Shown here one piece after another: positions 1-64,000 of a stretch of DNA of 64,000 bases; positions within the stretch are counted from its first letter, which is position 1, and each line of letters opens with the position of its first letter. The notes beneath the pieces are model-generated. The model worked only from the letters and a program-made list of their open reading frames with translations. It searched no databases and had not been told where the DNA came from. Position numbers and translations under genes: made by a program. The stretch comes from Plasmodium relictum. Taxonomy: Eukaryota; Apicomplexa; Aconoidasida; Haemosporida; Plasmodiidae. Location of the stretch: contig NC_041692.1 in the NCBI RefSeq assembly GCF_900005765.1, forward strand, positions 372,001 to 436,000. Direction: 5' to 3'.

Positions 1-886
1 TAATCTTATTAAAGTATTATCTTCAAAATACTCACTTATTATCCAATTTAAAATTGTATTACTATTAAATGGTCCCTGTTCATTATTATTATCATCTAGG
101 TATATCCAATATAATGTTCTTCTTGAATTTAGTAATTCGTTAAAATCATTATTTATACATTTGTTTTGTGATATACAATCAATAGTTTCGTCTTTTTGTT
201 TATTTTCTACAAATTCCTTTGATTTTATTGGAATATCACATGGTATATCTTTTTTTAAAAATTCTTCTGGATAAATTTTATTCAGTAAATTATTATATAT
301 TATTCCATTTTTAAAATATAGTTTTATTTTTCCTTTTATTTTATCATTCTCAAAAATAATAGAATTAGTATTATCAAAAAACTTTTCATCTTTAACGTTT
401 AATTCCATTCTATGCAAGTATTCTATTTTCTCATTCTTTAAATTTTTTCTTAACAAGTATAAAATTAATCTCTCCTAAAAAAAAAAAAAAATTAAATTAA
501 AAAAATTAAAAAATAATGGAATAACGTATTAAAGTATAATAAAAAATCTTATTTAAAAAAAAAAAAATAATTTCTCCTTTTTTTTTTTTTTTTTTTTATC
601 TATAAAGATAACATACATTATTTTCTAATAAGTTAAAAACATGAGAAATATTCATTTCATAAGACATCATACATAGTTCATGATGGCTATTTTTAAAACA
701 TATGTACCATGGCGTTTCAAAAAACTGAAAATTTTTCTTTTCATTATTTTCATGTAAACTATCTTCTACTTTTAAATTTAAGGAATAAACTATGTTTTCT
801 TCATGTTCCTCTTTATTATTATACACGTAACATTTTTCGTTTAGAAATTCTATTTCAATACTATGAATATATAAATTGATATCCAT
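1..886 (-). CDS. GYF domain-containing protein, 3'-truncated by window edge
   Basis: Two exons are visible: 617-886 (ATG at 886, 90 codons) and 1-474, joined in phase 0 across an intron with GTATGT donor (616-611) and TTTAG acceptor (476-475). The second exon stays open to the window edge. The last 40 or so visible codons read as the start of a GYF domain: an aromatic W-I-Y-L-D stretch, then EQGPF, then a Trp and a YF pair spaced as in the family, where the consensus is W-Y-x-D-x-x-G-x-x-QGPF followed by W and GYF. GYF domains bind proline-rich peptides and occur in splicing and translation-repression factors. Which of these this protein serves cannot be told because the C-terminus is outside the window. 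The visible N-terminal part is charged and has no recognisable motif. It is divergent from the next gene, sharing a 0.7-kb promoter region. Confidence 0.7.
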
Positions 887-1557
887 TTTTTACTTAATTT
901 TATAAAAGCATTTTTATTTTATTACATATTAAATATCATCAATTTTTATCATATTCTTCTAAAAAAAAAAAATATTATTTTTTTTTAAAATAAAAAGAAT
1001 AAAAAAAATGTTATATAAAAAGCAAATAGCAAATTTTTGACTGCATTTTTTTTATTTGTATTTGTGAACTAGGAAAAGAAAATATGAAAATAATACAATT
1101 TTATCTTTCCATATCTTTAAAATAAATAGATAACTTAAAAATATTTTACTATATTTATTATTTCATTTATATTTTTTTTTAATGTTACTATTTCATTAAT
1201 GCATAAAAAAAAAAAAAAAAATTTAAGTATTATTTAATTTTTACATTATTTTTTAATTTGAAAAAATCTGCTTTTTGCTACGGAATAATAGATAATTATT
1301 TAAAATTTTTTTTATTCTTTTATTAAAGTTTAAATATTTACAAACTTTTATATAAATTAATTTTATAAATATAAACATTTTTTTTTATTAATATAATTCT
1401 TTATTTTGTATATTAATGGAGACAAATATTTCCCATATTTAAACTTCTTTATTTAATAAAAAATAATCAAAAATTAAATGAATTTTTTTAATTTTATGTT
1501 TATTTTTAATGATTAAAATTATAATGTATTATTTAAATGATATTTATTTAATTAAAA
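887..1557. other. Intergenic, divergent promoter region
   Basis: About 670 bases between two divergently transcribed genes. Only A/T homopolymers and AT-rich sequence are seen, with no ORF of substance and no RNA gene. It presumably holds both promoters. Confidence 0.6.
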
Positions 1558-2718
1558 ATGTTACAATTATTTTATAATTCATATAAAAAATGTAAGATTT
1601 TCAAAAAAATTCATTTTACATATTTAATGAAGAAAAAAATTAGCTACACACAATATAAAATAAAAAATACCGATTCAAATTATTATCTTTATGAATTATA
1701 TAAATCAGTTGAAAATTGTAAAACAGGAAATTTATTATTTAAATTAACTCATAAAGCATTAAACTATCAAATACATGATTTACATATTTGGAGATTAATA
1801 GAACAAAAATTTTATGAATTACAAAAAGAGCTAACACCTAAAGAAATATCTTCGATTATTAATTATTTTAAACAGATTAAAATTAATGATAGCAAAATAT
1901 ATGAAAATAGTATTGATATAATACTTTCATCTATCGATAAATATTCTATTCATGATTTATCATTAATATGTTTATCTTTTACTTATTTTAATAAAATCAA
2001 TATAAATTTCATGAATAAATTAGCTAATGCAATAATCAAATTATATGAGCGTGACAAAAATAATATACAAAATCTAAGTAAAAAAGAATTATATAACATT
2101 TTTATTTCATATGTTCATATAATTGGATCATACAGTAAAATAAAACATAAAAATATTGAATTATTTAAAATAGCTTCTTTATATATTCATTATGCTTTAA
2201 ATTCTGATATAAATATTCCAGCAAAAATTATTTTAAAAATAATAAATTCTTATACCAAGTAAGTCTAGACTAAGAATATTTGAAATTTACATTTCAAAAA
2301 AAAAAAAAAATGAAATAAAATAAAATAAAATAAACAAATAATTTTTAAACGCAAAAAGAAATAAAAGAAAAAGAAAAATATATATATATATATTACATAG
2401 TACACTATAATAAACAAATATAAGTTTTTTTTTATGTAAAAATCAATTTTTCTATTTTATTTTTAGTGTAAAAATTAAACACAGTAAAATATTTGACCTA
2501 ATAGCAAAGCAAATTCCAATTCTTAAAATCACAGATGAAGAATTAACAGTCAGAAATATTTATTATAAAATGATTATTTAACAATAATCTTAATGATAAA
2601 AAAATTAAAAAAATTTCATTTATTTATTTTTTCTTTATAGATTATAAAAGATAGTTTTAAACAATTAAAATATTCTAATGAAACCCTCGATAAATATATC
2701 CAGTATAGATTGTCTTAA
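1558..2718 (+). CDS. Helical-repeat protein, probable mitochondrial RNA-binding (HPR/RAP-like)
   Basis: Proposed exons are 1558-2258, 2467-2548 and 2641-2718 (286 aa). Intron 1 has a good GTAAGT donor and TTTTAG acceptor and keeps frame. Intron 2 would use a weak GTCAGA donor. If it is retained, the protein stops at 2581 after another 11 codons. The product is almost wholly alpha-helical, with repeating 35-40-residue units whose leucine-rich helices (for example around ELTPKEISSIINYFKQ and YSIHDLSLICLSFTYF) resemble heptatricopeptide/octotricopeptide repeats of apicomplexan organelle RNA-binding proteins. The first 30 residues are basic and aromatic without acids, as in a mitochondrial presequence. 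Such proteins are known in this phylum to bind fragmented mitochondrial rRNAs; that role here is inference. No RAP domain is visible. It converges on the mS35 gene, with only about 107 bases between stops. Confidence 0.6.
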
Positions 2719-2825
2719 AAATACGTATTTGTATACCCAGTTTTCTTTTTTTATTTTTTCCTTTTTTTAAAATATTGTAATATATATATAGTTTCTGTGT
2801 ATTTTGCCTTTTTTTTTTTTTTTTT

Positions 2826-3596
2826 TTACAAAATTTTAATTCTTTTCATTAAAAATTGTACAATATCACCTAAATAGGCTGCATTATGATTATATGTATT
2901 AAAAAAATTACTTTCTAGATAAATTAAATTGTTTTTTAAATCAACTCGCTCTTCTCCTAATATTTCAATTAATTTTTTCTTTTCTTTTGGTGATAAAGAT
3001 AAATCATTTATATTAGAACTAAAAAAGCATATATTATTTTCCTCATTATCTACTATAGATGAACCATGCCAAATTACTGAGTACTGAAATGTATGAGGAA
3101 AATTAAATCGGTCATGATTTAATGTTCTAGGTAAAGTAGATTCGTGTTGCAACTTCGTCAAAGGAGTTATAAAAGTACTAGGATTATTTTGCTTTACATT
3201 TTCCTTATCATGAGTAAGATTTAATAATTTTTTAATCCTATATTTATTTCTAAATTTAAAATGTCTTCTCGTTCTTTCTTTTCCTACACATACTTTCATT
3301 ATTTCATTCTTTATATTTTTACTAATAACTGTTGGAGTTTCACACACAGTTGTTCTATCTTCTAATCTTATAACAGGAATTTTTAATTTAGTATTTTTTT
3401 GTTCTTCATTTAAATTTATTCTTTCTCTTTTTTTTCTATTTTTTTTCCATCTAACTTGATTAAATATGTAATATGGTTTTTTTGTATCTAAATCCTTATA
3501 TTTATCATTACTAATAAGAATATTATGAAAATACTTATTCCAATTAAAAAGGAGCGTTTTAGGTTTTAAAATTTCCCATTTCTTTATACTATTCAT
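2826..3596 (-). CDS. Mitochondrial ribosomal protein mS35-like
   Basis: Single-exon, 256-residue, basic protein. The C-terminal 60 residues carry the pattern of the mS35 (MRP-S28/Rsm24) family: an SLSPKEKKKLIEILGEER segment, then an acidic-to-hydrophobic strand (NNLIYLESNFF), then an Asn-rich turn and a terminal helix ending YLGDIVQFLMKR. In the family this region packs in the small-subunit head at the mRNA channel. The central part has basic and Trp-containing stretches that fit a ribosomal protein. Plasmodium mitochondrial ribosomes are built on fragmented rRNAs, so many proteins are divergent, and this match rests on pattern only. The neighbouring RNA-binding repeat protein and IF-2 give an organelle-translation context. 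The start ATG at 3596 is the first in a continuous frame preceded by an AT-rich leader. Confidence 0.62.
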   Translation of the reverse strand: MNSIKKWEILKPKTLLFNWNKYFHNILISNDKYKDLDTKKPYYIFNQVRWKKNRKKRERINLNEEQKNTKLKIPVIRLEDRTTVCETPTVISKNIKNEIMKVCVGKERTRRHFKFRNKYRIKKLLNLTHDKENVKQNNPSTFITPLTKLQHESTLPRTLNHDRFNFPHTFQYSVIWHGSSIVDNEENNICFFSSNINDLSLSPKEKKKLIEILGEERVDLKNNLIYLESNFFNTYNHNAAYLGDIVQFLMKRIKIL

Positions 3597-4262
3597 TATT
3601 ACTTGTAGTTTCTTTTTTTTTTTTTTTAACTTGTATTATATTTCATTTATAACTTATTTGCTTTTTATATAGCAACACATAATTTTTATACATTTGTATA
3701 TTGCATTCTGGGAAATATTAAATTTAAAACAAAAAGGGAAAAATATGAAATAGCCTAAACTTGAATAAATTTTAACAATACAATGGATTATATTTTTATT
3801 TTATCATAAGGATATTTTATTATAATAAATATATATATATTATGCTCATGTTTATAAATAATTAAATATATATAAAAATATAAGAATAAATATATACATA
3901 AAAAAAAAAAAAAAATACAATAAAAAAATATGTATATAAAAAAAGAAGAAAAAAAAAAAGTTATAATTTGTTATATCTTTTTTTTGAGTGTATTATTTTT
4001 TTTTGAAATTTATCATAAATATATGTAATTTATAAAGCTCCAAAATTATGATATTAAAATGAGTAGAATAAATTTTAAATTATTTAAAAATTTTATTCTT
4101 TGGTATATTTGTTAAATTTTGTAGAATAATGTAAATATGTCATTTGTAAAATTATACGAAAGTAAATCTTTTATAACATAATTTAATATATTAAAATGAA
4201 ATGAAAAAATTGCATTTTTTTAATTATCTTGAAAAGGAAATAATTTGAACTAAAAAAAAAAT
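3597..4262. other. Intergenic, divergent promoter region
   Basis: Separates the divergent mS35 and IF-2 genes. It holds A/T homopolymers and short TA runs only; no gene is seen. Confidence 0.6.
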
Positions 4263-7200
4263 ATGATTTATTTATGTACTAAATTATTATATAAAGGAAA
4301 ATATATACCTGTTGGTAGAAGAATATTTAGAGAAACATTAATAAAAGGAAGAAAACAGAAATCTCCCATAATTTTACTGCCTCCTTATATATCTATACAC
4401 GAACTTCGATTAATGCTGAATATAAATTATGAAACATGCTTTAAAGCTGCTAATGTATACAAAAATGGAAATAAGTACACATGGAAAGATTCAGATGATA
4501 GAATATTTCAAACAGTTAACAAAAGAAATGTTATTATACCATACAGTGTTGCTGCATATGTTAGTAAAATTTTTAAATTTAAACCAAAACTTATTGAAGT
4601 AGAATTACTATGTGAAGAAGAAGAAAATAGATATGACATGGCTCTTATAGATATATATAAAAAAACATACTCTATGGAAAGATACCATGAAAGTAATTTG
4701 AAAGAACATAATAAAGTAAGATCAAATAAAAAAACAGATATAACTAGTGTATACAATAAGAATAATTTTAATAAATCACCAATTAAAAGTAATATACATA
4801 ATTCATATGATTTTCCTCTATTATCTAATGAGGATAATAAAACAACTAGTGCGAAAAAAAACTATTATACTGTTGTATCTATAATAGGCCATATAAATCA
4901 TGGGAAAACTACATTGTTGGATAAAATAACAAACAATAATTTAGCATTAAGCGAAGCTGGTTGCATTACACAAAATATAAAGCCTATTAATTTTGAACAA
5001 GGGCCATTTAAGTTTACTTTTCTTGATACTCCTGGCCATAAAGTTTTTCAAATATTTAGAGGAAGAGCTGCATTTCTTTCTGATATCTTAATTATTTTAA
5101 TTTCATTGGAAGTAGGAGCAGAAATACAAACAGAAGAAGCAATTAAATATGCTGATAATTTCAATATTCCCGTTATTTTCGCATTAAATAAAGTTGATTT
5201 ATATAAAGAAAATGAATCTATAGTTAAAGCTGAATTAAAAAATCAATGTAGAAAAATGTATGATGACGGTCTTTTAAAACATAACTTCTCCAGTGAAATT
5301 GATAATGCCATAAGTATATCATCATTAACTGGTCATAATTTGAATAAGTTGATTAATAGAATATTTTTCATTTCCCAGAATATAAACATACCATATCATA
5401 ATGTAAACGATTTTTATAATAATTATGATTCTATTAAAAAAAAATTTTCTCTTAATTGTAATAGTAATAATAATCAGGAAAGTATCAAAAAGGAAACAAA
5501 AAAGGAAATGAAAAATTTCGATTTAAATTTATTGCAAAAATATATACGAAAGTCAGATTTTTTATTAGCTTTAGATAAAAAACCATTTGGTATGGGGATT
5601 GTTGTAGATATAAGTAAGGATTCTAGTAAAGGAACAATTTTGAATGTTATTGTAAGAAATGGGTTTTTTATTGAAGGAAATTATTTTATATGTGGTTCCG
5701 CCTATGGAAAAATTCAAAAAATGTATAAATTTAATAGTGACTTTAAAGAATGTTGCACTTACGCTTCAATAGGAATGGCAGTGCAAATTTCTGGGATTAA
5801 AAAATATGGAAATGCAACAACAGATGATTTAATTTTTGCTCTTCCTCAAAACAATGCTTTTCGATTATGCCAATATAGGCTTATGGTGGAAAAATTAAGC
5901 ACTTTACAAGTTAGTGGAAAAGAAATTAAAGTTTCGTGGGAAAATGATATGAAAAAAAATGAATTTCACGGAGAAGGAATATATGAAAACAGACTAGAAA
6001 TGTCTGACAAAAGAAAAGCCATTGAAGAATTTGGAATAGAAAATGAGAAAATATTTAATGATGTTTCTGTAGAAGAATTTCACAAAAGCAACACCCAACT
6101 GAGGAAAGAAGAAAATGAATCTATAAAAATTGAATTAGAAGAAGAATATAAAAATAATAATTTGAAAAATAATAAAAAAGAAAAATTAAAAAGCATTATT
6201 TTATCAGATGACAACAACGAAAGTATCTTAATACCTGAGGACAACACATTTTTATTCTTTAACGATTCAAAAAAAAAGGAGGCATTTGATGATAACATCT
6301 CTAAATTTGCAAAACGTAAAAATGAAGACATAACGCAAGAATTTTATGATCATAAGTATATTGAAAATACTGAAAATGTAGATAATAATGATTATATAAA
6401 GAATATATCACATAATTTACTGAGTATTAATTATTTAGACAGCAATGAATCTAAGTTCAAAAATAATCTTGTTAGTAACATAAACAATAATTATATGAAT
6501 ACAAATAATGATAGTAAAGAAAATATAGAAGATGCTTATAATTGTTGGGAAATTAATAATCATAATCTACAAAAAAAAAAAAATCATGATAACATAAATA
6601 ATTCTAAAAGTGATAATATACTTAAAAAGGAAGATAAAAAAGAAAGGCAAGAAGAAGAAACGAAAAATCAAAAACAAAATTATTTTAAATATACAAACAT
6701 TTCATTTAAAGAAAAGCCATTAACTGTCCAAGGAAGAAAAAATAAATATAGTAAGGGTTTGTATACATCGGATAATACATCAGCAAGTAATGAAAATTCA
6801 GAAAATTCAACATATGAAAATGATCATGAACATGTTAATAAATTGAACGAACCTTGGTATTATGAAGAAAGCGAGGAAAGTTGGGCAAAAAAAGTATTGC
6901 AAAGAAATGATGAATTAATGGAAAGATGGAGAAATAAAACAAGACAGAGAGAAATTGAGAAAGAAAGGCAAATTTTTTATGAAAAACAAATGATATTGAA
7001 AAACGAAATTCAGAAGAGAAATCTTCTAGGGGAAGAGAAGCTAACAGAAGAGGAAATTAATGAATATCTATATGATAAAAAAAAAGATACTGTAAATACA
7101 CAAGCAAATGAAGAAATTAAATTACCAAAAAAAAATCGTCCAGTAATACCTATTATAATAAGAACTAATTACGTTGGAATGTTTGATATTTTTTTAAATG

Positions 7201-7520
7201 AATTTGAAAATCTTCAAAATAAATATAATGTAAAAATATCAGTTGTTCATGGTGGTATAGGACCTATTACTCCAAATGATGTCGTTCATGCTGAAGTAGA
7301 AAGTAATTATGGTTACTGTTGTATTTATGCTTTTCAGGTGAAAGTGTTACCTGACTCAGTAAAACAGGCAGTTCTTTCAAATATAGTAATTAAACAATTT
7401 GACGTTTTTACAGATTTAATAGATGACGTTGTTAAGAGAATTAAAAATATAAAATCATTAATTACGCACAATATGTACGTAAGGAGCCTTAAAAAAGAAA
7501 AATCACAAGAAGGAATATAA
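4263..7520 (+). CDS. Organellar translation initiation factor IF-2, lacking domain IV
   Basis: Single exon, 1085 aa. IF-2 is the GTPase that places initiator tRNA on the small ribosomal subunit. An IF2 N-domain-like region (about residues 35-115) precedes the G domain: P-loop GHINHGKT at 209-216 (usual GHVDHGKT, so Asp is Asn), GCITQNI in switch I, DTPGH at 255-259, NKVD at 309-312 and SSLTG after it. A beta-barrel domain II follows, then about 300 residues of Asn/Lys/Glu-rich insert with a coiled-coil end. Domain III starts near 955 (RPVIPIIIRTNYVGMFD, then SVVHGGIGPITPNDV). The protein stops soon after the IDDVVKRI segment that should lead into domain IV, so the fMet-tRNA-binding barrel is absent and nothing like it lies downstream. 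There is no signal peptide, so the mitochondrion is more likely than the apicoplast. Family assignment is firm; location is inferred. Confidence 0.9.
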   Translation: MIYLCTKLLYKGKYIPVGRRIFRETLIKGRKQKSPIILLPPYISIHELRLMLNINYETCFKAANVYKNGNKYTWKDSDDRIFQTVNKRNVIIPYSVAAYVSKIFKFKPKLIEVELLCEEEENRYDMALIDIYKKTYSMERYHESNLKEHNKVRSNKKTDITSVYNKNNFNKSPIKSNIHNSYDFPLLSNEDNKTTSAKKNYYTVVSIIGHINHGKTTLLDKITNNNLALSEAGCITQNIKPINFEQGPFKFTFLDTPGHKVFQIFRGRAAFLSDILIILISLEVGAEIQTEEAIKYADNFNIPVIFALNKVDLYKENESIVKAELKNQCRKMYDDGLLKHNFSSEIDNAISISSLTGHNLNKLINRIFFISQNINIPYHNVNDFYNNYDSIKKKFSLNCNSNNNQESIKKETKKEMKNFDLNLLQKYIRKSDFLLALDKKPFGMGIVVDISKDSSKGTILNVIVRNGFFIEGNYFICGSAYGKIQKMYKFNSDFKECCTYASIGMAVQISGIKKYGNATTDDLIFALPQNNAFRLCQYRLMVEKLSTLQVSGKEIKVSWENDMKKNEFHGEGIYENRLEMSDKRKAIEEFGIENEKIFNDVSVEEFHKSNTQLRKEENESIKIELEEEYKNNNLKNNKKEKLKSIILSDDNNESILIPEDNTFLFFNDSKKKEAFDDNISKFAKRKNEDITQEFYDHKYIENTENVDNNDYIKNISHNLLSINYLDSNESKFKNNLVSNINNNYMNTNNDSKENIEDAYNCWEINNHNLQKKKNHDNINNSKSDNILKKEDKKERQEEETKNQKQNYFKYTNISFKEKPLTVQGRKNKYSKGLYTSDNTSASNENSENSTYENDHEHVNKLNEPWYYEESEESWAKKVLQRNDELMERWRNKTRQREIEKERQIFYEKQMILKNEIQKRNLLGEEKLTEEEINEYLYDKKKDTVNTQANEEIKLPKKNRPVIPIIIRTNYVGMFDIFLNEFENLQNKYNVKISVVHGGIGPITPNDVVHAEVESNYGYCCIYAFQVKVLPDSVKQAVLSNIVIKQFDVFTDLIDDVVKRIKNIKSLITHNMYVRSLKKEKSQEGI

Positions 7521-8332
7521 AACAGATTAAATAATTTATAAATTTAGCTGAATTTTTAAACTATCATAATATAGAAAAAAATATTTCTTAGTTTTTTTTT
7601 TTAAATATTCATTTTTTTTTAATTTTTCGTTTAATGTAATTATGTTACCATTATTTTTAATGAAAAAAATATTCATTCAAACTTTTAAAATTCTTAAATA
7701 ATCATATGCATACTTATTTATATATGTGCATTTGTTTATTCTCAGAAAAAAAAATAATGTAATTATTATTTGTATTATGATTTATAAATTTTAGTAGATT
7801 TTCATGTTTATATATTTCATTTTACTTTACCAAATATATGGAATATAAATTTTATAGAGGTATTAATATATAAACCTCTTACTATTTTTTTTAATAATTT
7901 GATTAGAAAATAAATAAAAATTGTTCTTATATAGCAATTTAAAAAATAAAATTTATAAAAAAAAAAAAAATAAAATAAAAATTTATTCTCAATTCTATTA
8001 AATGATCAAAAAATATAGAAGATAGGAACAATAAAAACAACATACATAAAAAAAAAAAAAAAAAAAAAGGTAATGTAAGTTGTATACTTTTTAATTAAAT
8101 TTTTTCTAAGTACAAAACATATTAAAAAAAAAAAATAAGTAAAATATATTTTTTAGCTAATTTGTTAAATGTATATTTCCCGATAAAAATTCCTTTTATT
8201 TTTTTGTATAATTTTAGTTATGGTTTTTACTATTTTAAATTTATTCTTCCTTTTTACTTATTTGTAATTATCTCTCAATTGTTCCATGGTAAATATAATT
8301 AAAATATATCACAACTTTTAACTTTTTTCCTT
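7521..8332. other. Intergenic, convergent 3' regions
   Basis: Lies between the 3' ends of IF-2 and the first tiny gene. It was checked for a missing IF-2 domain IV exon; none is present. It contains poly-A/T tracts only. Confidence 0.55.
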
Positions 8333-8518
8333 TCATAAAATAATAGTAGTATTTACCGTTGGATTGGAAACAACAAAGGTTGATGGGTAAACTTGTACTG
8401 GTGTAGAGACAATTGTAGGTGTTGTTGGAATTGTATAAACTGTTTGAGTTGAAACCACAGGAACAGACACACATGTCCTGTAAACTACTGTTGAATTGGG
8501 AACATATACAATAGACAT
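8333..8518 (-). CDS. Tiny Val/Thr/Pro-rich protein, copy 1
   Basis: A 61-residue ORF from ATG at 8518 to TGA. Its composition is unlike the Asn/Lys-rich proteins around it: mostly Val, Thr, Pro, Ser and Tyr, only one charged residue (Arg14), and beta-prone alternating segments such as VYVPNSTVVYRT and STQTVYTIPTTPT. The region is visibly less AT-rich than its flanks, which supports coding. It aligns with the 65-residue protein encoded at 12315-12512 (QTVYTIP...TPVQVYP against QTVVYTLP...VQVIP), so the two look like paralogues. There is no signal peptide, membrane helix or known motif. The function is unknown; a structural or aggregating beta-rich protein is possible but unproven. Confidence 0.6.
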   Translation of the reverse strand: MSIVYVPNSTVVYRTCVSVPVVSTQTVYTIPTTPTIVSTPVQVYPSTFVVSNPTVNTTIIL

Positions 8519-10388
8519 CTTTACAAATTGTATATTTATAGGAAAAAAAAATATGTTATTTTTTGTTAAAGCAAATTAAAAATGTTTAAAAGAATAATAG
8601 AATATAAAAATATTAAATCTTAAAAATTATATATTATGGTTTAAAAATAAATACAAGTTAAAAATAAAAGAAAAAATATTAAAAAAAAAAATTAAAATTA
8701 AAATAATAAAAAAAAATAATATTATCAATTAATTTTCTTTTTTCTTTTTACTAGCTATTTGTTTTAAAAAAAAAAAAAATTATGAATACATGATTTTATT
8801 ATCTTTGCAGTGTGCATAAATTTTTTATTTAATATTATCTATATTTTGAAAAATATTTTTGTGCTTTATATTCATATTATAATAATATTTCATGAAAATT
8901 AGAAGTGTATCCAGTGCTAAGCTTTGTTCTAAAATGGGAACAGTTTTCATAAAAATACATAAAATATATATAAATTATAAAGTTGTTGAATGATAATTAT
9001 TATTTATGTTTTTCTTTATTTTAAATAACAGAATACATTTATAGCTTTTTTTTTTTTTTTTTTAAAGTGATTCATTTTAGTTAACTTTAGAACAATACAA
9101 TTTCCGATTAAGGCTAGAACAATTAAGAAATAACTAGAAAATTAAAGTTTATATTAACAAATAAATAAAATTTAAGAATTTTTTGTTTAATTAAGGTATA
9201 TTACCATGTATTGCTAAATTAATGCCTGTAATTTAAAATACTATGAAAATGTCTTTAAGAAAAAAAAAAAAAATTTATGAACAAAGAAATAGACAAATAA
9301 ATCTATACTTTATTTATGTTATTAATACCTACAGAAAATTTATTAAAGATATTAATGCAAAAAAAAATTTTTATATAATAAAATTTATGAAAATACCTTA
9401 TAAAATTTAATGTTACAATAAAAAAAATTTAATTTATTTTTATAATATTTATTAATCTTTATTTTCCATGTATATCAAAATTATTCTTTAATTTTTTTAA
9501 AAAGTAATTCATGTATTAGTATAATTGAAAAACTTTTAATAAATTTTAAATATACATTAATAGTTAGTTTAGCCAATGAATTTAAAAAAAAAAAAAAAAG
9601 AAAAAATTATCATTAATTTACGCATATATAAATATTTTAAGTAAAGGAAATAATATAAAAAAAGTAATTTTATTATTACATATATATAAACAATAACTTG
9701 GAAGAGCATTCAAAATTAATTTTCTTAAAAAATTGTTTTAAGACTTTAATGTTGTTAAAAATTTTTAGTTGATTATTTTAGCATTTTATTGATGAATAAT
9801 TTTTTTTTTTTTTTTGTATTAATAAAAACTAACAAATTTTTAAAAATATTGAAGTATTAAAGTTTTATATTTTAAATAGATCTTCAGTGATATTTAATGA
9901 ACAAAAATTGATATAAGTTAATATTTAATTCATTTTAAATATATATAAAAATATTACATCTTTTAGTAGAAGAAAATTATTAAAGGCATTAATACAAAAT
10001 ATTGTCCACTTTTAAAATGAAATATTATAAAGAATATATATTTTAGTAATTTTATTTTTATTTTAAGCTAAAATAAAAGAGTAATATGCAAAAAAAAATA
10101 TTTTATATAAAAATTAAAAAAAATATATTAAAATGCATAAAAATATAAGTATACTGAAGACAAGTAATTTTAAATGATTTTTAAAATAAAAATATTTTAA
10201 AATTATAATATTTAGAATTTTTAATCCACTTAAATAATTTAACAAGATAATGTCTTTTATTTTAATTATATGCTTATATATGTAAATAAAATATAGAATA
10301 TGATGTTTACATGCTAGCAAATTCAAGTGACAAAAATTTTTAAAATGAATAAACAATCTGTATTAAATTTTTAAATTATTGTATAATT
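8519..10388. other. Intergenic between tiny genes
   Basis: About 1.9 kb of AT-rich DNA with many homopolymers. No coding remnant or RNA gene was recognised. It contains the presumed promoter of the 8333-8518 gene. Confidence 0.5.
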
Positions 10389-10694
10389 TTAATTGCTCAA
10401 TATAATGGATGAAGGATTGATATTTGTGCATCTCTTCATTATTACATCTTGATTTGGATTAATAACAATAATTGAATTTTCTCCTACTCTTGTAACTGAA
10501 TTATTTGCTACTGTAACATTAGATGGTGTTTGTTGAACAACGTGAACATTACTGCTTACTCCATTTAATATCATGGTAGGCACAGTAGCATTAATTGATG
10601 CTAAGGTAAAATTACCCATATTTAAAATTTCCATATTGTTATCACTGTGATAAATGATATTTGGAAAAATGGTATTAATAACATATCTTGCCAT
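10389..10694 (-). CDS. Small Asn/Val/Ile-rich protein
   Basis: A 101-residue ORF starting at ATG 10694. It is rich in Asn, Val, Ile, Thr and Ser with very few charges, e.g. FTLASINATVPTMILNGVSS and NVHVVQQTPSNVTVANNSV. It sits between, and on the same strand as, the two Val/Thr/Pro-rich tiny genes, each about 1.7-1.9 kb away. A weak common flavour (VVQQTPSNVTV) hints at kinship, but no firm alignment with them can be made by eye. Base composition rises above the flanks exactly over the ORF, supporting a real gene. No signal peptide, membrane segment or known domain is seen. Function unknown. Confidence 0.55.
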   Translation of the reverse strand: MARYVINTIFPNIIYHSDNNMEILNMGNFTLASINATVPTMILNGVSSNVHVVQQTPSNVTVANNSVTRVGENSIIVINPNQDVIMKRCTNINPSSIILSN

Positions 10695-12314
10695 TTTAGT
10701 TACAAATAAAAATATATTACTAAAACAAAAAAAATAAAATAAAAATAAAATATTAAATTGTAGAATTTATAATTTCCTACATATAATAACAACGTGAAAA
10801 ATGTGCTTATCAAAAATTATATCAATAAAAAATGCAAAAGTTATTACATTGAAATAAAAATAAATAATTTAATTTTTTTTTAAATTATAAATTCATTATA
10901 TCAGAATATTAATAAAAATGAACTTTTTATTTAAATAATTTTTTTTTTTTTTGTACACTTTATTTTTAAACATATGAAGTCATGAAATATAGAACTGGTC
11001 ATACATATAAAAAGTGTGTATTCTTATAAAAAAATAAAATAAAAAATTGTTTTTAACTCCTTTAATAAATTTAAGTAATAATTAAATTATACATTTTAGA
11101 GTAACTCTAAAAAAAAATTATGTAGACAAAAAAGAAAAAAAAATTTTCATTTATGAAATGAATATATTTATGATAATTAAAAAGAGAAAAAATTAAAAAA
11201 TATTAATATAAAAATAAAAAATAAATATAATTTCTTATTAAATATATTAAAAAAAAAATTAATAAAAAAAAATAAAACATTTTTTTTTTTATTCTCAAAT
11301 ATTTTCCTTCTGAAAAATATTTTAAATGAATACAACTGCATAAAATAGTACGATTATTTATTGTCCAAGAACATTACAAAAATGTGAATCTTTTTATATA
11401 TTAAAAAGTTAGAAAATTCCCAATGATAAGAGTTTATAAGTTTTTTTTTAATACTTCTTTGAATCTATTAGAATACTGTGAATTTAATAGAAACATTTTC
11501 ATTGAATAATAAAAACATATAAATTAGATAAAAATGAATAAATTACATAGTAAGTTATACTAGTTAGCATAGAAACAATAAATTTGCTTTAACACAAGTA
11601 TAAAAAATTAAATCTTAGAAAAATAAAAAAAATATATAATTTAAAATTTTTTTCTTTTTTTTTACATACTTGTTAGCTTAACAATTTTAGCAATAAAAGC
11701 ATAACTTTAGAATTAAAAGATACATAAATTTAAAAGAAAAAATAAAAAGAAAAAATTTATACTTTCTCTTTAGTTCAATTTGGCATTAAATCATTCTGAT
11801 ACAGTTTAAAAAAAATTAAAAAGAACTTTATTACTAATATAAATATTGTTAGATTTAAAAAAAAAAAAAAAAAAAACGCCCCAATATGCAAATTACAAAA
11901 AAAAAAAAAGGTATATTATAAAAATTATATTTACTCAAAAAGTTTTAAATCTAACAAAATGAAAAAAAAAATTTTAAATATATAAATTGAAAAAATATAT
12001 CTTGATTTATACATAGAAAAGTGATATTATAATCAATTTATTTCCAAAAGATGTTATATATGTATGTTAATGATTAAAATCCTCTTTTTTAAATATTAAT
12101 ATTTTATAAAAAAAAAGACTTCTTCAAAATTGATTTTAATACCCTCAAAAAAATAAATTATATATTTTTTATTCCCTTTGTCATTTATTATTTATTTAAT
12201 TTCATTATAAATAATTTTTAATAATAATGATATATGAGTAAATTTATACATAAAAATTAGTTTTCAATTTCACATTTTCTCCTTTTCACTTCTCATGTTA
12301 CCTTCCACTGAATT
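10695..12314. other. Intergenic between tiny genes
   Basis: About 1.6 kb of AT-rich sequence without a credible ORF or RNA gene. It presumably holds the promoter of the 101-residue gene and the 3' region of the 12315 gene. Confidence 0.5.
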
Positions 12315-12512
12315 TTATATAATAACAGTCATAGGGGTCGTATATGCATAAGTAAAGCACACTGGTTGAGTAGGAATTACTTGAACATTTTTAACAACAG
12401 GTACTGCGCTTGGTAAAGTATAAACAACTGTTTGTGGCACGACCTTGTAGGTAGTTGTGTAAAAGACTGGTGATGGTTGCACTGTGACTACAGGAGATAT
12501 AACTGCTGCCAT
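12315..12512 (-). CDS. Tiny Val/Thr/Pro-rich protein, copy 2
   Basis: A 65-residue ORF from ATG 12512. It has only two charged residues and is dominated by Val, Thr, Pro and Tyr, with segments SPVVTVQPSPVFYTTTYKVV and PQTVVYTLPSAVPVV. It aligns with the 61-residue protein at 8333-8518 over the QTVVYTLP...VQVIP core. Upstream of the ATG the minus strand reads TTTTTTAGGAGAAAATG, so a 5'-UTR intron acceptor directly before the start is possible. No recognised domain, signal or membrane helix. The gene is head-to-head with E1-alpha across a 2.7-kb intergenic region. Function unknown. Confidence 0.6.
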   Translation of the reverse strand: MAAVISPVVTVQPSPVFYTTTYKVVPQTVVYTLPSAVPVVKNVQVIPTQPVCFTYAYTTPMTVII

Positions 12513-13346
12513 TTTCTCCTAAAAAAGGAAAAGCAATTACAATAGGTATAATTATGTTAGAACCTGTTTATATTTATGTAATAATCTTATATTAATTTAT
12601 ATATATAACTCTATAAATATATATATAAATTAAAAATCAACAAAAATGAAAAAAAATATATATATATAAATAAATTAAAATTATAATTACTTTAATGAAT
12701 TTTATAATTTTTTCTATTAGTTTTGAAGATTGATTTTTTAATAAATAAAAAAATTGATCTTTATTAAAAATTTATTTAAATTTTGATAAAATATAGCTAT
12801 TTTATATATTTTTATTTAGTTTAATTTTTTCCTTATGAAAAATAATAAATTTCTAAAGTTTCAAGAAATATCAAATTGAAGATGAAAAAAAAAATGCACA
12901 GAAACTATGTAAAATTTAGAATATTATATTTAACATGCCTATAAAATTAAAATTTTATAATTTTTTTTGAGGAGCACTTATAAAATTCAAAATTTATATT
13001 TCTAAAAAAAACGACTTCGCCACCAAATAAAAATTTAAATATTAAAAAAAAAAATTTTGAACACACTTAAGGTACGTTGTTTTAAATACCTATAATTTTG
13101 AAATTACTTGAATTTTTACAATTTCATTTATGGAGTTTTAATATAGACTAAAATTATATGTGGAAATTATAGATGGATTTTACATCCTATATATATAAAT
13201 AAAAAAAAAAATAATATATATATAATATAATATATATTTAAGTATGAATAAAAGTTTAAGAAAATAAAGAATTTTTCTATAATACAGTTTTTATTGTTCA
13301 AACGACTGTTTTCGTATTCAAAAAAAAAAGTGCTTTTTTTTTTTTT

Positions 13347-13354
13347 TGCATGCA
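13347..13354. promoter_or_regulatory. TGCATGCA site
   Basis: A perfect palindromic TGCATGCA directly after a T17 run. This octamer is a known binding motif of some Plasmodium ApiAP2 factors. It lies in the region between the divergent tiny gene and E1-alpha, about 0.8 kb from the former. Function is inferred from the motif only. Confidence 0.35.
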
Positions 13355-13509
13355 CTATTATTTTTTTAAATAGCTAGAAAATAGCTATTTAATTAATTAC
13401 TAAAAAAAAAAAAAAATTATGTACTTAAAAAGTACAAGTCTATTAAAACAACTTTATATGTGCAACGGTATAGAAACGTAAAAAGGGGGAAATTATTTTA
13501 CGATTGTTT

Positions 13510-13526
13510 TGTGTGCTATGCACACA
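13510..13526. promoter_or_regulatory. Inverted repeat TGTGTGC-TAT-GCACACA
   Basis: Perfect 7-base arms around a 3-base centre, conspicuous because it is GC-containing in very AT-rich DNA. It includes GCACAC/GTGTGC cores resembling GTGCA-type ApiAP2 targets. It could be a dimeric factor site or a small hairpin; neither is shown. Confidence 0.35.
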
Positions 13527-15260
13527 CCTTTCTTTATCTGTATAAAATATATATATGTTTCAATTCTTTTTTCTGTTAATTTAGTAATTTTATAAAATAT
13601 ATTATATATTAACATAAAAAAAAAAAAATAAATATATTAAGAAATTAATAGAAAAGAACAATAAGATAAAAAAGCAATGAATCATTTTATATTAAAGGCC
13701 CTAAAAATCTTATTAATTGAAAAATTTTACTTTATTTTACTATGCAAAGGTTACTGAAACAAAATAATTAACACAATTATTTAAATAACAAATGCAGTAA
13801 AAGGAGTATTCAATTATAGTTCTAAAAGTTGAATATAAGATTAAATGTTGAAATAAAAAATTAACATATGAATTAATTTATATACGTAAAATAAAAATGA
13901 AATATTAAATTTTAAAAGATATTTTTTCTGAAATATAATTTTTTTCATTCATAAAATATTTTGTGGTCTAATGATCTAGCACATACTGATTATTTCAATG
14001 TATTTTTATGCCATTTTTTTTTCTTCCTTTGAAATGATTAAGTTAGAATATTCAATACATATATATATTTATTTTGAGGATGTATATTTTACAATTTAAA
14101 AAAAAATAATATTAAAAATTTGCTCAGTATATAAAAGAATTAATGATAAAAATTTTTTAGGAAACATTTTAATATATCAGTGTATGTACTTTATTTTATT
14201 TTTCGTTGATTTGGTATATAACTAAAAATTGTAGCTCTATTTTTAACTTGTAGATAAAAATGGAGTATTTATTTGATAAAAGAATCTTTTAATAAAATTT
14301 TTTTTTTAAATGATTAAGAACAAGTTTTTATGAGTAATTTTTTATATAGTTTTATGAATTAAATTTTTTTTTTTTTTTTTCTATTACCATAAATTAATTT
14401 TCTAAAAATTTACGGGCATTGTACTTTTTAGTATATTATAATTTTATATTCTTTGCTATTTGTAGTATTCTTTATTTTTTCTTTAAATTTTATTCGTAAA
14501 ACTGAAAGAATAATATCATATATATAATATATGAGTAAAATACATGATAGAATAAAACTGATATATGGTAATATTAACCTTTGAAAAATATACTTTAAAT
14601 ATTTTTATTCATAATGTTTGAAATATAAATAGCATCCATACACCATTAAAATATCAATTTTTTTTTTTTTAATTTTAACAAGATAAATTTATTTAAAAAT
14701 AACATATATAAAGGTTATTCTAAAAAATTATTTAAGAAATACTTTAAAATTCCTTTAAAAAGTAGTAACCTAATATTTTAAATTAAAAAAAAAAAAAATA
14801 GTTTTATGTGAAAATTAATAATATAATTTTAACAAAAAATATTTTTCCTTGTGTAAAAAAATGGCAAAACGAAAAAAAATAAATTTCACATTGGCATATG
14901 AAAAAATTTGCAAGTATAAATAATTTTAATTAGTATTTGTTTAAAAATAATTACATATAAATACCTATTAAGAAAAAAATTATTTTTTAAAAAATCATAT
15001 AAAGGAATAATATTAAGGAATATTTTTTTTTTTTTTAAATAAATTTAAATAGAAAATATTGAATATAACAAAAAAAATTTTATATAATTTAATTTTTTTT
15101 TAATGGATTTAATTGTTAGTTATTTGTATCAATTTAATATTAAGTTTTTCTTTAATCAATTTAAATTTATTTTTGAATTTATTTGATATTTTTCATATTA
15201 AATATAAATAAAAATTCCAAAAAATTAAAAAAATAAAATAATACATGCATTTTAAGAAAA

Positions 15261-16550
15261 ATGAGGAGTATTGTTGAAAAATTTTTAAATAGAAACTGTT
15301 TAAAATTAAATTATAAAAATAATCTTTTCTACTTAAATAAGAAATGTAACTTCTCAGGATATAAAATATATAATGATGGATTAGTTCATAGTGAATTTTC
15401 TACTGAATTGAAAACAGTAAAAGAAACTATAAAAATGCCTATATTTCGAATATTAGATACTAATGGAAATCTATTAGATGGCCATAAGCCTCCATTTGAA
15501 GAGGAGGAAATAGTAAATACTTACAAAAAAATGGTAGAATTTTCTATATGGGATGAAATATTTTATGGAATACAAAGACAAGGACGTATTTCATTTTATA
15601 TAATAAATGATGGAGAAGAAGGTTTGCAATTCGGAATGGGGAAAGCATTAACTGTAGATGATCATTTATACTGCCAATATAGAGAAACAGGAGTTTTACT
15701 AAGTAGAGGTTTTAGTTACAATGATATACTTAATCAACTTTTTGGAAATAAATACGATGAAGGAAAGGGTAGACAAATGTGTATAAGCTATACCAAAAAA
15801 AAACTAAATATTCATACAATTACAACACCTTTAGCATCCCAATTACCTCATGCCGCAGGTTGTGGTTATGCATTAAAATTAAAAAACAAAAATGCAGTTG
15901 CTGTTGCATTTTGTGGGGATGGATCTTCATCTGAAGGAGATTTTCATGCTGCTGTTAATTTTGCATCAGTACGACAATCACAGACAATGTTTGTTTGCAA
16001 AAATAATCTTTATGCTATATCCACTTATGTAAAAGATCAATATAGAGGAGATGGAATTGCTCCTAGGGCATTAGCTTTAGGAGTAGAATCTATAAGAGTT
16101 GATGGCAATGATTTGTTTGCAAGTTATTTAGCAACTAAAAAATTAAGAGATATTTGTATTAACGAATCAAAACCTGTTTTTATTGAATTTATGGCATATA
16201 GATATGGCCATCACAGTACATCTGATGACTCATCTTTATACCGACCGAAAGAAGAAAACGATGCTTGGAAAAAAGAAGGTGTTCATCCTATAAGTAGATT
16301 ATTTTTATATTTAAAAAATAATAATCTATATAGTGATAAAGAAGATCAATTACATAGAAAAAGCGTTAAAGAAAAAGTTTTAAAAGAATTAAAAAAATAT
16401 GAGAATATTAAAAGATATAACATTGTAGGAGGGTTGTTCGAAGATGTTTATCATGATGAAGACTGGAATCTAAAAGAGCAAAAAGAGGATTTTGAAAAAT
16501 TTTTCAAAGAAAACAAAAAATATTATGATACATCAAAGTTTGAAAATTAA
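15261..16550 (+). CDS. BCKDHA: 2-oxoisovalerate dehydrogenase E1 subunit alpha, mitochondrial
   Basis: Single exon, 429 aa, close to the family length. It is the thiamine-diphosphate-binding alpha chain of the branched-chain alpha-ketoacid dehydrogenase. Visible landmarks: QYRETGVLLSRGF; the pocket motif with HAAGCGYAL; the thiamine-diphosphate/Mg motif GDGSSSEGDFHAAVNFASV (about residues 218-236); and the loop RYGHHSTSDDSSLYRP (about 313-328) that carries the regulatory serines in animal enzymes. The N-terminal 30 residues are basic and Asn-rich, consistent with a mitochondrial presequence. In Plasmodium and Toxoplasma this complex is known to stand in for mitochondrial pyruvate dehydrogenase, feeding acetyl-CoA to the TCA cycle. 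That role applies here by homology. The beta subunit is not in the window. Confidence 0.95.
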   Translation: MRSIVEKFLNRNCLKLNYKNNLFYLNKKCNFSGYKIYNDGLVHSEFSTELKTVKETIKMPIFRILDTNGNLLDGHKPPFEEEEIVNTYKKMVEFSIWDEIFYGIQRQGRISFYIINDGEEGLQFGMGKALTVDDHLYCQYRETGVLLSRGFSYNDILNQLFGNKYDEGKGRQMCISYTKKKLNIHTITTPLASQLPHAAGCGYALKLKNKNAVAVAFCGDGSSSEGDFHAAVNFASVRQSQTMFVCKNNLYAISTYVKDQYRGDGIAPRALALGVESIRVDGNDLFASYLATKKLRDICINESKPVFIEFMAYRYGHHSTSDDSSLYRPKEENDAWKKEGVHPISRLFLYLKNNNLYSDKEDQLHRKSVKEKVLKELKKYENIKRYNIVGGLFEDVYHDEDWNLKEQKEDFEKFFKENKKYYDTSKFEN

Positions 16551-17282
16551 ATTTTTTTTTTTTTTTTTTAATATTAAAAAAAGTTATATATTGTTGTATA
16601 ATACAAAAAAAATTTAATAAAGGTTTATTTATAATAATACGTATAAAAATGTTGAAACAAAATAATATATACAAAAGTGTATTTTAAAATAGTAGTTAAA
16701 TCTAAGGCTTTTTTATAATCTCTAATTAAATACCCTTTTAAATAATATTTGTATGATTAGTACATTAGAATATTAATATTACATAAATAATTTTAAAAAA
16801 AAGTTATATGCATATTGCATTTAATTACTTTTCTAAATTAATAGCATTTCCATTACTAGATAATGATATAAATATTGATAGTCATTTTAAATATTTATTT
16901 TTATAGATTATTTAAAGGAATTTTTTTTTTCATCTTTTGGAATATATAGTATCACTTTATTTATAAACATAATCTTATTTGAATTCATTTTTGTTAAAAA
17001 CGATTTTAAAAATTTTTTTTTACGATTATATATAAAAGAAAAAAATAATAATAATATGATTAGACAATGTACACATTTATACATGTATATAAAAATGAAT
17101 TTCAGATAAGGAAATTATAAAAAATATATTATAAAAATAAATTATAAATTTAAAAAATATATTTATTTCATTAATTTAAAAAAAAAAAAAAAAAAAATTA
17201 AGTGAATGATTAATAAAATATATATAAATGAGATTTATTCAACATTTTTCTGTTTTATTCTCCTTAATATTTTTGTTAGCTA
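16551..17282. other. Intergenic 3' region
   Basis: Downstream of E1-alpha and of the minus-strand pseudogene. It holds homopolymers and AT-rich sequence; nothing recognisable. Confidence 0.5.
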
Positions 17283-18489
17283 TTATTCTTTTTTTAATTT
17301 TAAAGCAGATTTTTTAGGTAATTTCAAAAATTCATTTTCTAATACCTTCTGATAACGGTTAATATTTGATAAAAACATATATTTTACATTATCCTCTACA
17401 TATTTGTATTTTCTATAATATATATATCTTTTATAATATGGTGTTTTATTTTTTAATCTAATACTATTGTTAATTTCTCAATTTCTCCAATAGCATATAA
17501 AGATATATCTCTTAAGGCATAGTAGGAGTTATAGTAATGTAATATATAATTATATTTTATAAAATCATATGTCTGAATTAAAACTAAAATACATCCTATA
17601 CATATGCTTGTAACATACGTAAATCTTAAGTGATCAACATATTTTAATGCCTTAATATACTTTCATAAATCAATTTTTTCTTCTATTTTTTATTATGAAC
17701 TGTTAAAATATTTTATATTTCTTTAAAATATAATAAAAATTTTTTTTTAGCTTATTTAATTATACTTCTGGCAAATGATTGTTTAAACTTAAGATATCAT
17801 ACAATGCCGTAGATTCATTATTTGTTTTATTTTGTCTATTTTCTACAATGCTATTTTTTTTACTTGTGCGTAAAAAACTATGTTTTTGACTTTTTTCTTA
17901 TTAGATTTATTTTTATTTAAATGTTAAAGAAACTGTGAATTTTATCGATTAAAATTATAATTTCTATCATTACTATTATTTTCAGAATTTTTTAGTTTTT
18001 CCAACTCTTTTTATTTAGATTTATTGTAATTACAATAATTTATATTAAAGTAATCATAATAAACAGGATATGCAAATTCAATTTTTTATCTTCTGATCAA
18101 TTTTTTCTTTTTCATTTTCATTTGATTGATATATTAATAGGATATTATATTATTCCATATTATACATTTTACTATGCATAATTTCAAATAAATTATTATT
18201 TTTATTAGTCATGTTTCTTACTAATTTTCCTAAAAGTTTTGTGAGTCTCTTTGTTAGTTTCTTCTCTTTTTCATCATTTTCTAAAAATTTTTGTGAAATT
18301 TTTTCATATATATATTATAATCATATGAAGATAATTTTGAAGTATTCTCATAATTTGCTTGAGAAAATTGTAATAAACCATCATGATATCTTTCATTTTT
18401 AACGCCTTACCAATTATGTTTCATTTACGTTATCTAAATTATTATTTTAAGTTTGAATTATTTTGATTTTTTTCACAAGTTGAACACTT
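17283..18489 (-). pseudogene. Decayed gene encoding a membrane-segment protein
   Basis: On the minus strand, non-repetitive protein sequence can be followed from an intron-acceptor-like TTATTTAG (next to 18489) to a TAA at 17283-17285, but only by changing frame several times. Intact blocks include KCSTCEKNQNN, SQKFLENDEKEKKLTKRLTK, ESTALYDILSLNNHLPEV, a hydrophobic segment FTYVTSICIGCILVLI, ALRDISLYAIGEIEKLTIVL, and a basic tail ending PKKSALKLKKE. In-frame stops lie at 18150-18152, 18011-18013, 17942-17944, 17924-17926, 17760-17762 and 17663-17665, with frame changes near 18310, 18080, 17890, 17690 and 17460. Codon-like composition persists, so decay looks recent. A 3' exon with one membrane helix and basic tail recalls two-exon Plasmodium exported families, but no family is recognised. 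The upstream exon was not found. Confidence 0.7.
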
Positions 18490-20353
18490 CTAAATAATAA
18501 AAATTTAATGAAAACATATAGTAATATATATGTAATATAAATTTAAATTTTATTATCATATAAATATACATGTAAATGTTAAACCAAAAAAAAAAAAAAA
18601 AAAAGAGACTAATTAAAATAGGACAAAATTTAAAAATAAGGTAAGTTCTAAAATATCAAAGAATGCATCTTATAAAGTATCAAAACAAAATTATAAAGTC
18701 CCTTTTATGAAGATAATTAGCTCTTTATTATACTCTTTCTACATTTGTTAATATTGTGATGTATACATCACATATATAAAAAGGGGAGAATAAAGTATTT
18801 TAAACTCAATGTATGCAAAAATAAATATAAATGCTTAATTTTTATATATTATTGTTTATTTGAACCTTACAAAATTTTATATGTAAAACTATATGGCTAC
18901 TTTCTTTTTTTAACTTAAATAGAGAATCGCAATAATTTTTATATTATATTTTTTCAAAAAGGTTAAATTTATTTCTTTTTTCTTAAATTCATTTACCACA
19001 CTTTATTTTAAATAAGCTCCGACATTAATTTTAATTACATATAATCCTACTTTACAAAAACTTCATGCATATATATAATGTATATTCTTGTAGTACTCAG
19101 AAACCATTCTTATCAAAAAAAAAAAAAAAAAAAAAACATATTTCATTAAAATCAAAATATTATTTATTTTTTCAATTTTATATTTTTGAAGAAATATTAT
19201 AAATTTATTAAATTATTTTACATTTTTTTTGAAGTTTATTAACTTTTTTTTTTTTTTTTTAAATAGAAATAATGGTTAAAGATTTGCACATTCAAATACT
19301 ATTTAATGTTTATAATAAAGCTACTCGGTATATCAATAGGTTATAAAGAACCCAATAGAAAAAGAAATATATATTCTTATAATCATTTTTATAAAAATAA
19401 GAAAATTATTGTTCGATTTATAAAATGAAGAATATCTCGTAAAATTGGAGAATTTGAATATTCATAAAAAAAAAAAGGATTAATGCAAAATTGTCTAAAG
19501 GATCTGAATAAAAATATATAGTAAGAAAAATATCTTAAATAATACTAACTACATTTATGTAAAATTTTTTTTTTTTTTTTTTTTTTAAAATCATATATTT
19601 TTAAGTTAAAATAAGTTTTCTTTAAATATTATAATGAAAAACATTTTTTTTTTTTTTAGTTAGATTAAACAATTATCTAGAGAAATAATATAGTAAAATA
19701 AAAAAAATGAGATAATTTTTTCACTTTTAATTAAAATTTTACTATATACGCGTATATGTGATATAGAATATTTAAAAATATTTATTTTTTGAAAATATTA
19801 TAAAATTATATATTCTATATTAACGAAAATAAATTAAACAAAATATAAAAAGACAAAAAAAAAAAATTTTTTTTTTTTAAACCTTAAGAAATATACTCTT
19901 TTTTTTTTATTAACAAAAAAATATAAAAAAAAACATCTCAAGAATAAATTTATAAAGTTATTTAAAAAAATAATAATAAATGAAGCTACAATATATTTTT
20001 ATTTTTCATTATTAACAAATCAATTTACACTAATACCTATATTATACTAAAATAAAATAATAGGATATCTTCATAAATCAAAAACCTATTTCATCTTTAT
20101 AAAAAGAAGAAAAAAAAAATTTTTAAAAGATAAAGAGAAAAATTATATGACATTTTAAAAAAAGCACAAATGTGTAAGTAATAATCAATGTTTATAGGCA
20201 AAATAATATCTTTCATTTTATAGGTGGAATTTCATTTGAATGTGATAAAAAGCTTTTTTATTTTTCTGTGGTTTTTGCTATATATTATTACATTAGTTAT
20301 ATTTCATGTGTTATCTTTATATAGTTCAACCAAAAAAATTTTAATTTAATGTT
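18490..20353. other. Intergenic / possible remains of the pseudogene 5' end
   Basis: Lies between the pseudogene and the 3' end of the 1925-residue gene. The first exon and promoter of the pseudogene should lie here, but no convincing ATG-signal-donor unit could be found. It contains an 18-base palindrome at 18755-18772 and long T tracts. Confidence 0.45.
18755..18772. repeat. Perfect 18-base palindrome
   Basis: TGTGATGTATACATCACA reads the same on both strands. A palindrome of this size can occur by chance in AT-rich DNA, so a factor site or hairpin is only a possibility. Confidence 0.5.
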
Positions 20354-23300
20354 TCAAGAAAAATTTTCAGGAGTCTTTACTTTTCCACTCATTCGAGAAT
20401 CAGAATCACTATGCCCTTTTCGAGGTAAAATTCCGAAAGGTAATATTGATTGGACATATTTGTAATATGAATAATCTTCTTTTTTCGTTTCTTCATTATG
20501 ATAATATGAATCATTTTCACATGAAAGTACATCAACTTTTTGGTCATCACTACATAAAGTATTAATATCCGATCTTGATTTAAAACTTGATAGTCTTATA
20601 ATCTCATGAGAATTTGATGAATTTTCATCTATTTTTTGATTTTTTTTTAAAAGAGTTGAACTACTCTTATTACTTAAGAAACTTTTTGAAATATCTTTTA
20701 AATTATCATTTGTTTTTTCAAAATAAATATTATTGTACATATTGTCATCATTTGCTTTATACTTAATTATTTCATTTGATAAAAGCATATCCTTATGAGA
20801 GTCAACATCTTCTTTTATATCATACTTGCTTTTATTTTTTCTTAAATCATTAGATAAGAAAGATGAAACTACAGATTTTTTTTTCTTTTTTTTTTCTTTT
20901 TTATCAATTATATTAGCCGATGAATCAAATTTAGTGCTGTAGTTGTCTTTATTTTCTTTTATTTCTTCAATTTTTTTTTTTTCTTTTTTACATTTATTTT
21001 CGGAATATCTATCTGAATTTGAACTGTCATTTAATGAATTTCCATTATTATTTGAAAAATTCTGATTAGACAAACTGTAACCAAATCTTGGAGATAATTT
21101 AGAACTATTAATATTTTTTTCATTTAAACCATATGAACAATATCTATTTTTATCGTTACCACTATTATCATTTTTTATAATATGCCCTATTTTTGTATTT
21201 TTTTCCTTTTTCCTTGTTTTGTTATCATTATCTGATAAATTCGAAGTCTTATTACTAGAACTACAGTAACTATCATATATACTTTTTTTTTCATAATTAT
21301 TCATAACATCGTCATGCTTATAACTATTATATTCATAAAGTTCCTTTTTATCATCTCTTTTTTTATTTTCGTATTCTTCATCATACTTTTTCTCTTTTGT
21401 ATATTCATAATGCTCATGTTTTTTATAATTTTTTACCTCTGTTTCCTCTCCATTTCTTCCTTCTAGTTCTTTCTTTTCATATTCTCCTTTTTTATTTAAT
21501 GGAAAATAAACATTATGATTATTTAAGTTTTCATCACTATGACTTGTATCTATATGATTATCACTTTTTTTATTTTCCTTTAATTTGTTTATATATGAAT
21601 ATATCTTATCAACTTGATTGTTCACTTTCTTCTTACCAAGGCTGTTTTTATTACTTAAATCGCTATTAGTCAAAATCCTCATTGAGGTATTTTCATTAAA
21701 GTCATCATTATTATTTTTTTTTTCTAATTTTTCTTTGTATATCTTTTTATCACTTTCTACATTCGAAGCAGTGGTAAAACTATCTAAAATTAGTTCATCT
21801 GAATAATTTTTTTTTTTTTTTATTTTTTTAGAAGATTTAAAACTAAATTTACTTAAATTTGTAAAGAATTTATTTAACTTATTTTTTTTATTTCTTTTTT
21901 TAATGAAACCTAAACTAGAAAATTTTTCATATTCATTATCTTCCTTATTAGTAGAGTAAGAAATATGTGAATTTGTTATAGAAGATTTTTCTTCTCTAAT
22001 ATTTTTTATTTTCTCATCTATATTAACATCATAAGATAAATTTTCTTCGCTTAACTTTCTTTTTATATTTGTAACATCAAATTCAAAAATGTAATTCTCT
22101 TTTTTTTCATTTTTTTTTAAAGCATCAGTAATAGATTCATTAAATTTTTCATTAACTTTATTATTTTTTAGTGACTCACTCAATGAAGCATTTTCCTGAC
22201 TTCCTTCAAAAGAAAAACTATTTTTAAGATCATAATGTGATATATTTAAATCTTTTTCTTTTTCAAAGTATTTATTATTTTTTCCTTGTGAATATCTTTT
22301 TAAAAGTAATTTGTCTTCATTAATTTCATTATTTTTTGTGATATTTATCTCATTTGAAGAATATGAAATCTTATTTTCCTTCTTTTCTGTGGCAAATTTA
22401 TGTAATTTATTGAAATCACTCAAGTATCTGTTATTCTGCATTTCTGAATTACTATAAGTTTTATATTCTTCTTTTTTTATTAAATCTACTGTTAATTTTT
22501 TTTTTTCTTTTTCTTTTTGTATATAGGGATGTGTATTAACTCCTTTTTCAATGATTCTTCCTTTTCTCTCTTTATCACACTTGTTTTTATCTAAGGAGTG
22601 TGATTTATCGTATGCAATGATATTACTACTGTTTTTAACTTTCTCATTAACGGAATTTACTATGTCTTTTTTTTTGCCCATGAGGTAATCTTTGTTAGCA
22701 CTTGAGGAATTCCATTTATTATCTAGCAAGAATGATTCTGATAATAAATTTTCCATTTTTTTCTTTTCTTTTTTTTTTTTTTTTCTTTTTAAATTAAAAA
22801 ATTTTTTTAAAGTACTCATATTACTTTTTCCATGTTTCCTTTTCTTTTCATATTTATCTTTTTCAACACTTTTTGAGCATTCAAGAGAATTTTCTTGTTC
22901 TTCATGAGTAATATTTGATTTTGTTTTCACAATTGATGAAGAGCTATCCCCTTGAATATCAGAATCTCTTTTTTTATCATAATTTTTTGAATCTTTTTTA
23001 ATGTATTCAATTTTACTTAATGAAAAGTTATCTTTTAAAGAATGAACTTTTTTGTTTTTCATTAGATCGTAACCTTTTATGCTACCATGAATATAAGAAT
23101 TATCATTCCTATTTTTTTGTTTGTTTATCTCCACCTCTTTATAGTTATGATTAATTTTAAAATTTTTATTATTTTCATTTTTTTCAGTACTTTTATTGTC
23201 TGTTGAGGAAATATATGTTTTAATTGAATGACCAATTTTTTTGTTATCTTGTAACTTACTATTTTTTTTCAAATCTAAATTATATTTTTTATTATTTTTT

Positions 23301-26300
23301 TGTGATTTTTTATTAAAATTATAAATTAATGATTTTACATAACCTCTTTTTTTATGTGTATATTTCATATTTTCGGAATCGCTACATAAAAAAATCTTTT
23401 CCTTATCATAAGTTAAATTATCTTTATCATGTTTATTTTTATCTTTATGTTCATTATATTTTTTTAACAAATCTAATTTTTGATTAAACATTTTTTTGTT
23501 TATAAAATTCGCAAATAGGTCCTCGAAGCACATAGTATTTCTTTCTAATTCTAGTATAACATCTGTTACATTTTGATTAATGGTATTTGATGAAAAATTC
23601 TTTACAATTTTCTTTTCTATACCACATAATTTTAAATTCATTAATCCTTTCATACGACCACACCATAATTCTTTTATTCTATTATTTATACATTTTTCTA
23701 AATATTTTTTTTTTTCTTCTTTTAATTTTTCTAGTTCTATATTGCTACTTATCTGCTCTCTTTGAAGTTTTAAATCTATCCATTGCCATTTCGAACAATC
23801 TTTTATCCATTTTTCAAATAATTTAAAGCTTCCCCATTTATCATTCAAAAAATTTTCTAATTTTTTCATTTCTTCTTTGCTGGATATGATTTCAAATCCT
23901 GTATACATATTCTTACCATCAGTTATTTCTCTTCTTTCACATTTCATTTCATCCGGTGTTTTGCCACTTTTAGTACATGTTTTATTATTGTAATCATAAA
24001 TATCTATTATTCCATCACCTTTATTAATATCTTCTTTTTTTTTTATTGCATGCACGTTTTCTTCATGTATACCGTTATATATTTCATTATGAACTTTATT
24101 ATTTCTATTATTCCATAAATTGTTTAAAGCATCATTGTTACAATTCATTTCTTTATATATCCTTATGGAATTATTATTATCATTGCTTATACTTTTATCG
24201 TATTTAATGTATTTATTACTTCTTGAGTTATTATAATTACTCTCATGGTTCATAAATTGTGTTGCATTGTTTTTTTTATTTATTTCATTATTTAATAATG
24301 AATTATATTCAGAACACATTAAAATGTTGTTATTATTACTTACTCTACTAACATTTTTATTCATATTATTAGAAGAATTGGCATATATTTTATCAATAAA
24401 AGGGGAAGTATCATAACAGCAATGGTTTTTAACTTCACAATCTTCTTTTTTTTTTGTTAAGTTACAGACATAATAGTATGGATGATTTACTTTTTTATTA
24501 ATTGCATATATGTTTAAAGGAAGATGATGATTAATATTATTATTGAGACAAGAACCACCATTGACATTAAATACACCTTCATCTATATATGGATTATTTA
24601 AGGTATTTAAGTGATTCTCATAATTATATGATTGAGGATAACATTCATTTTGATAATTATTATTAGTTATGTAAGATTTATATATGTCTCTTAATGGAAT
24701 ATTATATTTTATATTTTCATTATTATTTAACACACATCTATTAGAATTTTCATAATTTCCTCTATTACTATTTTTAAAGCAATAATTCTTAAAATTTCCT
24801 GTGTTTATTGTTTTAGCATTTTTCTCTGAATACACATTATCATATAAAGAAAAAAAATTATTTAAATCATTAGCATATATAGGGCAAATTAGTTTTTTTT
24901 CTTTTAATTTTCTTATTTCAGAGCATTCTTCCTCATTTACATTATATATATAACTTGGATCAGGTAAAGAACAAACATCATTTATTGAATCTGAAATAAT
25001 ATTCAAAATATTCTTTTTTATATTATGAATGTCATCATTTATATTTTTCACACTGTTATAATAACTTTGAACTTCCTCTTCTAAACAATATTTCAATTGT
25101 TTATATAAAAAAACTAGCATAGATTTGGCTATAGTTAATTCTCCATCTTTATCAACTATTTTTCTCATTTCATCCAGTTTATTATAAACAATTTTCCTTA
25201 CTAAACTATTAAATTTTTTTGTATCATATATGCAAATAATAAGTTCCTTTAATTTTGTGTTTATATATTTAAATTTTAAAAGATCTAATGTAATCTGATT
25301 TAAAATCATCTTATTAACATCTTCTTTAATAGTACAATTATCAAATAAATCATATTTCGTTTTTAATTTATTTTTTCTAATATCATCAATTAATGCATCA
25401 ATTATTTCATTTTGAAATAATAAAATATATTTTAAATCATCATAAATTCTTTTTAAGTTTCCTTTCTTCTTTATTTTATCTATATCTGTTTTTATTTTCT
25501 CTAATTCTTTTTTTAAATCTTCATCTGGTTCAAAATTGTAATTTTCATCTATATTATAATCATTACTGATATTTCCACTATATTTTTCATTAATATTATC
25601 ATTATTTTTGTAATTTCTCTTTTTTTTATTCTCTTTTTTTTTTTTATGAATACTTTTTGTACTGCTTTTGTCGAAGTTCTCTCCCTCTTTATTTATATGC
25701 TTAATTATTGAATTCTTTTCAATTTTAGTATAATTATTATTACTGTTGCTTTCTATTTGATTATCTACATTTTCATCAGGATTTTCCCCATATCTACTTA
25801 ATTCATTAAAAGAAAGAAAATACTTTTTTGAATCAATATTATTTATATTAGAAAGTAAATAGTTTGAATCATCATTAATATTAGAATCTTTATCTTTCAA
25901 ATTCTTTGATTTTTTCTTTCTTTTTTTAAAAATTTTCATAAAATTTTTTTTTTTCCCCTTTTTTTTTTTGAATGTGTTAGAGTCTGTGTATTGATCTTTT
26001 ATAATTGAACTTGAATTAGCTATTTCGTTCATATCATTAATTTCTTTTGCATACACATTTTCAGTTCTGAGAGAAAAAAAAAAAAGGATTTATCCTTTAT
26101 ATATGCATTCGTAGCACATTTAACTATATATTAAAAAATATATAAAATAAAATAATAAGTATCATTAAATGAAATTTAAAATAAAAAAAGGATGATGATG
26201 CACACTTTATTTCCCATGTATTTCCTTCACTTAATCATTATGTAATAATTCATTTTTATAAATGAGCTCATATAGATATTTTAAATAATTATATTAATAA

Positions 26301-26930
26301 TAAAAAATATTTTTATAAGAAATAAAAAAAGATAAAATCTCATTTTTTCAAAAATTTTAATTAAAAATTTACTTATATATTTTGTATAAAAAACAGTAAT
26401 TTAAAAAAATAATCAATTTAATATTAAAGGATGAAGTAAAAATACATTAAACATAATATTTTTTTTCTCTTTTTTTTGAATTTTTTCTTATTTCTATAGT
26501 ATAATTTCTACACATTTTTTTTTTATACTTTTTAAAAAGAAAAATTCGTAAGACAAGCAAATATAGGAAATTTATGTTATTTAGAAATATTGCATTTTTA
26601 ATATAATAATTTATAATTTATTATTTTATTATATTTTTTTTTTTTTTAAATGTTTACTCTTTTTAATCATAGAAATATAATATTTTTCATATATATAATT
26701 AACTTTTATACACTTATAACATTTTATATTTTATTTATGAATATAATTTATGTATAAAAACAAGAAGAAAAAATAAAATAATTATAAATATATTTAATAT
26801 AATTATATATAGTACTAATAAAAATAAAACAAAGATAGGTATAAAATGATTACATAATTATTAATTTTATTATTATTCTTCAATAGAGTTTTTATAAGTA
26901 TTCTACTTACCATTTTTAAATTTTATACAC

Positions 26931-26962
<32 letters not shown>

Positions 26963-27103
26963 GTCAATATCATAATCCATTTTATATTTTATAAAATTTA
27001 AATATTATATTATTATTTTCTTTTTTTTTTTTCCTTACGTTCCACTTGTGATAGAAACATCCTGAATCTTCTGCGAGGAATGTAACCTTAATGAATAGCT
27101 CAT
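20354..27103 (-). CDS. Conserved-type Plasmodium protein, 1925 aa, unknown function
   Basis: Two exons: 27039-27103 (ATG AGC TAT TCA..., donor GTAAGG) and 20354-26066 (acceptor CTCTCAG). The joint restores frame (AC plus A gives Thr22), giving 1925 aa. The apparent GTG start at 26056 is therefore inside exon 2. The protein is hydrophilic with very long Lys/Asn/Asp/Ser-rich tracts. Two parts look folded: a helical region at about residues 200-420 (LKRIYDDLKYILLFQNEIID, FLYKQLKYCLEEEVQSYYN) with a Cys-Pro pair soon after, and a Trp-rich region at about 760-900 (LNDKWGSFKLFEKWIKDCSK, ELWCGRMKGLMNLKLCGIEK). The last 40 residues (YYKYVQSILPFGILPRKGHS) are also non-repetitive. No signal peptide or membrane helix. 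I recognise no domain; scaffold or cytoskeletal roles would be guesses. Confidence 0.8.
26937..26962. repeat. (AT)n microsatellite in intron
   Basis: 26 bases of uninterrupted AT dinucleotides in the 1-kb first intron of the 1925-residue gene. Confidence 0.9.
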
Positions 27104-30100
27104 TTTAATATAATTCTTTTTTTATTTTCTATATATATGCTTATTATAAGACAAATTTATTTAATAAATTTATTTCATATATAAATCCTTTTTCTTAAAA
27201 TGCTTATACAATAAGATAAGAATACAGAAATCTTCTTCGTCTTAAATATTTATTATTGTTGAAATTATATAATCACAATAAAATAGTAATAAATAAATAT
27301 ATTATTCTTTAACCATTTTAATAATAATAAATCAAAAATAAGCATTTAGTTATTTGATTTTCTTTTTATTTTATATGAAAATCATTTCAACTCTTAGATT
27401 AATAACAATAGTATTATAGCATTATAATTTCGTTTAATGTTTATTAAAAATGCAAATATAAACTTTGAATGAAATAAATTAAAAAAATCTTTTATACTAT
27501 TTCCTTTTACACGTAAGATAAAAAAAAAAAAAAAAAGGAAAAAGAAGAAAAAAAGATAAAAGGAAAGAAATTGAAAGGAAAATAATAGATCAATAAAATG
27601 AGAAAAAAAATTATTAAAAGTACAAATAAATTTGAATTTTCAAATATTTTTCTAAATTATATTTTATAAAATAGTTTATGTTGGACAAATTGTAAAATTT
27701 ACTACGCTTTAATAATTTCGCACAAAAATTATAAAAGCAAAAATAATTCTTTAAAATAAATTTCGTAAGTACATTTATTAAAACATTTCATTTATTTTTA
27801 TCTACATTTAAATTTTAACTTTCGAGAATCATAGACATTTATCATTCTTTATACACATTAAAAAATGTGTACATTTATATATAAATTTCAATCATTTTTT
27901 TTTTTTTTTTATTGCATTAGCAACTTGCACAGGATATGAAAATATATTTTCAATTTTACTTCTTTAATCCACTTTTTTTTTATTAATATTCTTTAAATTA
28001 TGCTTTTTAATGATAATTATTATAACATTTAAATATTAAAAATTTCGATTACGCACATTTTAAATTTTTTTTCTTTTTTCATTAGTGTTTATTCTATTAT
28101 TTAAATGTATTCTAAGTTATTTCAAGAATTGCTGTTTTTTTTTTTTTTTTTTATTTTTAAAATTGAAAAAAAAAAAATATACTTTGAGTAAGTTTATTTT
28201 GAATTACATTTAGAGTTTTCTATTATTATAAAATCATATTATTTATACAAAACGTGAAGAATATATTTTTTTTTTAGAAATATTACTATATTTTTAAAAT
28301 AAAACATGATAATTTTTTAAATTAACAATTTTTCAATGTGTGTGTATATAAAGAACTATTGTATTTATAACATGTATATATATTTTTAAGTTTTTAAATT
28401 TGTATTTTTAAATTTTGTAAAATTTTTTATTTTTTTTAAAAAAAAATTTTATAAAATAATATTAATATTTATTTCAAAAGTAAAAAGTAACATTATTTAT
28501 TTATTCTTTAATTATATTTTCAAAATTAAAACTTCTTTTTTGATATACTCAAATAATATACTACACCATACTCCGTTTCATATTTTTGTTTATAAAAATT
28601 TTCTTATCGTTAGAAGATTTAATGTTTAAAAGTATTAAAAATTAAACTAGTTATATTTTGTAATAAAAATGAAATATTAATATAATGTATTTATATTAGT
28701 AGCAAAAATTAATTGGATAGTAATAACATTATTTTTTTATGCTAATGATATGTTAAATATCTATTGATATTTGAATATTAAGGAATAATAATATAAAAAT
28801 TTAAGATATATACTTTATAAATTATGAAGTTTTTAAACCCTATTTTTTTTTTCTTTATTAGAATTTTTCATCTAATTATATGTTACTTATTTTTATATTA
28901 GAAATGTATGGAACATTTTTGTATTTAAAAATTTTATGGTTATTAATATGCTAAACTGTATGCAATCATTTATATTATAAATTAAATAAAAAATGTATAT
29001 ATAACGATATGATACTTTATAACAAAAAAAAGAAAAAAAAGAAAATAGGTTTCTTTTATATTTAATTAATTTTTTATTTGTAGCTGAATGAATTTTTTTT
29101 TTTTTCATTTATTAAATCAAAAAAAAAAAAAAAAATGTTTTAAATGAATAAAATTGATATTTCATTCTTCCAGAGTTTTATGTGAAAATTATTAATTATA
29201 TATAAAAATAAGAATAATATATTTATACTCTAAATACCCATAATAATGTTTTATTCTTCAAATATAATCAATTAAATAATTATAATTTTTTTGTAACACA
29301 CACTTATGCTCCTTTTGAAATTGTTTTAAATAAAAACGTATTTACAAAATTAACTTTTTTTTTTTCCCTTGGTATAAAAAGTTTTATAAAATACTTCTAA
29401 AAATAAAATAAATATTATTGCTTATTAAAATCTTTTAAAATTACAAAAAAATATAAAATTTTCCACTTAGAATTTTTCAGAGCTGCATTAAAAAAAAAAT
29501 AAACTCAAGTTTTTATATATTATTACCTATAATAAAAAAACTAATTGAAAGATAACAAAAAATATACTAATATAATTTTCAAAATAACTGCGGAAATATC
29601 ATTTAAAGGTGAATTATAAGATTATGCACAAATTTATTTATATTAAAATTTGTTAGAAATTGTAAATAAAAAGTATGTATATCACTATAAATTATAATAT
29701 TTTTTCATTATATTTCAAAGCACTAAAGTGTCACTTTGTGTTTTGAATAAGCTGAAATATATAAACATTTTTTAAAGATTTTTTTATTTGTACAATTAGT
29801 AGTCTACTTAAAAAAAATATGATTTCAACATTTACAGAGATATAATTATATCCCTAAAATAATATAAATATAGGCTACAAATTTTTTTTATTTTATATTT
29901 TACTTTTTTAATTTTTTTTTTTTGAATACTCATTGAAAAATATCTGATTCATATGGAATATACATATTTCATTTTTATTGTGAAAAAAAAGAAAATATAA
30001 TTTGCATTAAATTAATTTATGTACATTTTTTTTATACTAATATTTTTTTTTTTTTACATATATATACATTTTTTTTTTTTTTTTTTAATACGTACAAAAT

Positions 30101-30542
30101 GTATTTTTAAAAACAAAAATGAAGTAGAAAAAAGAGAAATTTCATTTTTTTTTTTTTAAATTATATCTTTTTTTACTGTAAAAAAACAATATTAATTTAA
30201 ATTTAATGATTAACTTTTCTTATACATTTTTATAATAAACTTGCATTTGTTGTGCATTTTGAAAGTTTTAAATATAGCAAGAAAAAATATAAAAACGTTT
30301 ATATTTATATATGTATATATATATTTACAATACTTATATATATTTTTTTTTAATTAATTTTTTCTTTATTTTTTATTTTTATACCTTTTCGTAATTAATA
30401 TTTTTCATACATTATATGCTTTAAAAAAATTTTGCACGATAATATAAATTTTTTTTTAAATTATATAATTTTTTTTTTATTTTTTTTCATAATATATCAC
30501 TTAATTTTTCCATAAATTCAAAAAAAAAAATATATATATAAA
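27104..30542. other. Long divergent intergenic region
   Basis: 3.4 kb between two divergent genes. Both strands were read: only homopolymer-rich AT DNA, short TA runs, and minor hairpins such as AAAGTGTCACTTT. No coding block or RNA gene is recognised; the ORFs at 28893-29108 and 30583-30798 are low-complexity artefacts. It probably contains two promoters and long 5' UTRs. Confidence 0.5.
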
Positions 30543-30770
30543 ATGAGTTGCTTGGATTTGAAACAAAAAAATGTACAAGATATTAATGAAAACGAAAATG
30601 AAGTAATATAAATAATATATTTACATATTTCAGTATCTTTGTGATAGATGTCATATATGTACATATATATTTTTTTTTTTTTAAGGGAAAAAATGGTAGA
30701 GTAATAGATTCGAATAAAAAAAAAGGAAATGAAAATAAAAAGTGGTAATTAAAATAGGAAAAAATTATGT

Positions 30771-30803
<33 letters not shown>

Positions 30804-32191
30804 AATGTTGAAATGTATTTTATTATGATTATATAAAAATAATAGTTTTAAATACATTCTATATATATACATTCAAATTTTTCAGGGAAAGATTTAACAA
30901 AATTACTCGAAATAACAGCACTTCACCAGCATATAATCAACAAATTTCTACTAATGTGAATACTAATAATAATAATTCCGAAAATATAAATAATGAATGG
31001 AATGGTTTGAGAAATGGATTAAATCAAAATTTTCGAAATGTAAATAAATCAGCGAATACAAATAAAACTAATGAAAATTACAATTTTATGTCAAACAATA
31101 AAAAAGACCATCTAATAGATCAAGAAAGTTGGAGATCCAATAAAGGAAATACAACAAATCTTAGAAATAATAATTTTAATAACAATGATTTGAACTCTAA
31201 TATAGAAAGTTCAGAATTTATAAAAAATAATTATAATAAAAATATGAATAATACAGATAATTTAAAGTTTAATTATAGTAGGAATTTTAAAAATAGTTAT
31301 AATAAAAGTACAAGTAGAAATAATTCGAATATAAAAAATGTAAACAGCAATACAGTAAATACAAATATAAATTATGCATTGAATGAAAGAGGAGTAAATA
31401 AGAACTTGAATAATGCTAATAAATCAGTTAATAATCTAAATATTACAAATGTTAATAATCAAAATCAAGATATCTACAACAATAATGAAGTCTGTTCAGA
31501 CAGCCAGAGCAATATGAAAAATCTTAATCAGAACAATTATAACAACTTTAATAATTGTAGTAGCAATTTAAATAATAATTTAAACAACATGACTAACAAC
31601 GCTTTTTATAAAAATTCGAATAAAAATTATAAATTTAATAAATTTAATAATCAAAATAACGATACGACAAATAATTTTAACAATAATATTAATTATAAAG
31701 ATAATAAGAAGAACAATAATTATAAAAATCAATATAATTATAATTTTAAAAATGATGATAATATTAGTAACATAAATATTTTAAAAAATAGAAATTCTAA
31801 TTTAGATGAAAATTTTAAAAATAACCAAAACGACTTTAACGCAAGTATTAATTATAATATTCAACAAACCAAGTTTTCAGGTTATACAGAGAATGAGTCT
31901 GATAATAAAAATTCCTGCTCTATTGGTTTAAATAGTATACCTAATAATTTAAATAATTCAGGAAACTATAAAATAAACTTTGATAACAGTTATGTAAAAA
32001 ATTCAGAGTTTAATAAAAATGAAGTCCCATATAACATGAAAGGAGCAACTAATAATGAAAATAATTGTGATTTTGAAAAAAATACTTATATAAATGAAAA
32101 CAAAAGTTTAACAAAAAATAAATATTATAATAATTTTATGCATAAGAATAATGCACAATATCCTAACATTAACAATAATAATGATAATAAC

Positions 32192-32245
<54 letters not shown>

Positions 32246-32320
32246 TATAATTATAATAATAATAATAATTATAATAATAATAATATTAATATTAATAATA
32301 ATAATAATAATAATAATAAT

Positions 32321-32356
<36 letters not shown>

Positions 32357-34916
32357 TATAATAATAATAATATTAATATTAATAATAATAATAATAATAA
32401 CAATAATAATAACAATATTAATATTAATAATAATAATAACAATAATAGCAATAATAACAATAGTTTACATGCACATGAAAAAAATTCACATGTATCAAAT
32501 GCATTTTTTATGAATTATACCCAAAATAAAAAAAATAATATGATCAATAACACAAATAATGAAAATATAAATAGGAATAAAACGAATTTGAAGAATAGTG
32601 TAAATATGAACAATATAAATTACATGAATATGAATAATATAAATGCAAATAGCACATATATGAATACTGCCAATAGTATGAACACAAATAACACTTATAC
32701 GAATAATATGAACATGAATTATATGAATAATTACAATGAAGTGAATAATTATTCAAGTTTAAACAATATGGAAGATAACATTAACCAAAACTATTGTGGT
32801 AATGTTAAAATGAAAGCATATTTCAACAAAAATTCAGAATCATTTAATCCAAGTCATATGAACAATGTAAGAAAAAATATTGAAAATGTTAATTATATGA
32901 AGAGAGAATATATAAATGTGAATAATAATTGTACAAATGTCCCATATCAAAATGATTATAGTTATGAAGAATCAACAAACATAAACATAAATGAAAATTT
33001 TAATGATCATTCAAATGTTGCGAACATACCTAATGAATACAATAATATAAGTACGAATACGAATAACTTAAATGCTATGAACTTTAATAACACTACATTT
33101 ATAAATAATAATACAAACTCAGTAAATGCTGATAATACGAATATTATAAACAATAATAATAATATGTATGATGGGAATGTAGATAGTATAGAAAATAAAA
33201 ATAGTTATGAAGAAGAAGATAATGATGATTGGGGAGAATTAGGTGAAGACAAATATATTGATATAAATTCTATTATAAAAAAAAAAGATGTTATTTTAAC
33301 CCAATTAGAAGCTGATTTAAATGATTTATCTAAAAAAGGAAATGATAATAAAAATAAAAAAAAAAATAAGTCAAAAAAAGAGGATTTATTTATAATTACT
33401 GATACAAATGCAGCATTAAGTGATAAAAAAAAAAACAAAAAAAATAAAAATAAAAATTTGAAAAATAATAAAAAAGAAAATGAACAAAATGAAAAAGTCA
33501 TAATTAATGCTACAAATGAAAAAAATATAAAAGTAACAAATAATAATAATATATCAAATAAAAAAAAAGGGAAAAAAGATTCTAATGAAACTGCTGATAA
33601 AAGTTTAGAGTCAAAAAATGAAGAAAAAAAAAGTATCAAAGAAAATGAAAATGGTAAAGGAGACATTAATATTAAAGAAAATAATACAATAGAAGATAAA
33701 ATAAATGAAAGCAAAAAAGAAGCTGATGAAAATAGAAATGAAGATCAAAACAATGAAAAAAAAGAAGTTGATAAACCTGCAAAGGCATTATATGTTTTTA
33801 AAAAAAAAGAAAACATGTCACCTCTTGAATATATGGAAAGGCAGATTAAAAGTTTGCTTAATAAATTAACTGTTGAAAATTTTCCTATTATAACAGAAAA
33901 GATTTGCCAAATAATGGCTACTCGTTCAAATATAGATGAAATTCAAACTGTAGTAAATCAGGTTATTAATAAAGCAGTCTTGGAACATGATTGGTCAGAA
34001 ATGTATGCTGATGTTTGTCAGGTAAAAATTTAAGTGAAGTTATTAAAAACATATTAAAACTATATATAAATAAATATGAATAAAGGGAAATAAAAATTAA
34101 AATTAAATAACTTTCAAAGCTTTAAATCTCATTTCCTTATATTAATTATATATTTTTTATATTAAAAAAAAAACATTATGCACATTTTTATATATTTATT
34201 TATTTTTTTTATTTTAGGCATTAAAATGGAGATCACCAAACTTTGAAAAAAAAAAAAAAACTTCTTTTGAAATTGCATTATTAAAAAAAATCCAAGAGGA
34301 ATATGAAAATTTACCCAGTACATTTGAGTCAACTATGAAAGAAAAATTAAAAAATGATGAAAATGAAGAAGAATTGAGTTTTGTCGAGCAAAAGCAAAAA
34401 AAAAGGTTATTTGGAATAGTAAAGTTAATAGGAGAATTGTTTCAGAGGCATATTGTTTCTATTTCAATAGTTATAAGTATAGCTCATGATTTATTAATTG
34501 CATATGAAGAACCAAAAGAATATTGCATAGAAGCTTTTCTTCAACTTATTTATTCGACTGGTTTTTTCATTGATCAAATTGAAAAATATAAAAATATTTT
34601 AGATACATGGTTTGGAAGATTGAAAGAGCTACAAAGAAAAAAAATGTATTCAAAAAGAATTAAATTTGTAATTCAAGATGTTTTTGATTTGAGATTATCT
34701 GAATGGAGAAAGAAAACTCATAAAGATACAGCGAAAGGATTAAATGAACTAAGATCACAACTAGAAACAGAAGAAATGATGGGTGGTTCAATTCATTTAG
34801 CTCAATTAGGAAATATAGTTATCGTTGGAGAAAGACATAACTTAAGAAATAATGAATCCTATTCAAAATATATGCAAGAACAAGAAAGATTAAGTAAATC
34901 AACTCAAAGTAAATAA
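30543..34916 (+). CDS. eIF4G-like MIF4G-domain protein with giant Asn tract
   Basis: Four exons restore one frame: 30543-30602, 30686-30744, 30886-34021, 34218-34916 (1317 aa). All introns are GT-AG and the codons split at the joints complete properly (Trp from TG plus G). The apparent GTG start at 30956 is internal. The first 900 residues are Asn-rich, with a pure Asn/Tyr/Ile stretch. An acidic linker EEEDNDDWGELGEDKYID and Lys-rich tracts follow. The C-terminal 300 residues form a MIF4G domain: SPLEYMERQIKSLLNKLT, then FPIITEKICQIMA, VNQVINKAVLEHDWSEMYAD, KKRLFGIVKLIGELFQRHIV, and LDTWFGRLKELQRKKMYSKR. This helical repeat binds eIF4A in eIF4G. No MA3 or W2 domain follows. It is probably a scaffold of the cytosolic cap-binding complex. 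An eIF4E-binding YxxxxL-phi site is not obvious. Confidence 0.85.
32171..32462 (+). repeat. AAT trinucleotide microsatellite coding poly-Asn
   Basis: Nearly 300 bases of AAT repeats broken by TAT and ATT triplets, coding Asn runs with periodic Tyr and Ile-Asn-Ile steps. The interrupted pattern recurs as longer blocks (NNYNNNNININ), which suggests both slippage and block duplication. It lies in the eIF4G-like gene. Confidence 0.95.
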
Positions 34917-36073
34917 AATTAATATAAATAAAAAAATGTGTATTTTTAAATTATTATATATATTCATTCCAATATATATCTTTAAAAGAATTTTGATATA
35001 TAAATATCTTAATATTGAGATATTCCTCTAGAAAATATCTTTATTACATAATTAATTAATATTAGAAGAAAAACGAGAATAATATCACTGATTATACCAT
35101 TATTAATAATTATAATAGCAGTATATTATTATAATAGGATATTCTAGTAATATTATATGAAAACTTTATTTCATGTATATATAGTTATCATATTTTCTAT
35201 AATATTTTGTCTAAAATAAAATATATTCTTTATATATATACGAAACTAAAACTTGTAATATGTTATTAAAAATTAAAAAAAAATATTGTTATAGTACATA
35301 AGTTTATTGTACATTAAAATACTTTATAATATACTAATTAGATGAAATTATTTTTATAATTTTTATATTTACATAAAATTAACGTATAATTACATATTTA
35401 AAAAAAGTTAGAACAATATATATATATATATAGTTTAATATGAAATACAAAAATCAAAAAAGATAATAACTTTCTTTTATTTTATATTGTACATATAAAA
35501 AAAAAAAAAAATTTGTAATATATATTATCATTGTCTATAATTTATTTTTGCATTTTTATTTATATGATTTTTATTTTTATTTTTATTTTATTTCATTTTA
35601 ATTTAATGAATTTACAATATATATTTATTAGGTATAATTTTATTGTATTCATGAAAAATATATTAAATAAAAAATTAAGGAAAAGAAAATAAATATCAAA
35701 ATTTAGCAAAAATATGTTATTTTATTTTAGAATTTCAATAAATATATGAATAAAAATTATGCGTTTCAATTCTTAATTTATATTAATACATAAAAATTAT
35801 AAATGTATTTTATCAGATTATTTTCTTATACAAAATTTTTTTAAACTTAAAATAAATAAATATTACATTTAAGACATGTAACGGTTTTTGTGTTTGTTTA
35901 AATATTTTTTTTATAGAAAAAAAAAAATTTTTTGAGATTTTATATATTTTGAAGTTAAAAATTTTTAAATAAAAAAAATCTGATCATTTAATAATATAAA
36001 TTTAAAAAAAAAATTGTAAGATAAATAAAAAAAAAAAGAAAACTTCTTAGGTTTGAGACAACTTTTTTTTCAT
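34917..36073. other. Intergenic, convergent 3' regions
   Basis: About 1.2 kb between the 3' ends of the eIF4G-like gene and NEDD8. AT-rich with homopolymers; nothing recognised. Confidence 0.5.
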
Positions 36074-36461
36074 TTAAATAATCCCTCCTCTTAGTTGTAA
36101 AATCATATGAATAGTTGAACCAGGCACTACACGGTAATCGCTCAACTTCATATCGTCATGCATTTGTTTTCCTTTTGAAAAAAAAAAAAAAAAGTCAAAA
36201 CTAAATAGTTATATATAATAAAGGAAGGGGAATTATTATACATTTGGATAATTGAAAAGAAATATTTCATATAAGAAAAGCATTAATAAATTAAATATAA
36301 AATCATAAGAAAAAAAAAAAACCTGAATAAATTAATCTTATTTGCTTAGCATCTATTCCTTCTTTTTCTTCAATAGCCATTTTTATTTGATAAACAGAAC
36401 TAGACGGTTCAAAGTTAAATGATTGTCTTTTTCCAGTTAATGTTTTAACTAATATTTGCAT
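36074..36461 (-). CDS. NEDD8: Ubiquitin-like protein NEDD8
   Basis: Two exons, 36323-36461 and 36074-36171, join as a 78-residue protein (donor GTTTTT, acceptor TTCAAAAG; Gly47 is split across the joint). NEDD8 is conjugated to cullins to activate ubiquitin ligases. The sequence starts MQILVKTLTGKRQSF, and has the ubiquitin-fold core with Lys11, Lys27, Lys33 and Lys48, then STIHMILQLRGG and a two-residue tail (Ile-Ile) that must be cleaved to expose Gly76. Residue 72, Ala in human NEDD8 and Arg in ubiquitin, is Gln here. Gene order and the non-ubiquitin residues (N16, S20-S22, M28) argue for NEDD8 over ubiquitin. It was missed as a single ORF because each exon is short. Confidence 0.88.
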
Positions 36462-39400
36462 TATTTTTTTTATTTTTTACTTTTTTATTCTATTATTTGA
36501 CATTAAAATATTTCATAATCAATATACAAACATATATATATGCATATAAATATTAATAATAATACAATATATTTTTTCTTTTTTCTATTATCTCTTAAAA
36601 AATATTGGTAATCTAAAAAAATATTTAAGAAAATTATATTTTTTGTCTCAAATACATCTAAAAGATGCTATAATTTTATCTTTTTTTTTTTTTTTAATGT
36701 AAAATAAACTTTATTTTATCAAAAAATATTATAAAACTTAAATTTTCCCACTATAACTTCTATATTTGCTAAACGTTAATTATGTGAAAATAAAACTTTA
36801 CTTTTTTTTTATTTATAAGATATTTATTAAATCTTATTTATTTAAAATAGGTACATACTAATTAAAAATTAATTTTTTTAATTTTCTTTTTTTTATTGCT
36901 ATAAAAAAGTTATTCTTCATTATATAAATATCTTCGAAAGATTTAAAAAAAAAAAAAAATTAATTTTAATAACTATATTTTTTTTTCACGAATTTTTTTT
37001 CTTTCTTTTTATAGTAAATAATTTGAACCAAATTTTGTTTTTCGCATTTTTTTTTTTTTTAACACAAAAGAATACTATTTTTATATTTAAGAAATAACAA
37101 AAATCAATTAAATAATAATAGATAAAATAGTAAAGTTTAAAACAAAATTACAAGTGGAAAATTTATAATTTCTTTTTTTTAAGTTAAAATATCTTATTAA
37201 ATTTTTTTTTCATTAAAAATATAATATTTTTTTTTAAATATTTTAAAAATAAAATTAAGAAAAAAATACAACTATATAAGCTTTTGGCTTTTCTTATCAT
37301 ATCTATTAATGTATTTTAAAAATATACAAAATTCTCAATCATGTTTTGCTAAAAAAAGCAGAAAATTTAAAAAAATAATATATCTTTTTAAGGAAAAATA
37401 CAAATTGAATAATATTTTTGTAACTTTAAAATTGTTTTAAAATTGATAAGTTTAAACAATTTCTCTCATTCTCGTTTAGATACACTTGTAAGATCAATTT
37501 AGTGCGTCTTTTTTATGTTATGCTTCATTTGTTGTTAATATACTTGCATACATATTAAAAAGCTCTTGAAAAAAAAAAAAATTTATTATTACATATTTAG
37601 CAAATATATTTTTACTTTGTAATAAATTTCTATATCATTAAAACGAAATTTCCTGAAAATTCTAAAAGTAATCTTTTTATAATATATATTTTTTTTTCTA
37701 TGGAGAGAATATAAAAACATAATCAAAATATTTGTTTTATATTATAGAATAAATATATTTGCTTTAATTACTTTTAGTCGCACTTAAAAGCATGAGCTTT
37801 TTTTTTTTTTTGAATACAATAGCAATATAAAAATTAAGTGCATTAAAAAAAAAAAATAGGCTTACATGATTTTTTGTTCCTGTTGTATATATATTTTTTC
37901 CAAAACAGTATATTTTGAGCATTTTTAAAAAATGAAAACTTTTTTTTATAAAAGAAATTTTCGTTTTTATTTTTTCCTTTATTTGCAAGAATAATGAAAA
38001 AAATGAAAAAAAATCTCACTTGTAACTTTAAAAGTCTATAACCTTATTTTTTGTTTGTTTCTTAATTCATACATTGTGTATGCTTAACTTTCTCAAAATT
38101 CTAAAAATTTTCTTTAATTTTACTTTTTTTTAAAATAGAAATATTTGCACATCTATATAATTCAGTAAAAGTGAATATAACAGAAATTGTAACTATATCT
38201 TTTCTTTTTTCTTAATATATTTTAAAGGAATAAAAATTATATAAAATGCTATAAGTATTGAAATGATAGTTGAAATTACAAATAAAAAAATTAAAAAGAC
38301 TGCTTAATGATTTTTTAAGTGATTTAAATTTTATTTATAAATAGAATTTATAAAGGTGTATTTTTTTTTTTTTTTATATAAGTATCTGTTGTTTGTCTTT
38401 CTTATGAATAAATAAATATAAATTGTCTATACATAATTTGGGTTATTAGGAATAAGATAGGATCTTTACAAAAAAAAAAAAATAAAATAAAATATATAAA
38501 TATAATTTTGTAAAAAAAAAATGGTTATCAATCATAAAAGGTAATATAAAAACTAAGAAAAGTTATTGCATGCACTTTTAATAAAATTGTTTTCCTTTAA
38601 TGTAGAATTTTTTATCCTATATTTTTTTTTTTTTCCTAAATTCTTTAGAGTTCCTTATAATTTAATTCATTCTTTAGAAAAATGTACATATATATATAAT
38701 GCAATTTAAAAAAAACAAAACAAAACAGTTGTTGCAGGAATTATAATTTTAATAACAAATTCTATTAACAAAAAAAAAAAAAGAAAAATACTTTTTTTTC
38801 AAAAAATTATAGCATGTTATTTCATAAAACATTAAAAAAAAATTTAATGGAAATTCATTAATGTATGTATTTTTTTTTTTTTTAAAGTATAAATATATGT
38901 TTTATAAGACAATTATTAAGCATCTTTGTTTTTGTTTAAGTTTGTTTTATTATTTTTTTCATTTTTTCTTTTCAAGTCTATTAAAAGAATTATTCTGTAA
39001 ACTGACCCAAATCCTATTTTGTATTTTTTTTTTTTTTTTTTATAAGCTAATATTTTTATATATATATATATGACACTTTTCTTACTTAATAGAAAGAAGT
39101 AGAAGTTAAAATTATAATTTATATAAAGAATTTTAGTAATATATATAGAATAAATGTAAAAATAAATATTTCTTTTATGCATTACTTACTAACTCATAAT
39201 AAAGTTCTTTATTATATTTTAATATAATTATTTCTACTGTTTCGTTTATTAATAAATTAAAGAGATACAACTCATTTGCCAAGTATATATTTTTTCGTTT
39301 CTTACTTTTTTCTGTTCAATATTTTTTTTTTTTATTAAATTACATTATTTTATATTTCATAAATTCAAACATCAAAATTAAAAATATTAAATGTTATTAT

Positions 39401-39478
39401 CCATATCTGTATATGCATATTTATGTTTATATATGTGCAATTTTATCCAATACATTTTCTCTCTAAACGCTCTCTAAA
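36462..39478. other. Long divergent intergenic region
   Basis: 3.0 kb between divergent NEDD8 and the 12-residue-repeat gene. It contains A/T homopolymers and a TGCATGCA site. The ORFs at 37764-37988 and 38861-39182 are homopolymer artefacts. A less AT-rich patch near 37460-37560 gives no continuous reading frame or tRNA fold. Confidence 0.5.
38567..38574. promoter_or_regulatory. TGCATGCA site
   Basis: A perfect TGCATGCA octamer 0.9 kb upstream of the large repeat-protein gene. The sequence matches a known ApiAP2-family motif of Plasmodium; binding here is untested. Confidence 0.35.
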
Positions 39479-42400
39479 ATGAATGGAGAAAAAAATGAAA
39501 TAATTGTAGAGAGTAAAAATTTATTAGATGAGAAAATAAAAAAGAATAAATTAATTTTTAAACGTAAAAAAAGAAAAATAAATTACAAAATGGGATCACA
39601 AGAGAAAAAAAAAAAAAATTTTAAAAATAAGTTAAAGAGGATAAAAAATAAAAAAAAGAAAAAGTTAAAAAATCAAAATCTTGCTATGGAAAATCGTAAT
39701 TTAATAAACTATCTTTATTTAAACTCAAATAAAAATATAAACAATAACGAAGAAGATTCAAAAAGTCCAAGTATAACTTATGATGAAAAAAATATATCAA
39801 AATCATTTGTTACACAAGAACAATTTAATCAACAAGAAATAGTTAATAATGAAAAGGTTACTAATAAAAACTCAATGATCAAAGTAAACGATAATTTGAT
39901 ACAAGAAAATTCTAATGAAAATAAAGAATGTAATGCTTCAATAGAAAACACATTATGTAATAAAAATAATAAAAACAATGTACATACAGAAATACAAAAA
40001 GTTACTGATTTAATCTGTAAAAATGACTCTGAAGCCTTAAATACAACTGAGAAAAATGGAAATTCTTTTCTTAAAATGAATGAAGAAGATATAAATAAAA
40101 GCATACAAGAAAAAAAGAAAAATTGCAAAAGTAATTTTAATTTATTAAAACTAGAAAAGGAAAAAGATCAAAAAACAAACATATCTGAAGAAAAAAATGG
40201 GGAAAATGATAAAAATTTATCACTAAAATATAATTATACAAATGGAAAGAAAACAAATATCAACAATAGAAATAATGATAATTTTAAAAAAGAAGAAATA
40301 GGTGAATGCTTCACTAATAAATCTTTTTTAAAGAAAAAAGAAAGCTTTTTTGATATCATGGAAGATTTAAGAAGTAAATCAGATAATAATGAAGAAAAAA
40401 TAGAATCTTTTTTTAAAAGTGACCATAAGGATAATGATAATAGTAAGTCAAGTTTTGATGAAAATGAAAAAAAAAAATTAAAAGAAATAATGCAAAACGT
40501 ACCTTTAGATAAAATAGTTAGTGTTCTAGAAAAAATATCAAAAGAAGAATGCATACATATCTTGAATAGCATAGATGAGGAAAAAATCACTTTAATTATA
40601 GAAAAATTATCTATTGATCGTTTTAAAGAGCTGGTAAATTTTATAAAGGAAGAAAAAAAAAGGCGTTTTATTATAGAATACTTAAACGAAGAGAAATTAG
40701 TTAATTTGTTTTCTCCTTTTAAAAATTACAAGGAAATAACAAAATATTTTAACTTTTTATCAATAGAAAAAATTGATAATATAATAAAGTTGCTGGATCT
40801 AGATAATTATAAAAATTTTATTTTATTATTAGATCAAGATAAAATAGTAGAAGTTATAAATCATGTTTCTATTAATAATTCTTTAGGAATTTTATTAAAT
40901 TTACCCCAGAATAAATTATTATATATACTTGATCAAATAAAAGAAGAAATTGTTATAAAGCTAATAAACGCTATTCCATCCTGCAGGTTTTATTATATAA
41001 TAGAATGCTTACCAATAGAAAAAATTAGCTCTTTATCTAATAAAATTTCTTATGAAAAATTATATATTCTTCATAATTCTCTATCTCTTAAAAATATGCA
41101 TTTAATTACTAATAATTTATCCATAACTACAATCAATAGACTTATAAATGAATTACCTTTATATAAATCAATTAAAATTCTTAAAAGTTTGCCACCTAAA
41201 AAAATTGCTGATTCTATCAATCTAAATTGTTCGTTCAATTTTGTTGAAATATATAAATCCTTTAATTCAGATGAAATAATTGAGATAATGAAATATTTAA
41301 ATGATAAAAATATGGAGATATTGTTAAACGAATGTGAACCAACAAAAATTATCCACTACATTAATTATGTATCAGTAAATAAATTTATATCAATTGTTGA
41401 AAGACTACCGATAAATTTTCTAATAAAAATTATGAATGAGATATCTATTAAAAAACTCACGGAAATTTTTATACTACTTCCTGAAAATAAAATTTTGTCT
41501 AGCTTAAATAATTTATCGTTAAAAAATACAACTTATGTTTTAGAAAAGTTACCAACAAAAAAATTAATAAGCATTTTAATGAAAGAAGACAAAAAAGATA
41601 AAATATGGAAAGAAAGACAGAAGATGTTAATCAACTTATTAAATGAAAATAATATAATTCTTATTTTAAATGAATTAAATGATAAAGAATATAATGTATT
41701 TTGTAAACATTTATCTACAAATAAAATAGAAAATATCATTAATATTTATAATGATTATAAAAAAGCTTCAATTTTAATTTTGAATTTGCCTATTAATAAA
41801 ATAATAGAAAATCTTCAAAGACTAGATGATGAAAAGTCAAATAATATAATGAAATATTTACCAAATTATATCAATGATAAAATTAAATCATGTTTGTCTG
41901 AGAACGAAATTAGCAAAATACAACATATATTTATTGTATGTACCTTATTAAGGCTAAAAGAAATTTTGGATAACCCTAATATAATAAAAAATGAAAAAAA
42001 TAATTTTTATAATTTTATAATAAAAAGAAAAATATATCAAATAATTAATAGTATAAATATGAAAAATTATCAAAAATTCTTAAACCATATTTCTTGCACA
42101 AAAATTATAGAAATGGAAAATGTCATTGATAATATAATGAGTAAAAATTTCTATAATGAAAATAATATAACAGATTATATTTTTATTTTTTTTAACTTAG
42201 ATCACAACATATATTATAGGGCATCTGTAAATACTAAATTGTTTCTTCAAGAATATAATGAAAAGGATTATTTTTTTAAAATAGATACCTTTTGTAATAG
42301 TAGTTGCAACAGAAATAACAAGTACAATTACTTTAAAATCACAAAAGAAGATAGTTTTAATTATAATACTATAAGAGAAGTTAACACTTCATTAAAAAAA

Positions 42401-45400
42401 TTTATATTATCTCATAAGGAAAAAAAGAAAATTACTACTAAAAAGGATTTAAGAAAATCTATAAATATAAAAATGAGAAATCATTTATATGTATTTTTAA
42501 TTCATTTAATTTCTTTAATAAAGAAACATATTGAAAAAACTGTCTTATTAAATAGGAAAAACTACTTATGCAATAAGGGAAAAGAAAATATGGAGAAAAA
42601 GATACTGAATGAATCTAATAAAAACTTTTCAAAAAAAAATAAATTAGTAGAATATAATCAAAACATCAATAATAATTACAATAATGATATAGATGTTAAT
42701 AATGATACTCCAAGCTTAAAAAGTGTGGTACACTATGAAAATGTGTATAATAAATTAATTTTTAATGAAGTAAAAAAGATAATGAAAAATATTTTTGGAA
42801 TTGTCAAAAAAATAAGTAGTATGGAAAACTCATCATTCATTATAAAAAATATATCAATTAAAAATATTATTAGTGGTAATATAACTCATTACAAAAATGA
42901 ACCAAATGAAAATGAAAATGAAAATTATAATAAGAAACATAAGGAAAATAAATTACTACCTTTATATGAAAATTGCGATAATAATCTTGAGGAAATAAAA
43001 AACAAAGATATTTGTAATTTTAAAGATAATCTTTTACATGAAAAACAGTGTATCGTTAGTAGTAAATCATTTGAATGTTTTGAAAAAAAAGAAATTTTAA
43101 AAAAAAAAAAAAAAAGTAAAAAAATAATAGTCAAAGAACTGAATAAAGTGAATACTTCAAATGATGAAGCAAAAGAATATAGAACAAGAGAACATAAAAT
43201 AAGCGAAATAGAAGAAATACAAGATAAGAAAAAAGATACTAAAAGACAAAAAATAGAAAAAATATATGACGATGGAATAGATTTTTATATTTTAGACAAT
43301 AATTTATTATTGCACAATAATAAAGAGCAATTAAAATATTTAAACAATGCATTAAAAAATGTTGCTTGTAGAGATATTGCTTTCTTAAAAAAATATAACT
43401 TAGAGGAATACATAAATAGTGAAAAAAATAAAACTAAAAAAGAAACAAGTTCTTGTAATCAAAAAATAATTACAACAAATGTTTACAATAAGAATAGAAA
43501 TAAATCTAGTATGAGTGAAAATTTAGATAAAATGTCTTGTAAAAAAAAGAAATTATATGAAAAGTCTTCTCATAAAGTAGCTTCTAAATGTTATAACATT
43601 CCCCCTAATATAAGTAATTCAGATTATTTAATGGTTGAAGATGATGCTTATCTTAATAATAAAAAAAATTTAGAAAACAAAAAACAGAAATTTTCAACTA
43701 ATAAAAATATAATAAATACATTCAATTCTATAAAGGAAAAAAGAAATATTTTTTGTTTAAAATTCTTATTTGTATTAAATGGTGTTCATTTAGAGCAATG
43801 TAGCAATATTACATTATGTTTAAATTTTTTTTTTTTAAAAAAAAAAATATTTTTTAATAAATATAAGCACCAAATATTAAGCAGCTCATTAAATATACAT
43901 ATTAATAAAAATGGATATGAAAAATTTATCAATATTTCTCCTAATCACAATGATGCTTTTTATTATATTAATTCCAATATTGTTTCATTAAGTATTGAAG
44001 ATAATGATACAATTAAAAACTTTGATTCAGTGGCAACTAAAGATTTCTTTACTAGAACATTTTTAAAAAAAAAAAGTTCCTTAAATTATGAGAATATCAA
44101 TATAATTAACAAAAATTCTACTGGTTTCAATTATTCTAGTCGAGTTAATTCAACTAACTTAAATGATAATAACACCAAATTAAATAAAGTAATTCATAAT
44201 GATTTAAACTCTAATTTTATTTTATTATGGAATTCTAAAGAAATTGGTTATATTATACTAGATTCATACAATTCTTTATATGTAAATATAAAAGATTCTT
44301 CTAGCCTTTTTTTTATAAATATACATAGAATTAATTATAACTTAAGTAGAACTATACCTTTGAAAGAAGGTAGTTTATTTTTTTTTAAAGACAGTAAAGA
44401 AAAAATAAGCTTTAGAAAAATAAAAACCATGTTTTTACGTATGCTAGATAAAAAAAACTCTAATTTTATTACAAAAAATACATTAAAGGAAAATGAAAGA
44501 GGAGTAGAACATCAAAATAATCATATAGGAGATAAATCTATTTTAAATGAAAATAAAAATTATTTAAATAAATGTAAAATTGATGCAAGTATAGATAATC
44601 TAAAAAAAGAAAAACTAGAATTTGAAAACAATTTAAAATGTGAAGAAAAAAATACATGTGAAAATGAAACGTATTTTGGTGACGAAAATACATATTTTAA
44701 TGATAACAATGGTGAATTAAATGAAATTCAAAATTATCCATATGAAGAGAATAACATAAAAAAAGAAATGAACCAAGAAAATGTAATGAATAAAAAAAAA
44801 GACTACCATAATATTATTAAAAATGTAGAAAAATTTGAAAACATTAATAAAAAAATTTTTGAAGAATATAATAATAAAGAAGTAAATCATATTGAATATG
44901 ATATTAGTGATAACAAATTATGCTTAAAAAATAAAAAATGTTTGGTTGTTAGTAATTTTAACAGTATACTTAAAGAAGAGAATAAAATGTTATTAGAAAA
45001 AGAAAAATTAATTAATAATCAAATAATAAAAGATAATAATTCAAATATGAAATCTCTTAGTTCATTAAATGAAAGTAAGAAAGAAAAAATAGAAGATACA
45101 AAAAATAATTACCTTAATAAAAATACTGAAGAAGAATTAAGTAAAGTTACAAATTTAAGCATTCGTCATAATAATTTTTCTGATAATCTTAGCTACACTG
45201 ATGATGAATTTAATATAATACTATATTTAGAAAAACGAAAAAAAAAAAGCGACGAAAAGACGTTAAAAAAAAAAAAAAATAGAAAAAATTTTACTTCATA
45301 TAATTTTAATGATAGCAAAATTTTAAAGTTAAAATTGTTATCTCTTATTGAAAATTCTTTATGTGATTATAGTGTTATAGTAAATGATATTATAAATGAA

Positions 45401-47668
45401 AAAAATAGTATAGAAAAAAAAAAGGGATATGATTATTATTCAACAAAAAACTTAGGAACTTACAATTTTTTAAGAGGCAATTTATCTTTTAATAATTCTT
45501 GTGAGAATTATGAAAAATCTTCTAATTTATTTTTGATTAAAAATAAATATGAAGAAAAATTAGCGATAAAGGATACAGAGAAAAATTCTAATAAGCAAAT
45601 TTTAATAAATCAAATAAACGACAATGCTTCTTTGAATAATGATAAGAAAATTCAAGTTATTGATGAAAAAAAAAATAACCGAAGACAAAATAAAAATAAA
45701 ATTCAATTAATTTGTAATAATAATAATAATAATAAAAATAATAATAATGATGGATTAACAAAAAATTTTAATAAAAGAGAGAAAATATTTCCCTTTAGGG
45801 ATGATTTAATAGATTTAGAAGACCTTCCTATGTGTGAAAATTCCATTAGTGTAGAAAGTTTAAAAAGCAGTGATAATTTTAATGAGGCAAAAGAAAAAAT
45901 ATCAGAATTAAAAAATGAAACATTGTATGATTCTGTAAATGATTCAGAGTATAAATCAATAAACAATACTACCAATTATTTCACAGATAAATCAGTTAAA
46001 AGTTCATTAAATAAGTCAGCTATAAATATAAAAAACAAAACATTAAACACAGCAAATATTATACAAGACACCCAAGAGAAAATGAAAAACATAAATAAAT
46101 CAGAAAAAATGTTAAATGTGTCAAATAATCACATAAATAAATCATTAAATGATTATAGAATTGAATCCTTTACAAAATTATTTTGTGAATCAGATAAATC
46201 TATTTATGACTCTATTAATGATTCTATAAGTAGCAATATTATGAACAAAAAAAAAAAAAGTAATATAATAAAAAAGAAAATAAGTAATTTATTTAAAGAC
46301 AAAAATTCGAACAATTCAGATATAAAATCGCATAAAATGGAAGATTTAAATTTTAATAATAAATATAAAGAAAATGAAACAAATCCATTATTCTTTAAGG
46401 ATACTAAAAAAAAATATATATCGAATGAGCAGAAGATAGATGTTTTTTCATTCATGAAATCTAACGAAGATTTAGATGAAAATAAAATGTTCAACTTAAA
46501 TGAGAAATTTATGAAACATAATAACGAGGAAATAAATTTTATTAAAAAAAAAGAAAATTGCTTAAGTAATTTTCCAAACTCTACTACAAAAAATTTATTA
46601 AATAATGAAGATGCTGTAAAAGAAAGTATTGGATTTTTAAATTTGCATTGTTTATTTGAAAGTAAACCAGAAAATTTTTATTTAATTAGTGAAGGATGTG
46701 CTAAAGCTAGTAATTATGTTAGTGATAAAATGCTTGTTCATACTAAATTGTATAAAGAAATTTTTCATATAAAAAGTGATGACATGCTTCCAGAAAAATC
46801 ATCTCTTGAAATTTCTAAATATTCTAATAAAAGTGAAATTCTCTGTCTACATAAAAAAAAAAAAATTTTATGTAACATTTGTGGAGATTTCCTGAAAAGA
46901 AATTTATTAAATGATCTTTTCTTTTTTAAAATATCTATAATTGATAAAAAAGTATTTTTTTTAAAGCATTTAACTATTAATATATCTTATGAAAGTCCAT
47001 TGATTAAAGTACATTTTACTGAAAAAGATTATATTAGATATTCCTTAGAAAAAAATTCTAACGAATATAAATTAAAAATTATAGCTATAAGCAGAAAAAA
47101 ATTGCACAAAAAATTCTCTTTATCAAAATCTAAATTTTTGAGAAAATGCTTAGAAATTGAATTAACAAACAATTTAGAAAAAATAAAAAAATTAAATCAA
47201 AGTTATATACCTAATGATTTTGAACAATCTACAATAGAAACAAATTTTAAAAATAATAAGGAACATATAATAACAAAGGAAAATTTATCTTATGAACAAA
47301 TGGAAAATGATTCAAAATTCTTTTCAAATTTAAATCAAGAGAATGGGTTTGGTTGTTATATATGTAATTCTTATGTGGCTGTTCTTAATTTTAGCATTCT
47401 TGATGACAAAAATAAAAAGTAAGTATTCACTGCATATCTATTTTACTTTATTACATTATATTTTTTATTTTTCTATTTATAAAAATAAATTTATATATAA
47501 AATATTATATCAAATATTTGGATTCTTATTTTTTAATTACTTATACTTCTATCTTTTTTTTATTATTTTTATATCTTTTATTTATTCACTTATTTTCCCT
47601 TTTATTACAGAAAATATGACGTGGAGAAATTTATTGTCCCTTCAATTTTATTGTGTACAAATGGCTAA
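39479..47668 (+). CDS. Giant protein with 12-residue-repeat alpha superhelix, unknown function
   Basis: Exon 1 39479-47418 and exon 2 47611-47668 (donor GTAAGT, acceptor TTACAG) give 2665 aa; the second exon adds a conserved-looking KYDVEKFIVPSILLCTNG ending. The first 335 residues are Lys/Asn/Glu-rich. Residues 341-794 are about 35 consecutive 12-residue units with pattern P/S-x-x-K-I/L-x-x-I-L-x-x-L (e.g. PIEKISSLSNKI, SVNKFISIVERL). This period matches the short-helix superhelix of the MgtE N-domain, though no transporter part is present. Between long low-complexity tracts, three further beta-rich folded parts appear near residues 1430-1550, 1580-1650 and 2460-2560; the first two might be C2-like. 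No signal peptide or membrane helix. It runs in the same direction as the formyltransferase. Function unknown; a protein-binding scaffold is likely. Confidence 0.85.
40499..41860 (+). repeat. Tandem 12-residue protein repeats (coding)
   Basis: About 35 units of 12 codons, occasionally 13, with one insert of about 20 codons near 41580-41640. Position 1 is Pro, Ser, Asp or Asn; position 4 is often Lys; positions 5, 8, 9 and 12 are hydrophobic. DNA identity between units is low, so the array is old and conserved at protein level rather than a recent slippage product. Confidence 0.85.
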
Positions 47669-48215
47669 TATTTTTAAGATAAAATTCTAGAAATATAAAA
47701 GTAAATAGAAAAAAATATTTTATTAAAATATAATATAGTATAGCAATACCTTTATTGTATTATAGGTCTCTTGTATAAACTGATATTATTGTAATTATTT
47801 TTTGTTGTATCCATTTTTTTTTTTTTATTGTCTGTTTTATTGAATTTTCTTGTATTTCTTTTTTTTTTTTTTTTTTTTACCTTTTTTATTTTATCTCAAA
47901 TAGTAAAAATTAAGTTTTATATTTTTATTTTTATATTTTTTTTTTTTCTACTTGTTAAAATACCAAAAGGTATATTATGTATAAATTGCCAATCCTTTTT
48001 TATATATTTCTGTATTTATGACACTTTATAAAAGAATTTAAAAAACATTTCAATAATACATCAATAATATTTTTAAAAAAATAAATCAAAACAATATAAA
48101 GAGGTTATGTAATTTTACAATAATTTTAAATAGAAAACATGAATATATAAAAAGTAGAGAGTAAAATCAAGGGACATTTTGTGATATTTTCAAATATAAA
48201 AAAAAGAAAAATATT
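47669..48215. other. Intergenic, tandem genes
   Basis: About 550 bases with strong T runs. The ORF at 47828-48031 is a Phe-rich artefact of poly-T. It presumably contains the promoter of the formyltransferase gene. Confidence 0.5.
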
Positions 48216-50057
48216 ATGAATATAATCAGTTCATATTTTTTACAAATATTTATTATAATATTTTTAAGAAGTTATGCTTACAAATTAGATTACATTAGAA
48301 AATTATATTTTAATAAAGAAAAATATTATTTTAAAAAATTTAATTTACTTATTAATCGAATTGATGTTAAAATATTATGTGATGATAAATTAAAACAGTA
48401 CAAGTTAAATGTTACCAAATTAAAGCTCAATGATTCATATATCTATTCTTTAAAAAATGAATCAGAAAAAAAAGTAAATAATTTTGGAGAAATAAAGGAA
48501 TGGAATAATGTCTTTGATAAAAATCAAAATTATGATAATTATATTTTGAGAAAAAAGATTAATAATATTATAAATATATTTAGTAAATTAAATAATACTA
48601 ACAAATATTTATTCTTTAAGGATGAAAACACCATAAATCTATACAATAAAAAAAAAAAAAATAATTTGAAAAAATATATATTAAATTTAACATGTATCTG
48701 GAATAACGTTATAAAATTATATTTAGAAAATATATATTTAGAAATAGTTAATATAATTGGAAAAACGTTAGGAAATAAAATATTTTATGTAGACATAAAA
48801 AAGGAATTAGATAAGAGGAAATATGCTATTATTGATATGCTATATGATATTTATAGAAAAAAGTACATTAATAACAAAAATATAAATTTATTATTTATTG
48901 GAAGCAACGAATTTAGCAATTTATGTTTTAAAATAATTTTATTAATAATCAAAAAATTAAGAAGTGATATAAAATTGGAAAATGTTATAACAAAAAGCCC
49001 TCAAAAAAAGGGAAGATATATGATTTTGCAAAGATCAGATATAGAAGAAGAAGCAAGAAAAAATAAAATAAGTGTTTTTTATTATGATAAAGTAAAAAAT
49101 GATATATATATTTTAAAAAATAAGATATTTGATCTTTGTATTTCTGTATCATTTGGTGAAATTTTTAATAATTATTTTTTTAGAACAATTAATTCTAATG
49201 TTTTTTCTTTACATCCAAGTTTACTACCGTTATATAAAGGAGCATCACCAATTCAGAGAAGTATATTAAATAATGAAAGTTTATTTGGCTATACAATATT
49301 TTTAACAAATTTAAATATTGATGCCGGTACTATTTTAATAAAAAAAGCTTTTTGTTTTGATAAAAATTTTAATTTTAATGACATCATCACCATTTTATTT
49401 ACAATAGGAATTATACACTTAATAAAAAACATATTTTTCTTATCAAATTATAAATTAAATCTAAATGAAACACCAAATAATACATATAGTTATTTTACTA
49501 CTCAAAATAATAGAAACGAATTTTGTGATTTTAATGATATTCTTAATATACCAGATAAAAAAAAGAATTCTTTCTCCTCTACTAATTTTAAATTAAGCAA
49601 TTTAAATACCACTTTTGAAAACACTGCCAACAAAAGCTCGTTTAAAGACAATAATTACGCCCCCAAAATAAAAAATGATGAAAAGTATATTTGTTTCTTT
49701 TGTTCAACATCTTTATATATTCATAATAAAGTAAGAAGCTTCATAAATTGGCCCAAAGCAGAGTGTTCTCTTTTTATATTTCAAAATAATAGATTTAAAG
49801 TAATAGATGTAAAATTAATTAAAACATCTTATGAATTAAATAGTGATTATAATTTTAGTTATTATTCTACTTTATATAATCATAAGTGTTTTGATAAAAT
49901 TCCACGCACATTTGTAATATGTGATAAAGAATCCTTAAATATTCAATGCAAAAATAATACCTTATTAAAAATTCATAAATTACAAAGGAGAAATAAAAAA
50001 ATTGTTAATGCTTTGGATTTTATTAATAGTATACATAAAAATGATCTATTATATTAA
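48216..50057 (+). CDS. Methionyl-tRNA formyltransferase, probably apicoplast
   Basis: Single exon, 613 aa, about twice the bacterial length (about 315). It formylates initiator Met-tRNA with 10-formyl-tetrahydrofolate. Residues 1-22 form a clear signal peptide (IFIIIFLRSYA end), followed by a Lys/Asn-rich transit-like region, the bipartite signal for the apicoplast. The catalytic core runs from LLFIGSNEFSNLCFK to the HPSLLPLYKGASPIQRS motif and INIDAG-like segment: His333 and Asp369 have exactly the 36-residue spacing of E. coli His110 and Asp146. The third catalytic residue, Asn two before the His, is Ser331 here. A C-terminal domain of FMT type follows (KVRSFINWPKAECSLF, FKVIDVKLI) after an Asn-rich insert. 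An inactive or unusual hydrolase-type formyl enzyme cannot be excluded. Confidence 0.88.
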   Translation: MNIISSYFLQIFIIIFLRSYAYKLDYIRKLYFNKEKYYFKKFNLLINRIDVKILCDDKLKQYKLNVTKLKLNDSYIYSLKNESEKKVNNFGEIKEWNNVFDKNQNYDNYILRKKINNIINIFSKLNNTNKYLFFKDENTINLYNKKKKNNLKKYILNLTCIWNNVIKLYLENIYLEIVNIIGKTLGNKIFYVDIKKELDKRKYAIIDMLYDIYRKKYINNKNINLLFIGSNEFSNLCFKIILLIIKKLRSDIKLENVITKSPQKKGRYMILQRSDIEEEARKNKISVFYYDKVKNDIYILKNKIFDLCISVSFGEIFNNYFFRTINSNVFSLHPSLLPLYKGASPIQRSILNNESLFGYTIFLTNLNIDAGTILIKKAFCFDKNFNFNDIITILFTIGIIHLIKNIFFLSNYKLNLNETPNNTYSYFTTQNNRNEFCDFNDILNIPDKKKNSFSSTNFKLSNLNTTFENTANKSSFKDNNYAPKIKNDEKYICFFCSTSLYIHNKVRSFINWPKAECSLFIFQNNRFKVIDVKLIKTSYELNSDYNFSYYSTLYNHKCFDKIPRTFVICDKESLNIQCKNNTLLKIHKLQRRNKKIVNALDFINSIHKNDLLY

Positions 50058-50454
50058 TTTTAAAAGATAATATGCTTTTTTTTTTTCCTTTTCTATATTT
50101 TTTTTTACATTATTTTTTATACTTTATTTTTTAATTAATCTTATTTTTGTTTTTATTTATTTTAAATTATTTGATATATATATTATTTTTTTTTGTTGAG
50201 TTCCCTAACAATTATTTAGGTACATATATATATATATATATATTTTTTCTTTTAAATTATTTGATATTTTTTTTTGTTTTTTTTTTTTTTTTCATACCAA
50301 ATATTTTTTTATTGTTTATATTTGTATTCAATAATTTTGTGTATAATTTTAAAAGAAATTCTTTTTCATTTATGACAATTTACAAATATCATTCTTTTTA
50401 AGAAAAAAAATTGAAAAATATTTCATATAAGAATAAACAACATGACATAATTAA
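50058..50454. other. Intergenic, tandem genes
   Basis: About 400 bases of T-rich sequence with a TA run near 50225-50242. The ORF at 50147-50401 is a Phe/Leu-rich artefact. Confidence 0.5.
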
Positions 50455-51357
50455 ATGAAAATGGTAAATTTTAATGGATATATATTTTTTAATCTGTATA
50501 AATTAAAAAAAATTTCATTACTGAGGTACTATTTTAGAAACAAAAAGATACTTTTTAATAATTTTCAAAAGTTTTTTTTTATTTCTGTGAATTCATATCT
50601 TATAAAACAACTACTATTTTCGAAAGGCATCAACATTTTTTATTTAGAAGAAAAAAGAAATGCATATTTAGAAAAAAAATATAGACCTGATACCCCTTAT
50701 TTAAAAACAGAAAGGTAAAAAGAAAAAAAATATAAAGAAAAAATATAAATATAGAATTTCAAAGAAAATAAATATAAAAATATCTACACATAATTTTTTA
50801 AAAGATACATAAATATATATATATATATTTGAAATTTCACTTTATGAAGTGGAATATTATATAAAGATATAATCGATGGAGAGGATATTGCTGTTGAAAA
50901 GGGAGACATCGTTTATATTCATTACCAAGGAAAAACAACAAATGATTTTCGAATAATTGAAACAACTTTTAAAAGCATATTCCCAGTTAAGATAACTGCT
51001 GGATGCTATGATAAAAAACATATAAGAGCTATTTATGAAATTGTGATTGGAATGAAAAAAAACACAAGAAGACAATGTATTATTCCACCAAACTTAGCAT
51101 ATCCTTATCATTTTCCTAATCAAGTACTTTAAAAAAAAAAAAAAAAAATTGTATGTGTGAATGTATCTTTTAATTTTTTTGTTGGATCGTCTATTTTAAT
51201 TTTAATATTAATTTTTTTTTTTTTTAATTTTTAGCCACTCATTTATGAAATAGATGTAGTGAAAATAGTAAAAAAAAATATACAAAAAAAAACATTTCTT
51301 CAAAAAATGAAAGCGAAAATTGAAAACTTCAAAATTACTATATCTTCATACTTTTAA
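50455..51357 (+). CDS. Divergent FKBP-type peptidyl-prolyl isomerase
   Basis: Three exons, 50455-50714, 50850-51123 and 51235-51357, give 218 aa; Ser87 is split across joint 1. Exons 2 and 3 encode an FKBP fold: [10 protein letters not shown], then [50 protein letters not shown] and [11 protein letters not shown], following FKBP12 strand order. Several ligand-pocket residues differ: the Phe-Asp pair after the first loop and the Trp of RGWEEG are replaced (IRAIYE), while the Tyr of the AYG loop is kept (LAYP). Prolyl isomerase activity is therefore doubtful. The N-terminal 86 residues are basic and aromatic, with no clear signal peptide, and may target the mitochondrion. It lies downstream of the formyltransferase on the same strand. 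Confidence 0.8.
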
Positions 51358-51717
51358 TTTTATTAGAATATTTATATTTTCCCTTTTTTTATTTTTTTTC
51401 CAACTCGTCAATTTTTTAAATTCTTCTTATTCCTTTTTTGAAAATTGCACAAATTCATACTTATTTATTTTTTTTTTTTTCTTTCTTTTTTTTCTTTTTT
51501 GTTATTGAATAAAAAGTTCAATGATATGTTGTAATGAATATACTTTTGAAGAATAAAATATTTTTAATTTTTATGGATTATAAGAATATTTTATATAATT
51601 TAAAAAAGAATGATTAAATTTTTTCAGTTTTTTTTTTTTAAACTTTAAAAATATTTTATATAATTAGAAGAAAATATAAGATAATATTTTTATTTTCTTT
51701 ATTTTTTTATTGTAATT
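51358..51717. other. Intergenic, convergent 3' regions
   Basis: 360 bases between convergent genes, T-rich, with no gene. The ORF at 51320-51508 is a Phe-rich artefact. Confidence 0.5.
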
Positions 51718-54048
51718 TCATACATCGTCTTTTAATTCATCTAATATACAAGAAGCAAAATAATTTAAATCTATTTTTTCTTTCATTTTCTTTTCACCAC
51801 CTTTTTCTATTTTTACAGGATTATTATTTAAGAATAAATTATTAAAGTTTACATCTATATTGGTTAGCCATTTTTTAATAATATTTATATTTTTTTCATT
51901 TTCCATCAAGATTGAATATCCAACTCTATTTCTTCTTCCTACTCTTCCACATAAATGAATGTATTCATTTACATTTTTTGGTTTATTACATAAAATAACG
52001 ATATCTAAATTATTTATGTGAAAACCTCGAATAGCGTCAAATGAACTTATAATAACAGGAAACTTATTTATAAATTTTTTTTCTTTTGTAGATATTTCTT
52101 TTAAATTTCTTATTTCTTCATAATTATTGCACAATTTTTTTAAGTGTTTATTATTTTCCTGTAAAGATATTTGTAATTTCTCATGTAATAATATACAAAA
52201 TATATTTTTTTCTTGTAAAAATTTTTTTATATTCATTAATGAGTAACCATTTTTAATTAGAATTAAAATTTTTTGTTGGCAAAAATGTTCTATTATTTTA
52301 TAAGATTCCTTTATTTTATTTTCAAATAATTCATCGTTTATCACATGATAAAAATGATAAATATTATTAGGAATTCTTATTTTTATTACATATTTTTGCA
52401 TTATGTTTTCATTATTTAAGTGCTTATTAAAATCCAAATTTTTAGAATAAGATTCTTCTATTTCACTAGTCACATTTTTTTCAAAAGTATTTCCTTCTTT
52501 TCTAAATTTTTCGTCATTTTCATTTAATTTTTTTTTTGTGTTTTCATCAAAATTAAAAGAATTTATTTTAATTAAATTATTTTCTTGGCTATTTATTGTT
52601 TGTAATGAACTGTTTTTTTCTCTTAATAAGTAAATTTTTTTTTTTGAATTACTTCTATTCAAACTTAATAACTTATATATTTTTCTATGCAGTTCCCTAT
52701 TTAAAGTACTAGAACACCCAATAAAAATTAAATTTTTTTTATTCATATACATTATTGTCTCTAATATTAAATAAGCATTTTTCTTTTTTATATTATTTTT
52801 TGTTTTTATAAGATTGTTTTTTTTTAATGACGGAAAGAGCTTATCTATTTCATCAAAAAATATGTATTTAATACTTTGTAAAAACTCTTTTAAACTCTCT
52901 TTTTCCAAATTTAAAATGTAATTTTTAAAGCTAATAGGAGTTCCTATAAGAAAAAGAGCATTCTTTAACTTATTAATTTCTTTTAACATATCATTTTCTG
53001 TAAGTTCCTCATTTACCTTTATATTATTATTTCCATTTAATCTAATGTTTTCATTTAATTTCCATTTGTTTTTCTCTTTTTCTTCATTTGTATTAGTTGT
53101 ATTTTTTTTCATTTCTTTTAAAGAACTAGAAATTTCATTATGCTTAATATTTTCAACTTTTAAATTATCGTTCTCTTTTTGTTTTTTTCCCTTTTTTTTA
53201 TTATTCTCTTTTCTTTGTTTGTTTTTATCAACTTGTTTATCAATAAATAATTTAATTATTTCTTTATTTTTATTATTTATTAGAGATAATATATTTTGAG
53301 AAATTTGAACACATAACTCTTTTGAAGGGCATAAGATGAGAATTTTTTCATTTTTTAACTTAATATTAGATTTTTCTTCAATTAATAATTCTTTATTTTC
53401 TCTAATATCAAAAATTTCTGAGCACTTTTCACTAAATGGTATATACATAAGTTTATTTCTATACAGATATTTTTCGTACTTATTCCTATCAAATATATTA
53501 TCTTTAAAATGCTCCTTATTCATATATTTCTCTCTTTCTATATCTTCATCAAAAATAAATTCACATTTATAATAAAATTTTAAAATAAAATAAAATATGC
53601 ATATAGTTGTTTTTCCACTAGATGTTTTAGCATGTAATAGCATATTATTATTTCTTTCTATTAAGTATATAAAATTTTTTTGAAGATCACTTAAATATTT
53701 TATTTCTTTTACATTTTTATTAAAATAATCTTTTATATAATTTATTTTATTTTCATCATTTGTACCATTTTCAATAAAAACAATGTTCTTATTTTCATTT
53801 CTATACTTTTTTTCTAAGAGAGATATATTATTAGTATTTCTATCATTTTTCAATAAATTTTTTTCTTTTTTAATATTAATTTTTCTAATAAAAAAAAAAT
53901 TGTCCTTTTTACTACTTTCCCATTTTTTCGCATATAAAATACTTAAATAAAATAAAAAAACTATATAAAGATAATACTTTTTAGTAATATTAAGATTAAA
54001 TATAAAAAGTTTTGACAAAAAAAAAAATTCAATTAAATAATTTTCCAT
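51718..54048 (-). CDS. DEAD-box-type RNA helicase with N-terminal signal segment
   Basis: Single exon, 776 aa. ATP-dependent RNA helicase core: Q-motif-like YLSDLQKNFI before motif I AKTSSGKT (140-147); motif Ia PSKEL (241-245); IGTP as motif Ib (368-371); motif II DEID (399-402); GCSSTLN in place of SAT motif III (about 444-450); and motif VI HLCGRVGRRNRVG (698-710), where DEAD-box enzymes have HRxGRxGR. A 90-residue Lys/Asn-rich insert sits between Ia and Ib. Residues 8-40 hold two hydrophobic stretches ending LSILYAKKW, a signal peptide or anchor, so an apicoplast location is plausible. The DEID box and altered motif VI mark a divergent member. The promoter lies in the short gap to the next gene upstream on the same strand. 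Confidence 0.85.
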   Translation of the reverse strand: MENYLIEFFFLSKLFIFNLNITKKYYLYIVFLFYLSILYAKKWESSKKDNFFFIRKINIKKEKNLLKNDRNTNNISLLEKKYRNENKNIVFIENGTNDENKINYIKDYFNKNVKEIKYLSDLQKNFIYLIERNNNMLLHAKTSSGKTTICIFYFILKFYYKCEFIFDEDIEREKYMNKEHFKDNIFDRNKYEKYLYRNKLMYIPFSEKCSEIFDIRENKELLIEEKSNIKLKNEKILILCPSKELCVQISQNILSLINNKNKEIIKLFIDKQVDKNKQRKENNKKKGKKQKENDNLKVENIKHNEISSSLKEMKKNTTNTNEEKEKNKWKLNENIRLNGNNNIKVNEELTENDMLKEINKLKNALFLIGTPISFKNYILNLEKESLKEFLQSIKYIFFDEIDKLFPSLKKNNLIKTKNNIKKKNAYLILETIMYMNKKNLIFIGCSSTLNRELHRKIYKLLSLNRSNSKKKIYLLREKNSSLQTINSQENNLIKINSFNFDENTKKKLNENDEKFRKEGNTFEKNVTSEIEESYSKNLDFNKHLNNENIMQKYVIKIRIPNNIYHFYHVINDELFENKIKESYKIIEHFCQQKILILIKNGYSLMNIKKFLQEKNIFCILLHEKLQISLQENNKHLKKLCNNYEEIRNLKEISTKEKKFINKFPVIISSFDAIRGFHINNLDIVILCNKPKNVNEYIHLCGRVGRRNRVGYSILMENEKNINIIKKWLTNIDVNFNNLFLNNNPVKIEKGGEKKMKEKIDLNYFASCILDELKDDV

Positions 54049-54707
54049 AAAAATATATTTATATAAATATATACATATTAATTTTTTTAACTTTTCAATG
54101 AAAATTAAAAATATTATATGTTATTTAATTCATTAATTACAATATTACAACAAAAAATAAAAAACTTGCTAAAGTATAAAAAAAATTTATAAAAATGGCA
54201 TATAAAATTATATATTTTATGTATGAACTAAGATTAAATAATATTTTTTTATTTTTATATTTTTTTTTTTTTTTTTGAAAAGAAAATGTTTGTATTTTGT
54301 ATTAAACTAATTGAAAATAAGGATTGAATAGCTTTAAATAATTTCAAAAAATTATAGCACAAACATATATTAGCATACATTCCGAATATAGAAAATAAGA
54401 ATAAAATTTTTAAAATAATAAAAAAATAAAAACAAAACAGACAATAAATTATATAAAATTAAAAAAATTTTTTTTTTTTATTATTTATAAGCAAAAGTTC
54501 TATGAAAGTTTTATTGTTTTTTAAAGGGTTACAGTAACTTAAATTGCTACATTTATTTTTCTATTTTCTTTAAATTTTTATTATATTTATTAAAAATAAA
54601 AAACGAAGGTAAATTAAATTAAATCATCTTTTTTTAGGAATATTGTTTTAAATAAAATTTTAATATTATTTTTATAATTGGAATTATCATATTTTTATTT
54701 TTTTTAT
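54049..54707. other. Intergenic, tandem genes
   Basis: About 660 bases between same-strand genes, AT-rich with T runs. No gene; the promoter of the helicase is presumed here. Confidence 0.5.
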
Positions 54708-57700
54708 TCATGAATCTGATTTAATTTGTTTTAAGAATTGTTTTAAAGATAATATTCTATTTTTATTTTCAATAATAATCTCTTCATTTGTACTTATTTG
54801 ATTATTTAGTTTTTCTAAATGTGCCACAGATGAACTTAGTGATTTACTTCTGAATTTCCACTGTAATTCAATTTTGCGTAAATCCAACTGAAATGTATAG
54901 AATTTTTCACTTAATTTTTCACTTGTATTTTTCAGTACTATAGACAAATCTGTTTTATTTTTTAATTGACATTTTAAATCTTCAAAAAACTGTAGCATAT
55001 TATAAGTTTCCATTTTTGCAAATTGTTTTATTTCTTCATTTAAATTATTCCACTGTTCATTACTTAATTGTGTTAATGTAAAGGAGGAATTATCCCTTTT
55101 TTTGTCGTGTATTTTTTTTTTTTTTCTATTTTTACTTTTTTTCTTTGTCAAAATAATATAAGTTGCAAATATTGGTGCAAAAAATGCATATATAAAAATA
55201 AAACGTATTAAAATTAAATAAGGTAAGATAATTAATAAGAAGTAAAAAATATTGAATTTTAAATAAATTTCAATATTAACAAAACCTAATAAAATTAAAA
55301 TAGAATAAATAAAATATTGCCGTGGTGTTAAGTCATTAAAATCATCAATTCCATAAAAATAAAAATTAAATATTGTAAAATTCACGTAGAAAAACAGTAA
55401 TAAAGCACTACTTTTCATTAATTGTTTTTTATTAGAATGTAATGCTTCATATAATATTTCCTTTTTAAAGTAATTAGAAAGGAAAATAAACTTATTTATA
55501 ATGGTTAAAAAAATAAACAAGTAAAAGACATTTATGAAATAAGAATTATAAGAAAATAAACTTAAATGAACATTAAAATAATTATCTATATCATTTTTAT
55601 TATTTATAATCCAACTGATATCTACTAATAAAACTAGCCAAAACACTACAATTAAAACATGTAAAGGAAAAATGATAAAATCTAAAATATTACTTTCGAG
55701 AATATATGTTAGGTAAATTTTTAATTTAAAATGTGAGTCAATTTCAATGATTTTTCGGTTTTTGTTATTCATAATAATATCATTATTATCATAAAAATTG
55801 TAATCATTCCAGTTATCCAAATTACTTATTTTTTCTAAATGTTCATTTTCCTTATTATTATTTAAGTTATCTATTTTGTTAATTTGAGCAAGTATATTTT
55901 TATTACATTCATTTGCAACTAAAATACACACCTTATAAAAGCTCATAAAATCTTTAAAAAAAAATAAGTAGATAATTAAAAATAAACTTAAAAGTAATGT
56001 GAAAAATAGAATATTAATCCCAACACCTTTAAAATAAGAATAATTAAAAGATTTAAAAAATAGATGACCAAAAAATATATTTTTTGATATATATCCACTA
56101 GAGGTAAAAAAGAAATGTATGTTAATTAAAACGCTATAATCATTTTCCTTATCAAATAAAATAAAAGAAATTTCAATTTTTTTAATTGAATCGTCAATCA
56201 TTTGTGTGATATCATTTATAGTATTTATTAATTTGCCTTTTTCATTTTCTATATTTATTTTGCATTTTTTTCGTTTATTATCACAAATAAATTTCCCATT
56301 TGTAATTTTAATTTGTTCTCTAGAAGATATGCTTATATTTATTCCTTTCCTATACTTAAAATAAAATATATCCTTCCACATATATGTATCATGGAATTTT
56401 GTATCATTTTCTTGTATATTATAACCATTTTGTAAAAAAGAAATAAAACATGTTTTTAGCCACTGTATAACGTCACTTTTATCTTCTATTTTATTGAAAT
56501 TAAATTCTTTTTTTTTAATATTTATATTAATATTTTTCTCTATGTGATAGAATTGCATACTAGTAAATAAATCATTACCTGGTAAATAGCTTATATTTTC
56601 TATCTGATATTTTAATAGTTTTTCACTTTCACCAATTTTTTTATAATCATTAATAATGAATAACAAGATAAATATCAACAAAAAAGAATACAAATATATA
56701 TAAAAAATTAATTTCCCACTAAATTTCTTGCCATTATAATTTTTTAAAATATGCTTTTTCTCTTTATAAGAAAAAGGTAAAAAACTTTTATTCATGTTTA
56801 AAAAATAATCTAAAATTTTTTCTATATTGAAAATTTTTTTTTCTATATTTTTTTCATAATACATAACCTGATCGTTTTTTGAGTTTTTTCTATCATCTAT
56901 TAAATCCTTTAAGTTTACTCCTTCGTTTATGTCATCAACATTTATTTCACAAATATCAGAACTTTCTGATGATTCTAGACTACTTTTCTCTAAGTTTTCG
57001 TCACTATTCGTATCTGAGTTTTCATATATATTTTCTAAATTTTTATTATTCTGATCACTTAAATGTTCATCTTTATCTATTAAGTGACGTTTTCTTTTGC
57101 TATCTTCATCGGAGCTTCCTACTATATATGTGCTACTTTTTTCATTAACTTTATTTGTTGTATTATTTTCTCTTTCTATATGGTCTTTTTTTTTTTTTTT
57201 TTTTATTTCATTTTTAATGTCTTCTTTCTCATCTAAATTATAATCATAATTCATATCGTGTAAAAATTTATCAAAAAATACTCCTTTTTTTTCTTTTTTA
57301 CATTTTTTTTTTTTCCCCTCTCTTAATAACTTACTATATAGATACATAAATGATTTATATATTTTTTTATTTCTTTTAATGAAAGATTTAATAGCTAAAA
57401 AAAATATGAAAGAAAAACTTATAGTGACAATAAAAAAAAGAATAGGAATTGTATAAAAGTAAGATAAAATGTTTTCTTCACTTACAATGGAAGAAATATT
57501 GAAGCCTTGAAAATTTGCAAAAATAATACATACATTAAAAATAAAAACATATAGCATACTAGAACTAACATTTTCTGATATATCAAAAAGTTTATGACAG
57601 AATACAGAAAAAATAGCTAAACATCCAAATATAATTATTAAAATAATAAAAAAAGGATACAAAAAATCTTTTCTTATATTTTTCTCAACGTCACTATATT

Positions 57701-58086
57701 TTTTCACTAGAAGACCAAAATGTTTTACGAAAACAATACAAGATAAAGCAAAAGTTATTGCTGTTACACTAATAAAAATATTTTTTATTATTTCTATATA
57801 TGATATAGTTAAATGCATATCATGTAAGAAATATGCAATTCTATCTTCTGTAATTTGAGAATACAATTTATTTATTATATACTTCCCATTTTTGTATTCT
57901 AAATTTAAATTAGGTAATCTAGAATGAGACAGAAGATATACGGCTAATGCTATGAAATTAATAATAATAGCAACTATAAAAAAATTATATCAAAATAAAA
58001 AAGAAAAAAATTTATATTACATATTAATATTTTTAAATTAAACAATTTTAAAATATACAAATTTATTACTTTTATATATAGTGATA

Positions 58087-58134
<48 letters not shown>

Positions 58135-59246
58135 TACATAATTTTTTTTAATTAATTACCTATGAGAAAAAAATTGGTACAATATGATTTAACGTACAAT
58201 TTGAAACCAACTAATATCATTTTTCTAATATTTATTGTAATATATATTAAAAATAGCATAAAAAATATAGGTAAGGAAATAAGAAAATAAATATTCAATT
58301 TATTATATATAGCAGATGAAGTTACTATTTCTTTATATGTTTTTGTGTTAGGCAAAAAAGAAAATTTTAAAGCATTATAAGAAATTATATTTAATAAAGG
58401 ATTAAATAATAAAAAATCTACAGTAACAGAAGCTATATTATAATTAGTTAATATAACAGCTGGTATAAAGTAAGGATAATTCTCTGTGTAAAAGCTTCCT
58501 TGAGTAAGTTTTTCTTGAATTTTATTGTAATCTTTCTCACATATTATTTGATATAATCCTCCTATTTTTTTATATGATAAATCTTTAGAAAAATTATATT
58601 TCCATCTTTTATCAAAATAAATAGAACTAAAATTTTGTACATTTTCTATGTCAGTCAAAAATGAATTATCAGAATATATTTCATATAATTTTTTATATTT
58701 GTAAATATTATTTGATATATCTTCTTTTTTTTTATATAATCTCATTGTTATTCTCCAGCAATTACCAAATAAAATGTTATTATTTAAAAAATTTTCTTTA
58801 GAAGCTTTTTCAGCAAATACATTTTTTATCCATGAGGCTAATTCAAATTTATTACTTATATTTTTAAAGACCGTATAATCTTTTTTTTTTGGTTCGTAAG
58901 AAAAATCATCATTTATTTTTCTTATGTTATCACTTAAGGATTTATAAAAGGATTCAGAATATGTTTTTGATTCATTCAAGTTATTATATATATAATTTTG
59001 AAATTTTCTAATTTTTATTACATTTGTAGAAGAACAAAGAACAAAAAACAAAACAATAATTAAGATTATGTCAAGATTTATTTTTATTAATCTTTTTCCA
59101 TCTCGTATTTTTTCTCTTAATAAAAATATTTCAGATAATTCATTTTTTTTTTTTTCTTTTTCTGTATATTTAAATAGAGCATCAGAATACACATTTAGAA
59201 ATGTTAAATTATCTTCATTATATGTCTTTTTTTTATTCATAGTCAT
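54708..59246 (-). CDS. Tandem polycystin-like (PKD/TRP) membrane protein
   Basis: Exons 58160-59246 and 54708-57973 join (G plus TT gives Val363; donor GTAATT, acceptor TTATAG) into 1450 aa. The apparent TTG start at 57866 is internal. First half: TM1 (57-74), a luminal domain (130-305) with WIKNVF, IGGLYQIICE, then YPYFIPAVILTNYNIASVTV, matching the polycystin extracellular-domain end (GGYY-LDL, then TRVVFIDFSVYNANINL). TM2 (317-340), TM3 (363-378), TM4 (421-445), TM5 (468-488), a pore-like loop with NFQGF, and TM6 (535-556) follow. After a charged 200-residue linker a second TM1-luminal-TM2-6 set occurs (from about 765), ending with a coiled coil. Together this gives a 12-helix duplicated cation-channel architecture. 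Channel function is inference; pore residues are not canonical. Confidence 0.65.
58090..58131. repeat. (AT)n microsatellite in intron
   Basis: 42 bases of pure alternating AT just inside the 5' end of the intron of the polycystin-like gene. Confidence 0.95.
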
Positions 59247-60359
59247 TTTTAAACATTTACTTACTATATTTTTGTTGTTGTTGTTGTTTCCATTATATAT
59301 ATAATAATTATTCTATATTATGTTAATGTTCATTGCAAAAGATACTTTTTTAAACTATTAAAAATTATTATTTCATATTCATAATAGGTATTTGTAAATT
59401 TTTCATCTACATTCATTCAGCAGATATTAATATATGGCATCACAAATTTTAGGATTAAAAAGAATAATACCTATATTTTAATTTTTTTGTTTTTAATATT
59501 TATCTTTTAATTTTGATAAATAATTATAATAATTTGTTTTCATTAATTAATTGTATTAATATTTTTTTTAATTATTTATTTTTTTTTATGATTTATATAT
59601 AAAGTAAAATTTTATCGTATGCTCAAATATAAGTATTCTTTAAAAACTCCAATTATTATTAGTCTTTTTTTTTTTTTTCACTTGTAACAGAATTATATAA
59701 GAATAAACCTTTGCAAGTATGTTCATTCATTTTTATTTCTAATAAATTTCTTGTAAAATATTAAAAGAAAACGAAATTGAAATAAATAAAAAATATTTTA
59801 AATTATTCCAAATGAAAAATATGTTAGAAATTATCTATCTTTTGTTTATTTAATTTATGCACATTTTTGCATAAAGACTGATTAGTCTTTTGAGTCAATT
59901 TGCATAAAAATATTATAAAATAAAATAATTATTTAATTTTTTAAAAGATAAAAGATAAAAGAAAAAAAAAGAAAATACATTTAAAATAAATTATTTATCT
60001 TTTTTTTTTTTTTTTAATAATTAAAAAAAAAAGAAATTCTTAAGTATATAATATGAATTATATATTTCATAACTAAGGATACCAAACTCAAATATAAAAA
60101 GACAAAAAAATACTAAAATTAAAATTATTACCTTAACATTTTTTTTTTAATTTATTATACAAAAAAAAAAATATATTTATACATATATTATTCATTAATA
60201 TTTTAACTAATATTTTTATATTCTCAATTTTTAAAAATGCTAATGTTATATAATTTTATTATTATTTTTTTTTTTTTTTAATACTCATTATTTTTTATTG
60301 TCATGTAATATATTTATTTTATTCTTTATAAAATAGTATCCTTAAACAAAATAAGAAAT
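59247..60359. other. Intergenic, tandem genes
   Basis: 1.1 kb upstream of the polycystin-like gene and downstream of the TPR-like gene. It contains a TTG trinucleotide run at 59273-59289 and a hairpin flanked by direct repeats (listed separately). No gene is seen. Confidence 0.5.
59866..59908. repeat. Hairpin flanked by TTTGCATAAA direct repeats
   Basis: A 7-base-arm hairpin AAAGACT-GATT-AGTCTTT (59873-59890) lies between two perfect TTTGCATAAA copies (59866-59875 and 59899-59908). It is the most ordered element in this spacer; function unknown. Confidence 0.55.
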
Positions 60360-63300
60360 TTAATCTGAATTTGTGAACTCATTAGGGCATGTCAGAAACT
60401 TTGGATTAGTTACAATTATATTCGATAGGAAATCAATATTTTTTTTCAAATCCTTTTTATAAATATTTGAAAACTCCTTTGGTAAATTATCACCAAAAAA
60501 AAAATTCTTCTTGTTATTTAAAAATTTGGTTAAATGTAAAATATTATTTTCTTCATTATTTAATAAATATTGTATATATTCTGAGAATTTATCATTATCC
60601 TTAATATTACATAATGATTTTACACGAAATAAAAGAAGCTGTTTTTGTAGAGGTGTTAGAAAAATTCTAGTTAAATCTATTAATATAAGTAATTGTAAAT
60701 GATCACAAGTACTTTTCATTACATTATAAAACAGAATATCAAACCATTTACTAGGATTTAGTAAAGAATTAGAGTTATTTTCATCTAAGTTTTGTTTATT
60801 ATATTTATTACATTTTAAATAACAATATTTACATATATCTTCTATACTAAAATAAGTGTCATCAAATAATATTTTTTCAATAGATATAAGATCATATTCT
60901 TTTGTATAGCAACTTCTGTCAAAAAAAATTTTTTGTCTGTTTAAATGGAAATCACTAAGTTGAAAATTTAACATAGTATCTTTTTTTTTTTTATCATACA
61001 TATAATCATTATTATAAATTTCATTTATATAATTTACTTGATTATTAGCATTATAAATAATATTGTCTTCTAGTTTCTCATTTATGCTATCAAGTTCATA
61101 TATATGATTAAATAAAAGATCTTTATATATTCCTTTTTTCTTTAATGTTAATTCTTTAACAAAAGAAGAAGAATTCTTTGATAAAACTATTGCTAGTAAT
61201 TTTGAAGCTAACATAAGTTGATTATTAGTACTTAGAGAAACTATTTTTATTTTTAGTATTTCTCTTATAACTACAGAAATTCTTTCGATATTTTCTTCTA
61301 AAATATTCGTATTATTTTCTATACTTAATAAATCATCTTTAGTATAAAATTTTCCAAATATATCTTTTCCACATACTACTCTATAGTTTCCCTTACTTCT
61401 TAGTCTGTAATATAGTTTAGTATATAAATCAATAGCTTCTTTTCTATATTTGGCACTTTTTTCATTTAGATATTTTTCTTCGAATGTAATAAAATCAGTC
61501 AAAGAAATTTTTTTTTTAATATGAGCATTTGGAACGTTATCTAAAAATATATTAGGATAAATTAAATCTTTACAACCTACATGTTGCTTCATTTGAGCTA
61601 ATCGGAAAATTATATATAAAGTTAAATTATGAGTGGAACTAATTGAATTATCTAAAGAATTCAAACATTCTTCAGCTATTTCAATTGCTTTTTCAAAATT
61701 TCCACTATTTTTTAATGAGTCTGCTAATAAACATTTATTTTGTAAAATAATAAAATTAGGCATTTTTCCTTTTATGGAATATTGTAATGATAAACTGTAA
61801 AATATTATTGCTTTTTGAAACTGATTTAAAGATACTAAGGCATTTCCTAAAAGTATTAAGGAAGATATATATATCCAATGGGAAATAATATCATTTAAAG
61901 CAATTGAAATAATTTTATAGCATTCTTTAGAATAATACAATGTTTTTAGGAAATATTTTCTTTTTAATTGAATATAATCAATATTATCGAGTTTTTTATC
62001 CTCTATTTCTTCTTTTTCTTCCCCTGTATCATTAGTAGATATATTAATATCATTATGTTTTATATTATTAATTTTTTTTTCGTTATTTCTATTATATAGA
62101 CTTTTTTCCTTCATTTTATTATTATTATATTGATATACTATACTGTTTGCTTTATCATAGTAATAATTAGCTAATAATAGATTGCATAGTAAAGTGCTTA
62201 TATTATATTCTCCATCATAATATTTGCTGAACATAACAATTAGCTTATAAACTATTAGTGCGTCATCTATTTTCTCTTCTTTAACTTTACATTGTAAAAT
62301 TAAAATTAGTATGTCTCTTCTTAGAACACCTATATTTGGAATAGTATCATAAATATAATAACATACTTTTAAACACTTTTTTATATATCCATGTTCAAAG
62401 TGTAAGTATGCTAAATAAAGAAAATTTTTTGTTATTTCAAATATATTTTTATTAATATTAATATTTAATAATAATAAAATTGATTTTTTCGCTCTATAAT
62501 AATTTATACATACCATTTTCTCATTTAATATACAATATGGATGACAAGGAATATTATATTCATAAATAGAACTTTTTATTTTGCTACATGAACCAACAGT
62601 ACAAATATTATTTTTGTTTAAGAAATCATTTTCTTTCACATCAATTATATTTATTACATTTTCTTTTAAAATATTTTTTATTTTAAATTTTTCTTGAATT
62701 ATAATGTTAGAAAATAGCTTTTCTATTGTTTTATAAGACCACGTAGAATATTTAGGGAAACATATTTTGCTTTTAGGATAAAATAAAAAAAAGCTTGTTT
62801 TTTGATAATAACTTTTATTACTTCTGTCATATTTTTTATTAAAACTATGAAATTCACAATTATCTACATTATTATTATTTTCTGTTACTTTATTTTGTGA
62901 ATTTGTATGACAAGATATATTTTCATCTTTTATTCCTTCTAATAATGAATATATATTTTTAGTTTCTAATTTTTTCTCTTTATTATCTATGTGGTTTATT
63001 ATGTTGCCATTTTTGAATTTATCTATTGTTCTATTTTTCTTGTCTTCTTCTGTCTTATTTAAATAATTTAATGAATAGTTTCTATTATATATGTTTTCAT
63101 TATGAGTGTTTGCGTATTTTATATTTTGATTACAATCATTTATATGCTTTTTTTTATTAATATTTGGTTTAAAAATATTTTTTAGCTTATCAATATTGGG
63201 AAACAAATGATGATCTTTTATTGAACAAAAACTAGACATGTCATCCAATGTTAGAGGTAATTTAACTTTACAATCTTTTTTACATTCTCTTTTAAAAGAA

Positions 63301-64000
63301 ATACCAAAATGATATTCTATGCATATAAATAACCCATATATTTCAATTTCTTTTATATTGATATGATCTGTTAAGTTAATATGAAATTTTTTTACGCAAT
63401 GTGGTATTAGTATATTTTTCCAAAATTTTAAAGAGTCTGCACTACTAATATTTAAAGTTAAATTTATTAATCGGATTATGAATTCATGAGGTACTAACTC
63501 AGGAAAAAAAAACAAATAAGTGAAACATTTTTCGCAACAACAAATAAAACCATCATTCATATTTTTATTACAAGTATAATTATTATGAATAACATTATTA
63601 TTATTACCGTAATTATTTATACTATCACTTTTTTGTTCATCTTTTTTTAAAACTTTGATTATAAAAGAATGTATATGCTCGTAATAAATACATTTTAATG
63701 TTCTGCAAATAATTTCTCTACATATAATTTCCGAAAGAAATTCAGGTGATTTATTTTTATTTAGTAAATAACCTAAATTACATATGTTTATCCCATGAGA
63801 ATGATAAGTTTCTGTTATATCATAACTATCATTAAAATTTGTTATAAGATTTATAATTTTAGGTATAACATAATTATCAATATTATTAAGAGATTCTTTA
63901 CTAGCTTCTTTCAGGATATCTAAATTATTTACATTCTCTTCAAATTCATTATATTTTATATTAATTGCTAAGGTAGTGTTAGATAAAGGACGCTTGTAAT
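60360..64000 (-). CDS. TPR-like helical-repeat protein, 5'-truncated
   Basis: The frame ending at TAA 60360-60362 is open through the whole 3.64 kb to the window edge, so the true start lies outside and the Met codon near 63560 is internal; at least 1212 residues are visible. Two clusters of tetratricopeptide-like helix pairs stand out: one with FLYLAYLHFEHGYIKKCLKV, and a second with LILLGNALVSLNQFQKAIIF, then CLLADSLKNSGNFEKAIEIA and IIFRLAQMKQHVGC. TPRs form protein-binding superhelices. A Cys-rich patch (FICCCEKCF) lies upstream, and between the clusters are Asn-rich tracts. The C-terminal 150 residues are folded-looking (HLQLLILIDLTRIFLTPLQK). No membrane helix is certain. No orthologue is recognised by name. 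Confidence 0.75.
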   Translation of the reverse strand, partial: YKRPLSNTTLAINIKYNEFEENVNNLDILKEASKESLNNIDNYVIPKIINLITNFNDSYDITETYHSHGINICNLGYLLNKNKSPEFLSEIICREIICRTLKCIYYEHIHSFIIKVLKKDEQKSDSINNYGNNNNVIHNNYTCNKNMNDGFICCCEKCFTYLFFFPELVPHEFIIRLINLTLNISSADSLKFWKNILIPHCVKKFHINLTDHINIKEIEIYGLFICIEYHFGISFKRECKKDCKVKLPLTLDDMSSFCSIKDHHLFPNIDKLKNIFKPNINKKKHINDCNQNIKYANTHNENIYNRNYSLNYLNKTEEDKKNRTIDKFKNGNIINHIDNKEKKLETKNIYSLLEGIKDENISCHTNSQNKVTENNNNVDNCEFHSFNKKYDRSNKSYYQKTSFFLFYPKSKICFPKYSTWSYKTIEKLFSNIIIQEKFKIKNILKENVINIIDVKENDFLNKNNICTVGSCSKIKSSIYEYNIPCHPYCILNEKMVCINYYRAKKSILLLLNININKNIFEITKNFLYLAYLHFEHGYIKKCLKVCYYIYDTIPNIGVLRRDILILILQCKVKEEKIDDALIVYKLIVMFSKYYDGEYNISTLLCNLLLANYYYDKANSIVYQYNNNKMKEKSLYNRNNEKKINNIKHNDINISTNDTGEEKEEIEDKKLDNIDYIQLKRKYFLKTLYYSKECYKIISIALNDIISHWIYISSLILLGNALVSLNQFQKAIIFYSLSLQYSIKGKMPNFIILQNKCLLADSLKNSGNFEKAIEIAEECLNSLDNSISSTHNLTLYIIFRLAQMKQHVGCKDLIYPNIFLDNVPNAHIKKKISLTDFITFEEKYLNEKSAKYRKEAIDLYTKLYYRLRSKGNYRVVCGKDIFGKFYTKDDLLSIENNTNILEENIERISVVIREILKIKIVSLSTNNQLMLASKLLAIVLSKNSSSFVKELTLKKKGIYKDLLFNHIYELDSINEKLEDNIIYNANNQVNYINEIYNNDYMYDKKKKDTMLNFQLSDFHLNRQKIFFDRSCYTKEYDLISIEKILFDDTYFSIEDICKYCYLKCNKYNKQNLDENNSNSLLNPSKWFDILFYNVMKSTCDHLQLLILIDLTRIFLTPLQKQLLLFRVKSLCNIKDNDKFSEYIQYLLNNEENNILHLTKFLNNKKNFFFGDNLPKEFSNIYKKDLKKNIDFLSNIIVTNPKFLTCPNEFTNSD

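What the first reader, a model, noticed from the sequence alone, without database searches (positions are those of the whole stretch)
54708..59246. Duplicated polycystin-like channel in a malaria parasite
After joining two exons, each half shows TM1, a large luminal domain ending in the polycystin pattern (yN-x-N/I-x-x-x-x followed by a hydrophobic strand), then five more helices. Polycystins are normally 6-TM tetramer subunits; a fused two-repeat form would parallel two-pore channels and assemble as a dimer. TRP/PKD channels have been described in Toxoplasma but are, to my knowledge, not established in Plasmodium. The linker is phosphorylatable Ser/Glu-rich, and a coiled coil closes the C-terminus.
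Basis: partly seen in the sequence, partly recalled or inferred. Interest (0 to 1): 0.8.

Follow-up and report, generated by a model that had tools for sequence, protein, structure and literature searches.

The report
Double polycystin-like channel of malaria parasites
A known but uncharacterised malaria-parasite membrane protein looks like two polycystin-type ion-channel units fused in one chain; the second unit is well supported by its predicted shape and the first is likely but not yet proven.

Summary
Two exons on the minus strand (59246-58160 and 57973-54708, GT-AG intron) encode 1450 aa, identical to a catalogued Plasmodium relictum 'conserved Plasmodium membrane protein, unknown function'. 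Seventeen further Plasmodium/Hepatocystis proteins were found.

The gene is in print: its P. falciparum orthologue PF3D7_1313500 is called a putative TRP-ML channel (PMC9319510), and Plasmodium TRP homologues with 12-14 predicted helices, probably this gene, were tabulated in 2011 (PMC3194816). Added here: the duplicated architecture, a closer fold match to TRPP than TRPML, and no PKD2-type filter aspartate in either block. Dimer assembly is inference.

The parts
58160..59246 (-). exon 1 (start codon at 59246): N-terminus, TM1, luminal domain and TM2 of repeat A
   Evidence: identical to catalogued protein P0001
57974..58159 (-). GT-AG intron, with an (AT)n run
54708..57973 (-). exon 2: rest of repeat A, linker, repeat B, C-terminal helices, stop
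59034..59090 (-). repeat A TM1 (residues 53-71)
   Evidence: hydropathy
58293..59027 (-). repeat A luminal (TOP-like) domain, residues 74-318
   Evidence: position between TM1 and TM2; shared motif with repeat B; fold not confirmed
58809..58886 (-). first-helix motif of luminal domain A (residues 121-146, FKNIxxKFxLxSWIK)
   Evidence: matches repeat B residues 849-874
58350..58427 (-). polycystin-like motif of repeat A (residues 274-299, VDFLLFNPLLN...FSFLP)
   Evidence: best local match to PKD2 falls here but is not significant
57486..57548 (-). repeat A pore segment (residues 505-525, FANFQGFNISSI)
   Evidence: best local TM match to PKD2 starts within it, not significant
56826..57365 (-). 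charged inter-repeat linker (residues 566-745)
   Evidence: composition and variable length over 15 orthologues
55125..56720 (-). repeat B, TM1 to S6 (residues 781-1312)
   Evidence: AF2 model aligned to PKD2
56439..56516 (-). first-helix motif of luminal domain B (residues 849-874, FNKIEDKSDVIQWLK)
55737..55919 (-). length-variable insert, Asn-rich here, between S2 and S3 of repeat B (residues 1048-1108)
   Evidence: alignment A1
55257..55325 (-). repeat B pore helix and filter region (residues 1246-1268, ILLGFVNIEIY)
   Evidence: AF2 helices 512-524 and 530-533
54957..55079 (-). long C-terminal helix without heptad period (residues 1328-1368)
54720..54953 (-). C-terminal helices with heptad period, coiled-coil-like (residues 1370-1447)

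Best explanation
One gene encodes a two-repeat polycystin-type (TRPP-like) cation channel. Each repeat has TM1, a luminal TOP-like domain, then S2-S6 with a pore helix. N-terminus, linker and C-terminal coiled coil should all be cytosolic. Two such chains would make one pore of pseudo-fourfold symmetry with alternating A and B repeats (A-B-A-B), as two-pore channels do. The channel most likely passes cations non-selectively, Ca2+ included, across an internal or surface membrane, and the coiled coil may help pair the chains. Shown here: gene model, two six-helix blocks by hydropathy, polycystin-like fold of the block B model, conservation in the listed Plasmodium species and Hepatocystis. Inferred: polycystin fold of block A, dimer assembly, conductance, location.
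Against: Block A's AF2 model failed (pLDDT 38.1, pTM 0.26), and its fold searches returned 14-3-3, STAT and other helices. Direct block A to PKD2 profile scores are reached by 56 of 400 (luminal) and 36 of 400 (TM) shuffles; also in register, 25 and 12 of 400. Luminal B to PKD2 by sequence: 172 of 300 reach it. TM B to PKD2: 10 of 100, and the match is out of register. TM A to TM B: 37 of 100, out of register too. No Pfam polycystin hit in the exon pieces, the 15 aligned members or P0010, P0012, P0014. Whole-half hhalign A to B is weak (P 0.012), and A or B against their own reversals score better. The block B model is only pLDDT 60, with TM-scores of about 0.3-0.5 and rmsd 8.8 to PKD2. Neither repeat shows the PKD2 filter Asp, so a conducting pore is not assured.
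Confidence: 0.7

Rival explanations
1. The protein is a mucolipin-type (TRPML) channel, as the 2022 Calxinin paper named it.
Confidence: 0.12
2. Only the C-terminal half is a working polycystin pore; the N-terminal half is a degenerate or unrelated six-helix regulatory domain, as polycystin-1 is to polycystin-2. (This can be true together with a duplicated origin.)
For: Block A has no confirmed fold, and its filter region reads NFQG/NFQR/NFQM rather than a TRP-like filter.
Against: Shared luminal motif between A and B, same helix plan, and invariant pore-segment residues N516, F517, Q518 in 15 of 15 orthologues, which a dead pore need not keep.
Confidence: 0.3
3. The two halves are made as one chain but cut in the linker, so that the working unit is a heteromer of two six-helix proteins. 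(Compatible with the best explanation.)
For: The T. gondii TRPP-like protein TgTRPPL-2 (2191 aa, 14 predicted helices) gives a ~115 kDa native band and a ~150 kDa band when C-terminally tagged with 39 kDa; the authors add two pieces up to full length plus tag.
Against: No cleavage data for the Plasmodium protein; the relation of TgTRPPL-2 to this gene, and whether it has two repeats, were not tested here.
Confidence: 0.2

Closest known systems
PF3D7_1313500, putative TRP-ML/Ca2+ channel of P. falciparum (PMC9319510, Gupta et al. 2022)
   Same: Orthologue of this gene: the 1740-aa relative P0016 (named for a gorilla-clade parasite; cluster of 11) has all 8 of the 8 residues named in that paper at exactly those numbers; the other falciparum-like relative, P0013, is numbered differently and agrees at 1 of 8.
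   Different: The paper names it TRP-ML and docks a drug to it; the words polycystin, two-pore, tandem and repeat do not occur in its main text, and 'duplicat' only once, of an assay.
Plasmodium TrpML/TrpP homologues XP_001349872, XP_002262030, XP_001617062 (PMC3194816, Prole and Taylor 2011)
   Same: One TRP homologue in each of three Plasmodium species with 14, 14 and 12 predicted helices, fitting a 12-helix protein with two pore helices. That these are this gene is likely but rests on recalled accession order, not on a call.
   Different: Found only through a T. gondii homologue; no mention of repeats for these entries in the passages seen.
Polycystin-2 / TRPP2 (PKD2)
   Same: Repeat B fold: TM1, TOP-like domain, S2-S6, pore helix. 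PKD2 too has a C-terminal coiled coil (recalled).
   Different: PKD2 has one repeat per chain and an LGD filter (in the sequence shown); here two repeats, with [LSI]G[FLM] in B and FQ[GRM] in A.
TgTRPPL-2 of Toxoplasma gondii (PMC8216714)
   Same: Apicomplexan TRPP-like protein with 14 predicted helices; its authors report a non-selective, Ca2+-conducting cation channel.
   Different: Homology to this gene not tested here; longer (2191 aa), likely cleaved.
Two-pore channels (TPC)
   Same: Two six-helix channel repeats in one chain, dimer with four pore domains (established knowledge, recalled).
   Different: TPCs have no luminal TOP domain (recalled); different family.

Membership tests
Polycystin (TRPP) | TOP/polycystin luminal domain between S1 and S2 | tested here: met
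   Repeat B only: fold match to PKD2 spanning model 41-582. Repeat A: no usable model, motif in place.
Polycystin (TRPP) | Six helices with pore helix between S5 and S6 | tested here: met
   Hydropathy in both halves; modelled in repeat B.
Polycystin (TRPP) | Pfam PF20519/PF08016 profile match (a means of detection rather than a defining trait) | tested here: not met
   No hit in the exon pieces at E <= 10, in the 15 aligned members at E <= 1 or in P0010, P0012, P0014 at E <= 10. UniRef nevertheless names P0010 and P0012 (P. vivax) 'Polycystin domain-contai...'. I therefore write 'polycystin-like', not 'a polycystin'.
Polycystin (TRPP) | PKD2-type filter L-G-D | tested here: not met
   B: G1259 kept, next residue F, L or M in 15 of 15; A: FQ then G, R or M in 15 of 15, the A register resting on a non-significant alignment. 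Polycystin-1-type members also deviate (recalled), so this may not define the family.
Polycystin (TRPP) | Cation conduction | not testable with these tools
   Needs electrophysiology.
Mucolipin (TRPML) | Fold closer to TRPML than to TRPP | tested here: inconclusive
Two-pore channel (architecture) | Two channel repeats per chain | tested here: inconclusive
   Repeat similarity limited to one luminal motif; TM parts do not match by sequence (37 of 100 shuffles); helix plan agrees.
Two-pore channel (architecture) | Assembly as a dimer | not testable with these tools
   No complex prediction or biochemistry available.

The most novel reading that the evidence does not exclude
Apicomplexans have their own class of fused double polycystin: an A and a B repeat made as one chain, forming an A-B-A-B pore without any acidic filter ring. 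In some species the chain is cut in the linker into two halves, which would also explain the two pieces of roughly 115-120 kDa reported for TgTRPPL-2. It would be the genetic fusion of what animals build as a polycystin-1/polycystin-2 heteromer.
Probability: 0.3. Interest if true: 0.75.

Novelty: new variant of a known kind. Interest (0 to 1): 0.5.

Why it matters
Which channels move Ca2+ in malaria parasites is largely open; a 2022 review calls the expression and function of the Plasmodium TRP homologues uncharacterised. A defined two-repeat polycystin-like architecture tells experimenters how to express the protein, what stoichiometry to expect and which residues to test. It also argues for moving the working name from TRP-ML towards TRPP. 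A fused polycystin pair would be a natural test of how unlike polycystin subunits share one pore.

Tried and rejected
Pfam scans of the two exon pieces, of the 15 aligned members and of three more members gave no polycystin hit. PDB sequence searches with each exon piece found nothing, and the 15-member profile only a chance coiled-coil match (E 1.8). The own-genome search with PF08016 found nothing, but none of its 14 control genomes rang either, so it says nothing.

The profile protein search returned the same 18 Plasmodium/Hepatocystis proteins; no coccidian, Cryptosporidium or other relative was reached (7996 capped candidates), so the two-repeat plan outside haemosporidians was not tested. 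It gave only a shallow profile; 22 of the 120 were used.

hhalign with '-glob 0' ran in an unsuitable mode and was discarded. In local mode the halves scored P 0.012 (against 0.12 and 0.09 for one half reversed), but each half against its own reversal scored better (0.0011, 0.00022), so that statistic was not trusted. Column-shuffle nulls in blocks of 15 were used instead. That null keeps local composition, and 144 of 400 shuffles put the best hit within 15 of the real register for luminal A to PKD2, so register agreement alone is weak evidence. P0008 and P0017 (gene models with missing stretches) were left out of the B profiles; P0010, P0012 and P0014 were left out of A1.

Fold searches with the failed model of repeat A are not used as evidence. 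Literature: nine of ten searches used; no title or abstract start listed there describes a duplicated polycystin in Plasmodium; most listed papers were not opened. The updated list of P. falciparum transporters (PMC9263188, passages) has no entry for PF3D7_1313500 in its main text.

Full report
What is there. The minus-strand gene spans 59246-54708 with two exons and one GT-AG intron. Its 1450-aa product is 100% identical to a catalogued Plasmodium relictum protein named 'conserved Plasmodium membrane protein, unknown function', which supports both the splice and the species. The search returned 18 proteins in all, every one from Plasmodium or Hepatocystis, at 41-100% identity. A profile search returned the same 18. 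In the window's own assembly each exon piece matches only itself; only best candidates are scored there, so remote paralogues are not excluded.

Anatomy. Hydropathy shows two blocks of six hydrophobic segments plus a pore-helix-like segment each. The first and second segments of each block are about 230-270 residues apart, leaving room for a luminal domain. Between S2 and S3 of block B lies an insert of variable length, Asn-rich here. The inter-block linker is charged and variable (167-297 residues for the span of residues 562-745 in 15 orthologues). Residues 1370-1447 show a 3.5-residue hydrophobic period (p 0.0002), as in coiled coils; 1328-1368 do not.

Block A is likely the same kind, unproven. 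Its model failed (pLDDT 38.1) and the fold searches on it are void. By sequence, its luminal domain and that of block B share a motif of the form F-x-x-[IL]-x-x-K-x-[DE]-[LVI]-x-x-W-[IL]-K at the same place (with small deviations in some orthologues). The score 26.6 is reached by 0 of 100 and 2 of 300 block-shuffled controls. Human PKD2 has a similar stretch (NFKTLSSMEDFWKF), to which block B's best luminal match falls, but that score is ordinary (172 of 300 shuffles reach it). Block A's best local matches to PKD2 fall on the polycystin motif and on the segment from filter to S6, again not significant (56 of 400 and 36 of 400; with register 25 and 12 of 400). The TM parts of A and B do not match each other by sequence (37 of 100), nor does TM B match PKD2 in register (10 of 100). 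So the duplication rests on common plan plus one shared motif.

Pore. In block B the residue after the invariant G1259, where PKD2 has the filter Asp, is F, L or M in 15 of 15 orthologues. In block A the aligned segment reads N-F-Q-[GRM], with N516, F517 and Q518 invariant; the A register rests on a non-significant alignment. No acidic filter ring is expected, which predicts weak selectivity. This is inference.

Already known. Gupta et al. 2022 (PMC9319510; abstract, section 51 and passages seen) proposed PF3D7_1313500 as target of the compound Calxinin and as a TRP-ML channel. The falciparum-like relative P0016 carries all 8 residues named there at exactly those positions, so it is the same gene. 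In the passages seen, the choice of this protein as target was computational, supported by Ca2+ imaging of the drug effect; no resistant line was obtained. Prole and Taylor 2011 (PMC3194816; passages and section 8 seen) tabulated Plasmodium TrpML/TrpP homologues with 12-14 predicted helices, probably this gene. PF3D7_1313500 also appears as 'TRP-ML' with changed transcript level in an iron RNA-sequencing study (PMC11578967, one passage), and in a protein table of a saliva-marker study (209.1, apparently kDa; code G, apparently gametocyte; PMC6441545, one passage).

Related Toxoplasma channel. TgTRPPL-2 (PMC8216714; section 5 and passages seen) is a 2191-aa protein with 14 predicted helices and PC2 as HHpred match, which its authors report to be a non-selective, Ca2+-conducting cation channel. 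It is likely cleaved into pieces that add up to full length. That would fit a cut between two repeats, but I could not obtain its sequence, so this is a lead only. The words tandem, two-pore, dimer and tetramer do not occur in that paper's main text.

How it works, most likely. Two chains form one pore with alternating A and B repeats under a luminal TOP-domain crown, with cytosolic termini and linker, conducting cations non-selectively. Shown: gene model, helix plan, block B fold match, conservation. Inferred: block A fold, assembly, conduction, location.

Verdict. A real, conserved gene, already on record as a TRP candidate. The duplicated polycystin-like architecture and the closer match to TRPP are the additions; no title or abstract start listed in nine searches describes them.

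Noticed in passing
39467-47422 (+): A 2651-aa open frame carries a strong Pfam MgtE_N (magnesium-transporter cytosolic domain) match, E 2.9e-26, two stretches; looks unusual for such a long Plasmodium protein.
   Followed up: no
4254-7520 (+), 15237-16550 (+), 48165-50057 (+): Organellar-type neighbours: IF-2-like GTPase, E1 dehydrogenase component, formyl transferase.
   Followed up: no
51718-54120 (-): DEAD-box helicase frame next to the channel gene, with a hydrophobic stretch near its N-terminus and low-complexity inserts.
   Followed up: no
60360-63998 (-): Frame running off the window with TPR and weak eIF3_p135 matches.
   Followed up: no
58090-58131: Long (AT)n run inside the single intron of the channel gene.
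   Followed up: no
54708-59246 (literature on the orthologue): The transporter list PMC9263188 gives 'PF3D7_1331500, putative calcium channel (Gupta et al., 2022)' while the Calxinin paper names PF3D7_1313500; the number may be transposed, or another Gupta paper may be meant.
   Followed up: no
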